Assembly: GCA_019634695.1 (NCBI GenBank)
Contig: JAHCAW010000011.1
Span: forward strand, 1-64,000
Direction: 5' to 3'
DNA: 64,000 bases
Origin: Candidatus Sumerlaeia bacterium
GTDB taxonomy: Bacteria > Sumerlaeota > Sumerlaeia > SLMS01 > JAHLLQ01
A program made the position numbers and the translations under genes. Positions 1 through 64,000 of this stretch are shown piece by piece. Under the pieces are notes generated by a model. It saw only the letters and a list, made by a program, of their open reading frames with translations, was not told where the DNA came from and did no database searches. Each line of letters begins with the position of its first letter. Within the stretch, counting starts at the first letter, position 1.

Positions 1-920
1 CCGCAAACCGAGTGCTGGCACTTGGGACAATACAGCATCCCCCAGTACAAGAATTTGTCAGCCTGCCTCGTGTTGACTGCGGTCTGAGTCCGCAGTCCGA
101 GCTTATTGACCACACACTGGTAATCCTCGCGGGTGATCAGGGTCTGATGCCTACCAGAGTACCACTCGCCATCCCAGACGAAATCACCGGAGTAGATCGG
201 GTTCTCCAACAGCTTCCTCACCCAAGAGGCCGTGATCCGACTGCCAGTCGAAAACTGCATGCCGAGCTTGATCGCCTCCCTGGTCAAAGAAGACAAGGTA
301 TGATCGCCGTCGCGGGCTTCCTTGTGGAGCAATTTGTAGAGACGCGACTGCTTCTCGTCAGGAACAATCAACTTCACCTTGTTGCGAGTCACATTGCGAT
401 AGCCGAAGGGAGCCCTGGAGGGCCAGAGCCCTTGCTCTGCCTTCCGACGCATGTTGCGCTTGGTATCAGCTCCCGTCACCCGCGACTGGTAGGTCGCAAT
501 GGCGGTCTGAATATCATACAGAAGAAGCTCGCCGGGACTAGACTGGCAGGAAATCACCATACCCTCGTATACGAAGTGGACCTCCAGGCCCAGTTTTTCA
601 ACGGCGAGGGCATCTTCTTGATTCCGAGTAAACCTGTCAACTTTGCCCACAAGGACGACCTTGCGCTTCGCACGTGACTTCCTGAATTCGGCGAGCATCC
701 CATCAAATCCCCGCCGACCAGAACGAGAGGCTGAGTACGATTCGCGGAAACGGTCTTCGATCACGAAGCCCTTCTCCTTCGCATACCTCGTCAGGGTTTC
801 TTCCTGCGTATCCAGAGAGTACCCTTCCTCCTCCTGCCGCCTTGAAGAGACCCGGCAGTACGAGAAGACCAACGTGTTTTCTCCTGGATTCTTTACGTCG
901 GCGGGCTTACGCTTCTTCAT
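1..920 (-). CDS. Large serine recombinase, left copy (3' end outside window)
   Basis: Site-specific recombinase expected to integrate or excise the element through a covalent serine-DNA link. The reading frame is open to the window edge, so about 306 N-terminal residues are visible. It starts MKKRKPADV at 920. The resolvase motif YCRVSS places the nucleophile at about Ser25, followed by EEEGYSLDTQ and the arginine-bearing VGKVDRFTRN. The recombinase domain follows (GLWPSRAPFGYRNV, then NPIYSGDFVW), and the zinc ribbon is just beginning (YCPKC near the edge). It is clearly homologous to the outward-facing recombinase at the other end (29,295-30,869) but not identical. The start overlaps the stop of the 58-aa gene by 14 bases, so the two are probably translated together. 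The C-terminal coiled coil and stop cannot be seen. Confidence 0.9.
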   Translation of the reverse strand, partial: MKKRKPADVKNPGENTLVFSYCRVSSRRQEEEGYSLDTQEETLTRYAKEKGFVIEDRFRESYSASRSGRRGFDGMLAEFRKSRAKRKVVLVGKVDRFTRNQEDALAVEKLGLEVHFVYEGMVISCQSSPGELLLYDIQTAIATYQSRVTGADTKRNMRRKAEQGLWPSRAPFGYRNVTRNKVKLIVPDEKQSRLYKLLHKEARDGDHTLSSLTREAIKLGMQFSTGSRITASWVRKLLENPIYSGDFVWDGEWYSGRHQTLITREDYQCVVNKLGLRTQTAVNTRQADKFLYWGMLYCPKCQHSVC

Positions 921-1083
921 AGTCGCCCCCCTTCTTCTGCTCTTCCTTGATCGTGATCAGGTCGATCAGTTCCAGGTAGGCGCGGGCGATCTCCTTTGCC
1001 TGCTCTTCGTCGACTTCGATTCCGAGTGTTGCCCAGTACTCCCGCGTCTTCGTGATGGCATTCGGTGCGAGGCTTGTCGTCAT
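907..1083 (-). CDS. Small acidic protein (58 aa) upstream of recombinase
   Basis: Unrecognised 58-residue protein. The start at 1083 is preferred over an in-frame ATG at 1119 because a good ribosome site (AAAGGAGT) lies 11 bases before it. The sequence is helical and charged (VDEEQAKEIARAYLELIDLI), and the end is acidic. The stop overlaps the recombinase start. Small genes in this position could be recombination directionality factors or regulators of the recombinase; that role is inferred from position only. Confidence 0.6.
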   Translation of the reverse strand: MTTSLAPNAITKTREYWATLGIEVDEEQAKEIARAYLELIDLITIKEEQKKGGDYEEA

Positions 1084-1124
1084 CTTGCTGGTGACTCCTT
1101 TCGGTGAGTTCACCACCATAGTAG

Positions 1125-1130
1125 ACTATA
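1125..1130 (-). promoter_or_regulatory. Candidate -10 box (TATAGT) for the 58-aa gene and recombinase
   Basis: On the minus strand a TATAGT hexamer lies about 40 bases before the 58-aa start. The same hexamer precedes the 109-aa gene and parB at similar distances, which makes chance less likely. No convincing -35 box is visible. Confidence 0.4.
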
Positions 1131-1304
1131 ACCAAGTTTCCGAGACCGACCTGTACCCGTCGGAAGAAGAGATTGTCTTCATGGCCCTTCAATCCCTCGC
1201 GCACGAGCGGAAGGGCTGACCCTCGGACAAACTCGCCAAAAGCGGCCATGAAGACGTTCCCGTGTAGAAGACGAAGTGAGCCTGGTTATGATGGAGACAG
1301 CCGC

Positions 1305-1408
1305 GACCTCGAACCCATCATCTGAGGCCTGTCCTCTTCATGCTCAATCCCAGCATCGCCGAAGTTGCGGAGTGAATTACCATGGAGAGGCATATGTGCG
1401 GCAGATAT
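1305..1408. repeat. Degenerate direct repeat, copy A
   Basis: About 104 bases that match 2414-2523 in the same orientation. Both ends are strongly conserved (GACCTCGAA.CATCATCT at the left, AGGCATATGTGC.GCAGATAT at the right); the middle has diverged and contains small gaps. On the plus strand copy A ends in a start codon and the residues MCGRYSS followed by a stop. MCGRY is the invariant N-terminus of SRAP/YedK proteins, so this may be the 5' remnant of such a gene. Apart from this repeat and the promoter box, nothing gene-like is seen between 1084 and 1476. Confidence 0.55.
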
Positions 1409-1476
1409 TCGAGCTGAAGGCAAGATGAGAAGGGTGGGGACAGACGCCCCCACCCTCAGTTAGTACAACCAGTCAC

Positions 1477-1806
1477 TCAGGCCTTCCGCGACTTACGGCG
1501 CACAGCACGCACAGTAATCGTCGGGATGGCCCACTCTCCGCGCTCCAGACGCTCCAGGTTGCCGTTGGTACGAGACCGGACGATCTTTGCATTTGCGCGA
1601 TCGCAGGCGGCATCCGCCTCCTCACGGGAGCGGTACTCGGTCACGTCTGACGCCTCGATGGGACCACCCCGGCGAACCGCCCCATAGAACGGATCGTACC
1701 AAGTGTCCTGCGGGGCAAACCTGTCGTCCCAGCCGTAGTGATAGTTGATCCACAGGCGGTAGCGCGTCTCAGTGGCGGACTTGGTGGTCTTGGATTGTAC
1801 TTTCAT
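1477..1806 (-). CDS. Hypothetical protein (109 aa)
   Basis: Unrecognised. The start MKVQSKTTK at 1806 is chosen because AAAGGAGCC lies six bases upstream. The middle is aromatic and charged (RYRLWINYHYGWDDRF) and the C-terminal tail is basic (RAVRRKSRKA), which would suit nucleic-acid binding. No known domain was identified. It is a single minus-strand gene with its own TATAGT box, in the accessory zone of the element. Confidence 0.55.
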   Translation of the reverse strand: MKVQSKTTKSATETRYRLWINYHYGWDDRFAPQDTWYDPFYGAVRRGGPIEASDVTEYRSREEADAACDRANAKIVRSRTNGNLERLERGEWAIPTITVRAVRRKSRKA

Positions 1807-1839
1807 GATCTTGGCTCCTTTGCCGGTTGAGTTGGTAGT

Positions 1840-1845
1840 ACTATA
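1840..1845 (-). promoter_or_regulatory. Candidate -10 box (TATAGT) for the 109-aa gene
   Basis: TATAGT on the minus strand about 35 bases before the ATG at 1806, with the same hexamer and spacing style as at 1125 and 7225. No clear -35 box. Confidence 0.4.
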
Positions 1846-1913
1846 GCATGAGGTTCGGTCGTCGTGACCGAATGTGTTTCCATGTCTTCTCTGCATTGCT
1901 TATGGTGAGGTCA

Positions 1914-2375
1914 CTACTTCAGTGCCTTGGGGAGAACGCCGCGATCAAACTCTTCCAGCACCGTCCAATGATCGCCGAAAATGGTGGTGCCGGGGTACAC
2001 TGACTCACGCCGACCGTCAATCCACCATCCAGCCGCGACCTTTTCGGTCAGCACCTGCGTCCGGTACTCCAGCAGCTTTTCAAGCAGATCCGCCTTTTCC
2101 CGATGAGAGAGCCTGTCCGCGATCCATACGGATTCGCTGATCCATTCCGACCGCAGCGCTCTCGCCCAGGCGATTTGCTTGTCGCTGCCGGTAAGAGCGG
2201 GGAGTGACATTTCTGCCTCCTGCGATGAGGCAATCTCCAGCCGACGGGCACGCTCGCAAGTGCTGCATGGGAAACTTTCCATCCAGGCGATCTTGCGTTC
2301 CCGTTCAGCGTGGGGGCCAAAAAGCTTGTGGGTCTGGTTGCAACCGCAGGAATGAGTGATTTCGTACTGTGCCAT
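1914..2375 (-). CDS. Zinc-ribbon-like hypothetical protein (153 aa)
   Basis: Starts MAQYEITHSCGCNQTH with a good ribosome site (AGAGGAGCC) five bases upstream. Paired cysteines (CGC near residue 10, CSTC near residue 37) suggest a small N-terminal zinc-binding module. The central LTGSDKQIAWARALR matches a motif I know from many phage and plasmid hypothetical proteins of unknown function. The C-terminal part is WxDGR-rich. Its job is unknown; position and motif both fit a mobile-element accessory protein. Confidence 0.65.
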   Translation of the reverse strand: MAQYEITHSCGCNQTHKLFGPHAERERKIAWMESFPCSTCERARRLEIASSQEAEMSLPALTGSDKQIAWARALRSEWISESVWIADRLSHREKADLLEKLLEYRTQVLTEKVAAGWWIDGRRESVYPGTTIFGDHWTVLEEFDRGVLPKALK

Positions 2376-2413
2376 CTTCTGGCTCCTCTGAGTGATGTGG
2401 AGGTCGTTTACCT

Positions 2414-2523
2414 GACCTCGAAGACATCATCTCACGGCCTTCTTCTTCTTGCTCGATGCCTATCTCCATAGAGCCAATTGCACGGAGGACATTTTTATGA
2501 AGAGGCATATGTGCAGCAGATAT
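2414..2523. repeat. Degenerate direct repeat, copy B
   Basis: Partner of the repeat at 1305-1408. On the plus strand it contains GGAGGACATTTTT followed by an ATG and reads MKRHMCSRYAF, parallel to MERHMCGRYSS in copy A. The glycine of MCGRY is lost here. The reading frame continues to 2766 but has no recognisable protein sequence, so I treat it as remnant DNA and not a gene. Confidence 0.5.
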
Positions 2524-2948
2524 GCCTTCGCATGCTTCTTCTTCCAAAGGTCACTCTTTCGGTGCCTATTGCTGTTACTCCCGCTTGGCAACATAGGCAC
2601 GGACGAGGTCAGCGAGCCCTGGGCTGATGCACATGCGCTTCGACTACCCGACGCGCTAACATGGCAAGTCCACGTGGAAAAGGGGCGAGCCTCTACATCG
2701 CCGCTCTCAGTGGCGACCGGCCAGGTCCAGGTACGTGGGAGAACGCTGGCGGTTCTGGCGAGGTAGGTCCATCGCCTACGGCGAGCGACAGGGTTGATCG
2801 CTATGTGTTCCATGGCGGGCGAGTGAACGAAACTGCTCTCGACGTGAACGTGGACACCTCGATCTGGACGTCTCTTGGAGGAAGATGCGAGTTGGTCGGG
2901 ACGAACCCATTCCCTTTGTCATCCTCTCGAACTTCAGGTGGTCACCAT
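2524..2948. other. Intergenic stretch without a recognisable gene
   Basis: About 425 bases between repeat copy B and the end of the DNA polymerase gene. Open frames exist on both strands, but all are short, arginine- or serine-rich and without motifs or good ribosome sites. No hairpin terminator or tRNA was seen. Confidence 0.5.
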
Positions 2949-5564
2949 TCACCCAGAGCGCATTACGCGTCGCTGAACGCGCATCCTCAAGCACGGCTTC
3001 ATGATGCTCGCGAGGATGTCGTGGACACGGTTGCAAGCTTCCGGATGACGGCCCCCGTCCAGAGGTTCGATTTCCTTCCATCTGGCGATGCTCTGCACCT
3101 TCTTCTTCGTGAAGGAGGTGATCTCACGAATGCAGGCGTCATCCGCGCCCTCCTTCGACATCGCCCAGGCGACCTTCTCGCGGCACATAGTATCGAGGTC
3201 AGAAACTTGACCATCGGCGATCTCGAAGAGCCTACGGAATACGTCGAACTCCAAAACCTCTTCCACGCCATGGAGTACATCTCGGCAGGTTCTGCTTTCC
3301 TTACGCCGGGCAACACGCTCCTTCCATGCCTTGTAGGCGGCGTGAGCAGCAGCGGCTTCGTAGCTGTCTCGCCAGGGAACGGTGTCGAAGTAGACTCGCT
3401 CGACTTCGCCTTCGTTCATGGCCGGAACGGAAACCATCTTCAAGGAGTCCACGTCGATCCGACGTTTGAGATCGTAGTCACCAGAGATCGTCACCGTCTT
3501 GCAAACACTCTTCAGGTCGTCGATGACTCCTCCGCGAGCGCCTGGGAGCATGCTCAGGAGACCGCTGAGGGAACGCCTGGTGAAAGCCCAGTCACGTGCC
3601 AAATACCGGCGATGAAGATCGAGACATGCCTCACGGTGCCCCAACTTGTGGCCATCACGGTCTCGCGTTTGAATACCTCCCCGCTGGATGGGAACCCCCT
3701 TCGCCTGCTTGTTATCAGCGGTCACGGAAAGACGTTCGGAGTCGGTTCCCCAGGACATACGTGTCCTGATCGAGACCATGCCCTGGGTCTCGTGCTTCAC
3801 CTCAATCAACCCCATGGCTTTGCCGAACAAACGTGTCTTCTCTTCCTCGACTGCGCTGTACAGCGGCAGGTCAGCGAGCCACTCCTGGAGAAACTCTCCC
3901 TCGATCTGGATGCCGTCCGTGGTGGCGTTCACAACCCGGAGGCCTTCGATCCGGGCCTTGTTCACGATCTCGGCAACGAGGCAGCGAGTTACAGCGGTGA
4001 TGTAGGCGGCGACAAAAGGTGACTGACAGGTCGAGTATGCTCGTTGCGAGACCACCCTTGTCTTCTGTTTCAGGGAACGGAACAGGTCAACCACCTTTCG
4101 GGGACGGATGTCCTGGGCGATTTTGCCATAAATGGAGTTCGCAATCAGCTTCATGAGTCCGGCCTTCGACGGATCAGTCATTTTTACGCGATCGCGCTCG
4201 ATGATCAAGGTACTCACAGCGTCAGAGACGCGGCGGCTGGAGGTTGAACCGAAAACGATCCCATTGACGATCTCCAAGTGCTCCAGATGCCCACTCTGAT
4301 GTGCGGCCCAGACTTCTGTGACAGTCACGAGCGCCTCTCCCGAAAGCGGAAAGATCAGGCCGCGCTCGCTCTCGACGGCGAAGAAGGGCGCGGGGCAGTC
4401 GTGCTTGAAACGAAACCTGACATGAGCGACGCCCAAGGCAAAAGGCCCCGGCAAGTTATCCGCTGAAGCGAATGACCGGATGTCGTCCCAGTCGGGATCC
4501 GGAAGGCATGCAAGGGCAATCGGGTAGGCCGACTTCAAATCCAGTTCCTGGCACGTCCCATCAACGTATCCATGAACGTAGGCCTCGTTTCTACCCCCGT
4601 GGTACGAAACTTTGGCGGCTTCCCTGTATCCCCAACGAACACCGGGCCCCTTCTCATCAGCGGAACGCCCGGTCAGGACATACAGACCGCCGTGTTCGCT
4701 ATCATCCTCCAGGGCGTGCCCCAGGTAAAGACCGGCCATGTGACTTGCCGTGATGGGGATCTCACCCGGAGTGATCAGGCCAAGGTCGACAGCTTCATCA
4801 ATGAGCCAGCAGAACCAGGCCGAGGCAATGACCGAATCCTGCATGGCATAACGGATGAAGAGGCCGCGGTCGTCTTCCAGAAGAAGACGCATGTTCTCTA
4901 TCGCACCGTTTGGAAGCTCAACCTTTGGGAGATCCAGCGCTTGGCCAAGATCATGAAGTGCCTGTCCCCCGGACAAGAGGTTGGTGTCGTGGAGAGAAAA
5001 CAGAACACGCTTCGCGTTTCTGTTGTGGTCCGGGTATTCGTACAAATCCGGCTGCTTGCTGGTCACCGACTTCTGAACGGCGATCAGGTTCTTCAGCCGC
5101 TTTGTGACGGTGGGCTTCCACTGTGTGGATGAGAGTTCGGCGACGCTGTAGTGCGAGATAAAACGGAGCGTGGTGATGCCCTTCTTTCGGTCCAGCACGA
5201 AACGGTGAGCGAGGCGAATAACCTCATCCAGGCTCAATTTCTCTGCGTGGGTGGGACGCAGAACAAGGAGTCCCACCCCAAGCTCCAGGAACCAGAACTG
5301 GTGCGAGACGATGTCGTTGCTGTCGAGCGCGGCCTCATCTTCACCGTCTCCCTCACAGACATCATCAGCGACGAGCGGGCGTCCTTGGACGTACTCTGTA
5401 TCCCAGCCAACGGTGATGGTCTTGCAGGTGATCGACTTCTTCAACAAAGGTGGAGGTTCATCCACCATCTTGATCTCGTAGGTCTCCAGATTCTCGAAAC
5501 CCGCGATCTGGATCGTCTTGTCTTCGTAGCGGAGCGGGTTGCTCGCCTTCTTCATCTCTGTCAT
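2949..5564 (-). CDS. Family B DNA polymerase (organellar/viral DNA_pol_B_2 type)
   Basis: Probable replicative polymerase of the element, 871 aa. The exonuclease domain shows GWDTEY (Asp55, Glu57; Exo I), a weak Exo II (ISHYSVAE, about 136-143) and YAMQD (Tyr239, Asp243; Exo III). The polymerase domain shows motif A LDLKSAYP (Asp342), motif B KLIANSIYG (about 472-480), then SPFVAAYITAVTR, which is typical of DNA_pol_B_2. Motif C is the unusual TTDG (Asp550) in place of the usual DTDS, so the first acidic residue is Thr. Residues 640-871 have no recognised domain. The spacing of motifs A and B resembles protein-primed and primer-independent polymerases. No terminal protein gene is visible. It lies in the same minus-strand block as parB, consistent with an element that can replicate when excised. 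Confidence 0.85.
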   Translation of the reverse strand: MTEMKKASNPLRYEDKTIQIAGFENLETYEIKMVDEPPPLLKKSITCKTITVGWDTEYVQGRPLVADDVCEGDGEDEAALDSNDIVSHQFWFLELGVGLLVLRPTHAEKLSLDEVIRLAHRFVLDRKKGITTLRFISHYSVAELSSTQWKPTVTKRLKNLIAVQKSVTSKQPDLYEYPDHNRNAKRVLFSLHDTNLLSGGQALHDLGQALDLPKVELPNGAIENMRLLLEDDRGLFIRYAMQDSVIASAWFCWLIDEAVDLGLITPGEIPITASHMAGLYLGHALEDDSEHGGLYVLTGRSADEKGPGVRWGYREAAKVSYHGGRNEAYVHGYVDGTCQELDLKSAYPIALACLPDPDWDDIRSFASADNLPGPFALGVAHVRFRFKHDCPAPFFAVESERGLIFPLSGEALVTVTEVWAAHQSGHLEHLEIVNGIVFGSTSSRRVSDAVSTLIIERDRVKMTDPSKAGLMKLIANSIYGKIAQDIRPRKVVDLFRSLKQKTRVVSQRAYSTCQSPFVAAYITAVTRCLVAEIVNKARIEGLRVVNATTDGIQIEGEFLQEWLADLPLYSAVEEEKTRLFGKAMGLIEVKHETQGMVSIRTRMSWGTDSERLSVTADNKQAKGVPIQRGGIQTRDRDGHKLGHREACLDLHRRYLARDWAFTRRSLSGLLSMLPGARGGVIDDLKSVCKTVTISGDYDLKRRIDVDSLKMVSVPAMNEGEVERVYFDTVPWRDSYEAAAAHAAYKAWKERVARRKESRTCRDVLHGVEEVLEFDVFRRLFEIADGQVSDLDTMCREKVAWAMSKEGADDACIREITSFTKKKVQSIARWKEIEPLDGGRHPEACNRVHDILASIMKPCLRMRVQRRVMRSG

Positions 5565-5688
5565 GGTGGCAGTCCCTTGGTTTCAGGTCTGCCACTACGG
5601 TAGGGTAATCGTACGAAATCGGTTCGATCTCGGAATCGACGTGTAGGGGTTGATCTAGCGTAGCTGCATCCGCGTTCTCTCGTGTCAT
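5458..5688 (-). CDS. Possible small ORF overlapping the polymerase start
   Basis: An ATG at 5688 has a good ribosome site (AGGAGACTCC) and opens 76 codons. The first 35 residues (MTRENADAATLDQPLHV...) look protein-like and acidic. The remainder lies out of frame over the polymerase start and looks like a shadow. It could be a leader peptide, an overlapping small gene, or the true start of the polymerase with a frameshift near 5,570. Low confidence. Confidence 0.3.
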   Translation of the reverse strand: MTRENADAATLDQPLHVDSEIEPISYDYPTVVADLKPRDCHHDRDEEGEQPAPLRRQDDPDRGFRESGDLRDQDGG

Positions 5689-5903
5689 GGAGTCTCCTAT
5701 AGGGCACGGAATACAAAGCACTGTCACGACAGGGCTTAGAAAACGAAGCGCGGGGCTGAATTCGTAGTTGAGAGGTGACGTCGGCTTCGCCCGATCAACC
5801 TCCTGTCCCGCAGGTAGAAGTCTGAACTCTGCTCACCTTTGGAAGATTTCGATGTTCAACGTGCCGCCGGTCAGATTCTTCCGGGTACAGCCGTTTCTCC
5901 GAA

Positions 5904-7175
5904 TCACGCATCGGGGAACATCTGCTGGAGAATTGATTTGAACGCCGCTTCGATCTCCTCCTTCGTGGGAGCATTCTTCTTCGACGTGAGCACCACGCCA
6001 ATTCCACCATGGTTCAGCTTCTGGCGGAATCCGGATGTCTTCTTCTTCGTCGAGGGTGTGGAGCGCTGGGAGCGCATCGCAGCGACAGTAGCTCCACTCA
6101 AGGCGATTTCCATCAGACGCTGACGATCTTCCTCAGAATCCGCTCCTGCGATGATAACGAGCTGCTCCATGCCGAGATGGCGAACGCGGTCGTGATGCTC
6201 AACGGGGATGTCCAGCAGCTTGCGGTACTTGCTGACTTGGGTGACGTCGATGTTCACTGCTTTTGCCAGGTCTTTCTGCGAGAAGTTGGGATCAGCGGTT
6301 CTTTTCTCATGCAGTGCCATGTCGAATGCCTTCGCAAGCTCCAGGTGATCATTCTTCTTCGACTGACAATTCTCTGCTAGTCGGCGCAATGTCACCATGT
6401 CCGCAGAGGGAGAATCGATGATCACGTCGACGACCTTGTACCCGGCCCTCTTCTGGGCAAGGAAGCGACGCTCACCCAGCAGTACATCGAATCGCCCGCT
6501 GCGCTTGGGAATGACCGTGATCGGATGCATGTTGCCATGATGCTTGATGTTCTCGGCGAACGCATTGATGTCGCCTTGATCATCCCGGAAGTTTTCCTCG
6601 TCCACGTCGATGAGATTGATCGGCACAGTGCGAAGAAGCCTCCTGGGAGCGGCCTCGGTCGATGCCTGATCTACAGCGTCGAAGAGAGCTTGGAGATTGC
6701 AGGCGTCCTTGAGAATGGGAATCGCCGAGTCGTCCGGGGTACATTTCAAGGCGACGGTGGTTTCATCCCACCGAGCCAGCCTGTTCCCGATTCCAACGAG
6801 GTGTTCACCCTTTGGATCCAGCTTGCACCAGCCGACCGAGAGCATCAGCAGGCCCTGGAGAATTGGGAGATCCTCTCGCTCATCAGGGTTCAACCCAAGA
6901 GCTGCGGCCAGGACCTCGATGACAGGCCTCCCGCGCCTGTGAGCCCGGTTGATGAGGAACGCCTCCTTCGAGCGCCCGGCGATCGCCAGATGGAGCCTGG
7001 GCCGTTCGCCCACGCCGAAGAGCCTAATATCTGCATGTGACTCAAAGCAGAAGTCAGCGCCCATACGGGTTTCAAGGACGCTCAGAAGCGCCTGGCTGAC
7101 ACACTGCATCACTTTGCTGCCATGCTTTGCGATAATCTCATTGGACTTCTTGTTGGTGAATATGGACCTGCTCAT
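5904..7175 (-). CDS. ParB-family partition / DNA-binding protein
   Basis: 423 aa from MSRSIFTNKK at 7175, which has AAGGAGAACGAG just upstream; an earlier in-frame start at 7226 lacks this. Residues 1-170 are an unassigned N-terminal extension. The ParB box LLGERRFLAQKRAG lies near residue 230 and matches the GERRxRA core of the CTP-binding ParB fold. A helix-turn-helix follows (SQKDLAKAVNIDVTQVSKYRK). It is likely a centromere-binding protein for the excised or replicating form, or an element regulator. No ParA ATPase is seen in the window. Two identical palindromes lie upstream, one between its -10 box and start, which fits autoregulation or parS binding. Confidence 0.85.
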   Translation of the reverse strand: MSRSIFTNKKSNEIIAKHGSKVMQCVSQALLSVLETRMGADFCFESHADIRLFGVGERPRLHLAIAGRSKEAFLINRAHRRGRPVIEVLAAALGLNPDEREDLPILQGLLMLSVGWCKLDPKGEHLVGIGNRLARWDETTVALKCTPDDSAIPILKDACNLQALFDAVDQASTEAAPRRLLRTVPINLIDVDEENFRDDQGDINAFAENIKHHGNMHPITVIPKRSGRFDVLLGERRFLAQKRAGYKVVDVIIDSPSADMVTLRRLAENCQSKKNDHLELAKAFDMALHEKRTADPNFSQKDLAKAVNIDVTQVSKYRKLLDIPVEHHDRVRHLGMEQLVIIAGADSEEDRQRLMEIALSGATVAAMRSQRSTPSTKKKTSGFRQKLNHGGIGVVLTSKKNAPTKEEIEAAFKSILQQMFPDA

Positions 7176-7191
7176 CTCGTTCTCCTTGGGG

Positions 7192-7207
7192 GTTGCGACG
7201 TCGCAAC
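7192..7207. promoter_or_regulatory. 16-bp palindrome, site 1 (candidate parS/operator)
   Basis: Perfect palindrome GTTGCGACGTCGCAAC, located between the candidate -10 box at 7225-7230 and the parB start at 7175. Same length class as chromosomal parS, with which it shares the GTT...AAC arms. Repeated exactly at 7351-7366. Confidence 0.7.
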
Positions 7208-7224
7208 TCCAGTTGATTGGATGC

Positions 7225-7230
7225 ACTATA
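7225..7230 (-). promoter_or_regulatory. Candidate -10 box (TATAGT) for parB
   Basis: TATAGT on the minus strand about 50 bases before the parB start. The palindrome at 7192-7207 is immediately downstream, so a protein bound there would block elongation or initiation. No strong -35 box. Confidence 0.45.
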
Positions 7231-7692
7231 TCATAGCCTGAATCCTCCTGACCGACATTTCTTCAGCCTCAATGAAGAGATGCCCAATTCAGGGACTATT
7301 GGTCTGAAAAAACAAGGCGAGTTCGCAGCCGGGGAGTCGTTGGCTGACCGGTTGCGACGTCGCAACTCGGCTGCCGTACATCTCTCCTCTCGTCGTCTTG
7401 CCGACCACGATCGGAAGGCCTCGTGCTAACATAAGATGGCTGACCGGGCTTACCATCTCTGCGCTAGTACGGGCCCTCGAAGCGGAAACCCAATCTCAAA
7501 TTCTAAAGCCATCGCTTTGGGCCTCCTGCCTCAGGGGCTGAACGGCCAGGCCCATCGCCGATCACACCCACCAAGCCCGTGCCTCGGACAACTCCACCGC
7601 TTACTGGCTGTCCTGAGCTCTTAGTACGGCAGCCGAAAATCGGCTCCTTCCGCCACGTTGCACTTGCCTCCGGCCTACATAGCCCAACAGTC
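7231..7692. other. Divergent intergenic region between parB and the defence operon
   Basis: About 460 bases without a supported gene. It separates the minus-strand backbone from the plus-strand defence operon and contains the second palindrome. Short open frames here have no ribosome sites or recognisable sequence. It could hold the operon promoter or a replication/partition locus, but no clear -35/-10 pair or iteron array was found. Confidence 0.5.
7351..7366. promoter_or_regulatory. 16-bp palindrome, site 2 (candidate parS/operator)
   Basis: Exact second copy of GTTGCGACGTCGCAAC, 159 bases from the first (start to start). I found no third copy elsewhere in the window. Two identical 16-bp palindromes beside a parB gene are unlikely by chance. 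Confidence 0.7.
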
Positions 7693-7732
7693 TCCAACTC
7701 GACCCAATAAGACCCGATGTAGTCGGGTTGGA
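7693..7732 (+). promoter_or_regulatory. Inverted repeat over the HTH ribosome site
   Basis: TCCAACTCGA at 7693-7702 and TCGGGTTGGA at 7723-7732 pair in 9 of 10 positions. A second, tighter hairpin (ACCCGA/TCGGGT, 7712-7717 with 7723-7728) uses the same right arm. The right arm overlaps the GGAG ribosome site of the HTH gene. It may be an operator for that protein or an RNA structure limiting its translation. Confidence 0.45.
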
Positions 7733-7742
7733 GACACACCTG

Positions 7743-7952
7743 ATGACCCCAAGACCGTTACCCTGGCTCTCTGTCGATGAGATCGCCAGCCACCTCGGAA
7801 TCAAGAGAGACACTGTCTATCTGTGGATCGAGAAGCGCGGACTTCCGGCCCACAAGGTAGGTAGGCTCTGGAAATTCCAAGTTGATGAAGTCGATGAGTG
7901 GGTCAGATCCGGTAGAGCAAGCGACCAGACAACCGAGGAATCGAACCAATGA
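7743..7952 (+). CDS. Small helix-turn-helix (excisionase/MerR-type) protein
   Basis: 69 aa. The winged-helix core is LSVDEIASHLGIKRDTVYLWIEKRGLP, followed by the wing KVGRLWKFQVDEVDEWV, the pattern of excisionase-family HTH_17 domains. The ATG at 7743 has GGAG nine bases upstream; a TTG at 7728 is possible but lies in the inverted repeat. The stop overlaps the start of the DUF499 gene (ATGA). Small HTH proteins open several multi-gene methylation-linked defence operons, where they are thought to control expression. Here it is the likely regulator of the whole downstream operon, perhaps binding the inverted repeat at its own start. Confidence 0.85.
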   Translation: MTPRPLPWLSVDEIASHLGIKRDTVYLWIEKRGLPAHKVGRLWKFQVDEVDEWVRSGRASDQTTEESNQ

Positions 7953-10900
7953 AGACCCTGCGTCAAAGCTGCATCCCACGCAAGTCCGTGCATGATCGCA
8001 CCCGCAGGGACACCGTCCTTGAGCTGACTGATTTCCTGTTCGGCAAGGTCAGCGCGAGCGACTTCTTCGAGGAGAACTACCTTACCGACGGCATGAAGCA
8101 CCTGTTGTTCGAGGCGTTCCGTCGGTTCTCTGGTGACACGGATCAGTGCGTCTTTACGCTGACCCAAGCCATGGGTGGCGGCAAAACTCACAATCAGATC
8201 GCGCTGGGCCTCCTTGCTCGCGACCCCTCCGTTCGCAAGCAGGTGATGGGAGACCTCCTTCAGAACGATGCACTGGGTGAGGTGCGTGTGATCGGATTCT
8301 CGGGGCGCGACAGCGACGCACCGCTGGGGATCTGGGGGTCTCTTGCTGAGCAACTCGGCAAGAAGGAGTTGTTCAAAGATTACTACTCTCCCCTCCAGGC
8401 TCCCGGCCCTGCCGCCTGGATCAACCTGTTGCAGGGCGAGCCGTTGCTCATCCTGCTCGATGAGTTGCCCCCCTACTTCGAGGCCACTCGCTCAAAGACA
8501 GTTGGAAACAGCGATCTTTCGCAGGTCACCGCTACCGCACTTGCCAACCTGCTCATCGCGGTCAGCAAAGAAGAACTCAAGAACGTCTGTGTCGTCATCA
8601 GCGACCTGGGAGCAACCTCCTGGAAGACTGGTAGCGAGGCGATCGGCCAAGCTTTGAAGAGCTTCGAGAACGAGGTCGGGCGCATCGCGCTCCGTCTTGA
8701 GCCTGTAGCCCTTCACAAGGAGGAGCTGTACCACATCCTTCGCAAGCGCCTCTTCGAGACTTTACCCGACGACGACACCATCTGGGAGGTCGCAAAGGCA
8801 TACGCGCAGGCGGTCAAGGACGCCAAGCAGATGGACATCACCAACGCGTCCCCTGAAAAGTTCGCCGCCCAGCTCCATGACTCCTTCCCATTCCACTTCT
8901 CGATCCGCGACCTCTACGCCCGCTTCAAGGAGAACCCTGGCTTCCAACAGACCCGCGGCCTGATCCGTCTCATGCGGACGGTCGTTTCCCGCATGTGGAA
9001 GACCAAGGCGGCGGACCAACGGCATCTGATCCATCCGTACGACATCGATCTAAACGACACCGACACTCGGTCTGAAGTGCTCGCAATCAACTCCAGGCTC
9101 GATCCCGCGATCACCCACGACATCGCCAGCAATGGGTCTGCGGTGGCCGAGAACATGGACGCCAACCTGGGGGCTGGCACCGATGCTCAGGACGCCTGTA
9201 AGCTGATTCTGGTGTCCTCTCTGGCCAACGTGCCCAACGCCACCCTCGGTCTCACTGTTTCTGAAATCGTCTCCTTCCTGTGCGTGCCGGGCCGCGATGT
9301 GGCCCGGCTTCCCAAGGAAATCCTTGGCCTCCTTTCCACCCGCGCCTGGTACCTCCACAGCAACCGCGAAGGCCGTCTCTTCTTCCGCGAGACCCAGAAC
9401 CTCGTCGCCAAGCTCAACACCATGGCCGAGGCACTCCCCCGCGAGTCCTCTCGCAAGGAGCTCCAGTCCATCCTTCGGCGTCTATTCGAGCCATCGCTAA
9501 AGGACTGCTACCAAGAGGTCCTGCCGCTCCCCGGCGTGGACGAGATCGACATCAAGCCCGATCGGGTTACACTCGTCATCTCCCCACCACACCCCGGTTC
9601 CGGGCTTCATCCTGACCTCGTCAAATTCTGGAACGACCTTGGGTACAAGAACCGCGTTCTTTTTCTCAGCGGCGAACGCGATGCGCTGGATGCGCTCCTC
9701 TCCAAGTCGGCAGAGGCGAAGGCCATCCAGGTCATCCTGAAGGAAATGGATGATGAGAAGGTGTCCGAAAAGGATGCCATGCGTGTCGAAGCGCAGCAGC
9801 TCACTGATAAGATCCAAGGGCAGATCCTCTCGGCTGCTCGCGAGGCCTTTACGCGCCTCTACTTCCCGTCCTTCAAGCCTGGCTCCAACGATGCCGCGCT
9901 CATGACGGCGGACTTCATCATGAACTTCACCGACAACAACTACAACGGTGAGAAGCAGATCCGCGAGGCGCTGAAGGCGAAGCAAAAATTCACCGAAGAC
10001 ACAACGAGTGACTCCTTCCGCCTTCGCTGCGAAGAGCGCCTCTTCGCCAACCAGCAGGTCGTAGCTTGGAATGAGCTGAAAAAGCGTGCAGCCGGAAATA
10101 CTAAGTGGCCATGGCATCGTCCAGCGGCACTGGATGAACTGAAGGAGCTCCTGGTCAACAGGGACCAGTGGCGCGAGGACGGAGGCTTTGTCGATAAGGG
10201 CCCCTTCCCTCCTCCCAAATCAGACATCGCCATCCGCGAACTCACCCGAGACGAAAACACCGGCGAGGTTACCCTCCGGCTCGACCCCGTTCATGCAGAC
10301 ACGGTTCACTACGAACTGGGCGGGAATCCGGCGACCACCGGCTCGCTCAAAGTCGATAACCTTCAGGCCTTCAAGACAAAGGAACTTCATCTCTCCTTCT
10401 TCGCCGTGGATTCCTCGGGCAAGAACGCCGTGGGGACCCCCAAGGCCTGGAAGAACCGGATAACGCTCAAATATCGCCTGTTCCAGGATGGGGATGACAA
10501 ACGGTGCGAGTTGGAAGCCGCTCCGGCTGCATCCATCAAATACACAACAAACGGTTCTGACCCCAAGAACTCCGGCGGAACATACGACTCCCCCTTCATC
10601 GTTCCGAAAGGGACCGTGGTGGTCTTGGCTGTCGCCGAGAAGGCGGGGATCACTTCCGAAATTCTGAACGTCCCCATTGATTGGGAGAAGGACGACGGCG
10701 TCCAGGTCGATCCCTTCAAGCCCGCCCTGTGGAAGCGCTCCCACGATCTCAAGTCCACCAAGGAAACCTTCGAGTTCCTGGACCGCCTCAAACGCTTCTC
10801 CGCCACGGCACCCGGGCCCAAGATCACATTGTCAGGCGAGCGCTACATCGAACTGACCTTCGACCCCAAGTTGGAACCCGATCCCTCCCAGATCGAGGAA

Positions 10901-11044
10901 GCCATCAAGCCACTGCGTACCCTTCTGACCGAAGGACAGGTCTGGCTCGATGCGGAAAGCATCCGTTTCTCTTCCGGTCAAGGGCTTCTCGACTGGGTGG
11001 CGGAAGTCAAAACCGAGCTCATGCCCGCAGAGGTGGTGCAATGA
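7949..11044 (+). CDS. DUF499 anti-phage-associated ATPase
   Basis: 1,031 aa. A large P-loop protein of the DUF499/COG1483 family, found next to DUF1156 methylases in defence islands. Walker A is AMGGGKTH (about 74-81) and Walker B is LLILLDELPPYF (about 166-176). The C-terminal part contains a chitobiase/Ig-like fold (KYTTNGSDP near 863, then VPKGTVVVLAVAEKAG), often used for protein contacts. It is probably the energy-using component that acts with the methylase and helicase; the biochemical role is not established. It starts inside the stop of the HTH gene, and its own stop overlaps the start of DUF3780, so the operon is translationally coupled. Confidence 0.92.
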   Translation: MKTLRQSCIPRKSVHDRTRRDTVLELTDFLFGKVSASDFFEENYLTDGMKHLLFEAFRRFSGDTDQCVFTLTQAMGGGKTHNQIALGLLARDPSVRKQVMGDLLQNDALGEVRVIGFSGRDSDAPLGIWGSLAEQLGKKELFKDYYSPLQAPGPAAWINLLQGEPLLILLDELPPYFEATRSKTVGNSDLSQVTATALANLLIAVSKEELKNVCVVISDLGATSWKTGSEAIGQALKSFENEVGRIALRLEPVALHKEELYHILRKRLFETLPDDDTIWEVAKAYAQAVKDAKQMDITNASPEKFAAQLHDSFPFHFSIRDLYARFKENPGFQQTRGLIRLMRTVVSRMWKTKAADQRHLIHPYDIDLNDTDTRSEVLAINSRLDPAITHDIASNGSAVAENMDANLGAGTDAQDACKLILVSSLANVPNATLGLTVSEIVSFLCVPGRDVARLPKEILGLLSTRAWYLHSNREGRLFFRETQNLVAKLNTMAEALPRESSRKELQSILRRLFEPSLKDCYQEVLPLPGVDEIDIKPDRVTLVISPPHPGSGLHPDLVKFWNDLGYKNRVLFLSGERDALDALLSKSAEAKAIQVILKEMDDEKVSEKDAMRVEAQQLTDKIQGQILSAAREAFTRLYFPSFKPGSNDAALMTADFIMNFTDNNYNGEKQIREALKAKQKFTEDTTSDSFRLRCEERLFANQQVVAWNELKKRAAGNTKWPWHRPAALDELKELLVNRDQWREDGGFVDKGPFPPPKSDIAIRELTRDENTGEVTLRLDPVHADTVHYELGGNPATTGSLKVDNLQAFKTKELHLSFFAVDSSGKNAVGTPKAWKNRITLKYRLFQDGDDKRCELEAAPAASIKYTTNGSDPKNSGGTYDSPFIVPKGTVVVLAVAEKAGITSEILNVPIDWEKDDGVQVDPFKPALWKRSHDLKSTKETFEFLDRLKRFSATAPGPKITLSGERYIELTFDPKLEPDPSQIEEAIKPLRTLLTEGQVWLDAESIRFSSGQGLLDWVAEVKTELMPAEVVQ

Positions 11045-11697
11045 TGACCGAGGAGAAGCCAAAGAGGAGGTCCGCCTCCCCATCAGCCTCCGGTTTCGGC
11101 TTCTTCCCCGAGGAGTCGCAGCATCACTTTTTGGTCACGATCCCGCCGAAGGACGGACATATCCTCATCTCGGAGCACCACACCTGGGACGATGCCGATG
11201 CCCGCCGAGACCTCTCCTTCGCCCTCGGTAAAGAGGACGAAAAGCTGCGCGTTTCCCTGCCCCGGGAGAAGTGGGACGCCATCGCCGATGGAGCCCGTAA
11301 AGAATTCAACGAGCGCCTGAAGCGCAACGGCCACAAGACCGGCGCATGGCGTCGTGGACGGGTCCCCCTCAGTCGACTGTTCGGCAAGGAGCTTGTCCTG
11401 CTGGCATGGGCCGTTGAAGACGCCGATCCCGCTCTTATCCCAACCGCGCTTCGCAACTGGCTCGGCCTCGCTCCAGAGGAACGTTGGTGGCTTTACACCA
11501 TGACCGCAGCTGCTACAGGCCACGCGCTCGCCGGACGGAACAAGGGCTGGCGCAAGGCTGTGCGATTCGCCCTCACCGAGAATCCCGTTTCTGAAGCCAA
11601 CGAAGAGAGCTACGAAGAGGTCAGGCCCTACGACCTCTTCTTCGGAGTCAGCGAGGAAGAGGCGAAGTGGGGAAGCCCAAAAAAGCGGAGGAAGTGA
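11041..11697 (+). CDS. DUF3780 anti-phage-associated protein
   Basis: 218 aa, starting MMTEEKPKRR within the DUF499 stop codon. Hallmarks of the family are GFGFFPEESQHHFLVTIP, ISEHHTWD, GKELVLLAWAVEDADP and APEERWWLYTMTAAATGHA. DUF3780 occurs almost only beside DUF499 and DUF1156 genes, so it is a core part of this defence set, but its activity is unknown. No catalytic motif is visible. The 3' end is followed after 44 bases by the first of the inserted genes. Confidence 0.88.
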   Translation: MMTEEKPKRRSASPSASGFGFFPEESQHHFLVTIPPKDGHILISEHHTWDDADARRDLSFALGKEDEKLRVSLPREKWDAIADGARKEFNERLKRNGHKTGAWRRGRVPLSRLFGKELVLLAWAVEDADPALIPTALRNWLGLAPEERWWLYTMTAAATGHALAGRNKGWRKAVRFALTENPVSEANEESYEEVRPYDLFFGVSEEEAKWGSPKKRRK

Positions 11698-11741
11698 TTC
11701 AAGATCCCCCTCTCGCGTACCGAAAGATCCAGGAAAAGGCA

Positions 11742-12335
11742 ATGACCATGGCTAAGACCATAGACAACAAAAAGGACGTCGTCCTCCTGCTCCTCTACTC
11801 CCCAGGGGCATCAGGCAATTTCAACGAGCCTGTGGTGGGCCGAACTCGACTCGTCAAGATGCTCTTCGTTTTTTACAAGGAGTGGCTCAAGCATTTCAAA
11901 AGGGGGACCAAGATCACCGAGGAGAACTTCTACCGGTTCTTTGCCTGGAACTTCGGACCCTTTTCCAAGGAAGTGTACGACGATCTCATGTTCTTCATCC
12001 TCAGGGGCTTCATCGACAGGGAGGAATCCACCGCCGAGGTCCTTCCAGAGGCGGCAGCCGAGTGGGATGAGTGGATGAACATGTCCACGTCAGAGGCTGA
12101 GGATGGCGGCTTCAGCGAATATGAAGAACAAGAGTTCCGGCTGTCCGAGAAGGGGCTACGCTTCGCGAAGGAATTGTACGACTCGCTAAGTCCCGAGCAG
12201 AGGACGACGCTCAAAACCTTCAAGACAAAAATGAACACGGCGTCGCTGCGAGCAATCCTCAAGTACGTTTATGAAACCTATCCCGACTTCACCACGCAGT
12301 CTCAAATTCGCTCGAAGGTGCTCGGCAGACCATGA
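11742..12335 (+). CDS. Panacea/SocA-like (DUF4065-type) protein
   Basis: 197 aa from the ATG at 11742, which has AGGA seven bases upstream. An in-frame GTG at 11667 would add residues that merely overlap the DUF3780 end. The sequence (RTRLVKMLFVFYKEWL, NFYRFFAWNFGPFSKEVYDDL, GFI, then FRLSEKGLRFAKELY) follows the pattern of Panacea/YwgA-like proteins. These act as antitoxin or adaptor domains in many toxin-antitoxin and defence loci. There is an acidic insert near residues 110-145. No toxin is obvious next to it unless the following membrane protein plays that part. It is the first gene of the insert between DUF3780 and DUF1156. Confidence 0.6.
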   Translation: MTMAKTIDNKKDVVLLLLYSPGASGNFNEPVVGRTRLVKMLFVFYKEWLKHFKRGTKITEENFYRFFAWNFGPFSKEVYDDLMFFILRGFIDREESTAEVLPEAAAEWDEWMNMSTSEAEDGGFSEYEEQEFRLSEKGLRFAKELYDSLSPEQRTTLKTFKTKMNTASLRAILKYVYETYPDFTTQSQIRSKVLGRP

Positions 12336-12841
12336 GTATAACGGCGACCACACTCACCTCACTGCTTCCACTGGCCATCGGTGGCGTGGTTTCGTATTTC
12401 AAGCCGTTTTTGGAAGACCAGAAAGAGTTCAAGAACCGTGGCAGGCGTATGATCACTCAAAGCACAGAAGCTGTTGCCGAAGCGCTCTGTGCCGTGGTGG
12501 AAGAGCGGGTTCGGGTTCGAGTCGAAGGACACCAAAACTTGGCACGTGGAGACGGGAGGTCAGAGCCAGACCTCTACGGCAGAGTCGCTGAACTAATTTC
12601 TCGTCACGGCAAGCTCAGTTTCCGTGTCAACCTTCGTAATCTGATCTTCAGAGCATGCTACGGAGCCCTGCTTGTCGGTGTCCTTGTCGGGTTCGTGTGC
12701 TTGGTCCTATCTCTGGTCACGAAGAACTACGAGGTGGCGATACTGTCAGTCTCGCTCTCCACAGCCGGGGCCGAGATCGTCTGTGTGCTCGTGCTCTACA
12801 GCCTGACGAGGAGGAGCGAAGATGACGAAGAAATCCTCTAA
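12332..12841 (+). CDS. Small two-helix membrane protein, unknown function
   Basis: 169 aa, overlapping the previous stop (ATGA). An N-terminal hydrophobic stretch (LTSLLPLAIGGVVSYF) is followed by a charged region (about 25-100). Two strong membrane helices lie near 108-130 and 137-158 (YGALLVGVLVGFVCLVLSLV; VSLSTAGAEIVCVLVLYSL), with an acidic tail. No family recognised. Small membrane proteins in defence operons often act as effectors that harm the cell membrane, which makes this a candidate effector partner of the Panacea-like protein; that is inference. Confidence 0.6.
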   Translation: MSITATTLTSLLPLAIGGVVSYFKPFLEDQKEFKNRGRRMITQSTEAVAEALCAVVEERVRVRVEGHQNLARGDGRSEPDLYGRVAELISRHGKLSFRVNLRNLIFRACYGALLVGVLVGFVCLVLSLVTKNYEVAILSVSLSTAGAEIVCVLVLYSLTRRSEDDEEIL

Positions 12842-13265
12842 GCAAGCGGGTCCACTTACCGAACTGGATCTCGTGTGCTCACTCGTACCCTTCCTTGTTG
12901 ACGAGGGATACGACGTGAAGCTGGAGGTTTCAAACATGGGGCAGAGCATCGACCTCGTGGGGCTCCGGGGCAACAACCGCTGGCTGACTGCCATCGAAGT
13001 GAAGAGAACGAATTGGAAGAGGGCGCTGGAGCAGTGCCAGGCCCATGCTCTGGTGTGCGACTATATCGCCATCGCGCTCGCGTTGAAAGGTGTCCCAAAG
13101 CAACTTAGCCACGAGCTCAACCACAACGGCTGGGGCCTGCTTCTCTTCAACCATGACGCCCGCACTTGGGACTGGACTATCCGGCCCGTCGTGAATCGCC
13201 GTGTCTGGAAGCCGCAAAGAACCCGGTTCCTGATGAATCTAAGGGAGATCAGCCATGCCTCTTGA
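12822..13265 (+). CDS. PD-(D/E)XK-like nuclease domain protein
   Basis: 147 aa, start MTKKSSKQAG with GAGGAGGAGCGAAG before it, overlapping the membrane gene by 20 bases. The core has SIDLVGLR, then WLTAIEVKRTNW and a following helix ALEQCQAHALVCDYIAIAL. This matches the D...ExK strand pattern of the restriction-endonuclease fold (Asp in IDLVG, Glu-Val-Lys in EVKRT). The protein is compact, without a separate DNA-binding domain, so it may work with a partner. Assignment rests on motif shape only; no close family is named. Confidence 0.6.
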   Translation: MTKKSSKQAGPLTELDLVCSLVPFLVDEGYDVKLEVSNMGQSIDLVGLRGNNRWLTAIEVKRTNWKRALEQCQAHALVCDYIAIALALKGVPKQLSHELNHNGWGLLLFNHDARTWDWTIRPVVNRRVWKPQRTRFLMNLREISHAS

Positions 13266-14598
13266 ACACTGGATGATGTTCAGCACGTTTGCGGAGCAGG
13301 ATTACTTCATCTATCCGCGCAGCGACGTTTACTCTGGCGTCTTCATCAATGCGAATATGGCGGCGCATGCCCCGGCAGGCCTCGCGAGCTTCATCATCGA
13401 GAAGCTGAATCCCGAAACAAAGTACATGGTCGATCCCATCACACATGCTTTTCAGCACGATCCCGTGTTCATCAAGAACGACAAGGGTGAGGTGAAGAAA
13501 GCCATACAGTCGCTCGCGGAGGCCTATGGTGACCCGATGCTATCGCACGTGGGGAGGAAACCACTTTCGCCATCGCAGTTCGATGAGAAGACTCTCGCCT
13601 CTCTATGCCCGCGAGTACTCGGTTACCAACGTGATCACCTACGTGGGTACATGGAAGGTTCAGATGCAGCGAAGTACCTGGACTCGGATGAGATCAAGTC
13701 CCCTTCTGCCTTGGTCGCTCCCTATTTCTTTCTGACCGAGACGGAATGGAGCGGATGGCTCACCGTGAATACAGATGCGGTAGCTGTCTCGCTAGAGGCT
13801 CTTCAGCCAGGTGAGCGCCTCTTCGCTGAGGTGGTCGTGGACCGTGGGGTTCTCCTCGACGCCCGAATCCGTGCTCAGGTCGTGAAAGCCTACAGCCGCT
13901 TTCAGAACATGATCGCGGGCTTTCTGCTCTGGATCGATAATTTCGATGAGCAGTCCGTCCCGATGGCTGAACTCAGGGCGTTCAAGGAATTCTGTCACTC
14001 TCTCAAGTCCATCGCTCCGGAAGTGATCAACCTTCATGGTGGCTACTTTTCAATTCTCATGGGAGGGACGGTTGGCAGCGAGTGCCTGACAGGTGTAGCC
14101 CACGGGCCGGAGTTTGGCGAGTTCCGCTCCGTTGTACCAGTCGGAGGGGGTATCCCCATCGCCCGGTACTATGTCCCGCGCTTGCACGCTCGGGTCCGAT
14201 ACCGCGAAGCAGCGGATTTCTTCCAGGCGGCAGGCTGGCTCGAAACTGCTGATCGTTTCATTCACAACGTCTGCAACTGTGAAGAATGCCTCGATACCCT
14301 TGCCAGTGACGCCGCCAATTTCACGAAATTCGGAGAAGGCGACGTAAAGAATGTGCGCCGTCGCCACGGCATGGTTCGCATCGAATTTCCCTCCGCAGAA
14401 ACGAAGCGGCGCTGCCTCCGCCACTACTTGCAAAGAAAGCATCGCGAGTTTCAGATGGTTCGCAATGCCGAGCCTGGTGCATCACTGAGAGAGCTCCAAA
14501 ACAGTATCGATGTGCATGAGAATCTTGTGGGGACCGACGGCGTAGCCCACCTGAAGCGCTGGAAGCAGGTACTGTCGCCCAAAGAGGGAGACCACTAA
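13255..14598 (+). CDS. Uncharacterised protein, candidate TGT-like TIM barrel with CxCxxC
   Basis: 447 aa, start MPLEHWMMF with AAGGGAGA seven bases upstream. No confident family. The middle alternates strands and helices as in a TIM barrel: ERLFAEVVVDRGVL, IAGFLLWIDNFDE, INLHGGYFSILMGG, LTGVAHGPEFGE, IPIARYYVPRLHAR. It is followed by a CNCEEC zinc-type motif near residue 340. This order recalls tRNA-guanine transglycosylase-like enzymes, including DNA-modifying relatives, but key residues were not matched. The C-terminal 90 residues are basic and helical. Its stop overlaps the start of the OLD nuclease by one base, so it is probably made together with the Gabija-type pair. Confidence 0.55.
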   Translation: MPLEHWMMFSTFAEQDYFIYPRSDVYSGVFINANMAAHAPAGLASFIIEKLNPETKYMVDPITHAFQHDPVFIKNDKGEVKKAIQSLAEAYGDPMLSHVGRKPLSPSQFDEKTLASLCPRVLGYQRDHLRGYMEGSDAAKYLDSDEIKSPSALVAPYFFLTETEWSGWLTVNTDAVAVSLEALQPGERLFAEVVVDRGVLLDARIRAQVVKAYSRFQNMIAGFLLWIDNFDEQSVPMAELRAFKEFCHSLKSIAPEVINLHGGYFSILMGGTVGSECLTGVAHGPEFGEFRSVVPVGGGIPIARYYVPRLHARVRYREAADFFQAAGWLETADRFIHNVCNCEECLDTLASDAANFTKFGEGDVKNVRRRHGMVRIEFPSAETKRRCLRHYLQRKHREFQMVRNAEPGASLRELQNSIDVHENLVGTDGVAHLKRWKQVLSPKEGDH

Positions 14599-16463
14599 TG
14601 TATCTCTCCCGTGCGAAGATAAAGAACTTCCGCTCCCTCAAAGATGTCACTGTCGACTTCAAGAAAGGTCTCAATCTAGTCCTAGGCCGGAACAACATCG
14701 GCAAGACGAACCTCCTGAGCGCGATACGCATCGCAATCGGGCCGCTGGCTTCGCGTGGTGAAAGCATCTGGCTTGAAGAGGACGATTTTCTTCGTCCTTC
14801 AGTCGGCGAAGCACGAACCGAGCAGATTTCCATCGAGCTTGTCTTCGAGGAACTGAGCGAATTGCAACGCTCACAGTTCTTCGAGGTCATCAACTTTGAC
14901 CTGGCAGACATCACGAAATCTAAGGCAATCATCCGCTTCGAGGCCTCCTGGCCTGTTGGCAAGAAAATGGCAAAAATCAAACGGACAGGAGGCGCTCCTG
15001 TACCTGATGCTCCTGATGTCCCGAGTGCCATCCTTGAATCTGTGCCGATCACATTCCTTCCGGCACTTCGTGATGCCACTGCATCTCTAGCACCTGGCGT
15101 CAAGAGCCGCTTGGCTGCCCTCTTAGCTGATCGAGCAGCCCGGTCTGGGCGGAACGACCAGGAAGCGATCGAGAGTATTTTTCGTCAGGCGAACACGGAC
15201 CTTGAAGCACAGGATCTGATAAAGGAGACGAAGGTATCTCTTCTGAAGACCACGCAGGCGATGGCCGGGAGTGACCATTCCCCGTCGGGCATCAAGGCAA
15301 CGGAAGCGCAGTTTCAACGGATTCTGAAGACGCTCAAAGTTCTCATGGAGGATTCCGTCGTCACGGACCTGAAGTGCAACGGCCTAGGCTACAACAACCT
15401 ACTCTTCATGGCCGTTGTGCTCGAACACCTAAAGAATCTTGAGCCGGACGAGTGCCCGATCCTCATGGTAGAGGAGCCCGAGGCTCATCTCCATCCACAA
15501 CTCGTGAGACTGCTGGCCCGGTACCTCTCCCACAATACCCCTGGGAACGAGAGCAAACCCCAGACACTCGTGACGAGCCATTCTGCCGTGCTGGCCTCAG
15601 CCGTGGAACCCTCGCAGGTTCATGTCTTCTTCGGCCCGAACGGAGCTGGCCGCTGCCATTCGTTGGCCTCGGCAGGGATGGATGATGTCGAGCAGATGGA
15701 GTTGCAGCGAATGCTCGACATCACTCGGGCCACGATCTATTTCGCGAAGGGGGTCATCCTCGTTGAGGGAATTTCAGAAGCGCTTCTCGTTCCGGTGCTT
15801 GCTCGCCGCCTCGGGATCGACTTGGAGGACTTGCACATCAGCGTAGTTCCCATCTGCGGCGTCGCCTTTGGCACGTTTCAGAAACTGTTCAAGAAGGAAG
15901 CCCTGGGATTCCCTGTCGCCATCATCACGGACGGAGACCCACCTGTGGCGAACAAGGATAAGGCGTGGGGGGAGCAGTACCCCGAAAAGGACGGCGACAA
16001 CTTCAAGGTCTGCGATCGCACAATCAAACTTCTCGAAGTCTTCAAGGATCACACCAACGTTCGGATCTTCCAGTCGCAGGTGACCCTCGAATACGATCTG
16101 GCTCTGGCTGGCGACAAGAACGCCGGTATCATGGCCGTTGCCTGGGAGAAGTGCTTTGTCGGAAAACCTGGAACCTTCAACAAAGACAAGGTAGCCGACT
16201 CCCTCAACCTTGACCGCGGCGGAAAGGCGCTCGCTGCCTGGGGAGGGATATGCCGAGCCAACCCAACCACTGGCAAAGGTGATTTCGCTCACAGGCTGAC
16301 CTCGTTGCTCTCCAGTCAGAAGCCAGACGACAAGGCTGTCGCAGACGCCTTCGTTGTTCCCGAGTACATCAAGCAAGCCATAGTGTTCGTGCGCGATGCC
16401 GTCGCCCCTCCGTCCAGCAATGGAGCCGATCAACCGGCAACCTCCCCCGAGGAGACGAACTGA
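14598..16463 (+). CDS. gajA: OLD-family ATPase/TOPRIM nuclease (Gabija GajA-like)
   Basis: 621 aa. The N-terminal ABC-type ATPase has FRSLKDVTVDF, Walker A GRNNIGKTN (30-37) and the Walker B region VEEPEAHLHPQ (about 291-301). The C-terminal TOPRIM nuclease has VILVEGISEALL (about 386-397; catalytic Glu) and AIITDGDPP (about 440-448; DxD pair). This architecture plus the UvrD-like helicase immediately downstream is the definition of the Gabija anti-phage pair, in which GajA cuts DNA and nucleotide depletion licenses the cut. It is a little longer than the usual GajA. It starts one base inside the preceding stop with GAGGGAGACC as the ribosome site. It could also be counted as a class 2 OLD nuclease. 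Confidence 0.82.
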   Translation: MYLSRAKIKNFRSLKDVTVDFKKGLNLVLGRNNIGKTNLLSAIRIAIGPLASRGESIWLEEDDFLRPSVGEARTEQISIELVFEELSELQRSQFFEVINFDLADITKSKAIIRFEASWPVGKKMAKIKRTGGAPVPDAPDVPSAILESVPITFLPALRDATASLAPGVKSRLAALLADRAARSGRNDQEAIESIFRQANTDLEAQDLIKETKVSLLKTTQAMAGSDHSPSGIKATEAQFQRILKTLKVLMEDSVVTDLKCNGLGYNNLLFMAVVLEHLKNLEPDECPILMVEEPEAHLHPQLVRLLARYLSHNTPGNESKPQTLVTSHSAVLASAVEPSQVHVFFGPNGAGRCHSLASAGMDDVEQMELQRMLDITRATIYFAKGVILVEGISEALLVPVLARRLGIDLEDLHISVVPICGVAFGTFQKLFKKEALGFPVAIITDGDPPVANKDKAWGEQYPEKDGDNFKVCDRTIKLLEVFKDHTNVRIFQSQVTLEYDLALAGDKNAGIMAVAWEKCFVGKPGTFNKDKVADSLNLDRGGKALAAWGGICRANPTTGKGDFAHRLTSLLSSQKPDDKAVADAFVVPEYIKQAIVFVRDAVAPPSSNGADQPATSPEETN

Positions 16464-18304
16464 TGGTGGTTGCCCAGCCGACTGATCAGCAGCGCGTCAT
16501 CCTTGATGACACCTCCCGAGTCCGGGTCGTTCACGCCGCTCCGGGAAGTGGAAAGACATGGCTGGTCGCTGAGCTGATCCGCCGTGAGATCGCCAATTGG
16601 AACCGCCCCGGCCAAGGGATCGCAGCCATTTCGTTCACAAGGGTGGGGGGCGAAGAAATTCGGGCGGCACTCGGCCACGACCTCAATCATCCGCATTTCG
16701 TGGGAACGATCGATGCCTTCCTTTTTCGGTACGTCATCAGACCTTTTCTATCCAAGTCATTTCCCGAATGGAAGGTGCCTCGCCTGCTTCCGCCCACCCT
16801 CGCTCCAGCCCAATGGAGCAGGCTGGGAAGCGTACAGGGGGCGACTCCGGATGAGCGAATCAATGCTTTCGGCTGTCCCATTTGGGGGTGGGACGGCGAG
16901 ACGGATGGACCGATCATCGCACACAGACCGCCATGGAAACCTCTGCAACCATTGTCGCAGCAGCTCGCGAAGCGCGTATGGGATGAGAAGAATAGACTCT
17001 GGCGAAAAGTCGGGCTAATCTCCCACTCCGACGCTGCCTTCCTGTCTGGAGTCTTGCTTCAAGGTGACGAGGGCAGACCCCTAAGGCAGGAGATCACACG
17101 ACGCTTTCCCGTAATCGTTGTCGATGAATTGCAGGACACGAGTTACTTCATGGGGGAAGTGCTCAAGCTTCTAATTTCCGAAGCACCCACCCGCGGCGTT
17201 GTCGTCGGTGACCCCGACCAGGCGATTTACGAATTCAACGGAGCCACCCCCGCTCTCTTTGAGGGATTCAAGAGCGCTCCAGACGCCGTGGTGCTGTCGC
17301 TTTCGCAGTCCCGCAGGTGCGCCGCTGCGGTCATCCAGGTCGCTACGCACCTAAAGCAATCCGGCGGTGGCCTTGTGGCGAACCCGGAGCGACAGGGGCG
17401 AGTGTATCTGGTCGAATACGCCTCCCTCGAAAGGGACATCGCTGCCATCGCCAAGCGAGTGGCCATGCAGCGACCCCTAATTGCCAAGGTTGTCGTTCGC
17501 TCGAATACCGAAGTCGATGAGTTGATGGGACGCAGGGCAAAGAAGGATACTCCGAAGCTTGGGTGCCCTGCCCTTCAACACCTCCACCGCGCTGTGAATC
17601 TTTTCTGTCAGGGCAGGAATGCAGACGGCCTCGGTTCCGTGATGACTGCCCTCGGCCTCCACCTGTTTGACGAGGAGCACATATCCGAGGAGTCGCTGAA
17701 AGAACGGGGAATTGATCCCGATGACTGGCGAAGACTCGGCATTGATCTCCTGCTTCACGGCAGCAAATGTGACCGGGACGGAACGGCGTATGATTGGCAG
17801 CAGAGGTTAGGCGAGGCATTGGGTGAGATTATTCAGAGTTCTACGATCGGATTTTCTGACGAGCTGAAGGCTAAGAAATCAAAGCCCCAGAAACGGGGGG
17901 ATCATAGCAGAGCCTCGTCCGACTTTCTTGCCGCCGAAGGTGTCGTACTGGCACTTCCGGTCCAGACCGTCCACGGCGTGAAAGGCGAAACACACGACGT
18001 GACCATCCTCGCCTGCAAAGACCCCAAAAAGAGCGACAGATGCCCTTCTGAAGCATGGTGGTCCGACGCCCCGAAGGATCTTGAGGAACGCCGCATCGCT
18101 TACGTTGCCGTGACCAGAACCAGGGGCGACTTGATCGTATGCGTGTCGAAGAAGACGCTCGAAGCTCTGCGCTCTAAGCGGTCCGAATTCGTGAACTGCT
18201 TCGAGGTCATGGACGTCGCTCGTTTCACGGCACAATACACCTTCCCCCCGATTCCTGTCGACACCGCCACACCCGTCGCGACCGAAAGCGAAGTCCACCC
18301 ATGA
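16463..18304 (+). CDS. gajB: UvrD/PcrA-like helicase (Gabija GajB-like)
   Basis: 613 aa superfamily 1A helicase. Motif I is AAPGSGKTW (about 25-33), Ia FTRVGGEEI, II VDELQDTS, III VGDPDQAIYEF, IV SQSRRC, V VHGVKGETHD and VI YVAVTRTRGDL, all intact and in order. It overlaps the OLD nuclease stop (TGATG), as expected of a GajA-GajB pair. It is longer than typical GajB because of material between motifs IV and V. The stop overlaps the DUF1156 start (ATGA). In Gabija, GajB senses DNA ends and activates GajA; here it might also work with the methylase core. Confidence 0.85.
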   Translation: MVVAQPTDQQRVILDDTSRVRVVHAAPGSGKTWLVAELIRREIANWNRPGQGIAAISFTRVGGEEIRAALGHDLNHPHFVGTIDAFLFRYVIRPFLSKSFPEWKVPRLLPPTLAPAQWSRLGSVQGATPDERINAFGCPIWGWDGETDGPIIAHRPPWKPLQPLSQQLAKRVWDEKNRLWRKVGLISHSDAAFLSGVLLQGDEGRPLRQEITRRFPVIVVDELQDTSYFMGEVLKLLISEAPTRGVVVGDPDQAIYEFNGATPALFEGFKSAPDAVVLSLSQSRRCAAAVIQVATHLKQSGGGLVANPERQGRVYLVEYASLERDIAAIAKRVAMQRPLIAKVVVRSNTEVDELMGRRAKKDTPKLGCPALQHLHRAVNLFCQGRNADGLGSVMTALGLHLFDEEHISEESLKERGIDPDDWRRLGIDLLLHGSKCDRDGTAYDWQQRLGEALGEIIQSSTIGFSDELKAKKSKPQKRGDHSRASSDFLAAEGVVLALPVQTVHGVKGETHDVTILACKDPKKSDRCPSEAWWSDAPKDLEERRIAYVAVTRTRGDLIVCVSKKTLEALRSKRSEFVNCFEVMDVARFTAQYTFPPIPVDTATPVATESEVHP

Positions 18305-21288
18305 CCCAACCCGATCTCTTCACCGCTGCCACCAACCAGACCGCCAACCTGGCTCCTCGCGCCTTTATCGAGGCGCAGTTTCCTGTCTCCAAGCTCTCCA
18401 AGGAGTGTTACAAGGAGCGGAAGTCGAACTATAGCCAGACGCTGACCGGTCTCGGCAAGTGGTGGGGGCGGAAGCCGTTGATCCTGGTGCGGGCGACGAT
18501 TCTGGGGCTGCTGCTCCCGGCGACGGATGATCCGCGCAAGGATCGGGAAATCTTTCTGCGCATCCTCACCATGGACCCGGAGGGGTTTCAGCTTCGCCGC
18601 AAGAAGCTCCCCATGAAGGTGGTCTGGGAGCGCCTCACGCCGTCGGAGCGGATGAAGTATTTCATCGATGGCGAAAAAATCGATCCACCCGCCCGCATCA
18701 AGTGGAAGCCGGGGAAGCAAAAGGAACACGGCGATGAAGTTCAGGCGCTCGCCTTCTCCCGCATGTCCTACGACGAAAAGCTGGAGTACGCCCTGCGGCC
18801 CGAAGAGATCAGTGGGCCTTCGCCGGAAAGCTGGGAGATCATCAATGCCCACCTGGGCACCTCGGCCACGAACCTGCCGGAGCTGGTGCAAGAGCTTGGG
18901 AAATTGCGTTTCGGCCGTACGCCCCGCGTCGGCGATGCCTTCTGCGGCGGCGGGTCCATTCCCTTCGAGGCGGCCCGCATCGGCTGTGACGCCTATGGAA
19001 GCGATCTGAACCCCGTGGCGGCCCTCTTGACCTGGGCGGCGCTCAACATCGTGGGCGGCGGCCCTGAGGTCGCTGAGCGGGTCCGTAAGGCCCAGCGCGA
19101 AGTGTATGACGCCGTTGATCGCCAAGTCACCGAATGGGGCATCGAACACAAAACAGAAGACGGCCCCAATCCCCCCCGCGCCGACGCCTACCTTTACTGC
19201 GTGGAAGTGCGCTGCCCCCAGACCGGCTGGATGGTCCCCCTGGCCCCGAGCTGGGTCATTGGCGAAAAGACCAAAACTGTCGCCCTCCTGATTCCCGACC
19301 ACGCCAACAAACGGTACGACATCGACATCAAGATGGACGCCTCCGCTGCGGAGATGAAGGCCGCCAAGGAAGGCACCGTGCGTGGTGGCAGGATCATCCA
19401 CCCCATCTTGATCGAGCAGGGCAACGAGGCCAACGCCGCCACCGTCGCAAGCGTGCGCGAAGCCGACGGCGGGCTCCGTAGGTGGGAAAACGAAGACGTG
19501 GTGCCCCGCCCAGGCGATGTCTTTCAGGAACGGCTCTACTGCATCCGCTGGACGAAGAAGGTGTGGGAGACGAACGCGGCGGGTGATCAGGTCGAGCGCG
19601 AAGAACGCTGGTACGCCAGTGTCACCGACGCCGATCGCGAACGCGAAGAGCGCGTGCTGGCCTTGCTGGATGAACGCTTTGCCGACTGGCAGGCAAAGGG
19701 CTACATCCCCAGCCGCACCATCGAGCCCGGCTACAACACCGTCCAGCCTATCCGTGAGCGCGGCTGGACGTACTGGCACCACCTGTTCAATCCGAGGCAG
19801 TTGGTGACGAATGGCCTGTTCGGTCAGCTCATCGACCAAGGTGGATATGCGGTAGAAGAACAGGTGATGCTTCAGCTTGGTATCGGCAAGCTAATCGACT
19901 GGAATAGCAAGCTCTGCAAATGGACTCCAGCCCCGGCTTCGGAGAAGACAGAACAAACCTTCCTCAACATGGCACTGAACACACTGCTCAACCCCGGCAT
20001 CAGAGGTCTAATGCCTTTGGAACTGAACTTCAAGATCGAGACGCCACCAAACTTGGTTTCGCCAGGCTTTGAAGTCAGCGTATCGGATTGTCGGACGCCT
20101 GCAAAGGAATGCTCGTTTTGGATTACTGATCCACCCTACGCGGACGCCATCAACTATCACGAACTTGGAGAGTACTTCTTGGCGTGGCAGGCTGGAATGA
20201 TGGCACGCCTTTTCCCGAATTGGCCGACCGATAGTAGGCGTGCCCTTGCGGTGGTTGGTAAAGATGAGGGCTTCCGAAACAGCATGGTTGCCTGTTATCG
20301 AAGCTTGGCAGCTCACATGCCGGACAATGGCTTTCAGATTGTGATGTTCACCCATCAGGATGCTGCTGTTTGGGCCGATGTGGCGCTTATCCTCTGGGCG
20401 TCGGGTCTTCAAGTTACCGCTGCTTGGTGCGTGGCCACGGAAACTGATTCAGCACTCAAGGAAGGCAACTACGTCCAGGGCACCGTGCTCCTCGTACTGC
20501 GCAAGCAGACGGGGAACGAATCGGCATTTCTGGACGAGCTATACCCCGAGGTGGAGGCGGAGGTGCGGGCGCAGCTTGATGCGATGCTGGCTCTCGATGA
20601 TGAGGAAGACCCAAACTTCGCCGACACGGATTATCAGCTCGCGGCCTATGCAGCGGCGTTGCGCGTGCTGACGAAGTACCGTAGGTTCGAGGGGCGCGAT
20701 GTGGCGCAGGAGCTGAACCGCGTGCGGCCCAAGGGGGAAAAGAGCCCGGTGGAGAAGTTGATCGAGGACGCCGTGCGCGTGGCGGCGGACCACCTGATCC
20801 CGCCGGGCATCGAGAGCTTCGTGTGGAAGACGCTGACGCCGCCGGAGCGGTTCTACCTAAAGGGCCTGGACATGGAAAGCCACGGCGAGCTGCGGTCGGG
20901 CGCGTACCAGGAGCTGGCGCGGGGCTTTGGCCTGAGGGAATACCGCAACCTCTTCGCCAGCGGCCAGGCCAACCAGACGCGCCTGAAGACCGCCACGGAA
21001 TTTGGACGCCGCGACATGACCAGCCGCAAGGAAGGCGCGGCCCCGGATTTCGACAACTCCCTCCTGCGCCACGTCCTCTTTGCCGTGGCCGAGGTCACCA
21101 AGACCGGCGAAACCAGCAAGGGCCGCCTCTGGCTGCGCACCGAATGGCCCAACTACTGGGGCGACCGAAAGACGATCCTGGCCCTGCTTACGTACCTGGG
21201 ACGGCTGAACGTGACCCTGGGGCACTGGAGCGATGACGCCGCCAGCGCGAAGGTGCTGGCGGGAGCGGTGGAGAACGATCATGCGTGA
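18301..21288 (+). CDS. DUF1156 adenine-specific DNA methylase (COG1743)
   Basis: 995 aa. The N-terminal DUF1156 domain has LSKECYKERK and KWWGRKPLILVRATI (about 32-70). The SAM site (motif I) is FCGGGSIPFEAAR (about 213-226) with GSDLNPVA after it. The catalytic motif is DPPYADAINY (about 609-618), the DPPY signature of amino-methyltransferases. It probably marks host DNA so that the DUF499/helicase machinery spares it. The stretch of about 19,800-20,480, which includes the catalytic motif, uses more A/T-ending codons than the flanks, suggesting recombination or target-domain exchange within the gene. It directly follows the Gabija-like pair and overlaps the YaaC-like gene by eight bases. Confidence 0.9.
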   Translation: MTQPDLFTAATNQTANLAPRAFIEAQFPVSKLSKECYKERKSNYSQTLTGLGKWWGRKPLILVRATILGLLLPATDDPRKDREIFLRILTMDPEGFQLRRKKLPMKVVWERLTPSERMKYFIDGEKIDPPARIKWKPGKQKEHGDEVQALAFSRMSYDEKLEYALRPEEISGPSPESWEIINAHLGTSATNLPELVQELGKLRFGRTPRVGDAFCGGGSIPFEAARIGCDAYGSDLNPVAALLTWAALNIVGGGPEVAERVRKAQREVYDAVDRQVTEWGIEHKTEDGPNPPRADAYLYCVEVRCPQTGWMVPLAPSWVIGEKTKTVALLIPDHANKRYDIDIKMDASAAEMKAAKEGTVRGGRIIHPILIEQGNEANAATVASVREADGGLRRWENEDVVPRPGDVFQERLYCIRWTKKVWETNAAGDQVEREERWYASVTDADREREERVLALLDERFADWQAKGYIPSRTIEPGYNTVQPIRERGWTYWHHLFNPRQLVTNGLFGQLIDQGGYAVEEQVMLQLGIGKLIDWNSKLCKWTPAPASEKTEQTFLNMALNTLLNPGIRGLMPLELNFKIETPPNLVSPGFEVSVSDCRTPAKECSFWITDPPYADAINYHELGEYFLAWQAGMMARLFPNWPTDSRRALAVVGKDEGFRNSMVACYRSLAAHMPDNGFQIVMFTHQDAAVWADVALILWASGLQVTAAWCVATETDSALKEGNYVQGTVLLVLRKQTGNESAFLDELYPEVEAEVRAQLDAMLALDDEEDPNFADTDYQLAAYAAALRVLTKYRRFEGRDVAQELNRVRPKGEKSPVEKLIEDAVRVAADHLIPPGIESFVWKTLTPPERFYLKGLDMESHGELRSGAYQELARGFGLREYRNLFASGQANQTRLKTATEFGRRDMTSRKEGAAPDFDNSLLRHVLFAVAEVTKTGETSKGRLWLRTEWPNYWGDRKTILALLTYLGRLNVTLGHWSDDAASAKVLAGAVENDHA

Positions 21289-22468
21289 TGGGTCGGGTCA
21301 AACACCAGTTCACCCAAATTCAGAGGCTCAAGTTTCTGATGGCTTGCACTTCGTGGACTTCTCCTTCTGGCCTATGACCGGAGGTCAAAATCCGAAACCT
21401 CAGCACCAAGTTTTCGCCACTGATCCATGGGCGTTTATGGCGAAACGGGTACGAGAATCGAAAGAATCTTTCACCGGACAGAAGGAAGCTACTCTGGCTT
21501 ATCTTCATCAAGCGGAGGCCTTCTTCGTGGCGGCGACCACCGCAGGAGTTCAGGCTGCGAGACCGTTACTTTCATATTACTATGCGATGAACTTAGCGAA
21601 GGCATTCTGTACCTCACATGACGAGCCAATGGACTTTGAGAGCGATAGGCGACCGTGCATGCACGGTATCGGGCACGCCGATCCCAAGAAGGGTGAAGAT
21701 GGAACGGAACTCCCTCTGTCGGAACTGAAACCTGACTTACACAAGATGCTGCTGGGCGCTCACGCGTCGGATAAAGATAAGATCAATCTTTACGGAGACT
21801 TTTGGACGAAACTCACGGACCAGAAACGCCCAAACCGCATACCTGTAGAGACCTTGATGAGCCAAACTCTCATTGCTCATAGGCTATGGTGCGAGGCCCA
21901 CGACTCTCTGGACCGCTTCATTTCAATAAAGAAGGTCGAGTTCTGGTGCGATGAAGAGAAGCATCAGGTCTGGATTGAGTTTCTTATGGATCCGGAAGAT
22001 CTGGGAAGAGTTGACGTCGATCAGGACACCCTTCTGGAAAAATCAAAGCTATCCGGTGAGTATGGCCCCGAGAAATCGAGAAAACAGACAGAGGCAGCGC
22101 TCTACCGCTACCGCATGAAGAGGCCGGTTTCCTACGGACGCTCTCCAAGCGAGAAGCTAAATGAGTTGGCCAGCGAGTTCAAGAAGTCGCTTTCCAGAAC
22201 TGTCCTAAGCGCACCGCCGTACCGGAAGTACTATCTCTACCTTCACAATGGCAGCGAAAAGCTGATCCCGCAGGTGCTGAGTATGTATGCCCTCGCTTTT
22301 TGCTTCGGTTCTGTCGCTCGCTACCGCCCCTTGCTGTTCGAGAGTATCCTACAGCAAAAATACGGTGCCTTTATCTCCGAGTTCCTGACCTACTTCCCCA
22401 ATCAGTTCCTGTACCTTATGGCTTCTGAGTTCGCGAAGCGGGAGGTGACTCGTGCGGCGATCGTCTGA
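21281..22468 (+). CDS. YaaC-like protein
   Basis: 395 aa from MRDGSGQTPV at 21281, with GGAG upstream and an eight-base overlap with DUF1156. It resembles the YaaC family: ARPLLSYYYAMNLAKAF near 90-106, a HGIG motif near 130, and the C-terminal RKYYLYL...LIPQVLSMYALAFCFGSVARYRP. YaaC-like proteins have no proven activity but occur in defence islands. Codon use is more A/T-rich than the methylase flanks. It is the first gene of the second insert, between methylase and helicase. Confidence 0.65.
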   Translation: MRDGSGQTPVHPNSEAQVSDGLHFVDFSFWPMTGGQNPKPQHQVFATDPWAFMAKRVRESKESFTGQKEATLAYLHQAEAFFVAATTAGVQAARPLLSYYYAMNLAKAFCTSHDEPMDFESDRRPCMHGIGHADPKKGEDGTELPLSELKPDLHKMLLGAHASDKDKINLYGDFWTKLTDQKRPNRIPVETLMSQTLIAHRLWCEAHDSLDRFISIKKVEFWCDEEKHQVWIEFLMDPEDLGRVDVDQDTLLEKSKLSGEYGPEKSRKQTEAALYRYRMKRPVSYGRSPSEKLNELASEFKKSLSRTVLSAPPYRKYYLYLHNGSEKLIPQVLSMYALAFCFGSVARYRPLLFESILQQKYGAFISEFLTYFPNQFLYLMASEFAKREVTRAAIV

Positions 22469-22507
22469 AAATCGTTCACGGGTCCTTGAGGTCGTTAGGA
22501 GGGCATC

Positions 22508-23188
22508 GTGACAACGGCACTCCCAAACGATTGGACGGACATGTCGAGATTTGTGGTCCACTTCACAAAGTCGGTGCCTCCGCGCGATGAGGTTGGTGTC
22601 ATGTTTTCGATCTACGGGAGTCAAATGCTCAGAGCTGCGAATGCCTTTGGGATTGGACGGAAGCGAGCACCAGACCCGGAAGGCCAGAAAGCAGTCTGCT
22701 TCAGCGAGGTTCCCCCTGGAAATTGGAAGCGGCTTGTTGATCGGCGGAAGTCTTCATACGGACTGGGCTTCCGAAAGGAGTTCATTCGCAAGAACGGCGG
22801 CGGGCCCATCTGGTACGTTTGGAAGGGAACGCCCCACTGGCAGGCGCTCGATTCACAGATGAAGCTTGCCAAGGGAGACCCAAGCGCACCCATCTGGAAG
22901 GTGACGCCCATGATCGACGCACCTGGGCAGTATGGTCGTAAGAGTTATGACTTTGACTGGGAAAGGGAGTGGCGGGTAGTCGGTGATTTGAGGTTCCAGA
23001 CTACTGATGTAGCCTTCCTGTTCATTCCTGAGTATATTCACGAGCAAGCAGAGGATTTCTTTGAAGGTGTGGCTTTCGAGAACACCGGTCCCAGTTACAA
23101 CTGCCCCTTCATCGACCCGCTGTGGAGTCGGAAGAAGGTCAACGACGCGATAGCGAATTTCAAGAAACGGCGTTGGAGGAGCGGATGA
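22508..23188 (+). CDS. AbiGi-like putative abortive-infection protein
   Basis: 226 aa, starting at GTG 22508, which is supported by AGGAGG five bases upstream. The pattern FVVHFTKS, then AVCFSEVPPGNW, YGLGFRKEFI, GGGPIWYVW and FDWEREWRV, FLFIPE resembles AbiGi/DUF2971-type proteins (several share a CF-[ST]-E/D and YG-x-x-x-x-K core). AbiGi has been described as the antitoxin-like half of an abortive-infection pair; the partner is not obvious here. The next gene is an uncharacterised helical protein starting 39 bases on and may be the partner. Confidence 0.5.
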   Translation: MTTALPNDWTDMSRFVVHFTKSVPPRDEVGVMFSIYGSQMLRAANAFGIGRKRAPDPEGQKAVCFSEVPPGNWKRLVDRRKSSYGLGFRKEFIRKNGGGPIWYVWKGTPHWQALDSQMKLAKGDPSAPIWKVTPMIDAPGQYGRKSYDFDWEREWRVVGDLRFQTTDVAFLFIPEYIHEQAEDFFEGVAFENTGPSYNCPFIDPLWSRKKVNDAIANFKKRRWRSG

Positions 23189-23227
23189 TCTCTTCACAAC
23201 AATTCAACGAGAGGAATCGGGTCCCCC

Positions 23228-23941
23228 ATGGTTGATGCCAATGGCGCTCCTGACCACTACCCGCAGCCCGGCGGCATGGACTGGCTCCACACGCTCGCAA
23301 GTGCGGTGACTGCTGCGATCCCCGTGGCGGGCGGTCCAGCAGCGGAGTTGTTGGCGGCCATCATCGTGCCGCCGGTCACAAAGCGACGGGACGAATGGCT
23401 TGCAGCCCTGGGTCAACGGGTAGCTGAGCTGGCAGCGAAGCTTGAAGAGTTCCGCCCCGAGAATCTGACCGAGAACGAGGCCTTCGTCTCGTCGGTACTT
23501 GCCGCCACCCAGATCGCCATGAAAACAACTCAGAAGGAAAAGCGGGAGGCTCTCCTCGGTGCCGTTCTGAATTCCGCTTCCCGCAGCGCACCGGATGAGG
23601 ATGACCGACAGATCTTCCTCCAGCTTATTGACGAACTTACCGGCTGGCATCTGCGAATTCTTCGAGTCCTGTCCGCACCAAGGGAATACTGCGGTCAGAA
23701 CGGCGTTCGGTACGAGCCAGCTCTCTCCAGCACCCGCCACGAATTGTTGATGCGGTGCTTTCCAGAGCTGAAGGAACGCGGGGATTTCTTGAGCCAGATC
23801 ATGATCGACCTGAAGGCTCGTGGCCTCTCTGGGACCGCTGACCTCATGACCATGATGAGTACAACCGGCGCATTTGAGAAGGCCACCACGCGCCGTGGGG
23901 ATGAGTTCCTCCGATTCATCACGGAGCCCACCGTCGCATGA
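23228..23941 (+). CDS. Uncharacterised helical protein with N-terminal hydrophobic segment
   Basis: 237 aa. An N-terminal amphipathic or hydrophobic stretch (LHTLASAVTAAIPVAGGPAAELLAAIIVPP, about 20-50) precedes a basic turn (KRRDEW) and long helices. A glycine-rich hydrophobic start followed by helices is seen in several defence-island proteins of unknown function and would suit membrane association or pore formation. No family name can be given. The stop overlaps the helicase start (ATGA), so it is part of the same transcript. Confidence 0.6.
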   Translation: MVDANGAPDHYPQPGGMDWLHTLASAVTAAIPVAGGPAAELLAAIIVPPVTKRRDEWLAALGQRVAELAAKLEEFRPENLTENEAFVSSVLAATQIAMKTTQKEKREALLGAVLNSASRSAPDEDDRQIFLQLIDELTGWHLRILRVLSAPREYCGQNGVRYEPALSSTRHELLMRCFPELKERGDFLSQIMIDLKARGLSGTADLMTMMSTTGAFEKATTRRGDEFLRFITEPTVA

Positions 23942-26667
23942 TCAACCGCTTCTCCTCCCGCCGCCAGCCACTGGATTCGTCGTTCCTCAACGAACGGCTG
24001 AAGGGTGCGCTCGCCTACGATCGCGTGGCGGGGTACTTTTCGTCTTCCATCATGGAGGTAGCCGGGGAAGCCTTGGAATCGATGAAGGGCAGGGTTCGGA
24101 TCGTCTGCAACAGCGAGTTGGACGAACGGGATGTCATCACCGCCCAGGCCGCCAACATGGCGATGCGGCGGGAATGGTGTTCGTGGAAGCCGGAGAAGTG
24201 GGGAGAGGCTGCCAAGCCGCGCTTCCAACGGCTCCATGATTTTTTGCGCGATGGGCGGATGGAGGTACGCGTCCTGCCCACGAAGAAGTTTGGCCTGATC
24301 CACGGCAAGGCCGGGGTGGTCACGCTGGCAAGTGGCACGAAGACGAGCTTCATCGGGAGCGCCAATGAAACGCAGAGCGCGTGGCAGTTGAACTACGAGT
24401 TGGTCTGGGAAGATGCCTCCGAAGAGGCGGTCACCTGGGTGCAGGAAGAGTTCGACGCCCTCTGGGCCCTGGGTATCCCCCTCGCCGAGTTCGTGATCGA
24501 GGATGCTGGCCGCCTGGCGCATCGGGAGATTGTGCCGTCGGTGGAAAGCTGGCGCGAGAATCCCGATCAGGCTTCGCCCATCATCGAGCTGCCAGTGTAT
24601 AGACAAGAGTACGGACTGTGGGAGCACCAGAAGTATTTCATCCAGATGGCTTTCGACGCTCATCGCGGACCCCACGGGGCGCGGCTGGTGCTGGCGGACC
24701 AAGTGGGGCTGGGCAAGACGCTCCAGTTGGCTTTGAGCGCGATGCTGATGGTGCTCCACGGCGGTGGGGCGGCGCTGATCATCGTGCCCAAGACGCTCAT
24801 GTGGCAGTGGCAGGACGAACTGCGTGATCTGCTGGATATGCCTACAGCTGTGTGGAACGGCAAGCAGTGGGTGGATGAGCAGGGAATCGAGTACCCCGCC
24901 ATCGGACCAGACGGCATCCGCAAATGTCCGCGCCGCGTGGGGATCGTGTCGCAGGGCCAGATCACGGCGGGAACGAAGGCTGCCGAGAGCCTGCGCAACA
25001 TGAACTGGGAAGTGGTGGTGGTGGACGAAAGCCACCGCGCCCGTCGTCGAAATTTGGGCGAGGACAAGGAAGGCGATCACCCCGATCCGAATAACCTGCT
25101 CCAGTTCCTGTTCGACATCGCCGGTAACACGAAGAGCCTTCTGCTGGCGACGGCGACGCCGGTGCAGATGTATCCGGTGGAAGCTTGGGATCTGCTGAAC
25201 GGGATGAGCTATGGCCTCCAGATGGTGCTCGGCAATCCCTGGAGCGAGTGGCGCAAGGCGGAGCGCTGTCTCCCGATCGTCCAGGGTCGGGAGGAGTTAC
25301 CAGAAGATGATCGCGAGCTTTGGGAGTGGATCAGGAACCCGCTGCCTCCGGCGACGGCCCGGATGGAGGATCGTGACTTCACCGAATTGCGCCGTGCTCT
25401 GAAGATGAAGGACAAAGACCTCGTTGCATCTGGCGACAAATGGGACGCCTTGCCGCCACCGGCGAAAGATCGTGTGCGGAGGCTGCGAAAGACCTTCGGC
25501 ACACACCACAGCCCCTTCATCCGGCACATCGTGCGTCGCACGCGGGAATATCTGGAAACCACCATCAACCCAGAGACGAACGAGCCGTTCCTCAAGCCGG
25601 TGCGGGTCGAACTCTTCGGTGAAGGCGATGGCGAAGCGATCATTCTGCCGAGCTACCTTCGCGATGCTTATGGCCTGGCTGAACAGTTCTGCGGGCAGTT
25701 GAAGGAAAGAATGAAGGGGTCAGGCTTCTTCAAGACGATGCTCCTTCGCCGAGTAGGCAGCTCGATCGAAGCGGGTCGATTGACGGCAGAGAAGATGCTG
25801 GGAAGCTGGGACGACATCGCGGAAGTTGATGGCGAGAACGAGGAAGAGGATGCAGGCGACAACGAAGCGCTGAAGTCGCTGACTCCTTCGGAACGCAAGT
25901 CTCTCCAGTCCTTCGTGGACGCCTTGAAAGCCTACCCCGGCGACGATCCAAAGTACGCGGTCGTGAAGCACCTGCTCCTCGAAGGGCACGGTGCTACGGG
26001 GCCTTGGTTGGAACAGGGCTGCATCGTTTTCTCAGCGTACTTCGACTCGATCATCTGGCTCGCCAGAGAGCTGTCTGAAGAGATCCCGGACGAGCCTATC
26101 GGGATCTACGCGGGATCGGGACGATCAGCCATCATCAAGGGTGGCGTTCTCCAGCGTGAGGAACGCGAGGAGCTGAAGAAAATGGTCCGCCGAGGCGAGC
26201 TTCGGCTGATCCTTGGAACAGACGCCGCCAGCGAGGGGTTGAACCTCCAGCGCTTGGGTACGCTGATCAACTTGGACCTTCCGTGGAACCCGACGCGTCT
26301 TGAACAGCGGAAGGGAAGAATTCAGCGTATCGGGCAGGTTCGTGACGTTGTGTACGTCTATAACATGCGCTACAAGGACTCGGTGGAGGATCGTGTGCAC
26401 CAGCTTCTTTCTGAGCGCCTTCAGGAAATCTTCCACCTCTTCGGGCAGGTCCCCGATGTCCTGGAGGACGTGTGGGTTCAGGTAGCAGAAGGCCAGGTCG
26501 AGAAAGCCAAGCAGGTGATCGCCGCCGTGCCGAAGAAGCATCCGTTTGATGAGCGTTACCAGAAACCGGAGCCTGTGCCCTGGGAAAGGTGCGCTGCGGT
26601 GTTGAATGCGGTGGATCGCAGGATATTCCTCCAGAAGGGCTGGGATGTCAGACGCAACGGAGGATGA
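23938..26667 (+). CDS. PLD-SNF2 helicase anti-phage protein
   Basis: 909 aa. The N-terminal phospholipase D-like module has LIHGKAGVVT (HxK, about 122-124) and GSANETQSAWQLNYE (about 140-154), i.e. one HKD half-site. The SNF2-type helicase follows: DQVGLGKTLQ (about 253-262), VVVDESHRAR (about 359-368), LLATATPVQ, a long acidic insert (about 630-650), TDAASEGLNLQ and QRKGRIQRIGQ (about 785-795). PLD-helicase fusions are the fourth core member of DUF499/DUF3780/DUF1156 defence operons, probably the translocase or nuclease that acts on unmethylated invading DNA. It is the last gene of the operon; 133 bases follow before the next candidate gene. Confidence 0.9.
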   Translation: MINRFSSRRQPLDSSFLNERLKGALAYDRVAGYFSSSIMEVAGEALESMKGRVRIVCNSELDERDVITAQAANMAMRREWCSWKPEKWGEAAKPRFQRLHDFLRDGRMEVRVLPTKKFGLIHGKAGVVTLASGTKTSFIGSANETQSAWQLNYELVWEDASEEAVTWVQEEFDALWALGIPLAEFVIEDAGRLAHREIVPSVESWRENPDQASPIIELPVYRQEYGLWEHQKYFIQMAFDAHRGPHGARLVLADQVGLGKTLQLALSAMLMVLHGGGAALIIVPKTLMWQWQDELRDLLDMPTAVWNGKQWVDEQGIEYPAIGPDGIRKCPRRVGIVSQGQITAGTKAAESLRNMNWEVVVVDESHRARRRNLGEDKEGDHPDPNNLLQFLFDIAGNTKSLLLATATPVQMYPVEAWDLLNGMSYGLQMVLGNPWSEWRKAERCLPIVQGREELPEDDRELWEWIRNPLPPATARMEDRDFTELRRALKMKDKDLVASGDKWDALPPPAKDRVRRLRKTFGTHHSPFIRHIVRRTREYLETTINPETNEPFLKPVRVELFGEGDGEAIILPSYLRDAYGLAEQFCGQLKERMKGSGFFKTMLLRRVGSSIEAGRLTAEKMLGSWDDIAEVDGENEEEDAGDNEALKSLTPSERKSLQSFVDALKAYPGDDPKYAVVKHLLLEGHGATGPWLEQGCIVFSAYFDSIIWLARELSEEIPDEPIGIYAGSGRSAIIKGGVLQREEREELKKMVRRGELRLILGTDAASEGLNLQRLGTLINLDLPWNPTRLEQRKGRIQRIGQVRDVVYVYNMRYKDSVEDRVHQLLSERLQEIFHLFGQVPDVLEDVWVQVAEGQVEKAKQVIAAVPKKHPFDERYQKPEPVPWERCAAVLNAVDRRIFLQKGWDVRRNGG

Positions 26668-26800
26668 CGTTGGATCACCCGCCTTTCCCTTCTAAGTGCT
26701 TTCGCCAAGCCTCCTTCATCAGGACTACAAGCTAGGGGATGTCAGCCTGAAAACGCGCTGCGCGTACGCGGTGGACTGTCATGGAAGAGACTAGCCAGGA

Positions 26801-26947
26801 ATGGTTGTCAAACTGCTGGGTAGCCTCATCGCCGAGTGGGTGATCCGGAATCTATCTGAAGGCATAAAGGACCTGTCGATTCAGAAGTGTGAGGTTGAGG
26901 ACGTCGCCAAGATCGAGAGCATTGAGGTCATCAGAGAAGACCACTGA
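26801..26947 (+). CDS. Possible small protein (48 aa)
   Basis: Reads MVVKLLGSLIAEWVIRNL then acidic KCEVEDVAKIESIEVIRED to a stop at 26945. The composition looks protein-like, with a hydrophobic helix then a charged tail, and AGGA precedes the ATG but with almost no spacing. No family. It lies just before the nucleotidyltransferase-like gene. Uncertain. Confidence 0.35.
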   Translation: MVVKLLGSLIAEWVIRNLSEGIKDLSIQKCEVEDVAKIESIEVIREDH

Positions 26948-26982
26948 AATCCCCATATCCGACTCCAGAAAGGACGCAGGCG

Positions 26983-27585
26983 ATGAAGCCTCCAGGTCGA
27001 GAGAGAATCCGGATGTTGCGCTTCGAGGGCCAGAAGCCCCTCGTCGATGCGATCATGATCCCGGACACGCTGCTCACACTTCAGGCCGCCGCTCGTGCTG
27101 CTGACGGCCTCTCGTGGCTCTTGGTTGGCAGTCAGGCCGCCTCGTGCTGGATGGAGAGCCGCGCCACAGTGGAGATTGAGGTGCTCGTGCCCGCTGCACA
27201 TGGTCGGGCACGGGTTGAGAGCAGGGTTGGTCCTCTGCCTGACGGTCACAGCGTGGTCGTCCGAACCGCTGAGCAGGCTGGCGTGTCTGCCGATTCGCTG
27301 GCACTCTGGAGCAGCCGAGCACGACGGGATGAAGTCGACGGCACCACGATCCGCGTTCCCCAGGCCGCCGACTTGCTTCTTCTCATGCTCGCTGAGCGCA
27401 GGCTCATCGAAGCTCCCCAGACGATGTACTTCGCTGCCAGGCTGTTGCAGATCCACGGACCCTTTGACCTGGCGGATGTGGAGTTGTCCCCATATCAGCA
27501 GGAGCGGTTGGCGCAGGCGGCTGCCCTGGTCCTACATGAGGCTGTAAATAAGCTTGAAGCAATTCACGCCGAGTTTGCCAGATAG
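26983..27585 (+). CDS. Degenerate nucleotidyltransferase-like protein
   Basis: 200 aa, ATG at 26983 with AAAGGA upstream. LSWLLVGSQAASCWMESRAT, then VEIEVLVP, mimics the GS...R-T-x-D-x-D core of MNT/AbiEii nucleotidyltransferases, with both catalytic Asp positions read as Glu. Later segments (RVPQAADLLLLMLAERR) also fit that family's helical part. If the fold is right, the enzyme is inactive or altered. Such proteins form the antitoxin or toxin half of type IV/VII toxin-antitoxin pairs; no HEPN partner is seen here. Confidence 0.5.
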   Translation: MKPPGRERIRMLRFEGQKPLVDAIMIPDTLLTLQAAARAADGLSWLLVGSQAASCWMESRATVEIEVLVPAAHGRARVESRVGPLPDGHSVVVRTAEQAGVSADSLALWSSRARRDEVDGTTIRVPQAADLLLLMLAERRLIEAPQTMYFAARLLQIHGPFDLADVELSPYQQERLAQAAALVLHEAVNKLEAIHAEFAR

Positions 27586-27655
27586 CCGAAGGCAATGAGA
27601 GCGACCACGGGCCGTCGTCGGGCAATCGCCCACCGCACAAAACAGGAGCATGCTC

Positions 27656-28483
27656 ATGGAAAAGGACGTGAAGACGAAGAAGCTGCAAACGAACATTCCT
27701 GAGCCACTCTTCGATCGGATCAAGGCACGTGCGGAGCGACTGTGGGGCGAGAACGATTCGGAGTCCAACGTTGTCGCCACCGCGCTGCGGGACTGGATGT
27801 CGCAATCAGAGCGAGGCGGTCTGGATGCACGCTTGGATCAGATGGAACGACGCATCGAGTACCTGCTGACTACTCGGCCAGCGGAAGGTTTTCGGGATGA
27901 TCGCCCGACTTTGGATGATCCGCAGGTTCAGCGTCGGCTGGGACTCACGGATCCTTTGCCGATAAGCACGGGGGTGCCCAAGCTGCCCAACAAGCCTGAT
28001 CCCAAAGAAGTCGCTGAGATGGGGGTCGAACTTTTGCAGAATCACCGGCGAACAAAGTGCAGTTATGGGCTGATAGGTCCCGAGTATCTTCTTGGTTACG
28101 ACCCCGCGGGCAGGGTTGATTTCGCAAACTATGAAAGCGCAGGCTTTCCCCTGCTTCGGGATCCCAAAAGCTACAATTTGGAGGATTCGACGATGAAGCA
28201 AATCTTTGAGTCCTACTGTGTGAAGCCGATCTACGCTCCTCTCTTGATCTACTACTACGGTAAGAAGATTGTCGTGCTTGATGGTCTGGCCCGATTCGCG
28301 GCCATGCTTGAGGCTTGGAGACAGAGTCGCTGCGGAATGACTCGCGTGCCCGTCGAACTTTTTATCGGGGAGGAAGACTTGGCGGGGAAAGAACGGATCA
28401 TCCGCAATCTGCACGGCGGGCCGCGATCACTCACGCGTGCTGAGTTCGAGCGGGCGGTCGATCGACTCAACGGGCTGGGGTAA
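27656..28483 (+). CDS. Ribbon-helix-helix / ParB-like protein
   Basis: 275 aa; the ATG at 27656 is preferred because GGAG lies seven bases before it. The N-terminus (KKLQTNIPEPLFDRIKARAERLW, SNVVATALRDWM) fits a ribbon-helix-helix DNA-binding domain (residues 1-50). It is followed by a coiled segment (LDARLDQMERRIEYLL). The C-terminal half has PLLIYYYGKKIVVLDGLARFAAMLEA and VPVELFIGEED, like the ParB/sulfiredoxin nuclease fold (VLDGxxRxAA). It may be a small DNA-binding regulator or nuclease of the element. No partner gene identified. Confidence 0.5.
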   Translation: MEKDVKTKKLQTNIPEPLFDRIKARAERLWGENDSESNVVATALRDWMSQSERGGLDARLDQMERRIEYLLTTRPAEGFRDDRPTLDDPQVQRRLGLTDPLPISTGVPKLPNKPDPKEVAEMGVELLQNHRRTKCSYGLIGPEYLLGYDPAGRVDFANYESAGFPLLRDPKSYNLEDSTMKQIFESYCVKPIYAPLLIYYYGKKIVVLDGLARFAAMLEAWRQSRCGMTRVPVELFIGEEDLAGKERIIRNLHGGPRSLTRAEFERAVDRLNGLG

Positions 28484-28504
28484 AGTGTTTCGGTGAGGAG
28501 GCCC

Positions 28505-28648
28505 ATGAAGGCTCGATCCGAATCGGAACGCTTTCGCCGCGCTCGTGGGGACGTCGGTTCAGGAAGACACCGTCCTACAGTCAGGCGGGAGGATGCCCCA
28601 CGACGCGATTGCAGGTTCGCCCAACTTTTCGCTCCAGTGACTCGATGA
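28505..28648 (+). CDS. Possible small basic protein (47 aa)
   Basis: A strong ribosome site (GAGGAGG) lies just before the ATG at 28505, giving a 47-residue, arginine-rich peptide. The 3' end overlaps the convergent 150-aa gene by 68 bases. Composition is shadow-like, so the main support is the ribosome site. Uncertain. Confidence 0.25.
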   Translation: MKARSESERFRRARGDVGSGRHRPTVRREDAPRRDCRFAQLFAPVTR

Positions 28649-29033
28649 CACCATCGATGGCACTCGTGCTTGCGCCGTGGCTCCACCAGCGTGGTGCCCC
28701 ATCCCACCACCGCACGACGACCATCATACCGTGCGCCGGAATCGGTAGCGTATAGATCGATGCCTGGTACTCCTCGTCGGCCCAGCAAGTTGGTCCCCAC
28801 TCTACAGCGGCGACCTGGGTCATTCCCAACCGCGCCACGTTGTCGTCGATCAGCTCACCCTCCAGATACTCTGTTGCTTCCGCGGTGATGGCGTGCCCAT
28901 GCAGCGTCCGACAGCACGCGAGGGCCGAGTTGATCTCATGCAGTGGGATCAGGCAGATCATCACCGGCAAGAGAGGTTCCGGAGTCTCCGGCGATCCCAG
29001 ATTCGGGACTATTGGCTGCGGCAGTTCACTCAT
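28581..29033 (-). CDS. Hypothetical protein (150 aa)
   Basis: Starts MSELPQPIVPN with GGAG about ten bases upstream. It contains LEGELIDDNVARLGMTQVAAVEWG and a tryptophan-rich MMVVVRWWDGAPRWWSHG; no family recognised. Minus strand, probably transcribed with the 88-aa frame just upstream, whose stop lies three bases before this start. Together they would form a short operon between the defence cargo and the recombinase. Confidence 0.5.
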   Translation of the reverse strand: MSELPQPIVPNLGSPETPEPLLPVMICLIPLHEINSALACCRTLHGHAITAEATEYLEGELIDDNVARLGMTQVAAVEWGPTCWADEEYQASIYTLPIPAHGMMVVVRWWDGAPRWWSHGASTSAIDGVIESLERKVGRTCNRVVGHPPA

Positions 29034-29036
29034 GGG

Positions 29037-29303
29037 TCAACCTGCTCCATTTTTTCGCTGTGTGCTGACGATGAATAGAACTCTGCCCACAAGTACCTCT
29101 GCTGATCTGCCTGGTGCCAACAGCATTGGATTGACGGCATTCAGTCGCTCCTGAGGCACGAGCAAAGCATGCGTCGCTAGCCATCCATGGGTTTCGCTGT
29201 GCCACGACACGTAGTTGCCCACGCGGATTTTGCTGGCCAATCCGAGGTCTCTCTGCCACGTTGGGGTCCTATGCCCATGTGGAGAGACAGCCCCATGACC
29301 CAT
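29037..29303 (-). CDS. Hypothetical protein (up to 88 aa)
   Basis: The frame ends three bases before the 150-aa gene. The part from KIRVGNYVSWHSETHGW onward looks protein-like (LATHALLVPQERLNAV, VLVGRVLFIVS). The first 20 residues are less convincing, so the real start may be internal. It is divergent from the recombinase, with 9 bases of overlap if the longest start is used. Confidence 0.35.
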   Translation of the reverse strand: MGHGAVSPHGHRTPTWQRDLGLASKIRVGNYVSWHSETHGWLATHALLVPQERLNAVNPMLLAPGRSAEVLVGRVLFIVSTQRKNGAG

Positions 29304-30869
29304 TCAGTACAAAATCAGGAAAAAACCCGACAGACGGCCACCTGCCTGATCTATACCCGTGTATCCTCGAAGGAGCAGAACGAGGAGGGGTACTCGCTGG
29401 CGGCCCAAGAAAAGCTCCTGCGCGAGTATGCCGCTCAGAACGGGCTCCGGATCGCATGCGAATTCCAGGACGTCGAGACTGCGAAACGAGCCGGGAGGTC
29501 GGCCTTCTCGGACATGTTGGTGTACTTGCGACGCCACAAGTCCTGCCGGGTGATCTTGGTCGAGAAGACCGATCGCCTCTACAGGAACATCAAGGACTGG
29601 GTGACGCTGGACGACCTCGATGTCGAGGTACATTTCGTCAAGGAGGGGATCGTCCTCTCCGACCAGTCGCGATCATCCGAGAAGTTCATCCACGGCATCA
29701 AGGTGCTGATGGCGAAGAACTACTGCGACAACCTCTCCGAAGAGACCAGCAAGGGGATGCGCCAGAAGGCCAGCGAAGGCATCTGGCCGTCGCGAGCACC
29801 CGTCGGCTATCGGAACGTAATGGGGGACGATGGGAAGCGCATCATCGAGCCGGATCCTGAGACTGGTCCCATCGTCACCCGCCTGTTCAAGGCCTTCGCG
29901 ACTGGTCGCTACACTCAGCGCGAGTTGACCAAGCTGGCCGCCGATATGGGGCTCACGTTCAGCAAGGGAACGAGGGTCACCATGAGTTACGTGCTCGGTA
30001 TCTTGAAGAACCCGCTGTACATGGGCGAGTTCGTCTGGAACGGCGAACGCTTTCGCGGGCGCTACGAGCCACTCATCGATCGTGAGACATGGAAGGCGGC
30101 TCAGGAGGCCTTCGAGAACCGGAAGAAGGGGCGGCTCTACCAAGACACTTCAAGGTGGATCTTCGCTCGGCTCCTGCGATGCAGCCACTGTGGGTGCGCC
30201 ATGGTCGGTGAGGAGAAGAAAGGGATGTACGTCTACTACCACTGCACGAAGAACCGAGGCGAATGCCCCACCAGGTACGTCCGCGAAGAAGTCGTCGCGC
30301 TGGCCTTCTGGAAGAGCCTACAGGCGATTCACCTGCGCCCGGAAATCTCTGACTGGCTGTTGACGGCTCTGAAGCAATCTGCCACGGATCACCGGGAGTT
30401 CACCGAGCAGCAGATGGACGCCCTGATGGGTAGGATGAAGGACCTCCGGCGACGGCTCGACCTGATCTACAAGGACCGGCTGGATGGCCGGATCACGGAG
30501 GAGCAGTACGAGCACCACAAGGCGGGGCTTGAGAAGGACGTGATGGAGGCCGAGGCAAAGATCGAGGGCCTGAACCGCGCCGACTTCAAGTTCTACGACA
30601 AGGGCGTGGAGCTACTCGAACTCGTCCAAAGGGCTGTGAATGCTTGGGAAAGCTCCGATCGGAGCCAGAAGCGGGTGTTGCTGGAAACAGTGCACTCGAA
30701 CTGCCTCTGGGACGGCGAGCGCGTGATCCCGGAATACCGGCAACCCTTTGATTTGATTGCACTTGCGCTAGCGGGGGAAAAAGAAAAAGCGGCCCCCGAA
30801 GAGGCCGCTTTGTGTGATTTGGAGAAATGGCTCCCCCACGTGGACTCGAACCACGAACCTACGGATTAA
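29295..30869 (+). CDS. Large serine recombinase, right copy, reading into tRNA-Asn
   Basis: 524 aa from MTHSVQNQEK at 29295 (GGAG ten bases upstream). The catalytic motif is YTRVSSKEQNEEGYSL, with VEKTDRLYRN after it. The recombinase domain has GIWPSRAPVGYRNV and NPLYMGEFVW; the zinc ribbon is CSHCGCAM...YHCTKNRGECP; a coiled coil follows (about 375-430). The last 30 or so residues are odd: from about EKEKAAPEEAAL they are encoded by the antisense of a terminator hairpin and then of tRNA-Asn (LPHVDSNHEPTD), and the stop is the antisense of the anticodon loop. The natural C-terminus may therefore have been altered by integration. It faces outward, opposite the left-end recombinase. Confidence 0.92.
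   Translation: MTHSVQNQEKTRQTATCLIYTRVSSKEQNEEGYSLAAQEKLLREYAAQNGLRIACEFQDVETAKRAGRSAFSDMLVYLRRHKSCRVILVEKTDRLYRNIKDWVTLDDLDVEVHFVKEGIVLSDQSRSSEKFIHGIKVLMAKNYCDNLSEETSKGMRQKASEGIWPSRAPVGYRNVMGDDGKRIIEPDPETGPIVTRLFKAFATGRYTQRELTKLAADMGLTFSKGTRVTMSYVLGILKNPLYMGEFVWNGERFRGRYEPLIDRETWKAAQEAFENRKKGRLYQDTSRWIFARLLRCSHCGCAMVGEEKKGMYVYYHCTKNRGECPTRYVREEVVALAFWKSLQAIHLRPEISDWLLTALKQSATDHREFTEQQMDALMGRMKDLRRRLDLIYKDRLDGRITEEQYEHHKAGLEKDVMEAEAKIEGLNRADFKFYDKGVELLELVQRAVNAWESSDRSQKRVLLETVHSNCLWDGERVIPEYRQPFDLIALALAGEKEKAAPEEAALCDLEKWLPHVDSNHEPTD
30786..30811 (-). terminator. Intrinsic terminator of tRNA-Asn
   Basis: Nine-base stem AAAGCGGCC / GGCCGCTTT with an eight-base loop, followed on the minus strand by a T-rich run (TTTTTCTTTTT). 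It lies 16 bases after the tRNA 3' end and inside the recombinase reading frame, so it is likely host sequence and marks the element edge just to its left. Confidence 0.8.
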
Positions 30870-30903
30870 CAGTCCGCCGCTCTACCGATTGAGCTATAGG
30901 GGA
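30828..30903 (-). tRNA. tRNA-Asn (GTT)
   Basis: 76 nt including an encoded CCA. The 5' TCCCCTA pairs with 3' TGGGGGA, the D arm is GCTCAATCGGTAGAGC, the anticodon loop CTGTTAA carries GTT, and the T arm is CGTGGTTCGAGTCCACG. It flanks the right end of the mobile element, whose recombinase frame overlaps its 3' half in antisense, so it is the probable integration landmark. Confidence 0.95.
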
Positions 30904-31223
30904 GCAAGATGGCCCGGGTGCTGGCGGGGCGACCGCGGGGGGCGGTAGAAAGCACGGGTCCCCCCGCCGAACGCAAGCCCGAAATTGCGCGGCGAAGGCG
31001 GGTCCCGGGTTTGGGCGTCGGGGGGTGTGCTTCGCCCGGTTGGGGCCGGCTGGGGGCGCCGGGGTGAGGGCGGGCCGGGCGGCGGGGGGCCTTTTTCCTT
31101 GCCTCGGGCGGGGGGCTCCGCTTGGCCTTGCCCCCCCGAGCCCGGGGGCCCCGGCTCAGGTTTGTTGAGCTGCCCCCGCCGGCGACGAGTGTTCTCCCCC
31201 CATCCGCCCGGATTCCTGAGCCC
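30904..31223. other. GC-rich intergenic region before topA
   Basis: About 320 bases dominated by runs of G and C on both strands, with no supported gene, tRNA or clear terminator. It must contain the tRNA-Asn promoter (minus strand) and the topA promoter (plus strand), but neither is recognisable. Confidence 0.5.
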
Positions 31224-33908
31224 ATGTCCAAGCTGGTCATCGTCGAGTCGCCCGCCAAGGCCAAGACCATCGGTCGATTCCTCGGCAAGGACTACAAGGT
31301 CGTGGCCTCCTATGGGCACGTGCGCGATCTGCCGGAGAAGGCCGACGAAATCCCCGACGCGATCAAGGATCGGCCTTGGGCGCGCTTCGGCGTGGACCTG
31401 GAGGGGGACTTCCAGCCCTACTATGTCGTGCCGCACAGCAAGCAGAAGTTCGTGGCGCAGTTGCGCAAGGCCGTGCGCGAGGCCGAAGCCGTGCTGCTGG
31501 CAACGGACGAGGATCGCGAGGGCGAATCGATCAGTTGGCACCTGACGCAGGTGCTGCAGCCCAAGGTGCCCGTGCGCCGGATTGTCTTTCACGAGATCAC
31601 GCCGGAGGCGATCCGCGCGGCGCTGGACAATCCGCGCGATGTGGACCCGCATCTGGTGGAGGCGCAGGAGAGCCGGCGGATTCTGGACCGGTTGTTCGGC
31701 TACTCGCTGTCGCCGGTGCTGTGGCGCAAGGTGCAGTCGGGGCTCAGCGCCGGGCGCGTGCAGTCGGTGGCCGTGCGGCTGATCGTGGAGCGCGAGGAGG
31801 AGCGGCGTGCCTTTGTGGCCAGCGCGTGGTGGGACCTTGAGGCGACGTTCAGCTCTGAGGTGGGCGAGTTTACGGCGGGTCTGGTGCGTGTGGGCGAGCG
31901 GCGGGTGTGCTCGGGCAAGGACTTCGATCCGACGACGGGCAAGCTGAAGGCGCGGCAAGTATTGATGCTTGACGCCGACGGGGCCCGGAATCTGGCGGCC
32001 GAGGCGCTCGCGCGCCTGCCGTGGACGGTCTCGCGGGTCGAGGGCAAGCCGGGCATCCAGAAGCCGGCGCCGCCGTTCACCACCTCGACGCTGCAGCAGG
32101 AGGCCAACCGCAAGTTGGGCTTCAGTGCGCAGCGCACCATGCGGACCGCGCAGGGGCTGTACGAAGGCGTGGACCTGGGCGACGGCGAGCGCATCGGTCT
32201 GATCACGTACATGCGCACGGACTCGGTGACGCTGTCGGAGCGGGCACTGGCTCAGGCGCAGCAGCAGATTCGCCAGCTCTACGGGGCGGACTACGCGCGC
32301 GGGCCGCGGCAGTATCGCACGAAGTCGCGCAACGCGCAGGAGGCGCACGAGGCGATCCGGCCGACCGATCTGGGGCGCCTGCCGCAGGAGGTCGCGCCGT
32401 TCCTCTCCGCCGACGAGCAGAAGATCTACGAACTCGTGTGGAAGCGCACGCTGGCCAGCCAGATGCCGGACGCGGAGGTGCTGCGCACGGTGGTCGAGGT
32501 GTCGGCGGCGACATCGGACGGGCCGGCGGTCTTCTCGGCCAGCGGCAAGAAGATCCTGTTCCCGGGCTACCTGCGGGCCTACGTGGAGGGCAGCGACGAT
32601 CCGGCGGCCGACATCGGCGACCAGGAGACGGTGCTGCCGGACCTTCGCGAGGGCGAACGGCTGGGCCGCGACGGCCAGCGGCGCCTCAAGGAACTGACCC
32701 CGAAGGAGCGCAGCACGCAGCCGCCGGCGCGCTACACCGAAGCCTCGCTCGTCAAGAAGCTCGAGGAGGAGGGCATCGGTCGCCCGTCCACGTACGCCTC
32801 GATCATCGACACGATCATGGCGCGGGGCTATGTCGTGCAGCCGCCCAAGTCGAAGAACCTGGTGCCGACGTTCACCGCGATGGCCGTGATAGACCTGATG
32901 CGCAAGCACTTCGGGCACTACATCGATCTGGGCTTCACGGCGCGCATGGAGGAGGAGCTGGACGAGATTGCCGATCGCAAGCTGGCCGGCCGGCGCCACC
33001 TGCACACGTTCTATCGCGGCGACCCGGCATCGCCCGACGAGCAGACGGCGCTGGGGTTGGCCGGGCTGATCGAGCGCGAGCAGGGCCGCATCGAGTTCCC
33101 GGTCGTCAAGATCGGCACCGATCCCTCCTCGGGCGCGGACGTCGTCGTGCGCATCGGGCGCTACGGCCCGTTCGTGGCGCTGTCGGACGGCACCAACGGG
33201 TCGGCGGCCAGCGTGCCGGAGAACGTGGCGCCGGCCGACTTCACGGTCGAGCAGGCGTTGGCACTCATCCGCCAGAAGGGCGAAGGCCCGCGCGTCGTCG
33301 GTCGCCACCCGGAGACGGACGAGGCGATCTACGCGGCGCTGGGACGCTTTGGCGCCTACGTGCAGTTGGGCGAGACGCCGAAGGACAAGAAGGCGCCGAA
33401 GCCGCGCCGGGCGTCGCTGCCGCGCGGGATGAGCGAGGAGGAAGTGGATCTGGCGACGGCGCTGCGGCTGCTGTCGCTGCCGCGCGAGCTGGGCACGCAT
33501 CCGGAGTCGGGCGAGTCGGTGCTGGCGAACATCGGGCGCTTCGGCCCCTACGTGCAGGCGGGCAAGGACTTCCGCAGCCTGAAGAAGGACGACGACGTGT
33601 ACACGGTCGGGTTCGAGCGTGCGCTGGAGTTGCTGGCCGAGCCGAAGGGCGCCCGCGGGGCGCGCGGCACGACGTCGCGTTCGGTGCTCAAGGACCTCGG
33701 CGAGGTTGACGGCAAGAAGATCCAGGTGCTCGACGGGCGTTATGGCCCGTACGTGACGGACGGCGCGGTGAACGCGACGCTGCCGAAGGACGTCGCTCCC
33801 GGCGACGTGACGGCGGAGCAGGCGCGTGCACTGCTGGCCGCGCGCGCCGCGGCACCGGCGGCCAAGAAGGGCCGCAAGGCACCCGCGCGCAAGAAGGCGG
33901 ACGCCTGA
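31224..33908 (+). CDS. topA: DNA topoisomerase I
   Basis: 894 aa. Relaxes negative supercoils by cutting one DNA strand. The N-terminal TOPRIM domain has VIVESPAKAKTI and TDEDREGE; the active-site tyrosine sits in LITYMRTDS (about residue 330). GRPSTYASII and the other core blocks are present. The start MSKLVIVES is where homologous proteins begin, although the frame is open further upstream. The C-terminus has no four-cysteine zinc fingers but shows repeated GRYGPFV / GRFGAYVQ / GRFGPYVQAG / GRYGPYVTDG modules and a Lys/Ala-rich tail, the usual form in many non-proteobacterial lineages. First protein gene of the chromosomal segment. Confidence 0.96.
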   Translation: MSKLVIVESPAKAKTIGRFLGKDYKVVASYGHVRDLPEKADEIPDAIKDRPWARFGVDLEGDFQPYYVVPHSKQKFVAQLRKAVREAEAVLLATDEDREGESISWHLTQVLQPKVPVRRIVFHEITPEAIRAALDNPRDVDPHLVEAQESRRILDRLFGYSLSPVLWRKVQSGLSAGRVQSVAVRLIVEREEERRAFVASAWWDLEATFSSEVGEFTAGLVRVGERRVCSGKDFDPTTGKLKARQVLMLDADGARNLAAEALARLPWTVSRVEGKPGIQKPAPPFTTSTLQQEANRKLGFSAQRTMRTAQGLYEGVDLGDGERIGLITYMRTDSVTLSERALAQAQQQIRQLYGADYARGPRQYRTKSRNAQEAHEAIRPTDLGRLPQEVAPFLSADEQKIYELVWKRTLASQMPDAEVLRTVVEVSAATSDGPAVFSASGKKILFPGYLRAYVEGSDDPAADIGDQETVLPDLREGERLGRDGQRRLKELTPKERSTQPPARYTEASLVKKLEEEGIGRPSTYASIIDTIMARGYVVQPPKSKNLVPTFTAMAVIDLMRKHFGHYIDLGFTARMEEELDEIADRKLAGRRHLHTFYRGDPASPDEQTALGLAGLIEREQGRIEFPVVKIGTDPSSGADVVVRIGRYGPFVALSDGTNGSAASVPENVAPADFTVEQALALIRQKGEGPRVVGRHPETDEAIYAALGRFGAYVQLGETPKDKKAPKPRRASLPRGMSEEEVDLATALRLLSLPRELGTHPESGESVLANIGRFGPYVQAGKDFRSLKKDDDVYTVGFERALELLAEPKGARGARGTTSRSVLKDLGEVDGKKIQVLDGRYGPYVTDGAVNATLPKDVAPGDVTAEQARALLAARAAAPAAKKGRKAPARKKADA

Positions 33909-34026
33909 TCTCATGGAGCCCGTTGCGGGCGTGTTTCGGCATTTCGCGGGGCGCGGGGAAAACTCTTGACGCGCCGCCGGCTCCGGCCGAAGCAACACGC
34001 CCTTGCCCACACAGGGCGAGCGAAGT

Positions 34027-34102
34027 GGGGCGTTAGCTCAGTTGGTAGAGCGCCGCGCTGGCAGCGCGGAGGTCACGAGTTCAAGTCTCGTACGCTCCAC
34101 CA
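34027..34102 (+). tRNA. tRNA-Ala (GGC)
   Basis: 76 nt with encoded CCA. The acceptor GGGGCGT pairs with ACGCTCC (one G-T pair), the D arm is GCTCAGTTGGTAGAGC, the anticodon stem CCGCG/CGCGG encloses loop CTGGCAG (anticodon GGC), and the T arm is ACGAG-TTCAAGT-CTCGT. No element is inserted here. Confidence 0.95.
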
Positions 34103-34132
34103 CTTCGTTTCTCTTCCGACATCGCGATACGG

Positions 34133-35926
34133 TCAGCCGTCGGCGGTCAGGCGGGCGTCTGTTGCTGGCGAGGCGCCGGTTGGTTGCGCGGCATGGCGGA
34201 GCGTCTCCAGCGGCGTGGGTTCCGCCAGGCGGGGCTCGAGCGGCAGCCACAGCGTCGCCAGCGTGCCGGACTCGCCCTCTTCGCGCTCGCGGAAGGTGAC
34301 GGCGCCGCCGTGCAGCTCGACGTGGGACTTGACGATCGAGAGTCCCAGGCCCGTGCCGGTGTCCTTTTCGGTGTAGAATGGCTCGAAGAGATGAATGCGG
34401 GCGGCCTCGGAAAAGCCCGGGCCGTCGTCCTCGATGACGATGGCGACGCCGGGGCGTCCGTCGTCGGCCTGCTCGCGACGCGTGCGCAGCGTGATCGTGC
34501 CGGAACGGCCGACCGCCTCGAAGGCGTTGCGGCACAGGTTGTAGAGCGCCTCCTCGAGTCGCGGGCGATTGCACGGCACGAGCGGCAGCGCGGGGTCGAG
34601 CATCTCGCGCACGCGGATCGCGTGGGGCGCCGGGCCGTCCTCGGTGCCCAGCGATTCCGCCTCCAGGCGCAGCAGCGTCGCCGCGCGCGCCACCATGCGA
34701 TTGATGTCCTCGGCTTCGACGGTCAGCGCCGGCTGGCGCGACATGTCGAGCAGGTGCCGCACCTTGCGGTCGATCGTCTCGACCTCCTCGGCGATGATCT
34801 CGAGGTGGCGCAGGAAGCGCGTGCGCTGCGGGAAGTCGTCCATGCGCTCGAGCTGCTCGCGCATCATCTGCGTGTAGCCCTTGATCGGCCCCAGCGGGTT
34901 CTTGATCTCGTGCGCGATGCGGGCGGCCATCTCGCCGACGACGCTCAGGCGCTCGGCGCGGCGCAGGCGCACGCGCGTCTCGAACAGCTCCTGCTGGGCC
35001 GCGCGCACGAGCTGGCGATACTCCCATGCGCGCCGGAACATCAGACGGTCGAACACCGTCTGCACACCGGGGATCGAGGCCATCACGACGAGCACCACGA
35101 TCGTCAGCAGGATCGTCGCGCGCACCGTCGGCGCCAGCAGCACCGTCGCCGTCACCGACTCGTAGAGCGTGAACAGCAGGTGCGCGATGAAGAAGCCCAC
35201 CAGCACCGTGATCGAGTAGAAGATCCAGCGCGAGAGATACAGCGGCCGCTCGATCTCCTCCTGCCGGATCACCACCAGGATGGCGAGCTGCGCGATGAGC
35301 GCCAGCAGCAGGCTCGGGCTGGGCAGCAGCGTCATCGGGTGGTAGGAGATCACGATGCCGAAGAGCAGGAAGAAGAGCGAGGGCGCGACGATGGCGGCGG
35401 CGAGGTGGCGCGGCAGGTTGCGATCGGGACGGTGCGAGACCTCGCGCGTGCGCATGGCGAGCATGATGACCGTGGCCATGAGCAGCCCGGTCTGACCAAG
35501 CAGGGGCAGGTGCCCTTCCGACAGCCACAGGTCGCTCCAACTGCGGTAGACGAACGCGTTGACGCCGCGCAACTCGACGGCCGTGCCGTAGTCGCCGTAG
35601 AACGAGAGCATGACCGCGGGCAGGAAGAAGGCGAGGCGGGCGTTCCAGTTGCGCTCGAAGGCGGGCATCAACGGCCGCGGGCGCGTGGCGGCGTAGTAGG
35701 CCAGGTTCGCGCAGATCAGCAGCGAGGCCAGCGTGTGGAGCCACAGCGCGGCAAGGCTGTGCGGGACGGCGCGCCACAGTTGCATGCCGGCGGACCACAG
35801 GATCAGGGCGGCGGCGTTGAGCAGCAGGAAGCCGCCCGACTGCGTGCGCTTGCGCTCGCGCACCACGAAGACGATGACGATCAGATTGAGAAGGACGAGC
35901 GCCGATGTCGGGATTGAGGTCAGCAT
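34133..35926 (-). CDS. Membrane sensor histidine kinase
   Basis: 597 aa. The N-terminal half holds about eight hydrophobic helices (LVLLNLIVIVFVV at the start, FLLFGIVIS, FYSITVLVGFFIAHLLF and others), forming a membrane input domain. A HisKA domain follows, with the phosphoacceptor in ARIAHEIKNPLGPIKGYTQ. The HATPase has CRNAFEAVG (N box), IEDDGPGF (G1) and DTGTGLGLSIVKSHVELHGG (G2). The layout resembles NtrB-like or 7TM-type kinases. No response regulator adjoins it; it is divergent from the PP2C phosphatase at 36,120, which may share its signalling pathway. Confidence 0.9.
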   Translation of the reverse strand: MLTSIPTSALVLLNLIVIVFVVRERKRTQSGGFLLLNAAALILWSAGMQLWRAVPHSLAALWLHTLASLLICANLAYYAATRPRPLMPAFERNWNARLAFFLPAVMLSFYGDYGTAVELRGVNAFVYRSWSDLWLSEGHLPLLGQTGLLMATVIMLAMRTREVSHRPDRNLPRHLAAAIVAPSLFFLLFGIVISYHPMTLLPSPSLLLALIAQLAILVVIRQEEIERPLYLSRWIFYSITVLVGFFIAHLLFTLYESVTATVLLAPTVRATILLTIVVLVVMASIPGVQTVFDRLMFRRAWEYRQLVRAAQQELFETRVRLRRAERLSVVGEMAARIAHEIKNPLGPIKGYTQMMREQLERMDDFPQRTRFLRHLEIIAEEVETIDRKVRHLLDMSRQPALTVEAEDINRMVARAATLLRLEAESLGTEDGPAPHAIRVREMLDPALPLVPCNRPRLEEALYNLCRNAFEAVGRSGTITLRTRREQADDGRPGVAIVIEDDGPGFSEAARIHLFEPFYTEKDTGTGLGLSIVKSHVELHGGAVTFREREEGESGTLATLWLPLEPRLAEPTPLETLRHAAQPTGASPATDARLTADG

Positions 35927-36119
35927 GACGGCATCACGACGGGGCGCGGGCGGGGCGCGGACCGACGATTAAAGGCTGTCGGCGGCGGGCCCGGCGGCGC
36001 GTCAGAAAGCGATTGCCGTGCTCCGCAACGGCATGGTCACTCTCGGGGGTGAAGGGCCCGGTCACAAGGCGAATGCGGGACCGGAGTGGGTGGGGACTCC
36101 TTTGGTCCCGGGGTTTTGA

Positions 36120-37070
36120 ATGAGCGAGCACATCCAGTCTGAGGCGCAGCAGACGGCTGCCGAGGAGGAGCTTGTCCAGCTCCGCCAGGAAGTCGCCTCG
36201 CTGGCGGTCCAGCTCGAGCAGGCCCGCGAGGTCGGCGTCGCCGTCGCCCAGGCGATGGAGCAGGACCGCATCCTGCAGAAGAAGCTCGACGAGACGCAGG
36301 AGGCGCTCCACCGCGCCCATCAGGCCAACCGCCGCGAGCTCGAGGAAATCGCCCGCATCATCTCGCGGTTCCTGCCGCACGAGTTCCCCCCCGCCGCCGG
36401 CCTGCGCGTGGCCGCCCACTGCCGCCCCTGCCACAACTTCGGCGGCGACATCTACGACGTCGTCCCCTTGGCCGACGGCCGCGTCGCCATTTGCATGGCC
36501 GACGTCGCCGGCCACGGCGCCTCCGCCATGGTCGCCATGGCCACCGCCCGCGCCCTCCTGCGCGCCGCCCTGCAAGAGGCACACCGCGCCATCGGACCCG
36601 CCGACATCCTGCTCAAACTCTCCCACTGGTTCCAAAACCAGCTCGAGCCCGAGCAGTTCGTCACCATGTGGCTCGGCGTCTGGAACCCGGCCGACGAGAC
36701 GCTGCGCTATGCCAGCGCCGCCCATCCGCACGCCGTCATGTGGCGCTGCGATGGCGGACCCGAATTCCTCGAAGCCCCCTACGGTCTGCCCCTGGGCTTG
36801 GCCGCCGTGCCGCCCCAACCCTACGACGAGTGCTCCACGAGCTTCGACGTCTTCGATCGCGTCTTCCTCTACACCGACGGCTGGACCGAATCCACCTCGG
36901 TCGACGGCCGTATGCTCGAGGGCGAAGCGTTCCTGGACTTCATCGCCAACGCCTACGGCCAGCCCCTCCAGCAGGTCTCGCCCGTGCTCTTCATGCTGCT
37001 CGAACGCCACGCCGCCAACTCGCGCATCCGCGACGACGTCAGCCTCCTCGTCTTCGACCGCGTGGAGTAA
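36120..37070 (+). CDS. SpoIIE/RsbU-type PP2C protein phosphatase
   Basis: 316 aa. The first 80 residues form a coiled coil (QLRQEVASLAVQLEQAREV...). The phosphatase domain begins ISRFLPHEFPPAAGLRVAAHCRPC and contains NFGGDIYDVVPL and MADVAGHGASAMVAM, which carry the metal-binding Asp and Gly residues of RsbU-like enzymes. FLYTDGWTES and the final IRDDVSLLVF complete the metal site. It probably dephosphorylates an anti-sigma-factor antagonist or similar switch protein. There is no obvious ribosome site; divergent from the sensor kinase. Confidence 0.9.
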   Translation: MSEHIQSEAQQTAAEEELVQLRQEVASLAVQLEQAREVGVAVAQAMEQDRILQKKLDETQEALHRAHQANRRELEEIARIISRFLPHEFPPAAGLRVAAHCRPCHNFGGDIYDVVPLADGRVAICMADVAGHGASAMVAMATARALLRAALQEAHRAIGPADILLKLSHWFQNQLEPEQFVTMWLGVWNPADETLRYASAAHPHAVMWRCDGGPEFLEAPYGLPLGLAAVPPQPYDECSTSFDVFDRVFLYTDGWTESTSVDGRMLEGEAFLDFIANAYGQPLQQVSPVLFMLLERHAANSRIRDDVSLLVFDRVE

Positions 37071-37113
37071 TACGGCTTCGGAAGACAGACTTCCACACCC
37101 CGGCCCGACCGTC

Positions 37114-37161
37114 GACCTGTCCATCGACCTGTCCGTCTACCTGTCCGTCTACCTGTCCGTC
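37114..37161. repeat. Tandem array of a 12-base unit (4 copies)
   Basis: Four near-perfect copies of (g/t)acctgtcc(a/g)tc directly followed by the 18-base array. Together they look like a slipped expansion of one short dispersed element. Confidence 0.85.
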
Positions 37162-37287
37162 GAAGCCTTGGCGAAGACGGAAGCCTTGGCGAAGACGGAA
37201 GCCTTGGCGAAGACGGAAGCCTTGGCGAAGGCGGAAGCCTTGGCGAAGGCGGAGACCTTGGCGATGACGGAAGCCTTGGCGCAGACG
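37162..37287. repeat. Tandem array of an 18-base unit (7 copies)
   Basis: Seven copies of gaagccttggcgaagacg with one to three changes in the later copies. The unit is divisible by three and open on both strands, but the encoded peptides are simple repeats, so no gene is called. Related single copies lie at 38,119 and 60,014. The rest of 37,071-37,395 has no recognisable feature. Confidence 0.85.
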
Positions 37288-37395
37288 GGGGCGCGAGCGA
37301 GGCGGCATAGTCACGCCCTCCCGTTGCGCCGCGCCCTCCCGGAGCAGTGCCTGGCACCTTTGCCGACAGTTTCCGATTTCCCGAAACCCTATGAT

Positions 37396-37486
37396 GGGTC
37401 CCGGCAGGGACCCGACAATCGTAGCCCCGGCATTCATGCCGGGGATGTCAGACCGAATTTGAACGGACCCCGGCAGGGGTCCAACA
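37396..37486. repeat. REP block, left
   Basis: Contains gggtcccggcagggaccc, then ccccggcattcatgccgggg (9-bp stem), then ggaccccggcaggggtcc. Its reverse complement matches 37,973-38,062 closely, including the linker acaatcgtag; the spacer between the second and third palindromes has diverged. Confidence 0.8.
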
Positions 37487-37495
37487 ACACACGCA

Positions 37496-37945
37496 TCAAT
37501 CGAGGAAGAATCGCCGGTCATATTCAACGCCGTGTTTAATCAGAAAACCTTCGAATTCCTCCGCGAAGCTCTGCTTCCGATGATGTGCCTCTTGACCCTC
37601 GATGTAGCGAAAGACTCGATCCCGCTGCGAGTAACTTACCGTAAATGCTCCATACCCCTCCTGCCAATGCAGGGTTCCCAGCCCGGCCTCCTTGTTGAAC
37701 CATGCCGACGATCCACCCTTGATCGCCTGCACCACCTCCGCAACGTCCGGTTTCGACCTCAGGCGGCACAGGATGTGAGCGTGGTCACTGACGCCGTTGA
37801 CGATCAGCGCCTTGCCGCCTTGGCCGGCAATAATCCCGGCCATGTAAGGAAACAGAACTGAGCGGGCATCGCAGGTAAGGATGGGTTCCCGGGCTCTCGT
37901 CGAAAAGATGATATGGTAGAGCAGAACGGTGTAGGTGTGAGCCAT
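37496..37945 (-). CDS. REP-associated tyrosine transposase (IS200-like, RAYT)
   Basis: 149 aa single-domain HUH/Y1 transposase. The HUH motif is SDHAHILCRL (about residues 55-60), with Tyr in VFRYIEGQEAHHRKQSF (near 117) as the likely nucleophile. It begins MAHTYTVLLYHIIFSTR, typical of the family. It nicks and joins single-stranded DNA at REP hairpins. It is intact, with no partner TnpB. Its flanks carry the matching REP palindromes. Confidence 0.9.
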   Translation of the reverse strand: MAHTYTVLLYHIIFSTRAREPILTCDARSVLFPYMAGIIAGQGGKALIVNGVSDHAHILCRLRSKPDVAEVVQAIKGGSSAWFNKEAGLGTLHWQEGYGAFTVSYSQRDRVFRYIEGQEAHHRKQSFAEEFEGFLIKHGVEYDRRFFLD

Positions 37946-37972
37946 GGCGATTCTCCGGCCGCAGCGATGACC

Positions 37973-38062
37973 TGTTGGACCCCTGCCGGGGTCCGACTAC
38001 TTTGGAACATTTCCCCGGCATGAATGCCGGGGCTACGATTGTTTCGCCCCTGCCGGGGCGAG
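37973..38062. repeat. REP block, right (inverted)
   Basis: Mirror of the left block: ggacccctgccggggtcc, then ccccggcatgaatgccgggg, then cgcccctgccggggcg. The inverted arrangement around the transposase suggests that the transposase recognises both. Confidence 0.8.
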
Positions 38063-38356
38063 ATTGGGTCCGCCTCATCAACTGATACGGATTCGTACAG
38101 TCGGCTTCAGCACCTCTGCCTGTCCGCGGAAGCCTCGGCCAAGACGGAATCGTCGCGGAGGAAAAAGCGCAATTGAGGGCGCGTGCCTTCGCCTCCGGTT
38201 TCTGCCGTCCCTCCGCGGCCACTGCATGGACTGTGTCCGATTCTCCGAACTCGTTTGATTCGGCTTCGGATAAGATGACGGTGCGCAATCCGTGAACTGT
38301 GGTTTGGCGAAAACTCAACCCTGCCCGACGCGCAGGATGCGTCGCGGGTGCACTTG
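38063..38356. other. Intergenic region with one dispersed repeat copy
   Basis: About 290 bases between the REP block and the end of the discoidin-like gene. The only recognisable item is cctgtccgcggaagcctcgg at 38,119 and the related bases to about 38,152, a single copy of the 12/18-base repeat type. No gene is supported. Confidence 0.5.
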
Positions 38357-40024
38357 TCATCGGCGGCGACTCGAGCCGTCGCCCGGGTCTTCTCCCCACA
38401 CGATCATTTCGGCCAGGCGCGCCGTCGCGCCGCCCGCGAAGTTCGGCTCCTGCACTTCGAGGCGAATCGTCTCGATTGGCCGCGGCCAGCTCACCCGCAC
38501 GCGTTCGCGCGCGACCGGCGTCTCGTGTCGCACCTCGGCCAGCAGCCGCCACGGCTGGCTTGCCGACTCGCGCCCCAGGAGACGGTATCCCTTGAGATTG
38601 AAGTGCGGCGAGAAGCCGCTCGCCTCGATGTGCACCAGATCCACGGCGTGCACGCGGGCCGGCTGCTCCAGACGCAGCTCCGCCCATGCCCGCCCGGCCG
38701 TCCGCCCCGCGCCGTCGAGCGGTGCCGCCCAGAAGGTCTCCGCAGCCGGATCGTCCCCCGCCTTGCCGTCCACCAGGCGATGCGGGCCGGTTCGCTCGTC
38801 CAGCACGTTCGAGCCATCGGTCAGCGCCACCGGCAGCGGTCGCCACGCCGTGTTGCCCGTGGCCCGCAGCTCCGGGCGCCCCGGCCCCGCCAGCAGCGCC
38901 ACGCGCGCCGGCGCGACCGTCTGGCGACCGATCCGCGCCCGCTCCAGCGGCTCGGCGAGCAGGCGCCGCGCGCCGGCCGGCAGCTCGGCGATCGTTCGCG
39001 CACCCTCCCGCCGCAGAATCGAAACCATCTCCCCCGTCGCGAACGGATGCTCGCCCCGAGAGCCACCGCCCGACTCGACCAACCACAGCCGATCGCCGCC
39101 GTCGTCCAGCGCCACGTACGCGCGCAACGCGCCCCGCGCGGGCTCGCTGTCCGGCGCGTGCTCCTGCCCCAGCGCATCCACCACCCACCGGCCCGCCGGC
39201 ACCGTCCACACCCCGAGGGCCACGTCGGCCGGCAGCGATGCCTCGAACCGCAGGTCGCGCGCCGTCGCCAGCTCCAGCCGGACTCGCTCGTCCAGATCGC
39301 CGGACAGAATCAGCGCCCACTCGCCACGGCCCAGCCGCAGGTCGCCCACCGGGCGCGGCGCCCGCGGACGCCATGCCCGCTGCGCCGCTGTCAGCGACCG
39401 GTCCCAAACCGACGGCCCGGGCTGCGCGTTGTCGCCCCCCGGCGCCACGGCCATCGCCACGGCCGACGCCGGCCAAGCAGCCGCCGCGTCGCCGTCCAGC
39501 GGGCCGCTCACCAGCCATGCCCCCGCGCCGGCCGGCGCCTGGTTGATCCCCAGCAACGGGACGCTCGTCCCGGTGTCCGACCACACGACGCCCTGCAAAT
39601 CCCCGATATCAATCAGCCGCCAGGTGCCTTCGGCCCGCGCCACCAGATGCGGGCCGGCCCCGGGCCAGCTCCGCAGCGTCCCGTCCACCAGCACGACGCC
39701 CGAGGTCGGCGCGTCGCCGACCGCCACGACGAAGCCGCCCTGGTGCTCCGTGCCGGCCATCAGCGCCTCCATCTGCCCGGCCGACACCCCGTCGCCGCCG
39801 GGCAGCACCGCCTGCACCGCCACCCGCCCGGCCGTGCGGTCCACCGCCAGCATCGCCGCCCGCCAGGCTCCGTCCTGCGCCAACTGACTGATCTCCACGC
39901 GCCGGATGCCGGGAATCAGATCGTGCCGCTCGCCGCGCCGGATGCCCTCGGGCGGCGGCTGTGCCCCGGCCACCACGGCGCAGGCCAGCACGCACCAGAC
40001 GGCCAGTCGTCCGAGGCACTTCAT
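38357..40024 (-). CDS. Secreted protein with NAGPA-like and discoidin-like domains
   Basis: 555 aa from MKCLGRLAVWC at 40024, which opens a signal peptide (LAVWCVLACAVVAGA). Residues 30-190 (GMEALMAGTEHQGGFVVAVGD-like block, VLVDGTLRSWPGAGP, VPLLGINQAP) resemble phosphodiester glycosidase domains. The last 140 residues (RLVDGKAGDDP, WAELRLEQPARVHAVDLVHI, YRLLGRE, IRLEVQEPN) resemble F5/8 type C carbohydrate-binding domains. It is likely an exported sugar-active or sugar-binding protein. Domain calls are from sequence pattern only. It is convergent with the region holding the REP unit and divergent from kdsB. Confidence 0.6.
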   Translation of the reverse strand: MKCLGRLAVWCVLACAVVAGAQPPPEGIRRGERHDLIPGIRRVEISQLAQDGAWRAAMLAVDRTAGRVAVQAVLPGGDGVSAGQMEALMAGTEHQGGFVVAVGDAPTSGVVLVDGTLRSWPGAGPHLVARAEGTWRLIDIGDLQGVVWSDTGTSVPLLGINQAPAGAGAWLVSGPLDGDAAAAWPASAVAMAVAPGGDNAQPGPSVWDRSLTAAQRAWRPRAPRPVGDLRLGRGEWALILSGDLDERVRLELATARDLRFEASLPADVALGVWTVPAGRWVVDALGQEHAPDSEPARGALRAYVALDDGGDRLWLVESGGGSRGEHPFATGEMVSILRREGARTIAELPAGARRLLAEPLERARIGRQTVAPARVALLAGPGRPELRATGNTAWRPLPVALTDGSNVLDERTGPHRLVDGKAGDDPAAETFWAAPLDGAGRTAGRAWAELRLEQPARVHAVDLVHIEASGFSPHFNLKGYRLLGRESASQPWRLLAEVRHETPVARERVRVSWPRPIETIRLEVQEPNFAGGATARLAEMIVWGEDPGDGSSRRR

Positions 40025-40154
40025 GGGTCGCGTTGCCTGCATTCGATGTCCGCTCCGACCATCTGACTCGTGGCCCCTGCCATGAGTCCAGTTGCGTCCC
40101 CCGGCGCCCCGAGGCGCAATCCCGACATCGCCCCCGAAATGGACTCGCACCCAC

Positions 40155-40928
40155 ATGGACCAACCGCACGTCGTCGCCGTGATCCCCGCCCGCTATGCCG
40201 CCCAGCGCTTCCCCGGTAAACCTCTCGCCCTCCTGCTCGGCAAGCCGATGGTGCAGTGGGTCTACGAGGCCGCCCGCGCCACGGAGGGCATCGCCGAAGT
40301 GCTGGTCGCCACGGACGACACCCGTATCGCCGACGCCGTTGCGGGCTTTGGCGGCGAAGCCGTCATGACGCCGCCCGAGTGCCCCTCCGGCACCGACCGC
40401 ATTCAGGCCGCCCTGAAGGGCCGCAAGGCCGAGATCGTCATCAACGTCCAGGGCGACGAGCCCGCCATGGCCCCGCAGACGATCCGCACCGCGCTGGCCG
40501 CGCTGCTCGAGCGCTCCGACGCCGACGTCTCCACCGCCTGCATTCCGATCCTGGATCGCAACGAGTTCGAGCAGGCGCACATCGTCAAGGTGGTCCGCGG
40601 CGCCGACTCGCGCGCGCTCTACTTCAGCCGCTCGCCGATCCCGTCGCACGCCCGCGTCGAGGCCGTCGAGGCAGACGCCCCCGGCCACCTGTTCGGCTAC
40701 AAGCACCTCGGGCTTTACGTCTACCGCCGCGAATCGCTCGAGGCTTTCGTCCGCCTCGAACAGACTCGCCTCGAACTCACCGAGAAGCTCGAGCAGCTCC
40801 GCTTCCTCGAAGTCGGCGCGACGATCCTGTGCCCCGAGGTGCGCCACGACTCCATCGGCGTCGACCTGCCGACCGATGTCCCGAAGGCCGAGGACCTGCT
40901 GCGCCATCTGCTGGATGCGCGCGCCTGA
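40155..40928 (+). CDS. kdsB: 3-deoxy-manno-octulosonate cytidylyltransferase
   Basis: 257 aa. Activates Kdo with CTP to give CMP-Kdo for LPS inner core synthesis in the cytoplasm. Family signatures are AVIPARYAAQRFPGKPL near the start, ECPSGTDRI, VQGDEPAM and SIGVDLPTDVPKAEDL at the end. Length is standard. The start is set by homology (MDQPHVVAVIPAR); the open frame extends further upstream. It shows the host makes an LPS-type envelope. The lipoprotein phosphoesterase follows 25 bases on. Confidence 0.95.
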   Translation: MDQPHVVAVIPARYAAQRFPGKPLALLLGKPMVQWVYEAARATEGIAEVLVATDDTRIADAVAGFGGEAVMTPPECPSGTDRIQAALKGRKAEIVINVQGDEPAMAPQTIRTALAALLERSDADVSTACIPILDRNEFEQAHIVKVVRGADSRALYFSRSPIPSHARVEAVEADAPGHLFGYKHLGLYVYRRESLEAFVRLEQTRLELTEKLEQLRFLEVGATILCPEVRHDSIGVDLPTDVPKAEDLLRHLLDARA

Positions 40929-40953
40929 ACCGACGGAAAGGATGCCAGCGATC

Positions 40954-42198
40954 ATGAGCCGACTCCCGCGCCCCGGACAACTCCTCGTGCGCACGCTCGC
41001 CGCTCCCCTGCTGATCGCGGCGGTGCTGCTCGTCGCGGCCGGCTGCACCGCGCGCCGCCTGCCCACCGATGTCGTCGAGCGCCAGTCGCAACGCGTGCGC
41101 GTCGCGCTGTTCAACATCGAGCTGATCTCGACCGCCAAGCTCGAAGAGGTCGATGCGCAGGGCCGCGGCGCCAACCCGCAGTTGCTCGCCGCCACCGCCA
41201 TCCTCCAGCGCATCCAGCCCGACATCCTCGTGCTGAACGAACTCGACCACGACTACGATGCTGTCGCGCGCGAGGGCGCCCCGCTCGAGCGCAACGCCTG
41301 GCTCTTCCATGCGCGCTACCTCGCCCAGGGCGACGCGCCGCTGCGCTTCGAGCACGCCTTCGTCGAACCCTGCAATACCGGTATTCTCAGCGGCCGCGAT
41401 CTCGACAATGACGGAATCGTCGCCACCGATGCCGACCGCGGCACCCGCGTCCACGGCAACGACTCCTTCGGCTACGGCGAGTACCCCGGCCAGTACGCCA
41501 TGGGGCTGCTGTCGCGCTATCCCATCGAGCGCGCCGGCGCCCGCACCTTCCAGACCTTCCGCTGGCTCGACCTTCCCGGCAACCACATCCCCCCCGACTG
41601 GTACTCCCCCGAGGCCCTCGAAGTCTTCCGCCTCTCCAGCAAGTCCCACTGGGACGTGCCCATCGACATCGACGGGCGCACGCTCCACGTGCTCGTCTCG
41701 CACCCGACGCCGCCGGTCTTCGACGGTCCCGAGGACCGTAACGGCCGACGCAACTTCGACGAGATCAAGTTCTGGGTCCACTATCTGGCCGACGACCCGG
41801 CGCTGTACGACGACGGCGGCCGGCGCGGCGGGCTCGCAAAAGGAAGCCCCTTCATCATCGCCGGCGACCTCAACGCCTCGCTCAACTCCGATCCCATCGC
41901 CACCGGTGAAATCGCCATTCGCCAATTGCTCGACCATCCCGGCATCCACGACCCCGGCGACCTGCACAGCAGCACCGGCGCCCTGCGCGGCCGCCAGCCC
42001 GGCCCGCCCCTGTACTACGAGCGCGCCACCGCCAGTTGGCGCGAGGGCTTCCGCGTCGACTACCTTCTGCCCAGCCCCGACATCCGCATCGTCGACGGCG
42101 GCGTCTTCTGGCCCTCGGCCGACGAGGACCCCGAAGGCCATGCCCAGGCCGAGAAGGCCTCGGACCATCGCCTCGTCTGGCTCGAAATCGAGTTCTGA
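40954..42198 (+). CDS. Endonuclease/exonuclease/phosphatase-family lipoprotein
   Basis: 414 aa from MSRLPRPGQ at 40954; an ATG at 40942 is also possible. The signal peptide ends in lipobox LVAAGC, so the protein is probably lipid-anchored. The catalytic domain has ALFNIELIS, ILVLNELDHDYD, HVLVSHPTPP, IIAGDLNAS and KASDHRLVW, the conserved residues of DNase I-like phosphoesterases. The substrate is unknown; in this family it may be a sugar phosphate, lipid or extracellular DNA. It lies between kdsB and hisS. Confidence 0.88.
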   Translation: MSRLPRPGQLLVRTLAAPLLIAAVLLVAAGCTARRLPTDVVERQSQRVRVALFNIELISTAKLEEVDAQGRGANPQLLAATAILQRIQPDILVLNELDHDYDAVAREGAPLERNAWLFHARYLAQGDAPLRFEHAFVEPCNTGILSGRDLDNDGIVATDADRGTRVHGNDSFGYGEYPGQYAMGLLSRYPIERAGARTFQTFRWLDLPGNHIPPDWYSPEALEVFRLSSKSHWDVPIDIDGRTLHVLVSHPTPPVFDGPEDRNGRRNFDEIKFWVHYLADDPALYDDGGRRGGLAKGSPFIIAGDLNASLNSDPIATGEIAIRQLLDHPGIHDPGDLHSSTGALRGRQPGPPLYYERATASWREGFRVDYLLPSPDIRIVDGGVFWPSADEDPEGHAQAEKASDHRLVWLEIEF

Positions 42199-42299
42199 CC
42201 CGGGCCCCGCGGGACTTTGTGCTCGACCTCCCGTGGGCCGGTTTCCCACCCTGCCCGCCCCCGGACGCCGACCGGGCAACCTCCCCGCCGGATGCTCGC

Positions 42300-43586
42300 A
42301 TGTCTCGCAAAGAACCGCTCCAGGCAATCCGCGGCATGGACGACGTCCTGCCCGTCGGCTTCTCGAGTCCCGTCTACGACTCCGCCTCGTGGGTCGAGCT
42401 GCGCCGCCGCTACGCCGAGTGGGTCGAGGCCCACGGCTATCGCTACATCGAGACCCCGGTCGTCGAATACACTGAACTCTTCCGCCGCACGGCCGGCGAA
42501 ACCAGCGACATCGTCTCCAAGGAGATGTACACTTTCGAGGACGCCGGCGGCCGCTCGCTGTCGCTGCGCCCCGAGGGCTCGGCCTCCGTCTGCCGCGCCG
42601 TCCTCGAGCACGGCCTCGCCGCCAGCGGCACCGGCCTGAAGTTCTATTACGTCGCGCCGATGTTCCGCGCCGAACGCCCCCAGCGCGGACGCTATCGCCA
42701 GCACACCCAACTCGGCCTCGAAATCTTCAAAGAGACCGACCCGACCGCCGACGCCGAGGTCATCGCCGTCCTCCACGGCTTTTTCCGCCGCATCGGACTC
42801 GACCAACTCACCGTCCACATCAACAGCGTCGGCTCGCCCGCATGCCGTCCCGCCTATCGCGAGACGCTGCTCGCCTACCTGCGTACGCACGCCGACCGCC
42901 TCTCCGAGGACTCGCAGCGCCGTCTCGAAACCAATCCGATGCGCGTGCTCGACTCCAAGGATCCGCGCGACGCCGACATCGTCGCCGGCGCACCGGTCAT
43001 GATCGATCATCTCGACGACGAGTGCCGCGCGCACTTCGACGGCCTGCAGGCCGCCCTGCGCGCCGTCGGCGTCCCCTTCACGATCAACCCGCGGCTCGTG
43101 CGCGGCCTCGACTACTACGCCAAGACCGCCTTCGAGGTGACCTGCGAGTCGCTCGACGGCGCGATCAAGGTCATCGGTGGGGGAGGGCGCTACGATGGAT
43201 TGATCGAACAACTCGGCGGCCCCGCCACCCCGGCCGTCGGCTTCGGCTCCGGCATCGAGCGCGTCCTGCTCGCCCTCGAGAGCCAAGGCATCCGCCTCGC
43301 CGAACCCCGCGCCCCCCGCGCCGCCGTCCTGTATCTCGACGACTCCGCCCGCACCGACGCCTTCGCCCTCGCCATGCGTCTGCGCGCCGCCGGCATCGAG
43401 ACCGACTACTCGTACAAGCCCCGCGGCTTCTCGAAGCAACTCCAGGCCGCCGCCAAAGCCGGCGTCCGCTTCGCCATCCTCGTCGGTGGCGACGAATGGG
43501 CCCGCGGCGAAGTCGTCCTCAAGGACCTGCGCGAGCGCACCCAGGACGCCCTGCACCCCGACGCCCTCATCCCGCGCCTGACCTGA
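42300..43586 (+). CDS. hisS: Histidine-tRNA ligase
   Basis: 428 aa class II aminoacyl-tRNA synthetase. Motif 2 is FYYVAPMFRAERPQRGRYRQ, the histidine-specific loop LVRGLDYYAKTAFEV is intact, and motif 3 is AVGFGSGIERVLLAL. The C-terminal anticodon-binding domain ends RDALHPD-like. The start is MSRKEPLQAIRGMDD at 42300; upstream codons in frame overlap the lipoprotein gene end and are not used. Standard length. Confidence 0.95.
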   Translation: MSRKEPLQAIRGMDDVLPVGFSSPVYDSASWVELRRRYAEWVEAHGYRYIETPVVEYTELFRRTAGETSDIVSKEMYTFEDAGGRSLSLRPEGSASVCRAVLEHGLAASGTGLKFYYVAPMFRAERPQRGRYRQHTQLGLEIFKETDPTADAEVIAVLHGFFRRIGLDQLTVHINSVGSPACRPAYRETLLAYLRTHADRLSEDSQRRLETNPMRVLDSKDPRDADIVAGAPVMIDHLDDECRAHFDGLQAALRAVGVPFTINPRLVRGLDYYAKTAFEVTCESLDGAIKVIGGGGRYDGLIEQLGGPATPAVGFGSGIERVLLALESQGIRLAEPRAPRAAVLYLDDSARTDAFALAMRLRAAGIETDYSYKPRGFSKQLQAAAKAGVRFAILVGGDEWARGEVVLKDLRERTQDALHPDALIPRLT

Positions 43587-43689
43587 TCCACGTCATGGAC
43601 GCGATGGACCAAATGGACCCCGTGGACCGGCAGCCGCCGGAAGACCCACCCGCCCCTCTGCACTCCGCCTTCCGCCTTCAGAAAAGCTC

Positions 43690-43718
43690 GCCCCCGACGG
43701 CGCGGGGCCGTCGGGGGC
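43690..43718 (-). terminator. Intrinsic terminator of rny
   Basis: A perfect 12-base GC stem (GCCCCCGACGGC / GCCGTCGGGGGC) with a five-base loop, followed on the minus strand by GAGCTTTTC. It sits 36 bases after the rny stop. The T-run on the minus side assigns it mainly to rny; the hairpin may also end hisS transcripts. Confidence 0.75.
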
Positions 43719-43753
43719 GGGGGTGTCAGGTCAGGGGTTGAGCGACGAGGGGC

Positions 43754-45313
43754 TTACTTGGCGTACTCGACCTTGCGGGTCTCGCGGACGACGACGCACT
43801 TGATCTGTCCGGGGTACTGAAGCTCCTCTTCGATCTTCTTCGTGATGTCGCGTGCCAGCAGGCTGCATTCGTTGTCGTTGAGCTTGTCGGGCTCGACGAT
43901 GATGCGGATTTCGCGTCCGGCCTGGATGGCGTACGACTTTTCGACTCCGTCGAAGGACTGGGCGATCGCCTCGAGTGCTTCAAGGCGCTTGATGTAACTT
44001 TCCAGGGTTTCCCGTCGGGCTCCCGGTCGCGCCGCCGACACGGAGTCGGCGATGATGACCAGAACGGCCGTCAAGGTTTTGGGCTTCACCTCTTGGTGGT
44101 GCGCCTCGATGGCGTGCACCACTTCGGGGCGTTCGCGGTTCTTGCGAGCCAACTCGGCTCCAATGGCCGCATGCGGACCTTCGATCTCGTGCGTGACTGC
44201 CTTCCCGATGTCGTGGAGCAGACAAGCGCGCTTGGCAAGTTTGGCGTCCAGACCGAGCTCGGAAGCTACCATCTCGGCGATATGGGCGCACTCGACGCTG
44301 TGTTTCAGCACGTTCTGGCCATAGCTTGTGCGGTACTTCAAGCGTCCGAGGAGCTTGATCAGTTCCGGATGCAAGTCATGGATTCCCAGTTCGATACAGG
44401 CGTTTTCTCCTGCCACACGGGCTTCTTCGAGCACTTGGCGCTCGGTCTTTTCCACGATCTCCTCGATGCGGGTGGGGTGGATGCGTCCGTCGGCGATCAA
44501 CTTGTCGATCACCTGGCGCGCGATCTCCCGTCGCATCGGGTCGAAACAGGACAGCACAACGGCCTCGGGCGTGTCGTCGACGATGATGTTCACGCCTGTG
44601 GCCTGCTCGAGTGCCCGGATGTTCCGGCCTTCGCGTCCGATGATTCGCCCTTTCATCTCGTCGTTCGGCAGGTTGACCACGGAAACGGTGGTTTCCGTCA
44701 CCTGATCCGTCGCGAGACGTTGGAGCGCGAGGGTCAGAATTTGGCGAGCCTTGCGGTCGGCGACCTCTTGGGTTTCGGCTTCGATGCGACGGACGAGGGC
44801 AGCGGCGTCCTGACGGACCTCCTGCTCCAGGTTCTGCAACAGCAGCGCCCGGGCCTCTTCACGGGTCAGACCCGTGAGTTCTTCCGTCTTGCGGATCAGA
44901 TCGTCGCGCAGATCGTCGATCTTGCGACGTTCCACATCCGCCTTCTTCAGCCGATCGTCGAGGGACTTCTCCTTGTCACCGATCGATTGCTCGCGCTTTC
45001 CGAGCTGTTCTTCCCGGCGTTCAACCTGCTCCTCTCGCTTGCGAAGCCGGCCGTCTTCCCGGTCAAGGTCCGACCGCCGCTTCTTCAGCTCGCCCTCGAG
45101 TCGCGTCGACTCCTGGGCTGCCTTCTCCTTCGCTTCGAGCAGGGTCCGGTCCCTGAGCAGTTCCGCATCCTTCCGGGCATTTTCCAGAAGGCGCTCGGCT
45201 TCCTCACGGGCCTGACGCAGCTTGTTACCGCCGGTAGTCCGCAACAATGCCCAACATGCCCCGGCTCCAACCACAAGGCCCGCAAGCCCTGCGCCCACCG
45301 CTAGCATGTCCAT
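43754..45313 (-). CDS. rny: Ribonuclease Y
   Basis: 519 aa membrane-anchored endoribonuclease that starts mRNA decay. One N-terminal membrane helix ([21 protein letters not shown]) is followed by a long charged coiled coil (about 30-170). The KH domain has [13 protein letters not shown]. The HD domain has [12 protein letters not shown] and HAAIGAEL, with AHHQEVKP after it. Length and layout are canonical. Followed by a strong terminator. Confidence 0.95.
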
Positions 45314-45562
45314 GGGCTCTACGCGTACCTCCTTGAATCTGTTGGGGATATGGTCAAAGCCCGCCCGACAGCACCAAAGCCGCCTGAGCAGACCAGTTAA
45401 GCGCAGGATTAGCCCCCCCTAACACGGGCGATGTCAACCCGATTGCACATCCGAGACAGGCGCGCCGCCCTCCGGGATTCCCCAACTTCGCCTTGCCGCG
45501 AACCGGGGGGCGTCCCGACCATGCGCGCGCATCGCCAACGGCATTCCCCGAAGGGCCCTCCC

Positions 45563-46516
45563 ATGACCTCCTCCCCCGCCGCACCCCCCGCCTCGAAGGC
45601 CGCGCAGGTCGCGGCCGCCACAGGGGGCAAGGCCGGCATCGTCCGCACCCTGATCGGCGGTGGCCTGATGGGCATCGCCAACATCATCCCGGGCGTCTCG
45701 GGCGGCACGATGGTTCTGGCTCTCGGGCTCTACGAGCGCTTCGTCGAATCCGTCGCCGACGTGACCCGGTTGCGGTTCCGGCTGCCGAGCCTGCTGTTCC
45801 TCGGTCTGCTGGGCGGGGCGGCCGTCGTGGCGATCGGCCTGATGGCCGGCCCGATCGTCGCCGGCCTGGAGCGCGCCCATCACCTGATGTACGGTCTGTT
45901 CATCGGCTTGACGTTGGGCGGGGTGCCGTTGCTCTGGCGCCAGATGCGGCCACTCGACGCCGCGTCCGTCGGAGGAACGGTCGCCGGTCTGCTCGTCATG
46001 ATCGCCATCGCCTTCTTCCTGCGCGAGGTGGCGATTCCCCAGAACTGGATCGTGTTCTTGGTGGCGGGGGTCATCGCGTCGGCGGCAATGGTGCTGCCCG
46101 GCATCAGCGGGTCGTACCTGCTGCTGATCTTCGGCCTGTATCTGCCGATCTCGAAGGGCATCAAGGACTTCGTGGCGGCGCTGCGGGCGGTGGACATCGG
46201 CGGCGCGTGGACCGTCGGCTTCACGATCCTGCTGCCCGTCGGCATCGGGGTGCTGGTGGGTGTGGCGGCGCTGACGAACGCGCTCAAGGCGCTGCTGGCG
46301 CGCTACCACAGCGCCACGATCGGCGTGCTGCTCGGGCTGCTGCTCGGGTCGGTGATCGGGATCTACCCGTTCCAGGAGCTGCGCGAGAAGGGCGAGATGA
46401 TCGCCGCGGCGCCGCCGGTGACGGCGGCCAACGTGATTCTGGTCCTCGTCGCGCTCGTGGTGGGGCTGGGGGTCACGCTGGGAGTCTCGCGCCTGGGCAA
46501 CGAGTCCGAGGCGTGA
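45563..46516 (+). CDS. DUF368 membrane protein (polyprenyl-phosphate transporter type)
   Basis: 317 aa. Start MTSSPAAPPASK at 45563. GIANIIPGVSGGTMVLALGLYERF and VLPGISGSYLLLIFGLY are the two repeated DUF368 signatures, each within hydrophobic helices; about eight membrane segments in all. Members of this family (PopT) have been shown to help recycle undecaprenyl phosphate across the membrane. Convergent with the rhodanese gene six bases away. Confidence 0.9.
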   Translation: MTSSPAAPPASKAAQVAAATGGKAGIVRTLIGGGLMGIANIIPGVSGGTMVLALGLYERFVESVADVTRLRFRLPSLLFLGLLGGAAVVAIGLMAGPIVAGLERAHHLMYGLFIGLTLGGVPLLWRQMRPLDAASVGGTVAGLLVMIAIAFFLREVAIPQNWIVFLVAGVIASAAMVLPGISGSYLLLIFGLYLPISKGIKDFVAALRAVDIGGAWTVGFTILLPVGIGVLVGVAALTNALKALLARYHSATIGVLLGLLLGSVIGIYPFQELREKGEMIAAAPPVTAANVILVLVALVVGLGVTLGVSRLGNESEA

Positions 46517-46522
46517 GGGCGC

Positions 46523-46936
46523 TCAGCCGGGGCGCTCGACCGGGCCATCCCAAGCGGCCAGACCGCCGTTGAGATTCGCCACGTCGCGAAAGCCACTCTC
46601 GATCAGCAGGAACCCGACGTCGAAGCTGCGCACGCCGCCCGCACAGTACACGACGACCGGGCGCGCCTTGTCGAGTTCGCCGAGTCGCTCCGGCACCGAC
46701 CGCATCGGGATGTGAATCGCTCCCGGAATCCAGCCCTTGGCCTGAAGCTCCTGCGGCTCGCGCACGTCGAGCAGTTGCGGCGGGTTCGGCCCCGCCAGAG
46801 CCGCGCGCACCTCGGCCGGCTGCATCTCCTGCGGCGTGCCCTGCTCCTGCCAGTCGTCGCCCTGCTGCTGCGGCGGCGGGGTGGCCGGCGCGGGGGGCAC
46901 GTCCTTGCGACCACGCAGCTTGTCGAACAGTCCCAT
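46523..46936 (-). CDS. Rhodanese-domain protein
   Basis: 137 aa from MGLFDKLRGRKD, with GAGGATTTCC as ribosome site. A proline/glutamine-rich linker (about 14-40) precedes a single rhodanese domain: PPQLLDVREPQELQAKGWIPGAIHIP and the active-site loop VVYCAGGVRS with Cys near residue 98. It probably handles sulfane sulfur. The receiver-like gene lies just upstream on the same strand. Confidence 0.9.
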   Translation of the reverse strand: MGLFDKLRGRKDVPPAPATPPPQQQGDDWQEQGTPQEMQPAEVRAALAGPNPPQLLDVREPQELQAKGWIPGAIHIPMRSVPERLGELDKARPVVVYCAGGVRSFDVGFLLIESGFRDVANLNGGLAAWDGPVERPG

Positions 46937-46944
46937 GGAAATCC

Positions 46945-47328
46945 TCACGAGTCCGTCGCGGTCGGGGTGGGGGACTGACAGGCTTCCGCCACCAGTCCCG
47001 GCACCGACGCCGCGAACGTCGAATTGGCCATCACGGTGTGGGCGCCCGCCGCGCGCGCGGCCTGAATCAGATCGGTGCGCACGTGCGAACAGAAGGCGAC
47101 CACGCGGCCGGCGCCCGCCTGACGGGCCTCGGCCACCAGCGCCACCATCTCCTCGCCCTCGTGATCGAGGTCCAGCAGAACCAGCGCGACGGCGCCGCGT
47201 GCCAACTCGCGCCGGAGCGCCGCCGCGTCGGCGACATGACAGACCGCCGCGCCATAGTGCCGCGCCGCGACGTCAATCTTGGACCGCATCAGCAGGTCCG
47301 GAGCGAAGGAAACGATCACCGGGTTCAC
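46945..47328 (-). CDS. Degenerate receiver-like protein
   Basis: 127 aa, GTG start at 47328 that overlaps the glycosyltransferase stop (GTGA). The alternation VIVSFAPDLLMRSKI, VALVLLDLDHEGEE, AGRVVAFCSHVRTD and AAGAHTVMANS follows a response-regulator fold. Asp in LLDLD could be the phosphorylation site, but the N-terminal acidic pair and the conserved Lys are missing. It may be a phosphorylation-independent receiver. Two bases of intergenic-free coupling suggest joint expression with the upstream gene. Confidence 0.6.
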   Translation of the reverse strand: MNPVIVSFAPDLLMRSKIDVAARHYGAAVCHVADAAALRRELARGAVALVLLDLDHEGEEMVALVAEARQAGAGRVVAFCSHVRTDLIQAARAAGAHTVMANSTFAASVPGLVAEACQSPTPTATDS

Positions 47329-48477
47329 CTCGGCGAGGCGTGCTTGCCAGAATCGTGCGCACCGGGCAGGGCGGCGTAGAACGCGAGCAACTGCGCGGTC
47401 ATCGCCTCCTCGGTGAAGTGGCGTTCGATGTGCTGGCGGGCGCGGGCGCCGCGCGTTCGGCAGCCGGTCGGGTCGTCAAGCGCCTGGCCGAGCGCCACGG
47501 CCAGCGCCTCGACATCGTCGGGCGGCACGAGCCAGCCGGCCTCCGTGCCGGCGAGCAGATCGTGCAGTGCGCCGAGATCGCCGCCGATCAGCGGCCGCCC
47601 GCACGCCATGGCCTCCAGCGCCGCCCGGCACGCGCCATCGTTGCCCGGCTTGAGCAGCAACGCCACGTCGAAGGCGTTGTAGGAATCCTCGAGGTCCGTC
47701 CCGGTGACGTAGCCGGCGAGCACGATCTGGTCGCGCGCCGGATGCCGCGCGACGTGCGCCGCCAGCTCATCCTTCCATGAGCCGCGCCCGCAGATCACCA
47801 GCCGCGCCGCAGGACGCGCCGGCAGCACCCGCGCCGCGGCGTCGAGCAACCAGAGATGCCCGCGAGCGGGCCGCAGACGGCTGACGATGCCTGCGACGGG
47901 TGCGTCGGGCGCGATGCTCCCAGCGTGCGCGCAGTGAGCGCCCCCGATCCGGACGGCGCGAATCGCTTCGCCGTCCACTCCCCCGCCGATGCAGGCGATG
48001 CGCGCCGCGTCGAGTCCGTACGTCGCGCGCAGTTGCCGCCGCGCCATCGAGCCCGAGATCGTGACGAAGCTATCGGTGCGGCCCACGCGCAACGCGCGCG
48101 TCAGCGGATCGCTCCGCAGCTTCTCGCGGAACGCGCACGAGCAGGTCGCCCGGCAGCGCCGCGCGCGCCGAGCGCCAAGGCCGCTTAGCGTGATCGTGCG
48201 TCAGGTGCGCGTGGACGATGTCAGGTCGAAATGAGGCCACAAGCGCGCGCAGGCGGCGCAGGTCGCGCAGTTTGCGATGCGGCAGATAGCTGCGCTCGAA
48301 GGGCACGCGGTCGGTCGTCGGGACGCCAAGGGCGCGCGCGTGCTCGTCGAAACTCGCGCCGGCCGTCAACGCGAACAGCACCTCGTGGCCCGCGCGCACC
48401 TGTCCCGCCGCCGCCCGCGCCGCCGGCTCCGCCGCACCCGTCCAACGATGCGAGGCCATGATGTGCAGGATTCTCAT
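47325..48477 (-). pseudogene. Group 4 glycosyltransferase with a frameshift
   Basis: The N-terminal part MRILHIMASHRWTGAAEPAARA... to LLVRVPRE and the C-terminal part FREKLRSDP...RVGRTDSFVTISGSMA onward lie in different frames. They join in a sensible GT4 order if one base is shifted near 48,131. The C-terminal domain is intact (VAGIVSRLRPARGH, LVICGRGS, VLAGYVTGTDLEDSYNAFDVALL, EAMACGRPLIGGDLGALHDLL). It would transfer a sugar in the cytoplasm, perhaps to LPS or a capsule. The shift may be a real mutation or a sequence error; neither half alone is a full enzyme. Confidence 0.75.
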
Positions 48478-48511
48478 GCAGATGATCCCATCCACCAATG
48501 TGGAGAAGGTG

Positions 48512-49189
48512 TCAGCCCGCCTCGACGACGGCGACGAGAAGTTCGATGACGCGGGATTCGGTCATGCCGGTGGTGTCGAGGACGAGGGCGTCGTCGGCGA
48601 TACGCAGGGCACCCCAGGGGCGGGCGCGGTCGCGCGCGTCGCGGTCGATCAGGTTGCGGCGAATGCTCGCGCGGTCGACCGGTTTGCCGAGGGCCTCGAG
48701 TTGGAGCGCGCGCCGCTCGACGCGTTCGTCGGTCGAGGCGTCCAGGTAGATCTTCCACCGCGCATCGGGACAGACAACGGTGCCGATGTCGCGGCCTTCG
48801 AGGACGCTGGGGCGCGAGCAAGCGAGCGCGCGTTGCTTGGCGACGAGCGCCTCGCGCACCGCGCGGCTGTCGGCCGCCAGATGCACGTGACGGCTGACCG
48901 ACTCGTCGCGGATGTCGAGCGTCACGTCGTGTCTGTCGAGCGTGACGGAGCCGTCGAGGCCGAGCGCGATGTCGAGGGCGCCGACGAGTTCGGCCAGGCG
49001 GGCCTCGGTGCGTTCGTGCTCCGGCAGCGCCATGACGCGCAGCGCGACGGCACGATACATCGCGCCCGTATCGACGAACAGAAAGCCGAGGCGCGTGGCC
49101 ACGTGACGGGCGACGGCCGACTTGCCAACGCCGACCGGACCGTCGATCGCGACGACCGTGAGCGCGCGTGCTGTCTCAGGCGATGCCAT
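48512..49189 (-). CDS. cmk: Cytidylate kinase
   Basis: 225 aa. Phosphorylates CMP/dCMP. The start MASPETARALTVVAIDGPVGVGKSA is followed by the P-loop GPVGVGKSA, FVDTGAMYRAVALRV, LEGRDIGTVVCPDARWKIYLDA and ERRALQLE. The usual final DxxD region is DRDARDRARP. The start overlaps the end of rpe by 14 bases, so the two are translated together. Confidence 0.93.
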   Translation of the reverse strand: MASPETARALTVVAIDGPVGVGKSAVARHVATRLGFLFVDTGAMYRAVALRVMALPEHERTEARLAELVGALDIALGLDGSVTLDRHDVTLDIRDESVSRHVHLAADSRAVREALVAKQRALACSRPSVLEGRDIGTVVCPDARWKIYLDASTDERVERRALQLEALGKPVDRASIRRNLIDRDARDRARPWGALRIADDALVLDTTGMTESRVIELLVAVVEAG

Positions 49190-49841
49190 TGATGCTCTTG
49201 CGCAGTTCGCGGATGTTGGAACGCAGCCGACGCTGGCCGAAGACCGCCGTGCCGGCGACGAGAATGTCGGCCCCCGCAGCCACCGCCAGCGGAGCCGTCC
49301 GAGGATCGATCCCGCCATCCACCTGGATCATGTAGTCCAGATTCAACCGGTCGCGCAGCAGGCACAGCTCGCGCACCTTGTTGAGCGTCGAAGGAATCAG
49401 CGACTGGCCGCCGAAGCCCGGCTCGACCGTCATGACGAGCACCAGGTCCGCCGCGGGCAGCAACTCCTCGATCGCCGAGACCGGCGTCTTCGGCTTGATC
49501 GAGATGCCCGCGTGGCACTTCTGGCGACGGATGTAGCGCAGCAGGTTCAGGCTGTCCTCGCCGGCCGCCTCGACATGGAACGTGATGTTCTGCGAGCCCG
49601 CGTCGACGAAGTCCTTGATGTAGCGCCGAGGGTCCTCGACCATCAGGTGCGTGTCGAAGTACAACGACTCGTCGAGCGCGCGCACCTGGTGCACAACGCC
49701 CGGACCGAAGCTGATGTTGGGCACGAAGTGCCCGTCCATGATGTCCAGATGCAGCCACGAGACCGACAATGCCGGCAGGGGCCGCACGCAGCTCTGCAAG
49801 TCCGTGAAATCCGCCGCCAGCAAGGACGGCGCGATACGCAC
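49176..49841 (-). CDS. rpe: Ribulose-phosphate 3-epimerase
   Basis: 221 aa when started at GTG 49,841 (VRIAPSLLAADF), which matches the family length; the frame is open further upstream but that part is low-complexity and lacks a good start. Key blocks are APSLLAADF, HLDIMDGHFVPNISFGP, THLMVEDP, VMTVEPGFGGQ and VDGGIDPRTA, including the metal-binding His and Asp residues. It interconverts ribulose-5-P and xylulose-5-P. Coupled to cmk. Confidence 0.92.
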   Translation of the reverse strand: MRIAPSLLAADFTDLQSCVRPLPALSVSWLHLDIMDGHFVPNISFGPGVVHQVRALDESLYFDTHLMVEDPRRYIKDFVDAGSQNITFHVEAAGEDSLNLLRYIRRQKCHAGISIKPKTPVSAIEELLPAADLVLVMTVEPGFGGQSLIPSTLNKVRELCLLRDRLNLDYMIQVDGGIDPRTAPLAVAAGADILVAGTAVFGQRRLRSNIRELRKSINGIA

Positions 49842-50138
49842 CCCAGTACCGCGACGCGAGCATTTCTTCTCGGAAAGCCCGTTCCCGTTGCGATCCTCCC
49901 CATTCTTTCTGGCCGACTTTTTCCCCCGTGCGCGTGACAAGGCACTGACTCCTTCACCGATTATCGCACGTCGTTCGCAGGACGCGGACTGTCCGCACAC
50001 GGTCTGCGGGATGCAAGCACAGGTTGAAGCTGAAGAAAGGAAATCGCAAGGTCTCACTCCGCGGTTGCGTCTTGTGCGCGAGTCGGTTATGCGTCACAGT
50101 TTGCATGACACTGCACCTCGCGGATTTTTCCACAGGTT
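49842..50138. other. Intergenic region upstream of rpe and the M14 peptidase
   Basis: About 300 bases, divergent promoters expected. One DnaA-box-like TTTTTCCACA lies at 50,125 but is alone. Nothing else recognised. Confidence 0.4.
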
Positions 50139-51197
50139 ATGCCAACGGACCACGGTTTCCTCGACTCGCCTTTCGGTTCACTCGCGCCCGGCGCATGGGC
50201 GTTGCGTTCACTTTCCGATTGCGACGTGCGGGCAATTGGGACGTCGCGCCAGGGGCGAACGCTCTATGGTCTGCGCGTGGGCAACGGTCCGATGCGCGTG
50301 TCCATCGTGGCCGGCGCGCACGCGGACGAACCGGTCGGACCGCGCACCGCCCTGCATTTGGCCGCCGCGATGGCGCGCGGCGATGCGCCCTGGGCCGTCG
50401 AGTTGGCGCAACGCGCGACCTTCTGGATCGTGCCGCACGTTCATCCCGACGGCGAGGCAGCAAACGCGGAGTGGATCGGCGCGCTCGACGACTTCACCGC
50501 GTGGCTGCGCCATGCGACGCGCGACACGCCGGCCGACGATGTCGAGTTCCATTATCCACGCTCGATCGACGACCGCGACACCCGCCCGGAGAATCTCGCC
50601 GTCGCGGACTTCCTGCGTTCCGCCGGCGCGCCCTTCGACGTGCACGCCTCGCTGCACAGCATGGCGTTCGCCGAGGGCGCCTGGTTTCTGATCTGCCGCG
50701 CGTGGGCAGACCGCGCCCGGCAGGCTGGTTTGTTCGATCGGCTCGCCCGCGCGGCCAACGAGACCGGACTCGGGCTGCACGACATCGACCGCGGCGGCGA
50801 AAAAGGGTTCCATCGTCTCGCGCCGGGCGTCTCGACGACGCCGCACTCGCAGGCCATGCGCGACTTCTTCCTCGCCAAGGGCGATGCAGTGACCGCCGCG
50901 CACTTTCGGCCCAGCTCCATGGAGTTCGTCGCCGCGCTGGGCGGCGACCCGCTCTGCCTCGTCAGCGAGATTCCGCACTTCGTGCTGCGCGCGCGCACCC
51001 AGCCCGATCCGGGCGGCACGTACGCCAAGCTGCGCGACTTGCTGCCGACACTGCGCATGGCGGCGCTGAAAGGCGACGATGCGCCCATCACCAAAGCCGT
51101 CGCGCGCTTCGGCATCGAGCCGGTCCCGTGGACGCTGCATCGGGACCTGCAAGTCTCCTTCCTTTGCGCGGCGCTGGACGTGGTCGAAGCGCGCTGA
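50139..51197 (+). CDS. M14-family zinc carboxypeptidase-like protein
   Basis: 352 aa. The zinc site is visible: GAHADEPVG (HxxE, near residue 60) and the downstream His in DVHASLHSM (near 165). PHVHPDGEAAN corresponds to the NPDG substrate-binding segment. LVSEIPHFV may supply the catalytic Glu. There is no signal peptide, so it is probably cytoplasmic; substrates could be peptides or murein fragments. Ends two bases from the terminase-like gene on the other strand. Confidence 0.85.
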   Translation: MPTDHGFLDSPFGSLAPGAWALRSLSDCDVRAIGTSRQGRTLYGLRVGNGPMRVSIVAGAHADEPVGPRTALHLAAAMARGDAPWAVELAQRATFWIVPHVHPDGEAANAEWIGALDDFTAWLRHATRDTPADDVEFHYPRSIDDRDTRPENLAVADFLRSAGAPFDVHASLHSMAFAEGAWFLICRAWADRARQAGLFDRLARAANETGLGLHDIDRGGEKGFHRLAPGVSTTPHSQAMRDFFLAKGDAVTAAHFRPSSMEFVAALGGDPLCLVSEIPHFVLRARTQPDPGGTYAKLRDLLPTLRMAALKGDDAPITKAVARFGIEPVPWTLHRDLQVSFLCAALDVVEAR

Positions 51198-51199
51198 CA

Positions 51200-52885
51200 T
51201 CAGAAGGAACTCCGCGGGCGTTGGGATCGCGCGCGGGTGAAGGTGACGGTGCCCGTGCGAGGGCCCCACTCGTTCGCCAATTCGACAGCGCCGGCGAGCG
51301 CATCGAGCGCGTCGTCGTGTTCGGTGCGCGGATAGCGGGCAAGTTCGATCCAGAACTCCTCGGGCAGGTCCTCGGCGAGAGCGAGGCGTCCGCTGGCGAG
51401 CAGCGGCTCGAGCGCGGCGATGCGGGCCTCCTTGCGGCGGCGGGGATGAATGACCTCGACGGGCAGGTCGGCGCGTCGGCCGGCACGCGCGCGGCGGCGG
51501 CGCTCCTCCTCGATCGGCAGCGTGAGCAACTCCTGAAAGCCGGTGCCCTCGATGCCGAGGCGTTCGAAGCCGAGCGCCTCGTGCATGTCGAACAGGGCGG
51601 CGACCTGGGCGCTGGCGGGTGCGCGCCGCACCCACAAGCTGAGCGCGACAAGGCGTCCGTCGGGCGCGAGTCCGACGGCGGCGAGCGCGGCGAAGTCGCC
51701 GGCCCCGGCCGCGCGCCGCTTGCCCAGCGCCGCATCGTGGTAGGCGAACAGGCGCAGGTCGCCGCGGGCGATCACGATGGCTGCGGTGACTGCGCCGGGA
51801 GCGAGCAGCTCGACGGTTCCATCCGGACGGCGGCGGGCGCGCCAGGCGGTCTCGGGATCGAAGAGCGCCTCCTCGGGGCCGAGCGGTTCGTTCTGCTTCT
51901 CCTGAAAGAAGGCGCGGCGACCCTGCACGACGAGTTGTGTCATCAGGTGCTCGCAGTCCTCGTGCTCGGGCCAGAGCGTGCGGGCGTCGGCGGTCATCGT
52001 CTCGCGATGGGCAAGGAAGTGGGCACGGGCACTCTCGCGGCGATCGGGCACGGCGTGATCGGTGAGTAGGCTGCGCCACTGCTGCCATTCGGGCGAGGGG
52101 GCCGGGAAGCGTTCGAGGGCGCGGCAGTGCAGCGACTCGAAGTCGGCGCGGTCGAGTAACGTGGCGAGCAGTCCCTTGGGATGCAGCACTGTGCCGATGG
52201 CGAGCAGATGCGTGTAGGGAGCGCCAAGGTGCTCGACGACCTCGGCAAACCAGTCGTGCAGGGCGCGGCGGCGGCGGGCGGACTCGGCCGCGGCGGAGGA
52301 CTCGACATCGTCGAGCACGATCTTGGTCGGCCGCCACGAGTCGAACGAGACGCCGCGCATCTCGGCGCCGGCACCGAAGGCCTCGATGCGCACGCTGTTG
52401 GCCTCGAGCGTGCGGTTGGTGGCGCCGACGCGGTGGAGCAGGTGCGGAAACCAGCGCACGAGGGGCGTGTCGCCTGCGAGTTCCGCGCGGATGGCGCGCA
52501 GGCGTTGCTGCGCCTGGCGCTGCGTGGCGGAGAGCAGCAGGATGTAGCGCTCGCGCGCGTAGACCAGATCGTGCAGGACGAGCAGCAGCGAGACGACGGT
52601 GGACTTGGCGTGCCCGCGCGGTGCGGCCAGGGCGAACCGCAGTCCGGCGCGATGCGGCAGGGCGTGGGCCCCCATGCGCCGATGCCAGGCGAACAGCGTG
52701 CGGTGGAACGGCGCGAAGGGCAGGCGGAGATGATGCCCGAGCGCCTGGCGGGCAAAGAGGGTGACATCGACCTGCGCGCGGAGGGCGAAGAGGCGGGCGC
52801 GCTCAGTCGCCGGAGTCGTCGCCGCCAGGTGCCGGAACTCCGTCTCCGAACAGGTGTGGATCCACGATGCCGGCGGCAGGCTCAT
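51200..52885 (-). CDS. Phage terminase large subunit-like protein
   Basis: 561 aa from MSLPPASWIHTC at 52885. The ATPase half has APRGHAKSTVVSLLL (Walker A, near residue 90), LSATQRQAQQRLRAI and KIVLDDVESSAAAE (Walker B). The C-terminal half (VTAAIVIARGDLRLFAYHDAALGK, then FERLGIEGTGFQ and YPRTEHDDALDALAG) follows the RNase H-like nuclease, with the usual HDDALDAL end. It packages DNA in phages. No capsid, portal or lysis genes adjoin, and base composition is like the chromosome, so it is a remnant or a domesticated gene. Confidence 0.85.
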   Translation of the reverse strand: MSLPPASWIHTCSETEFRHLAATTPATERARLFALRAQVDVTLFARQALGHHLRLPFAPFHRTLFAWHRRMGAHALPHRAGLRFALAAPRGHAKSTVVSLLLVLHDLVYARERYILLLSATQRQAQQRLRAIRAELAGDTPLVRWFPHLLHRVGATNRTLEANSVRIEAFGAGAEMRGVSFDSWRPTKIVLDDVESSAAAESARRRRALHDWFAEVVEHLGAPYTHLLAIGTVLHPKGLLATLLDRADFESLHCRALERFPAPSPEWQQWRSLLTDHAVPDRRESARAHFLAHRETMTADARTLWPEHEDCEHLMTQLVVQGRRAFFQEKQNEPLGPEEALFDPETAWRARRRPDGTVELLAPGAVTAAIVIARGDLRLFAYHDAALGKRRAAGAGDFAALAAVGLAPDGRLVALSLWVRRAPASAQVAALFDMHEALGFERLGIEGTGFQELLTLPIEEERRRRARAGRRADLPVEVIHPRRRKEARIAALEPLLASGRLALAEDLPEEFWIELARYPRTEHDDALDALAGAVELANEWGPRTGTVTFTRARSQRPRSSF

Positions 52886-53111
52886 GTCCGGTGGCGTTCC
52901 CTTCTTGCAGGCGGCGGTCGAGTTGCTCGATCTCGAGGATGCGGCGACAGATGGCGAAGACGTTGGCGAGCTCGACGGTGCGGGAGGCATCGACACGGGC
53001 GGCCGGGGCGTCGAGTGCCTGCTCGAAGAGATCGAGCCAGCGGTCGAGCAGCGCCTCGGCGCGTTCGAGTCGGCGCCGGCGGTGATCGGTTTCGGAGGAG
53101 GGCTCGGGCAT
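52803..53111 (-). CDS. Small protein upstream of terminase (102 aa)
   Basis: MPEPSSETDHRRRRLERAEALLDRWLDLFEQALD, helical and charged, then an acidic glycine-rich end. It overlaps the terminase start by 83 bases. By position it could be the terminase small subunit, but no small-subunit motif is visible. Confidence 0.5.
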   Translation of the reverse strand: MPEPSSETDHRRRRLERAEALLDRWLDLFEQALDAPAARVDASRTVELANVFAICRRILEIEQLDRRLQEGNATGHEPAAGIVDPHLFGDGVPAPGGDDSGD

Positions 53112-53341
53112 GGCGGATGGGTCTCCGGCGGGGGGATGCCGGGAAGGAAGGGGAACGGAGCGGGGGCCGTCGCGTCAGGGCGAACGGATGGAACGGATCG
53201 AACGAACGGACGGGGCGGGAAGCGACCGCATCGGGTTGGCAGGCAACTGGCTTGGAGAGAGGTTGACGGGCGCCGCGGGATTGCGCGATGGTGCCGAACG
53301 GCCCACCCCGGCGGGCGTGACGCCATGAAGAGGATTGGTTC

Positions 53342-53665
53342 ATGATCACGGTGACGGATATTGCGGCGCGCGAGGTGCGGCGCCTGCTTGAGGTCGAGAA
53401 CAAGCAGTCTTGGGGCCTGCGCGTGGGCGTGGCGGGCGGCGGCTGCTCGGGGCTGAGCTACACGCTGGCTTTCGAGGAGAAGGCCCGGGAGACGGACGCG
53501 GTCTTCACGGTGGAGGGGATCCCGGTGTTCGTGGACCCGAAGAGCTTTCTGTTCCTGAACGGGATGGTGCTGGACTACTCGACGGACTTGTTGAACGGCG
53601 GCTTCCGGTTCCAGAACCCAAACGCCAAGCGCACTTGCTCTTGCGGCAGTTCGTTCTCGGCCTGA
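53342..53665 (+). CDS. A-type iron-sulfur cluster carrier (IscA/ErpA family)
   Basis: 107 aa. Carries Fe-S clusters to apoproteins. The three ligand cysteines are present: GGGCSGLSY (near residue 37) and CSCGSSF at the C-terminus. PVFVDPKSFLFLNGMVLDY is also diagnostic. Compact and standard length. The isc/suf partner genes are not nearby. Start MITVTDIAAREV at 53342. Confidence 0.93.
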   Translation: MITVTDIAAREVRRLLEVENKQSWGLRVGVAGGGCSGLSYTLAFEEKARETDAVFTVEGIPVFVDPKSFLFLNGMVLDYSTDLLNGGFRFQNPNAKRTCSCGSSFSA

Positions 53666-53748
53666 GCGGCCTTCGCAGGCCCTTGGGTGCTCCAGCGCCG
53701 TTGGCTCGGGCCTGAGACCCTGTTCTTGATAAACGTGACAATGGTTGT

Positions 53749-54208
53749 CCAAATCGGTCGATTTGGCTTGCCTCGGGGACGGGGGTGTGGTGGACTCCGC
53801 CCAGAGATTGGCGAGAGCCGGCCGGAACGGTTTCGCCAACCGCCATTCGCAGCAGGCGCCCAAGGAGGACGTGGCAGGCGTTGTCAGGTGGGAGGGACCA
53901 CCCGAAGAGGGATCGGGAGGAACCCCGAGGGAACCTGACGACCAGAGGGCTGTCACGACCGGAGAAGTGGTGAGGGATCGCCGTGGGAGGGGTTGCGCAA
54001 CTGCACCCCGCGAATGGCCCGCCGTTGGGACTCCGTCCTGAGGAGGAGAGGGTCCGAACGGAGGGGACGAGGAGAGGACCGGAGGGAGTCGGGAGGAGAG
54101 GGAGTCTCGCCCGACAGACTCTGCATCCGCGGGCGAGCAACGGACCGGCCGGCTTTCGCGCTGTACGAGATCCCCGCTTCGGACTTTGGGTCCGGAGCGG
54201 GGATTTTG
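53749..54208 (+). ncRNA. Candidate GGA-rich structured RNA
   Basis: About 460 bases without a protein gene, between the Fe-S carrier and tmk, ending in a strong terminator. The plus strand is purine-rich and carries more than twenty GGA triplets. Several are in hairpin loops, e.g. TCGGG-AGGAAC-CCCGA (53,913-53,928) and GAGA-GGGAG-TCTC. A ten-base helix encloses 53,880-53,942, and CCAAATC/GATTTGG (53,749-53,766) may be the 5' hairpin. GGA-loops are the binding sites of CsrA/RsmA in CsrB-type RNAs. I could not match it to RNase P, tmRNA, SRP or 6S RNA. A long untranslated leader is the main alternative. Confidence 0.45.
54171..54208 (+). terminator. Strong intrinsic terminator
   Basis: Fifteen-base stem (ATCCCCGCTTCGGAC with GTCCGGAGCGGGGAT, one G-T pair) and loop TTTGG, followed by TTTTGCTTT. 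It lies 505 bases after the Fe-S carrier stop and 70 bases before tmk, so it most likely ends a separate transcript across 53,7xx-54,170. Confidence 0.88.
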
Positions 54209-54278
54209 CTTTGGACCCGAGGGTGGAACGTGCGAGGGGTGCGGGGACGATATCACTCGGGATCGAGAGGCAGCGGGT

Positions 54279-54902
54279 ATGACGACGCGCGGTCGGTTCG
54301 TGGTGCTGGAGGGTCTGGACGGCGCGGGGACGTCGACGCAGCAGGCGGCGCTGCGCGCGTGGCTGGCGGGGCGCGGCCATGAGGTGGAACTGACGCGCGA
54401 GCCGACCGACGGGCCGATCGGCAGCGTGATCCGGCAGGTGCTGCTGGGGCGGCTGACGGTGGACCCGGCGACGATGGCGCTGCTGTTCGCGGCCGACCGG
54501 ACGGATCACCTGTTCAACGCGGTCGATGGCGTGACCGGCCAGCTCGAGGCGGGGCGTTGGGTGGTGTCGGACCGCTATGTGTTGTCATCGTTGGCCTATC
54601 AGGCGGCGACAGGGGTGGACCGCGCGTGGGTGGCGGCGATCAACGCCCGAGCGGTGGTGCCGGACGTGACGATCTATGTGGAGACGCCGGTGGAGGTCTG
54701 CCTGGAGCGCATCGCGCGGCGCAGCAGCCGCGACGAGCTGTACCACAAGGGGGACCTGCTGCGGCGCGTGGCGGCGGAATACGAGCGGCTCTTCGAGTCG
54801 GTGGCGCCGACGGGTCACCTGATCCGCGTCCCGGGAACGGGCAGCCCGGACGAGGTGACGGGCCGAGTGGTCGGGGCGCTGGCGGAGTGGCTGGGGGCGT
54901 AG
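54279..54902 (+). CDS. tmk: Thymidylate kinase
   Basis: 207 aa. Phosphorylates dTMP. Blocks: FVVLEGLDGAGTSTQ, LTREPTDGPIG, FAADRTDH, VVSDRYVLSSLAYQ and YVETPVEVCLERI. The P-loop reads GAGTST where most kinases have GAGK(S/T)T, so the usual lysine is replaced by Thr. I recall similar G-T-T variants in tmk of some lineages, so it need not be inactive. Start MTTRGRFVVLEG at 54,279; upstream frame overlaps the terminator. Confidence 0.93.
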   Translation: MTTRGRFVVLEGLDGAGTSTQQAALRAWLAGRGHEVELTREPTDGPIGSVIRQVLLGRLTVDPATMALLFAADRTDHLFNAVDGVTGQLEAGRWVVSDRYVLSSLAYQAATGVDRAWVAAINARAVVPDVTIYVETPVEVCLERIARRSSRDELYHKGDLLRRVAAEYERLFESVAPTGHLIRVPGTGSPDEVTGRVVGALAEWLGA

Positions 54903-55007
54903 AGACCAGTTTTCCGGGATTCTGAGTTGCCGGATGGGCGGGGGTGTCCCATCCTGTGAATTGCCGTGTCTCGCGGCCTGGGAATATGCCGATCGGGGGA
55001 TCGTTCG

Positions 55008-58000
55008 ATGAGACTCGTCTTGGTGTGCGGATTCCTGCTTTGTGCGGGGTTGGGGGTAGCCGCTCCGCAGGTGTCGAATGTGCAGGCCGGCCAACGGCCG
55101 GACGGGTCGGGGCTGGTGGAAGTGAGCTACGACCTGTCGGGCGGCGTGGATCCGATGACGGTGTTCCTGCACGTGTCGCTCGATGACGGGGCGACGTGGA
55201 GCGTCATCCCGCACCCGGACCATGTGTCGGGCGACGTGGGCACCAGCGTGGGCAATGGCGCTTCGCGGCAGATTGTGTGGGATGCGGGTACGGAGCGGCC
55301 GGGCGTGACGTGGGAGAACGCGCGGGTGCGGGTGACGGCTCTGGAGGCGATCGCGACGGCGCAGGAGCGAACGATCCTGCTGCCGGGGGATGTGCCCTTG
55401 ACGATGGTGGGAATCCCGGGCGGGACGTTCCTGATGGGGGCAGCGGAGAGGAACTGGACGCGAAGCGACGAGTGGCCGATTCATGCGGTCTCGATCATGC
55501 GGCATTTCGAGATGGGCAAGTTCGAGCTGACGCGCGAGCAATGGTCCGCGTTGTCGACGACGACGCCATGGACGGAATTGTACGAGGATCATTACGAGGG
55601 GCTGGATGCGCCGGCGAACAGCGTGACATACCATGATGCGCTGGAGTGGATCGCGGCGCTGAACGCGCACGTGATCGCAACGAGTCAGGGAGCGGGGACG
55701 TTCCGCCTGCCGAGCGAGGCGGAGTGGGAACACGCGGCACGAGCGGGCACGCGGGGACGCTTCTGGTTCGGGGATTCGGACTGCCCTCCCTCGGGGGTGC
55801 CGGAGTTTCAGGGATACTGCTCGCTGATGGATCACGCGTGGTTCGGGGACAACGTGGCCGGGCTGGGTGCCCAAGCCGTGGGCCAGAAGCTGCCGAATCC
55901 GTTCGGCCTCTACGACATGTCGGGCAACGTGAGCGAGTGGTGTCTGGATGTGCGTTGGACGTACGTGGACACGCCGATCGACGGCAGCGCGTATGGGAGT
56001 CCGGAGGACGCCGACTACTATCGGATTCTGCGTGGCGGCAACTTCCTGAACACGCCGCAGCATGTGCGTCCGGCGAGCCGCCAGAGCAACCTGCGCTTTG
56101 TGGCGGGTTCGGAGTCTGGCTTTCGTCTGGCGCGGGACTTGGAGGAAAGTGCGTTCGGAGGTTGGGCGAGCGGTCACGACTTCTCCGGGTCCTTCACGGT
56201 GGACACGGTGCCGAATCTGGATCCGCCGAACGAGGTGTGGGCCTGGGCGGAGGAACTGACCGGGCTGACGGGTTCGGTGACGGGAACCACGGTGGGGGCG
56301 GTGTACGAGCTGGACGAGCCGCTGCATCGCAACAACGCCTGGGGACCGACGGTGTGGTATCGCTGGACGCCGGAGCATCGAGGCTCGGCGGTGTTCCACA
56401 CGTGCCAAGGCTCGACCTACGACACGATGCTCGCGGTCTACACGGGCGAGTCGCTGCGAAGCCTGAAGCTAGTGACGGCGAACGACAACAGCCTGTTGGG
56501 CGACTGCGGGGGCGTGCGCAGCCGCGTGGCGTTCACGGCGAATGCCGGAACGACTTACTACATCGTGGTCGGAGGCGCCGAGTTTGACGCCGGCGACTAC
56601 ACGCTGACGTGGCTGCAGACGCCGTTCCCACCGGCGAACGACAACTTCGCCGGGACAATGCTCATCGGGCACGAGGGAGCGGTGTTCGGCTCGACGCAGT
56701 ACGCAACGCGGCAGGGGGGCGAGCCGGCACACGCGGGCGAGTCCGACAGCCCGTCGGTCTGGTACAGTTGGAATGCACCGGGCCCGGGCTTGGCGCGCTT
56801 CTCGACGTGCAATGAAACGGGCTTCAACTCGGTGCTGGATGTCTACACGGGCAACGCGGTGTCGAACCTGAGGCGGGTGCCGTGGACGAACGAGGACTGC
56901 GAGGAATTGGGAAGCACGATCACCTTCACGGCGACGACGGAGACGACGTACCGAATTGCGGTGGCGGGCAACGGCACGGCGTCCGGGACTTTTCTGCTGA
57001 CATGGTCGGGGCCGGAAACGCCGCCGCCGCCGCCCAACGACGACTTCGCGGACGCGACGGTGCTGCCGGGCTATCGAGGCTCGCTGGCCGGAACGACTTT
57101 GGGGGCGACGCGTCAGGCGAACGAGCCGCCGCACGTGGGCTTGTGGGGTTACTCGAGCGGGTCGGTGTGGTATCGCTGGACGCCGCCGGAGGACGGTTTC
57201 GCGACGATCGGCACGTGTGCGGGGGCGGACTTCGACACGGTGCTGGCGGTGTATACGGGCTCGTCCCTGGGGGGACTCAAGTTTGTGGCGCAGGACGACG
57301 ATGCCTGTCCGTTCGGCCGCAGCAGCGTCTCCTTCTCCGCGCGAGCCGAAAGCACGTATCACGTGGCCGTTGCGGGCAAGGGAGTCGCCAGCGGTTCGTT
57401 CGTGCTGGGTTGGGACGTGCAACCGCCGAACCCGCTGGACGACGCGCACGAGCCCAACGAGTCGTGGGTGCTGGCGCGCGGCAAACAGCCGTTGCTGGTG
57501 GGCGACCGTATCGAGAACCTGGCGCTGTACAACGAGGACTGGTACCGGATCGCGATCGGGCCGGAGGAGTCGGTGGCCGTTCGGGTGCTCTTCCTGCACA
57601 CGGAGGGCAACATCAACGCCGAGCTGTACGACCTGCGGGTGTTCGACCGCACGGGCTGGCCGATGCGCGTGGCGGAGAGCTACTCGCCGGATCATCCGTG
57701 GGTGTGGAATCCGGCGGCGGGCGACGGGCCGGCGCCGATCTGGGACACGCTGCCGTGGGGACCGCAGACGGCTGACGACGAGTGGCTGACGTTCATCAAC
57801 AGCACGGGCGCGACGGAACTGTTCCTGCGCGTCTACGGCGAAGGCAACGAGTACAACCCGCGCTACTCGGTGTATGTGGATTCGCTGGGCGTGGACGATG
57901 CGTTCGAGCCGAACAACGCCCTCGAGCAGGCGGCGACGATCGCGCGCGACGTGCCATACGAGTGGCTGATCGGTCGCGAGAACGACTTCTATCGGGTGGA

Positions 58001-58265
58001 CACCTCCGGCGTGGAGGCGATCCGCGTGCGGCTGGCGTGCTACGCGCTGCTGGGCACGATGTACTTCGAGGTGCATGGCGTGCGTCCGGAGGACGGCACG
58101 TTCGGGCCGCTGGAGACGAGCAAGATGTACGAGCCGAATCGCTACGATGCGGCCCGCGAGGTGTGCGTGAGCGGCCAGGACGAGGTGTTCGTGCGTGTCT
58201 ACCCGGCGGTGCGTCGGGCGAACCTGTACAACCTGGTGGTGGAGACGCTGGAGGAGTGTCCGTAG
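55008..58265 (+). CDS. Secreted SUMF1-domain protein with three repeats and PPC-like modules
   Basis: 1,085 aa from MRLVLVCGFLL, which opens a signal peptide (LVCGFLLCAGLGVAA). A short Ig-like region (about 20-115) precedes the formylglycine-generating-enzyme/SUMF1 fold: MVGIPGGTFLMG, EWPIHAVS, FRLPSEAEWEHAARAG, NPFGLYDMSGNVSEWC, RILRGGNF and SGFRLAR. Three repeats follow (about 395-537, 541-665, 676-800), each with a SVWYRWTP-like, DTxLAVYTG and AxTTYxIxV pattern. The end has two DDxxEPN-type segments like pre-peptidase C-terminal domains. SUMF1-like here probably means a lectin-type or matrix domain rather than sulfatase activation. Surface role inferred. Confidence 0.8.
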   Translation: MRLVLVCGFLLCAGLGVAAPQVSNVQAGQRPDGSGLVEVSYDLSGGVDPMTVFLHVSLDDGATWSVIPHPDHVSGDVGTSVGNGASRQIVWDAGTERPGVTWENARVRVTALEAIATAQERTILLPGDVPLTMVGIPGGTFLMGAAERNWTRSDEWPIHAVSIMRHFEMGKFELTREQWSALSTTTPWTELYEDHYEGLDAPANSVTYHDALEWIAALNAHVIATSQGAGTFRLPSEAEWEHAARAGTRGRFWFGDSDCPPSGVPEFQGYCSLMDHAWFGDNVAGLGAQAVGQKLPNPFGLYDMSGNVSEWCLDVRWTYVDTPIDGSAYGSPEDADYYRILRGGNFLNTPQHVRPASRQSNLRFVAGSESGFRLARDLEESAFGGWASGHDFSGSFTVDTVPNLDPPNEVWAWAEELTGLTGSVTGTTVGAVYELDEPLHRNNAWGPTVWYRWTPEHRGSAVFHTCQGSTYDTMLAVYTGESLRSLKLVTANDNSLLGDCGGVRSRVAFTANAGTTYYIVVGGAEFDAGDYTLTWLQTPFPPANDNFAGTMLIGHEGAVFGSTQYATRQGGEPAHAGESDSPSVWYSWNAPGPGLARFSTCNETGFNSVLDVYTGNAVSNLRRVPWTNEDCEELGSTITFTATTETTYRIAVAGNGTASGTFLLTWSGPETPPPPPNDDFADATVLPGYRGSLAGTTLGATRQANEPPHVGLWGYSSGSVWYRWTPPEDGFATIGTCAGADFDTVLAVYTGSSLGGLKFVAQDDDACPFGRSSVSFSARAESTYHVAVAGKGVASGSFVLGWDVQPPNPLDDAHEPNESWVLARGKQPLLVGDRIENLALYNEDWYRIAIGPEESVAVRVLFLHTEGNINAELYDLRVFDRTGWPMRVAESYSPDHPWVWNPAAGDGPAPIWDTLPWGPQTADDEWLTFINSTGATELFLRVYGEGNEYNPRYSVYVDSLGVDDAFEPNNALEQAATIARDVPYEWLIGRENDFYRVDTSGVEAIRVRLACYALLGTMYFEVHGVRPEDGTFGPLETSKMYEPNRYDAAREVCVSGQDEVFVRVYPAVRRANLYNLVVETLEECP

Positions 58266-58270
58266 GGGGG

Positions 58271-58301
58271 CGTGGTTCGTCGTTCGTGGTTCGTGGTTCG
58301 A
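58271..58301. repeat. Heptamer repeat tract GTGGTTC, copy 1
   Basis: Tandem copies of gtggttc with one change, ending in cgag. A longer tract of the same unit follows the pseudopilin gene at 59,155. Both lie in intergenic DNA. Confidence 0.7.
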
Positions 58302-58530
58302 GCACCTGCCGCGTGCCGGGGCTGTTGATTGTGGCCTCGGCGCCGCCACTATCCTCCCCGAGCTCGCATGACCTGCGGGCGGGCTCGGCCGAGAGGGGCA
58401 TGGCTGGGGGTGGGGGCCAAGAATGCCAATATCGTGATAGACACGGGGGCTCGGGGGTGGGTATGCGCTCGGGCGGTTTGGGTGCCGGGCGGCGTGATCG
58501 GCCGGTGGAACTCGCGGGGCGGTGGCATTC

Positions 58531-59148
58531 ATGGGCAAGCGGGCGTTCACGTTGATCGAGCTGCTGATCGTGGTGGCGATCATCGCGATTCTGGCGGCGA
58601 TCGCGGTGCCGAACTTTTTGGAAGCGCAGGTGCGGGCGAAGGTGTCGCGGGCGCAGGCCGACATGCGGTCGGTGGCGACGGCGCTCGAGGCCTATCATGT
58701 GGACTACAACAAGTACCCGACGATGCTGGAGCCGGGTTTCACGGGCGGCGTGGCGCCGCTGGCGAACTCAGACCTGAAGTGGTGGTATGTGCCGAACTCG
58801 CTGAGCACGCCGATCGCCTACATTTCGAGCGCGACGATGCAGTGCCCGTTCGGGGGCAACTGGGAGCGGAAGGACAACTTCCCGGACAACATCTGGCGGC
58901 GCTATGGATACGAGAACATCCCGGAGCTGATGGGCAAGCGGGTGGACTTTCCGATTCTGGCGAACCGGTATCGCGACGAGGCGCTGGTGTGGAGCGGCAT
59001 GTGGCGGCTGCAGTGCGTGGGGCCGGATACGCTGTGGAACCCGTCGCGGCTGTACGACCCGACGAATGGAACGGTGAGCGAAGGGGACATCATCCGCACG
59101 CAGGCGAGCTCGAGCGGGAACACGAACCCGGACAATCTGGCGCCGTGA
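58531..59148 (+). CDS. Type II/IV pseudopilin-like protein
   Basis: 205 aa. The prepilin leader is MGKRAFTLIELLIVVAIIAI, with Phe as first mature residue after a short basic leader and Glu at position 5 of the mature protein. YNKYPT and the following DLKWWYVPNS region match the G-type pseudopilins of many uncultivated lineages (a structural Ca-binding loop is not evident). ATG at 58,531 rather than the GTG at 58,522. No assembly genes adjoin. Probably exported and part of a pilus or type II secretion fibre. Confidence 0.85.
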   Translation: MGKRAFTLIELLIVVAIIAILAAIAVPNFLEAQVRAKVSRAQADMRSVATALEAYHVDYNKYPTMLEPGFTGGVAPLANSDLKWWYVPNSLSTPIAYISSATMQCPFGGNWERKDNFPDNIWRRYGYENIPELMGKRVDFPILANRYRDEALVWSGMWRLQCVGPDTLWNPSRLYDPTNGTVSEGDIIRTQASSSGNTNPDNLAP

Positions 59149-59154
59149 GTGGTG

Positions 59155-59192
59155 GCGTGGTTCGTGGTTCGTGGTTCGTGGTTCGTGGTTCG
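59155..59192. repeat. Heptamer repeat tract GTGGTTC, copy 2
   Basis: Five tandem copies of gtggttc followed by cgag, as in copy 1 at 58,271. Both lie just after a stop codon, flanking the pseudopilin gene. Confidence 0.75.
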
Positions 59193-59390
59193 AGAGGCGA
59201 TGGGACGAGCTTGGGGACATGGGAACAGTCGTACGGGGATAACCGCATTCGTTGAGAGTGGCGAGGGCAACGGGAAGGCGTGGGTCGGCCGCCTCGCTGA
59301 CGCTCGGGGTTCCGATTGCCGCGCTCCGAAACCGCCTGTGCGGGATGCTCGTGCTTGCGGGCGGGGGGCGGGACGGAGCACGTTCGTGCC

Positions 59391-61199
59391 ATGAGTGTTC
59401 CGCTTGCTGCCGCCGACAAGGACGCGCCCGCGTGGCGTGACTCTCCGTGGTTTCCGTTGGTGCTGGCGGTGCCGTTCGTGCTGCTGTATGGGCTGAACGG
59501 GCGGACGTTGCTGACGGGGGATTCGCAGGCGCACCTGTATCTGGCGGCGAGCCTGGCGTGGTCGGGCGACGCGCGGCTGGACGAGTTCACGTCGGCGTTG
59601 TTCGAGGCGGGCGGCGGGACGCTCCCCTACTTTGCGTTCGACGCGGGCGACGGCATTCGGTCGATCTTCAATTTCTTCCCGGCGCTGCTGCTGGTGCCGT
59701 TCTACTGGGTGGGCGGCTTCCTGGGCGGTAGCGGCTTTCGCGAGTCGCTGGCGGCATGGGGACTGGTGGGGAAACTGGCGGCATCGCTCTGGATCTTCGC
59801 GGCGGGGTTTCCGCTGTGGGAGTTGCTGCGGCGACGGGTGGGCGCGGGGATGGCGCTGACGGCGGTGGCGGCGTTCTGGTTCGCGACGCCGTTGTGGGGC
59901 GGCAGTGTGGACTACCTGCAGCACCAGCCGCTGATGTTCTTCAAGCTGATGGCGCTTTGGGCGGTGTTTGGGCGCGGAGATGGGCGGGTGGGCGGAGGCG
60001 GGCCCGTCGCTCACGCTTCCGCCTTCGCGAAGCTACGGCGGACAGGCCGGGTTGCTGAAGTGCCGGATGCTGAAGGGTTGGGGCCGAGGTTCTTTTTGGC
60101 GGGGGTGATGCTCGCGCTGTCGGTGTTGTGTCGTTACCAGACGGCGTTGGGAGCGGCGGTGCTGGCGGTGTTGGTGCTGGTGCGCCATCGGCGCGAGCCG
60201 CGCGCGGGGCTGCTCGTAGCGGGAGGATTACTGCCGGTGCCGCTGGCGCTGCTGTATCACAATGCGGTGTTCGGCAGCCCGTTCCAAGTGGGGCCGATGG
60301 TATGGTTGCAGTTCGACCAACCGTTGGCCGCGACGCTGTTCGCGCTGCTCTTCAATCCCGGCAAGGGCTTGTTGGTGCACAGCCCGTGGTTGATGCTGGG
60401 TGTGGTGGCGTGGCGCCTGATCGGCACGGGCGACGGGGCGCGGCGGTGGATGGGGATGGCGCTGGCGGCGTCGGCGCTGCCGACGGTGCTGCTCTATGGC
60501 AAGCTGAACGGATGGTATGGCGGGTGGTGCTGGGGATACCGGTACCTGCTGGATGCGTTGCCGGAGCTGATCGTGCTGGCGGCGCTGGGACTGGCGGCGT
60601 TGTGGCAGCGGGGCTGCGTGGGACGCGCGGTGACGGGCGCGGCACTGGCGGCGGGGCTGGCGGTGCAGACGCTGGGCGCGTTGGCATATGACGGATCGTG
60701 GCATCGGCGGTTCGATCTCGGCGGCGAGCCGGGTCAGGCGTGGTTGTGGCAATGGAGAAACGGTGAATTGGCGTATCATGTCAGGCGGGGATTGGTGTAT
60801 GTTGGAAGTCGCCCGGTGGCGCTGCGGGATTCGCCCTACGAGACGCGGGGCCTGTATGCGGCGGAGGATTGGGGCGACCGTCGGGTGAGCTGGACGGGCG
60901 CGCGGGCGCAGCTCGTGGCGGTGGCGCGGCGGTGGCCGATGGAGCTGCACCTGTTCCCGAACCCGTCCGATGCGGCGCAGGGAATCGTGCGGGTGCGGGT
61001 GCGCGTGGACGGCGGGCCCGTGCAGGAGGTGCACCTGCCCCAGGGGGCGTGGACGACGCTGCCGCTGGGGACGCTGGCTTGGCAGCACGGCGCGCGGGTC
61101 GAGATGGAGGTCGAGCCGGTGTTTGTGGAGCCGGGGGGATTGGAGCGCAGCCTTGGCGTGGCAGTGGACCTTGGGGCCTTCGGGGGTCGAAGTCCTTGA
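59391..61199 (+). CDS. Multi-spanning membrane protein, GT-C glycosyltransferase-like
   Basis: 602 aa. About ten hydrophobic helices. The N-terminus has NGRTLLTGDSQAHLYLAASL, in which the Asp (GDSQ) fits the first-loop acidic residue of GT-C enzymes that use lipid-linked sugars. The C-terminal 150 residues look soluble (VRVRVRVDGGPVQEVHLP). A short stretch near 200-225 (VAHASAFAKLRRTGR) derives from a dispersed DNA repeat inserted in frame. Start MSVPLAAADKD at 59,391. Substrate unknown. Confidence 0.65.
   Translation: MSVPLAAADKDAPAWRDSPWFPLVLAVPFVLLYGLNGRTLLTGDSQAHLYLAASLAWSGDARLDEFTSALFEAGGGTLPYFAFDAGDGIRSIFNFFPALLLVPFYWVGGFLGGSGFRESLAAWGLVGKLAASLWIFAAGFPLWELLRRRVGAGMALTAVAAFWFATPLWGGSVDYLQHQPLMFFKLMALWAVFGRGDGRVGGGGPVAHASAFAKLRRTGRVAEVPDAEGLGPRFFLAGVMLALSVLCRYQTALGAAVLAVLVLVRHRREPRAGLLVAGGLLPVPLALLYHNAVFGSPFQVGPMVWLQFDQPLAATLFALLFNPGKGLLVHSPWLMLGVVAWRLIGTGDGARRWMGMALAASALPTVLLYGKLNGWYGGWCWGYRYLLDALPELIVLAALGLAALWQRGCVGRAVTGAALAAGLAVQTLGALAYDGSWHRRFDLGGEPGQAWLWQWRNGELAYHVRRGLVYVGSRPVALRDSPYETRGLYAAEDWGDRRVSWTGARAQLVAVARRWPMELHLFPNPSDAAQGIVRVRVRVDGGPVQEVHLPQGAWTTLPLGTLAWQHGARVEMEVEPVFVEPGGLERSLGVAVDLGAFGGRSP
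60014..60046 (+). repeat. Dispersed repeat inside the GT-C-like gene
   Basis: 33 bases whose reverse complement resembles the junction of the 12- and 18-base arrays at 37,150-37,180 (cctgtccg..g.agc.t..gcgaag.cggaagc). It is in frame and adds a basic loop. Confidence 0.6.
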
Positions 61200-61307
61200 C
61201 CTGCGGGTTGGGATTGCGGATTCGTTTCCCGTGGCTTCGCCGCAGGGGACACGAGTAACGCGACGGCGTGGCGGCGCGGAGGGGAAACAGGATATCCGCA
61301 GCCGGGG

Positions 61308-63527
61308 GTGCCGAAACGACCGGTGGGAAGTCGCTCGCGAATCGCAATGCTGTACGTTGTGCTGGTGACGGCCTGCGCGGTCGTTGCCGCGACGGCGATC
61401 GGTATCCTGTATCGCGCGGCGCTTGAGGCGGAGCGACGCCAGTTGACGCTGACGGCGCGCAGCCAGGCGGAACTGATCGCGGCGGTGGCGCGTTTCGACC
61501 AGATGCACGTGCCGTTGGAGTATCCCGGCGGGGCATTCGAGGCGACGCTGTCGCAGATCGTCCAGGCATACTCGAAGTTCCGACCCTCGGATGCCGGCGA
61601 AGAGCTGGGCGTGGGCCGGATGAGGGGCGAGGATGTCGAGTTCCTGTTTCGCTTCGACGAGACAGGTGCGCAGTTCGACGGGTTGGTGGTGCGCGACCCA
61701 GGACTGGCCGAGCCGATGCGCGCGGCGCTGGCAGGTCGATCGGGGACGATGATTGGTCGGGACTACCGGGGAGTGAAGGTGCTGGCGGCGTTCGAGCCGA
61801 TTCCGGAGTTGAACGTCGGGATCGTGGCGAAGGTGCCGTTGTCGGAGGTACACGGGCCGCTGGTGCGTGCGGCATCGGCGGCGGGCGCGCTGGCGGTGGT
61901 ACTGGCGATGGCCAGTCTGCTGGCAGTCAAGCGTCTGGCGTATCCGATCATCAGCCGGCTGGAGGCGAGCGCGCGGCAACTGGCGACGGAATCGGAGAAG
62001 CGACAGGCGGCTCTCGATGGCCTGGAGCGGAATCGCCGCCAGCTCGAGTTGTCGCTCAAGGCAGGGGCCATTGGGTCGTGGCACTGGGACCTGACGACCG
62101 ACGTGATGACGTGCGACGCGCGGACGCTGGGGTTCCTGGGCCTGCCGCCGGACGCGACGGCGGACCGGCGCGACCTTGAGGCCTTCGTGCATCCGGAGGA
62201 CATGGCGCGGCTTGCCGTGGCGCGCGAGGAGAGCATTCGCACGGGCCGCGCATTCGAGTGCGAGGTGCGCGTGCAACGGACCGATGGAGAGGATGCGATC
62301 CTGAGCGTCCACGGTGAGCGCCGGCTGGACAATGAGGGGCGCGCCGTGGCGCTCGATGGGGTGGCGATGGACGTCACGCGGCAGAAGGCGGACCGGCGGC
62401 TACTGGAGGAGAGCGAGGCGCGGTTCCGCAGCATCTTCGAGCAGGCCGCCGTCGGCATCGCCAACGTCTCGCCCGAGGGCCGGTTCCTGCGCGTCAACGA
62501 GCGTTTCTGCAAGATGCTGGGCTACAAGCCCGAAGAGTTGGCGGAGCGGACCTTCCTGGAGGTCACGCATGCCGAGGATCAGGAGCGGGATGCGGCGGAG
62601 TTCGCCCGGTTGGTGGCCGGCGAGATCGCCTCGTATTCGATTGAGAAGCGACACCTGCGCAAGGACGGGAGTGCGCTGTGGGTGGACCGGACGGCGAGCT
62701 TCGTGCGCGCAGCCGACGGCACGCCCCTTTACTCGGTGTCGATCATTCAGGACATCTCGGCGCGGCACCGGGCGGAGGAGGAGGTGCGTCGCCTGAACGA
62801 GGAACTCGAGGAGCGGGTGCGGGTGCGCACGGCGCAGCTCGAGGCGGCGAACAAGGAGCTCGAGGCGTTCTCGTACTCGGTGTCGCACGACCTGCGGGCG
62901 CCGCTGCGCGCGGTGGACGGCTTCTCCCGCATCCTGATGGAGGACTGCGAAGAGGCGCTGTCGTCCGAGGACATGCGTCACTTGCAGGCGATTCGCGCGG
63001 CGGCCCAGCGCATGGGGATGCTGATCGACGACCTGCTGGCGCTCTCGCGACTGGGACGCAAGGCGCTCGATCCGGTGGAGTTCGACGTGCGGGCAATGAT
63101 CGAACAGGTGCGTGCGGAGCTGGAGCGGGAGACGGCCGACCGCGCGATCGAGTTCCGCATCGGCGAGCTGCCCCCGATGCGGGCGGACCGCGTGACGATG
63201 CGGCAGGTGCTGACCAACCTGATTGCGAACGCGGTGAAGTACACGCGCGGGCGCCAGCCCGCGATCATCGAGATCGGCGCGCGGCACGAGGATGCCGTAA
63301 CAGTGTACTTCATTCGCGACAACGGGGCGGGCTTCGACATGCGATACGCCGACAAGCTGTTCGGCGTGTTCCAGCGCCTGCATCGGGCGGACGAATTCGA
63401 GGGGACCGGCGTGGGGCTGGCGATCGTGCATCGAATCGTCGTGCGCCACGGGGGCCGCATCTGGGCCGAGTCCGAACCGGACAAAGGCGCCACATTCCAC
63501 TTCACGATCGGAGACTGCGATGCCTGA
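61308..63527 (+). CDS. PAS-domain sensor histidine kinase
   Basis: 739 aa, GTG start at 61,308 (MPKRPVGS). Two membrane helices (about 12-35 and 185-207) enclose an extracytoplasmic sensor of about 150 residues. Two PAS domains follow (about 245-355 and 365-490; the first has HPEDM, the second FRSIFEQAAVGIANVSPEGRF with DISARHRAEEE). Then a coiled coil, HisKA with SYSVSHDLRAPLRAVDGFS, and HATPase with NLIANAVKY, DNGAGFDM and GTGVGLAIVHRIVVRHGG. It resembles phytochrome-type kinases that pair with Rcp1-like regulators. The stop overlaps the response regulator start by eight bases. Confidence 0.9.
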   Translation: MPKRPVGSRSRIAMLYVVLVTACAVVAATAIGILYRAALEAERRQLTLTARSQAELIAAVARFDQMHVPLEYPGGAFEATLSQIVQAYSKFRPSDAGEELGVGRMRGEDVEFLFRFDETGAQFDGLVVRDPGLAEPMRAALAGRSGTMIGRDYRGVKVLAAFEPIPELNVGIVAKVPLSEVHGPLVRAASAAGALAVVLAMASLLAVKRLAYPIISRLEASARQLATESEKRQAALDGLERNRRQLELSLKAGAIGSWHWDLTTDVMTCDARTLGFLGLPPDATADRRDLEAFVHPEDMARLAVAREESIRTGRAFECEVRVQRTDGEDAILSVHGERRLDNEGRAVALDGVAMDVTRQKADRRLLEESEARFRSIFEQAAVGIANVSPEGRFLRVNERFCKMLGYKPEELAERTFLEVTHAEDQERDAAEFARLVAGEIASYSIEKRHLRKDGSALWVDRTASFVRAADGTPLYSVSIIQDISARHRAEEEVRRLNEELEERVRVRTAQLEAANKELEAFSYSVSHDLRAPLRAVDGFSRILMEDCEEALSSEDMRHLQAIRAAAQRMGMLIDDLLALSRLGRKALDPVEFDVRAMIEQVRAELERETADRAIEFRIGELPPMRADRVTMRQVLTNLIANAVKYTRGRQPAIIEIGARHEDAVTVYFIRDNGAGFDMRYADKLFGVFQRLHRADEFEGTGVGLAIVHRIVVRHGGRIWAESEPDKGATFHFTIGDCDA

Positions 63528-63966
63528 CGATGGCGATATCGAAATCCTGCTCGTCGAGGACAACCCCGACGACGTCGAGTTGACCCTGCACGCGCTGAAG
63601 CGCTACAAGCTGGCAAACCGCATCGACGTGGTGCGGGACGGCGAGGAGGCACTGGACTACCTGTTCGGGCGGGGTGCCTACTCGAGGCGGGACTTGTCGC
63701 GCCGACCGCGCGTCGTGTTGCTGGACCTGAAGCTGCCGAAGGTGGACGGACTGGAGGTGCTGAAGGCCATGAAGGCCGACCCGGCCACCCGCAGCATTCC
63801 GGTGGTGATGCTGACCTCCTCGCGCGAGGAGCGCGACGTGGTGGCGTCCTACAAGCTTGGGGTGAACAGCTTCATCGTCAAGCCGGTGGACTTCGAGCAG
63901 TTCGTTGACGCCGTCCGGCAGATGGGCTACTATTGGCTTTTGCTGAACCACCCGCCGGTGGAGTGA
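63520..63966 (+). CDS. Rcp1-like response regulator
   Basis: 148 aa single receiver domain. ILLVEDNPDDVELTLHAL has the acidic pair, VVLLDLKLPKVDG the phosphorylation Asp, VVMLTSSREERD and FIVKPVDFEQF the Thr/Ser and Lys. No output domain; these act by binding a partner or by phosphorelay. Overlaps the kinase stop, so the two form a two-component pair. Confidence 0.93.
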   Translation: MPDDGDIEILLVEDNPDDVELTLHALKRYKLANRIDVVRDGEEALDYLFGRGAYSRRDLSRRPRVVLLDLKLPKVDGLEVLKAMKADPATRSIPVVMLTSSREERDVVASYKLGVNSFIVKPVDFEQFVDAVRQMGYYWLLLNHPPVE

Positions 63967-64000
63967 CCAACCAACGCGGAGCATGGATTCGTGGAAACCG

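Follow-up and report, generated by a model that had tools for sequence, protein, structure and literature searches.

At the start of a contig in the genome of a bacterium from a little-sampled phylum we find an element that is probably an integrated pipolin, with a polymerase that appears to represent an early-branching lineage at the base of the primer-independent family B DNA polymerases (piPolBs). Pipolins are defined by their piPolB, measure 10-40 kb, often reside in tRNA genes and are variable in their other genes (PMC9710591, PMC7385651). Here, a piPolB shares an island of low GC content with a pair of large serine recombinases, a tRNA gene forming the edge, the mobility of the whole being itself a prediction. 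Because the piPolB is the only gene common to all pipolins, we place the element in this class, and the suggestion made in the initial annotation of the sequence, that it may be a new kind of PolB-bearing integrative element, is not upheld. Its departures from the described integrated pipolins, namely the serine recombinases, a ParB protein and the host lineage, are nevertheless real, and the tRNA-Asn edge, an orphan ParB with operator- or parS-like sites and the defence cargo are unusual traits.

The stretch of DNA analysed here, which we call the window, covers the initial 64 kb of contig C13. The draft genome comprises 4.35 Mb in 127 contigs. Its features are collected in Table 1.

Table 1. 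Features of the element and its right border (positions in the window)
Feature	Position	Strand	Evidence or remark
Large serine recombinase, 306 aa present, cut by the contig start	3-920	-	Resolvase E=1.3e-22, Recombinase E=2.3e-6
153-aa protein, unknown function	1914-2375	-	phrog_16123 E=7.8e-30; same strand run as polB
piPolB, 871 aa, intact open frame	2949-5564	-	Profile score, rooted core tree, motifs
ParB/RepB/Spo0J family protein, 423 aa	5904-7175	-	ParB_N E=2.4e-10; TIGR00180 60.7 bits
16-bp perfect palindrome GTTGCGACGTCGCAAC	7192-7207		Immediately precedes the ribosome-binding site of parB
Second identical copy of GTTGCGACGTCGCAAC	7351-7366		159 bp farther upstream
HTH_17/excisionase-type DNA-binding protein, MAD1-like	7728-7952	+	HTH_17 7e-16; first gene of the cargo
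Anti-phage cargo: DUF499 ATPase, DUF3780, GajA/GajB, DUF1156 methyltransferase, PLD-helicase, unnamed genes	7949-26667	+	PADLOC, NCBIfam
Large serine recombinase, complete, 560 aa	29187-30869	+	Resolvase 8e-24, Recombinase 6e-14, Zn_ribbon_recom 1e-10
tRNA-Asn(gtt)	30828-30903	-	ARAGORN; probable insertion site and right border of the element

Family placement of the polymerase

Judged by its sequence, the polymerase of the window is a primer-independent PolB. On a profile made from 15 other piPolBs, which left out the window and included chromosomal relatives from Enterobacterales, it scored 280.6 bits, as compared to 86.4 bits on a profile of protein-primed polymerases (pPolBs). The piPolB profile gave the pPolBs themselves 7-49 bits, and piPolBs that were left out in turn reached at least 137 bits, with the enzymes of the known pipolin plasmids of S. 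epidermidis and L. fermentum at 337 and 191 bits, respectively, in this leave-one-out procedure.

A phylogeny against piPolBs and pPolBs had been proposed in the initial annotation as a check on the polymerase. In a tree of the polymerase core, which contained ten pPolBs and had its root set by an outgroup of T4 gp43 and E. coli Pol II, the window enzyme and the piPolBs formed one clade (support 100/98.7). Within this clade the window enzyme was the first branch, the other 15 grouping together at 90/86, and its grouping with the pPolBs was rejected (p-AU 0.003). Profile and rooted tree thus make for a closer kinship with pipolins than the mere resemblance that had been claimed. A tree of full-length sequences set six pPolBs apart from the rest (100/99) and left the side of the root to which the window enzyme belongs ambiguous, a placement at the base of the pPolBs having a p-AU of 0.215. 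Identity to known piPolBs amounts to only 21-31%.

The open frame contains all the exonuclease and polymerase motifs that had been annotated. The exonuclease motifs (Exo I WDTE, Exo II SHYSVAE, Exo III YAMQD) are intact, as are motif A (DLKSAYP) and motif B (KLIANSIYGK). YHGG is also present, and motif C reads TTDG at residues 548-551 and so is missing its first aspartate. The latter had been regarded as an oddity but turns out to be the norm among piPolBs, since in our alignment almost every reference piPolB has TTDG, and all of them have TDG. It has been reported that piPolBs are devoid of the first aspartate of motif C and nonetheless polymerise efficiently (Kazlauskas et al., PMC7544198). 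The trait is not exclusive to piPolBs, as this aspartate is also missing in His1, Hardyhisp2, Toil and BD811P2. We dropped a [KR]TR sequence near residue 601 as a diagnostic feature, because its alignment to the KTRG of His1, Hardyhisp2 and Toil varies between runs. A single-sequence search of the solved-structure collection with the polymerase gave no match.

The enzyme could also be a divergent pPolB that belongs to a provirus or a linear element, the terminal protein having been overlooked. Such an origin would agree with the match to DNA_pol_B_2 (E=2.4e-7), which is the only Pfam match of the protein, with the match to phrog_11768, with weak tblastn matches to His1, Hardyhisp2 and Toil, and with the ambiguity of the full-length tree. 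We consider it highly improbable, given the distance between the two profile scores (281 versus 86 bits), the rejection in the rooted core tree (p=0.003), the serine integrase type of the recombinases and the absence of phage structural genes among the scanned proteins. Furthermore, no terminal protein was recognised among the element proteins scanned with Pfam, PHROG and NCBIfam, in line with what had been annotated.

Borders of the element and its insertion site

The piPolB lies in a region with an even GC content of 55-62%, which extends from position 1 to about 30.8 kb and is followed by DNA of about 69% GC. The step, at which GC goes up from about 58-61% to 69%, coincides with the tRNA-Asn gene, and the topA gene of the host comes next after the tRNA. 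The frame of the right recombinase, which matches the integrases of phrog_95 with 4e-81, ends inside the tRNA gene. The left recombinase, which also matches phrog_95 (E=4.9e-53), is 39% identical to the right one. Base 1 of the window is base 1 of the contig, and the contig start falls within this left recombinase, such that the earlier description of an element bounded by large serine recombinases holds for the right side and can be traced only in part on the left. Both recombinases are of the large serine type, and no tyrosine recombinase, which is usual in integrated pipolins but not common to all and hence not defining, was found among the scanned element proteins. The serine recombinases had been seen as a departure from pipolins; this difference is real, but it is no bar to membership.

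Pipolins are flanked by att-like direct repeats, often in a tRNA gene; here the right edge falls in tRNA-Asn, and the left end is beyond the contig. Because the left end is missing, the length of the element, its att sites, a circular form and the linkage of its two blocks are not provable from this contig. The two blocks are a minus-strand block, which extends between parB and the left recombinase, both included, and the plus-strand block of the cargo (7728-26667). It is conceivable that they are neighbours of separate origin, i.e., a serine-recombinase defence island at tRNA-Asn next to a distinct polB/parB element, or a remnant of one, with the second recombinase. The low identity of the two recombinases, the divergence of the blocks from about 7.2-7.7 kb and the position of the left end off the contig would all be in keeping with this, but the even GC content (55-62%) and the lack of a second tRNA or an internal junction between 1 and 30.8 kb speak for a single unit. 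Moreover, a cargo that varies, restriction-modification genes and the presence of several recombinases are on record for pipolins (PMC7385651). We therefore hold an origin from two elements to be unlikely and treat the region as one pipolin.

The topA gene of the host is 77% identical to that of another genome of the same genus (n=1 searched). A comparison with an empty site in relatives was of no use, because their topA does not adjoin tRNA-Asn. In a genome of the same family, two genes follow directly on tRNA-Asn (6747-8774 of that locus): an open reading frame that resembles the C-terminus of a serine recombinase and has no PHROG match, and a gene of unknown function that possibly is a defence gene. 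In the family of the host, tRNA-Asn may have served for insertion more than once. A GC-rich, terminator-like stem (AAGCGGCCCCCGAAGAGGCCGCTT, 30787-30820) with flanking A/T runs lies in the 3'-terminal part of the frame of the right recombinase, next to the tRNA-Asn.

An orphan ParB and two palindromes

The gene upstream of polB encodes a ParB, as had been annotated: ParB_N and helix-turn-helix parts are both present, the protein matches solved ParB and Noc chains, and its TIGR00180 score is above the cut-off of 58.45 bits. Translation likely starts at the ATG at 7175, which is preceded by an AAGGAG ribosome-binding site, rather than at the GTG at 7226. The two identical palindromes that had been pointed out are likewise there, and they are the only exact copies in the 4.35-Mb genome, with no other at up to one mismatch. 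In 30.8 kb, 0.57 perfect 16-bp palindromes are expected, so that a single one would be unremarkable; two identical copies in the same promoter region, with a spacing of 159 bp, are remarkable. In their position, these candidate parS palindromes resemble operators of parB. This layout would fit an autoregulation of parB at least, while a role in partition or in marking an origin would go one step further.

No ParA was found in the element (no AAA_31 match on contig C13), and the genome has one strong, full ParA match, which lies on another contig (C117). ParB may accordingly be a mere transcription repressor of the parB-polB block, similar to KorB or Noc, with the palindromes as operators and not as parS. 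This could equally well be right or wrong in our estimation: the missing ParA, the location of both sites upstream of parB, with one of them touching its ribosome-binding site, and their restriction to two copies genome-wide all argue for it, but ParB proteins often serve both roles, and the one full ParA of the host could serve the element as well. The question concerns one part of the element, and either answer is compatible with the piPolB reading of the polymerase. A more far-reaching idea, which we deem very unlikely, is that ParB and the palindromes are a replication-control unit, in which ParB would mark the origin and load or license the piPolB on the excised circle. If this were true, ParB would provide a regulated start for an otherwise self-priming polymerase, in an early pipolin lineage with serine recombinases.

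Elsewhere in the element, a 277-aa protein (27650-28483) has a ribbon-helix-helix-like start and no Pfam or NCBIfam match. To our eye, its C-terminal stretch, VVLDGLARFAAMLEAWR...VPVELFIG, resembles a second ParB-type domain.

Defence cargo

The cargo matches the models of MADS/DISARM-like sets and of Gabija, with two components, DUF1156 and the PLD-helicase, above the curated NCBIfam cut-offs, and DUF499, DUF3780 and MAD1 below theirs. The protein encoded at 7728-7952 scores 72.5 bits with the NCBIfam model antiphage_MADS1 (cut-off 80) and 62.2 bits with TIGR01764 (excise). Unlike in MADS/DISARM-like sets, the Gabija genes GajA (14598-16463) and GajB (16463-18304) separate the DUF499 part from the DUF1156 part here, with several unnamed genes in between. 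With Gabija placed within the DUF499/DUF3780/DUF1156/PLD-helicase set, the defence island may be nested or composite.

Proposed working and relation to known pipolins

The rightward block holds defence cargo, and we propose that the leftward block (parB, polB, small genes and serine recombinase) acts as a replication and mobility module. If the proteins behave like other members of their families, a large serine recombinase would use the 3' end of tRNA-Asn for integration of the element and would excise it as a circle, and the piPolB would copy the excised DNA by priming itself; in this proposal there would therefore be no need for a terminal protein or a primase. ParB would bind the two 16-bp sites upstream of parB and repress the parB-polB block, and it may aid the segregation of the free form, perhaps with the ParA of the host. 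The defence genes might pay for the upkeep of the element. A study from 2024 is said to have presented pipolins as defence islands.

The element shares the piPolB hallmark, the tRNA edge, a size in the range of 10-40 kb and restriction or defence cargo with the integrated pipolins of Gammaproteobacteria (the E. coli type at tRNA-Leu), some of which also have more than one recombinase. It differs from them in its serine instead of tyrosine recombinases, in the use of tRNA-Asn, in the ParB beside polB, in the early-branching polymerase and in that no uracil-DNA glycosylase was seen. Integration into tRNA genes is typical of pipolins (PMC9710591; PMC7385651), and the integrated ones described carry tyrosine recombinases (PMC7385651). 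Plasmid pipolins (pSE-12228-03, pLME300 and related plasmids of Fusobacterium and Helicobacter) are the closest plasmid matches to the polymerase, and most of them have a serine "recombinase family protein". They are small and circular, and several have mob genes or a relaxase together with a short recombinase, whereas the element of the window is chromosomal and its recombinases are large; no homologue of the ParB was found in the compared pipolin plasmids by tblastn. The protein-primed polymerases of phi29, PRD1 and His1 form a sister group with the same exonuclease and polymerase motifs, but the window enzyme falls outside their clade.

In the open-licence literature, pipolins have been described in Proteobacteria, Firmicutes, Actinobacteria and fungal mitochondria, the integrated elements having tyrosine recombinases (PMC7385651). 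Judging from this literature, integrated pipolins with serine recombinases appear to be undescribed. In a little-sampled phylum, an early-branching piPolB in the company of serine recombinases and ParB would show the polymerase, and not the integrase, to be what stays constant throughout the class. In addition, the range of enzymes for primer-free DNA synthesis would gain a new and divergent member, and there would be a candidate, open to testing, for the control of piPolB replication.

Searches for relatives

A single-protein search of 39 further genomes from the host phylum revealed no relatives of the window polymerase, nor did the genome-contig and viral-contig collections contain any; the S. 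epidermidis piPolB as query found no relative in the viral contigs either. With the piPolB profile, nothing was detected in 392 genomes of the phylum of a Pirellulaceae MAG or in 397 genomes of the phylum of an Actinomycetes MAG. The profile is able to detect genuine piPolBs, since it did so in 11 of 395 Enterobacterales genomes. Matches to the DNA pattern of GGRNE[AT][FY]xHG in six genomes were discarded as due to chance, as no piPolB is encoded there. A second example of the gene set of the window did not turn up in any of the searches made.

Among plasmids, the best tblastn matches of the polymerase were in Fusobacterium, Helicobacter and Staphylococcus, including pSE-12228-03 of S. epidermidis; the enzyme of pLME300 from L. 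fermentum is a relative of the S. epidermidis piPolB. Pipolin plasmids of both species have been named previously (PMC9710591). The Fusobacterium and Helicobacter plasmids pSB051A, pCT15E1 and pNHP21005_5 (7-14 kb) carry divergent piPolBs, for which the annotation reads either hypothetical protein or DNA polymerase domain protein, and they look like unlabelled plasmid pipolins. Furthermore, a piPolB on a Pseudosulfitobacter plasmid (15082-16365) is annotated as a C-terminal piece of 427 aa beside IS66 genes.
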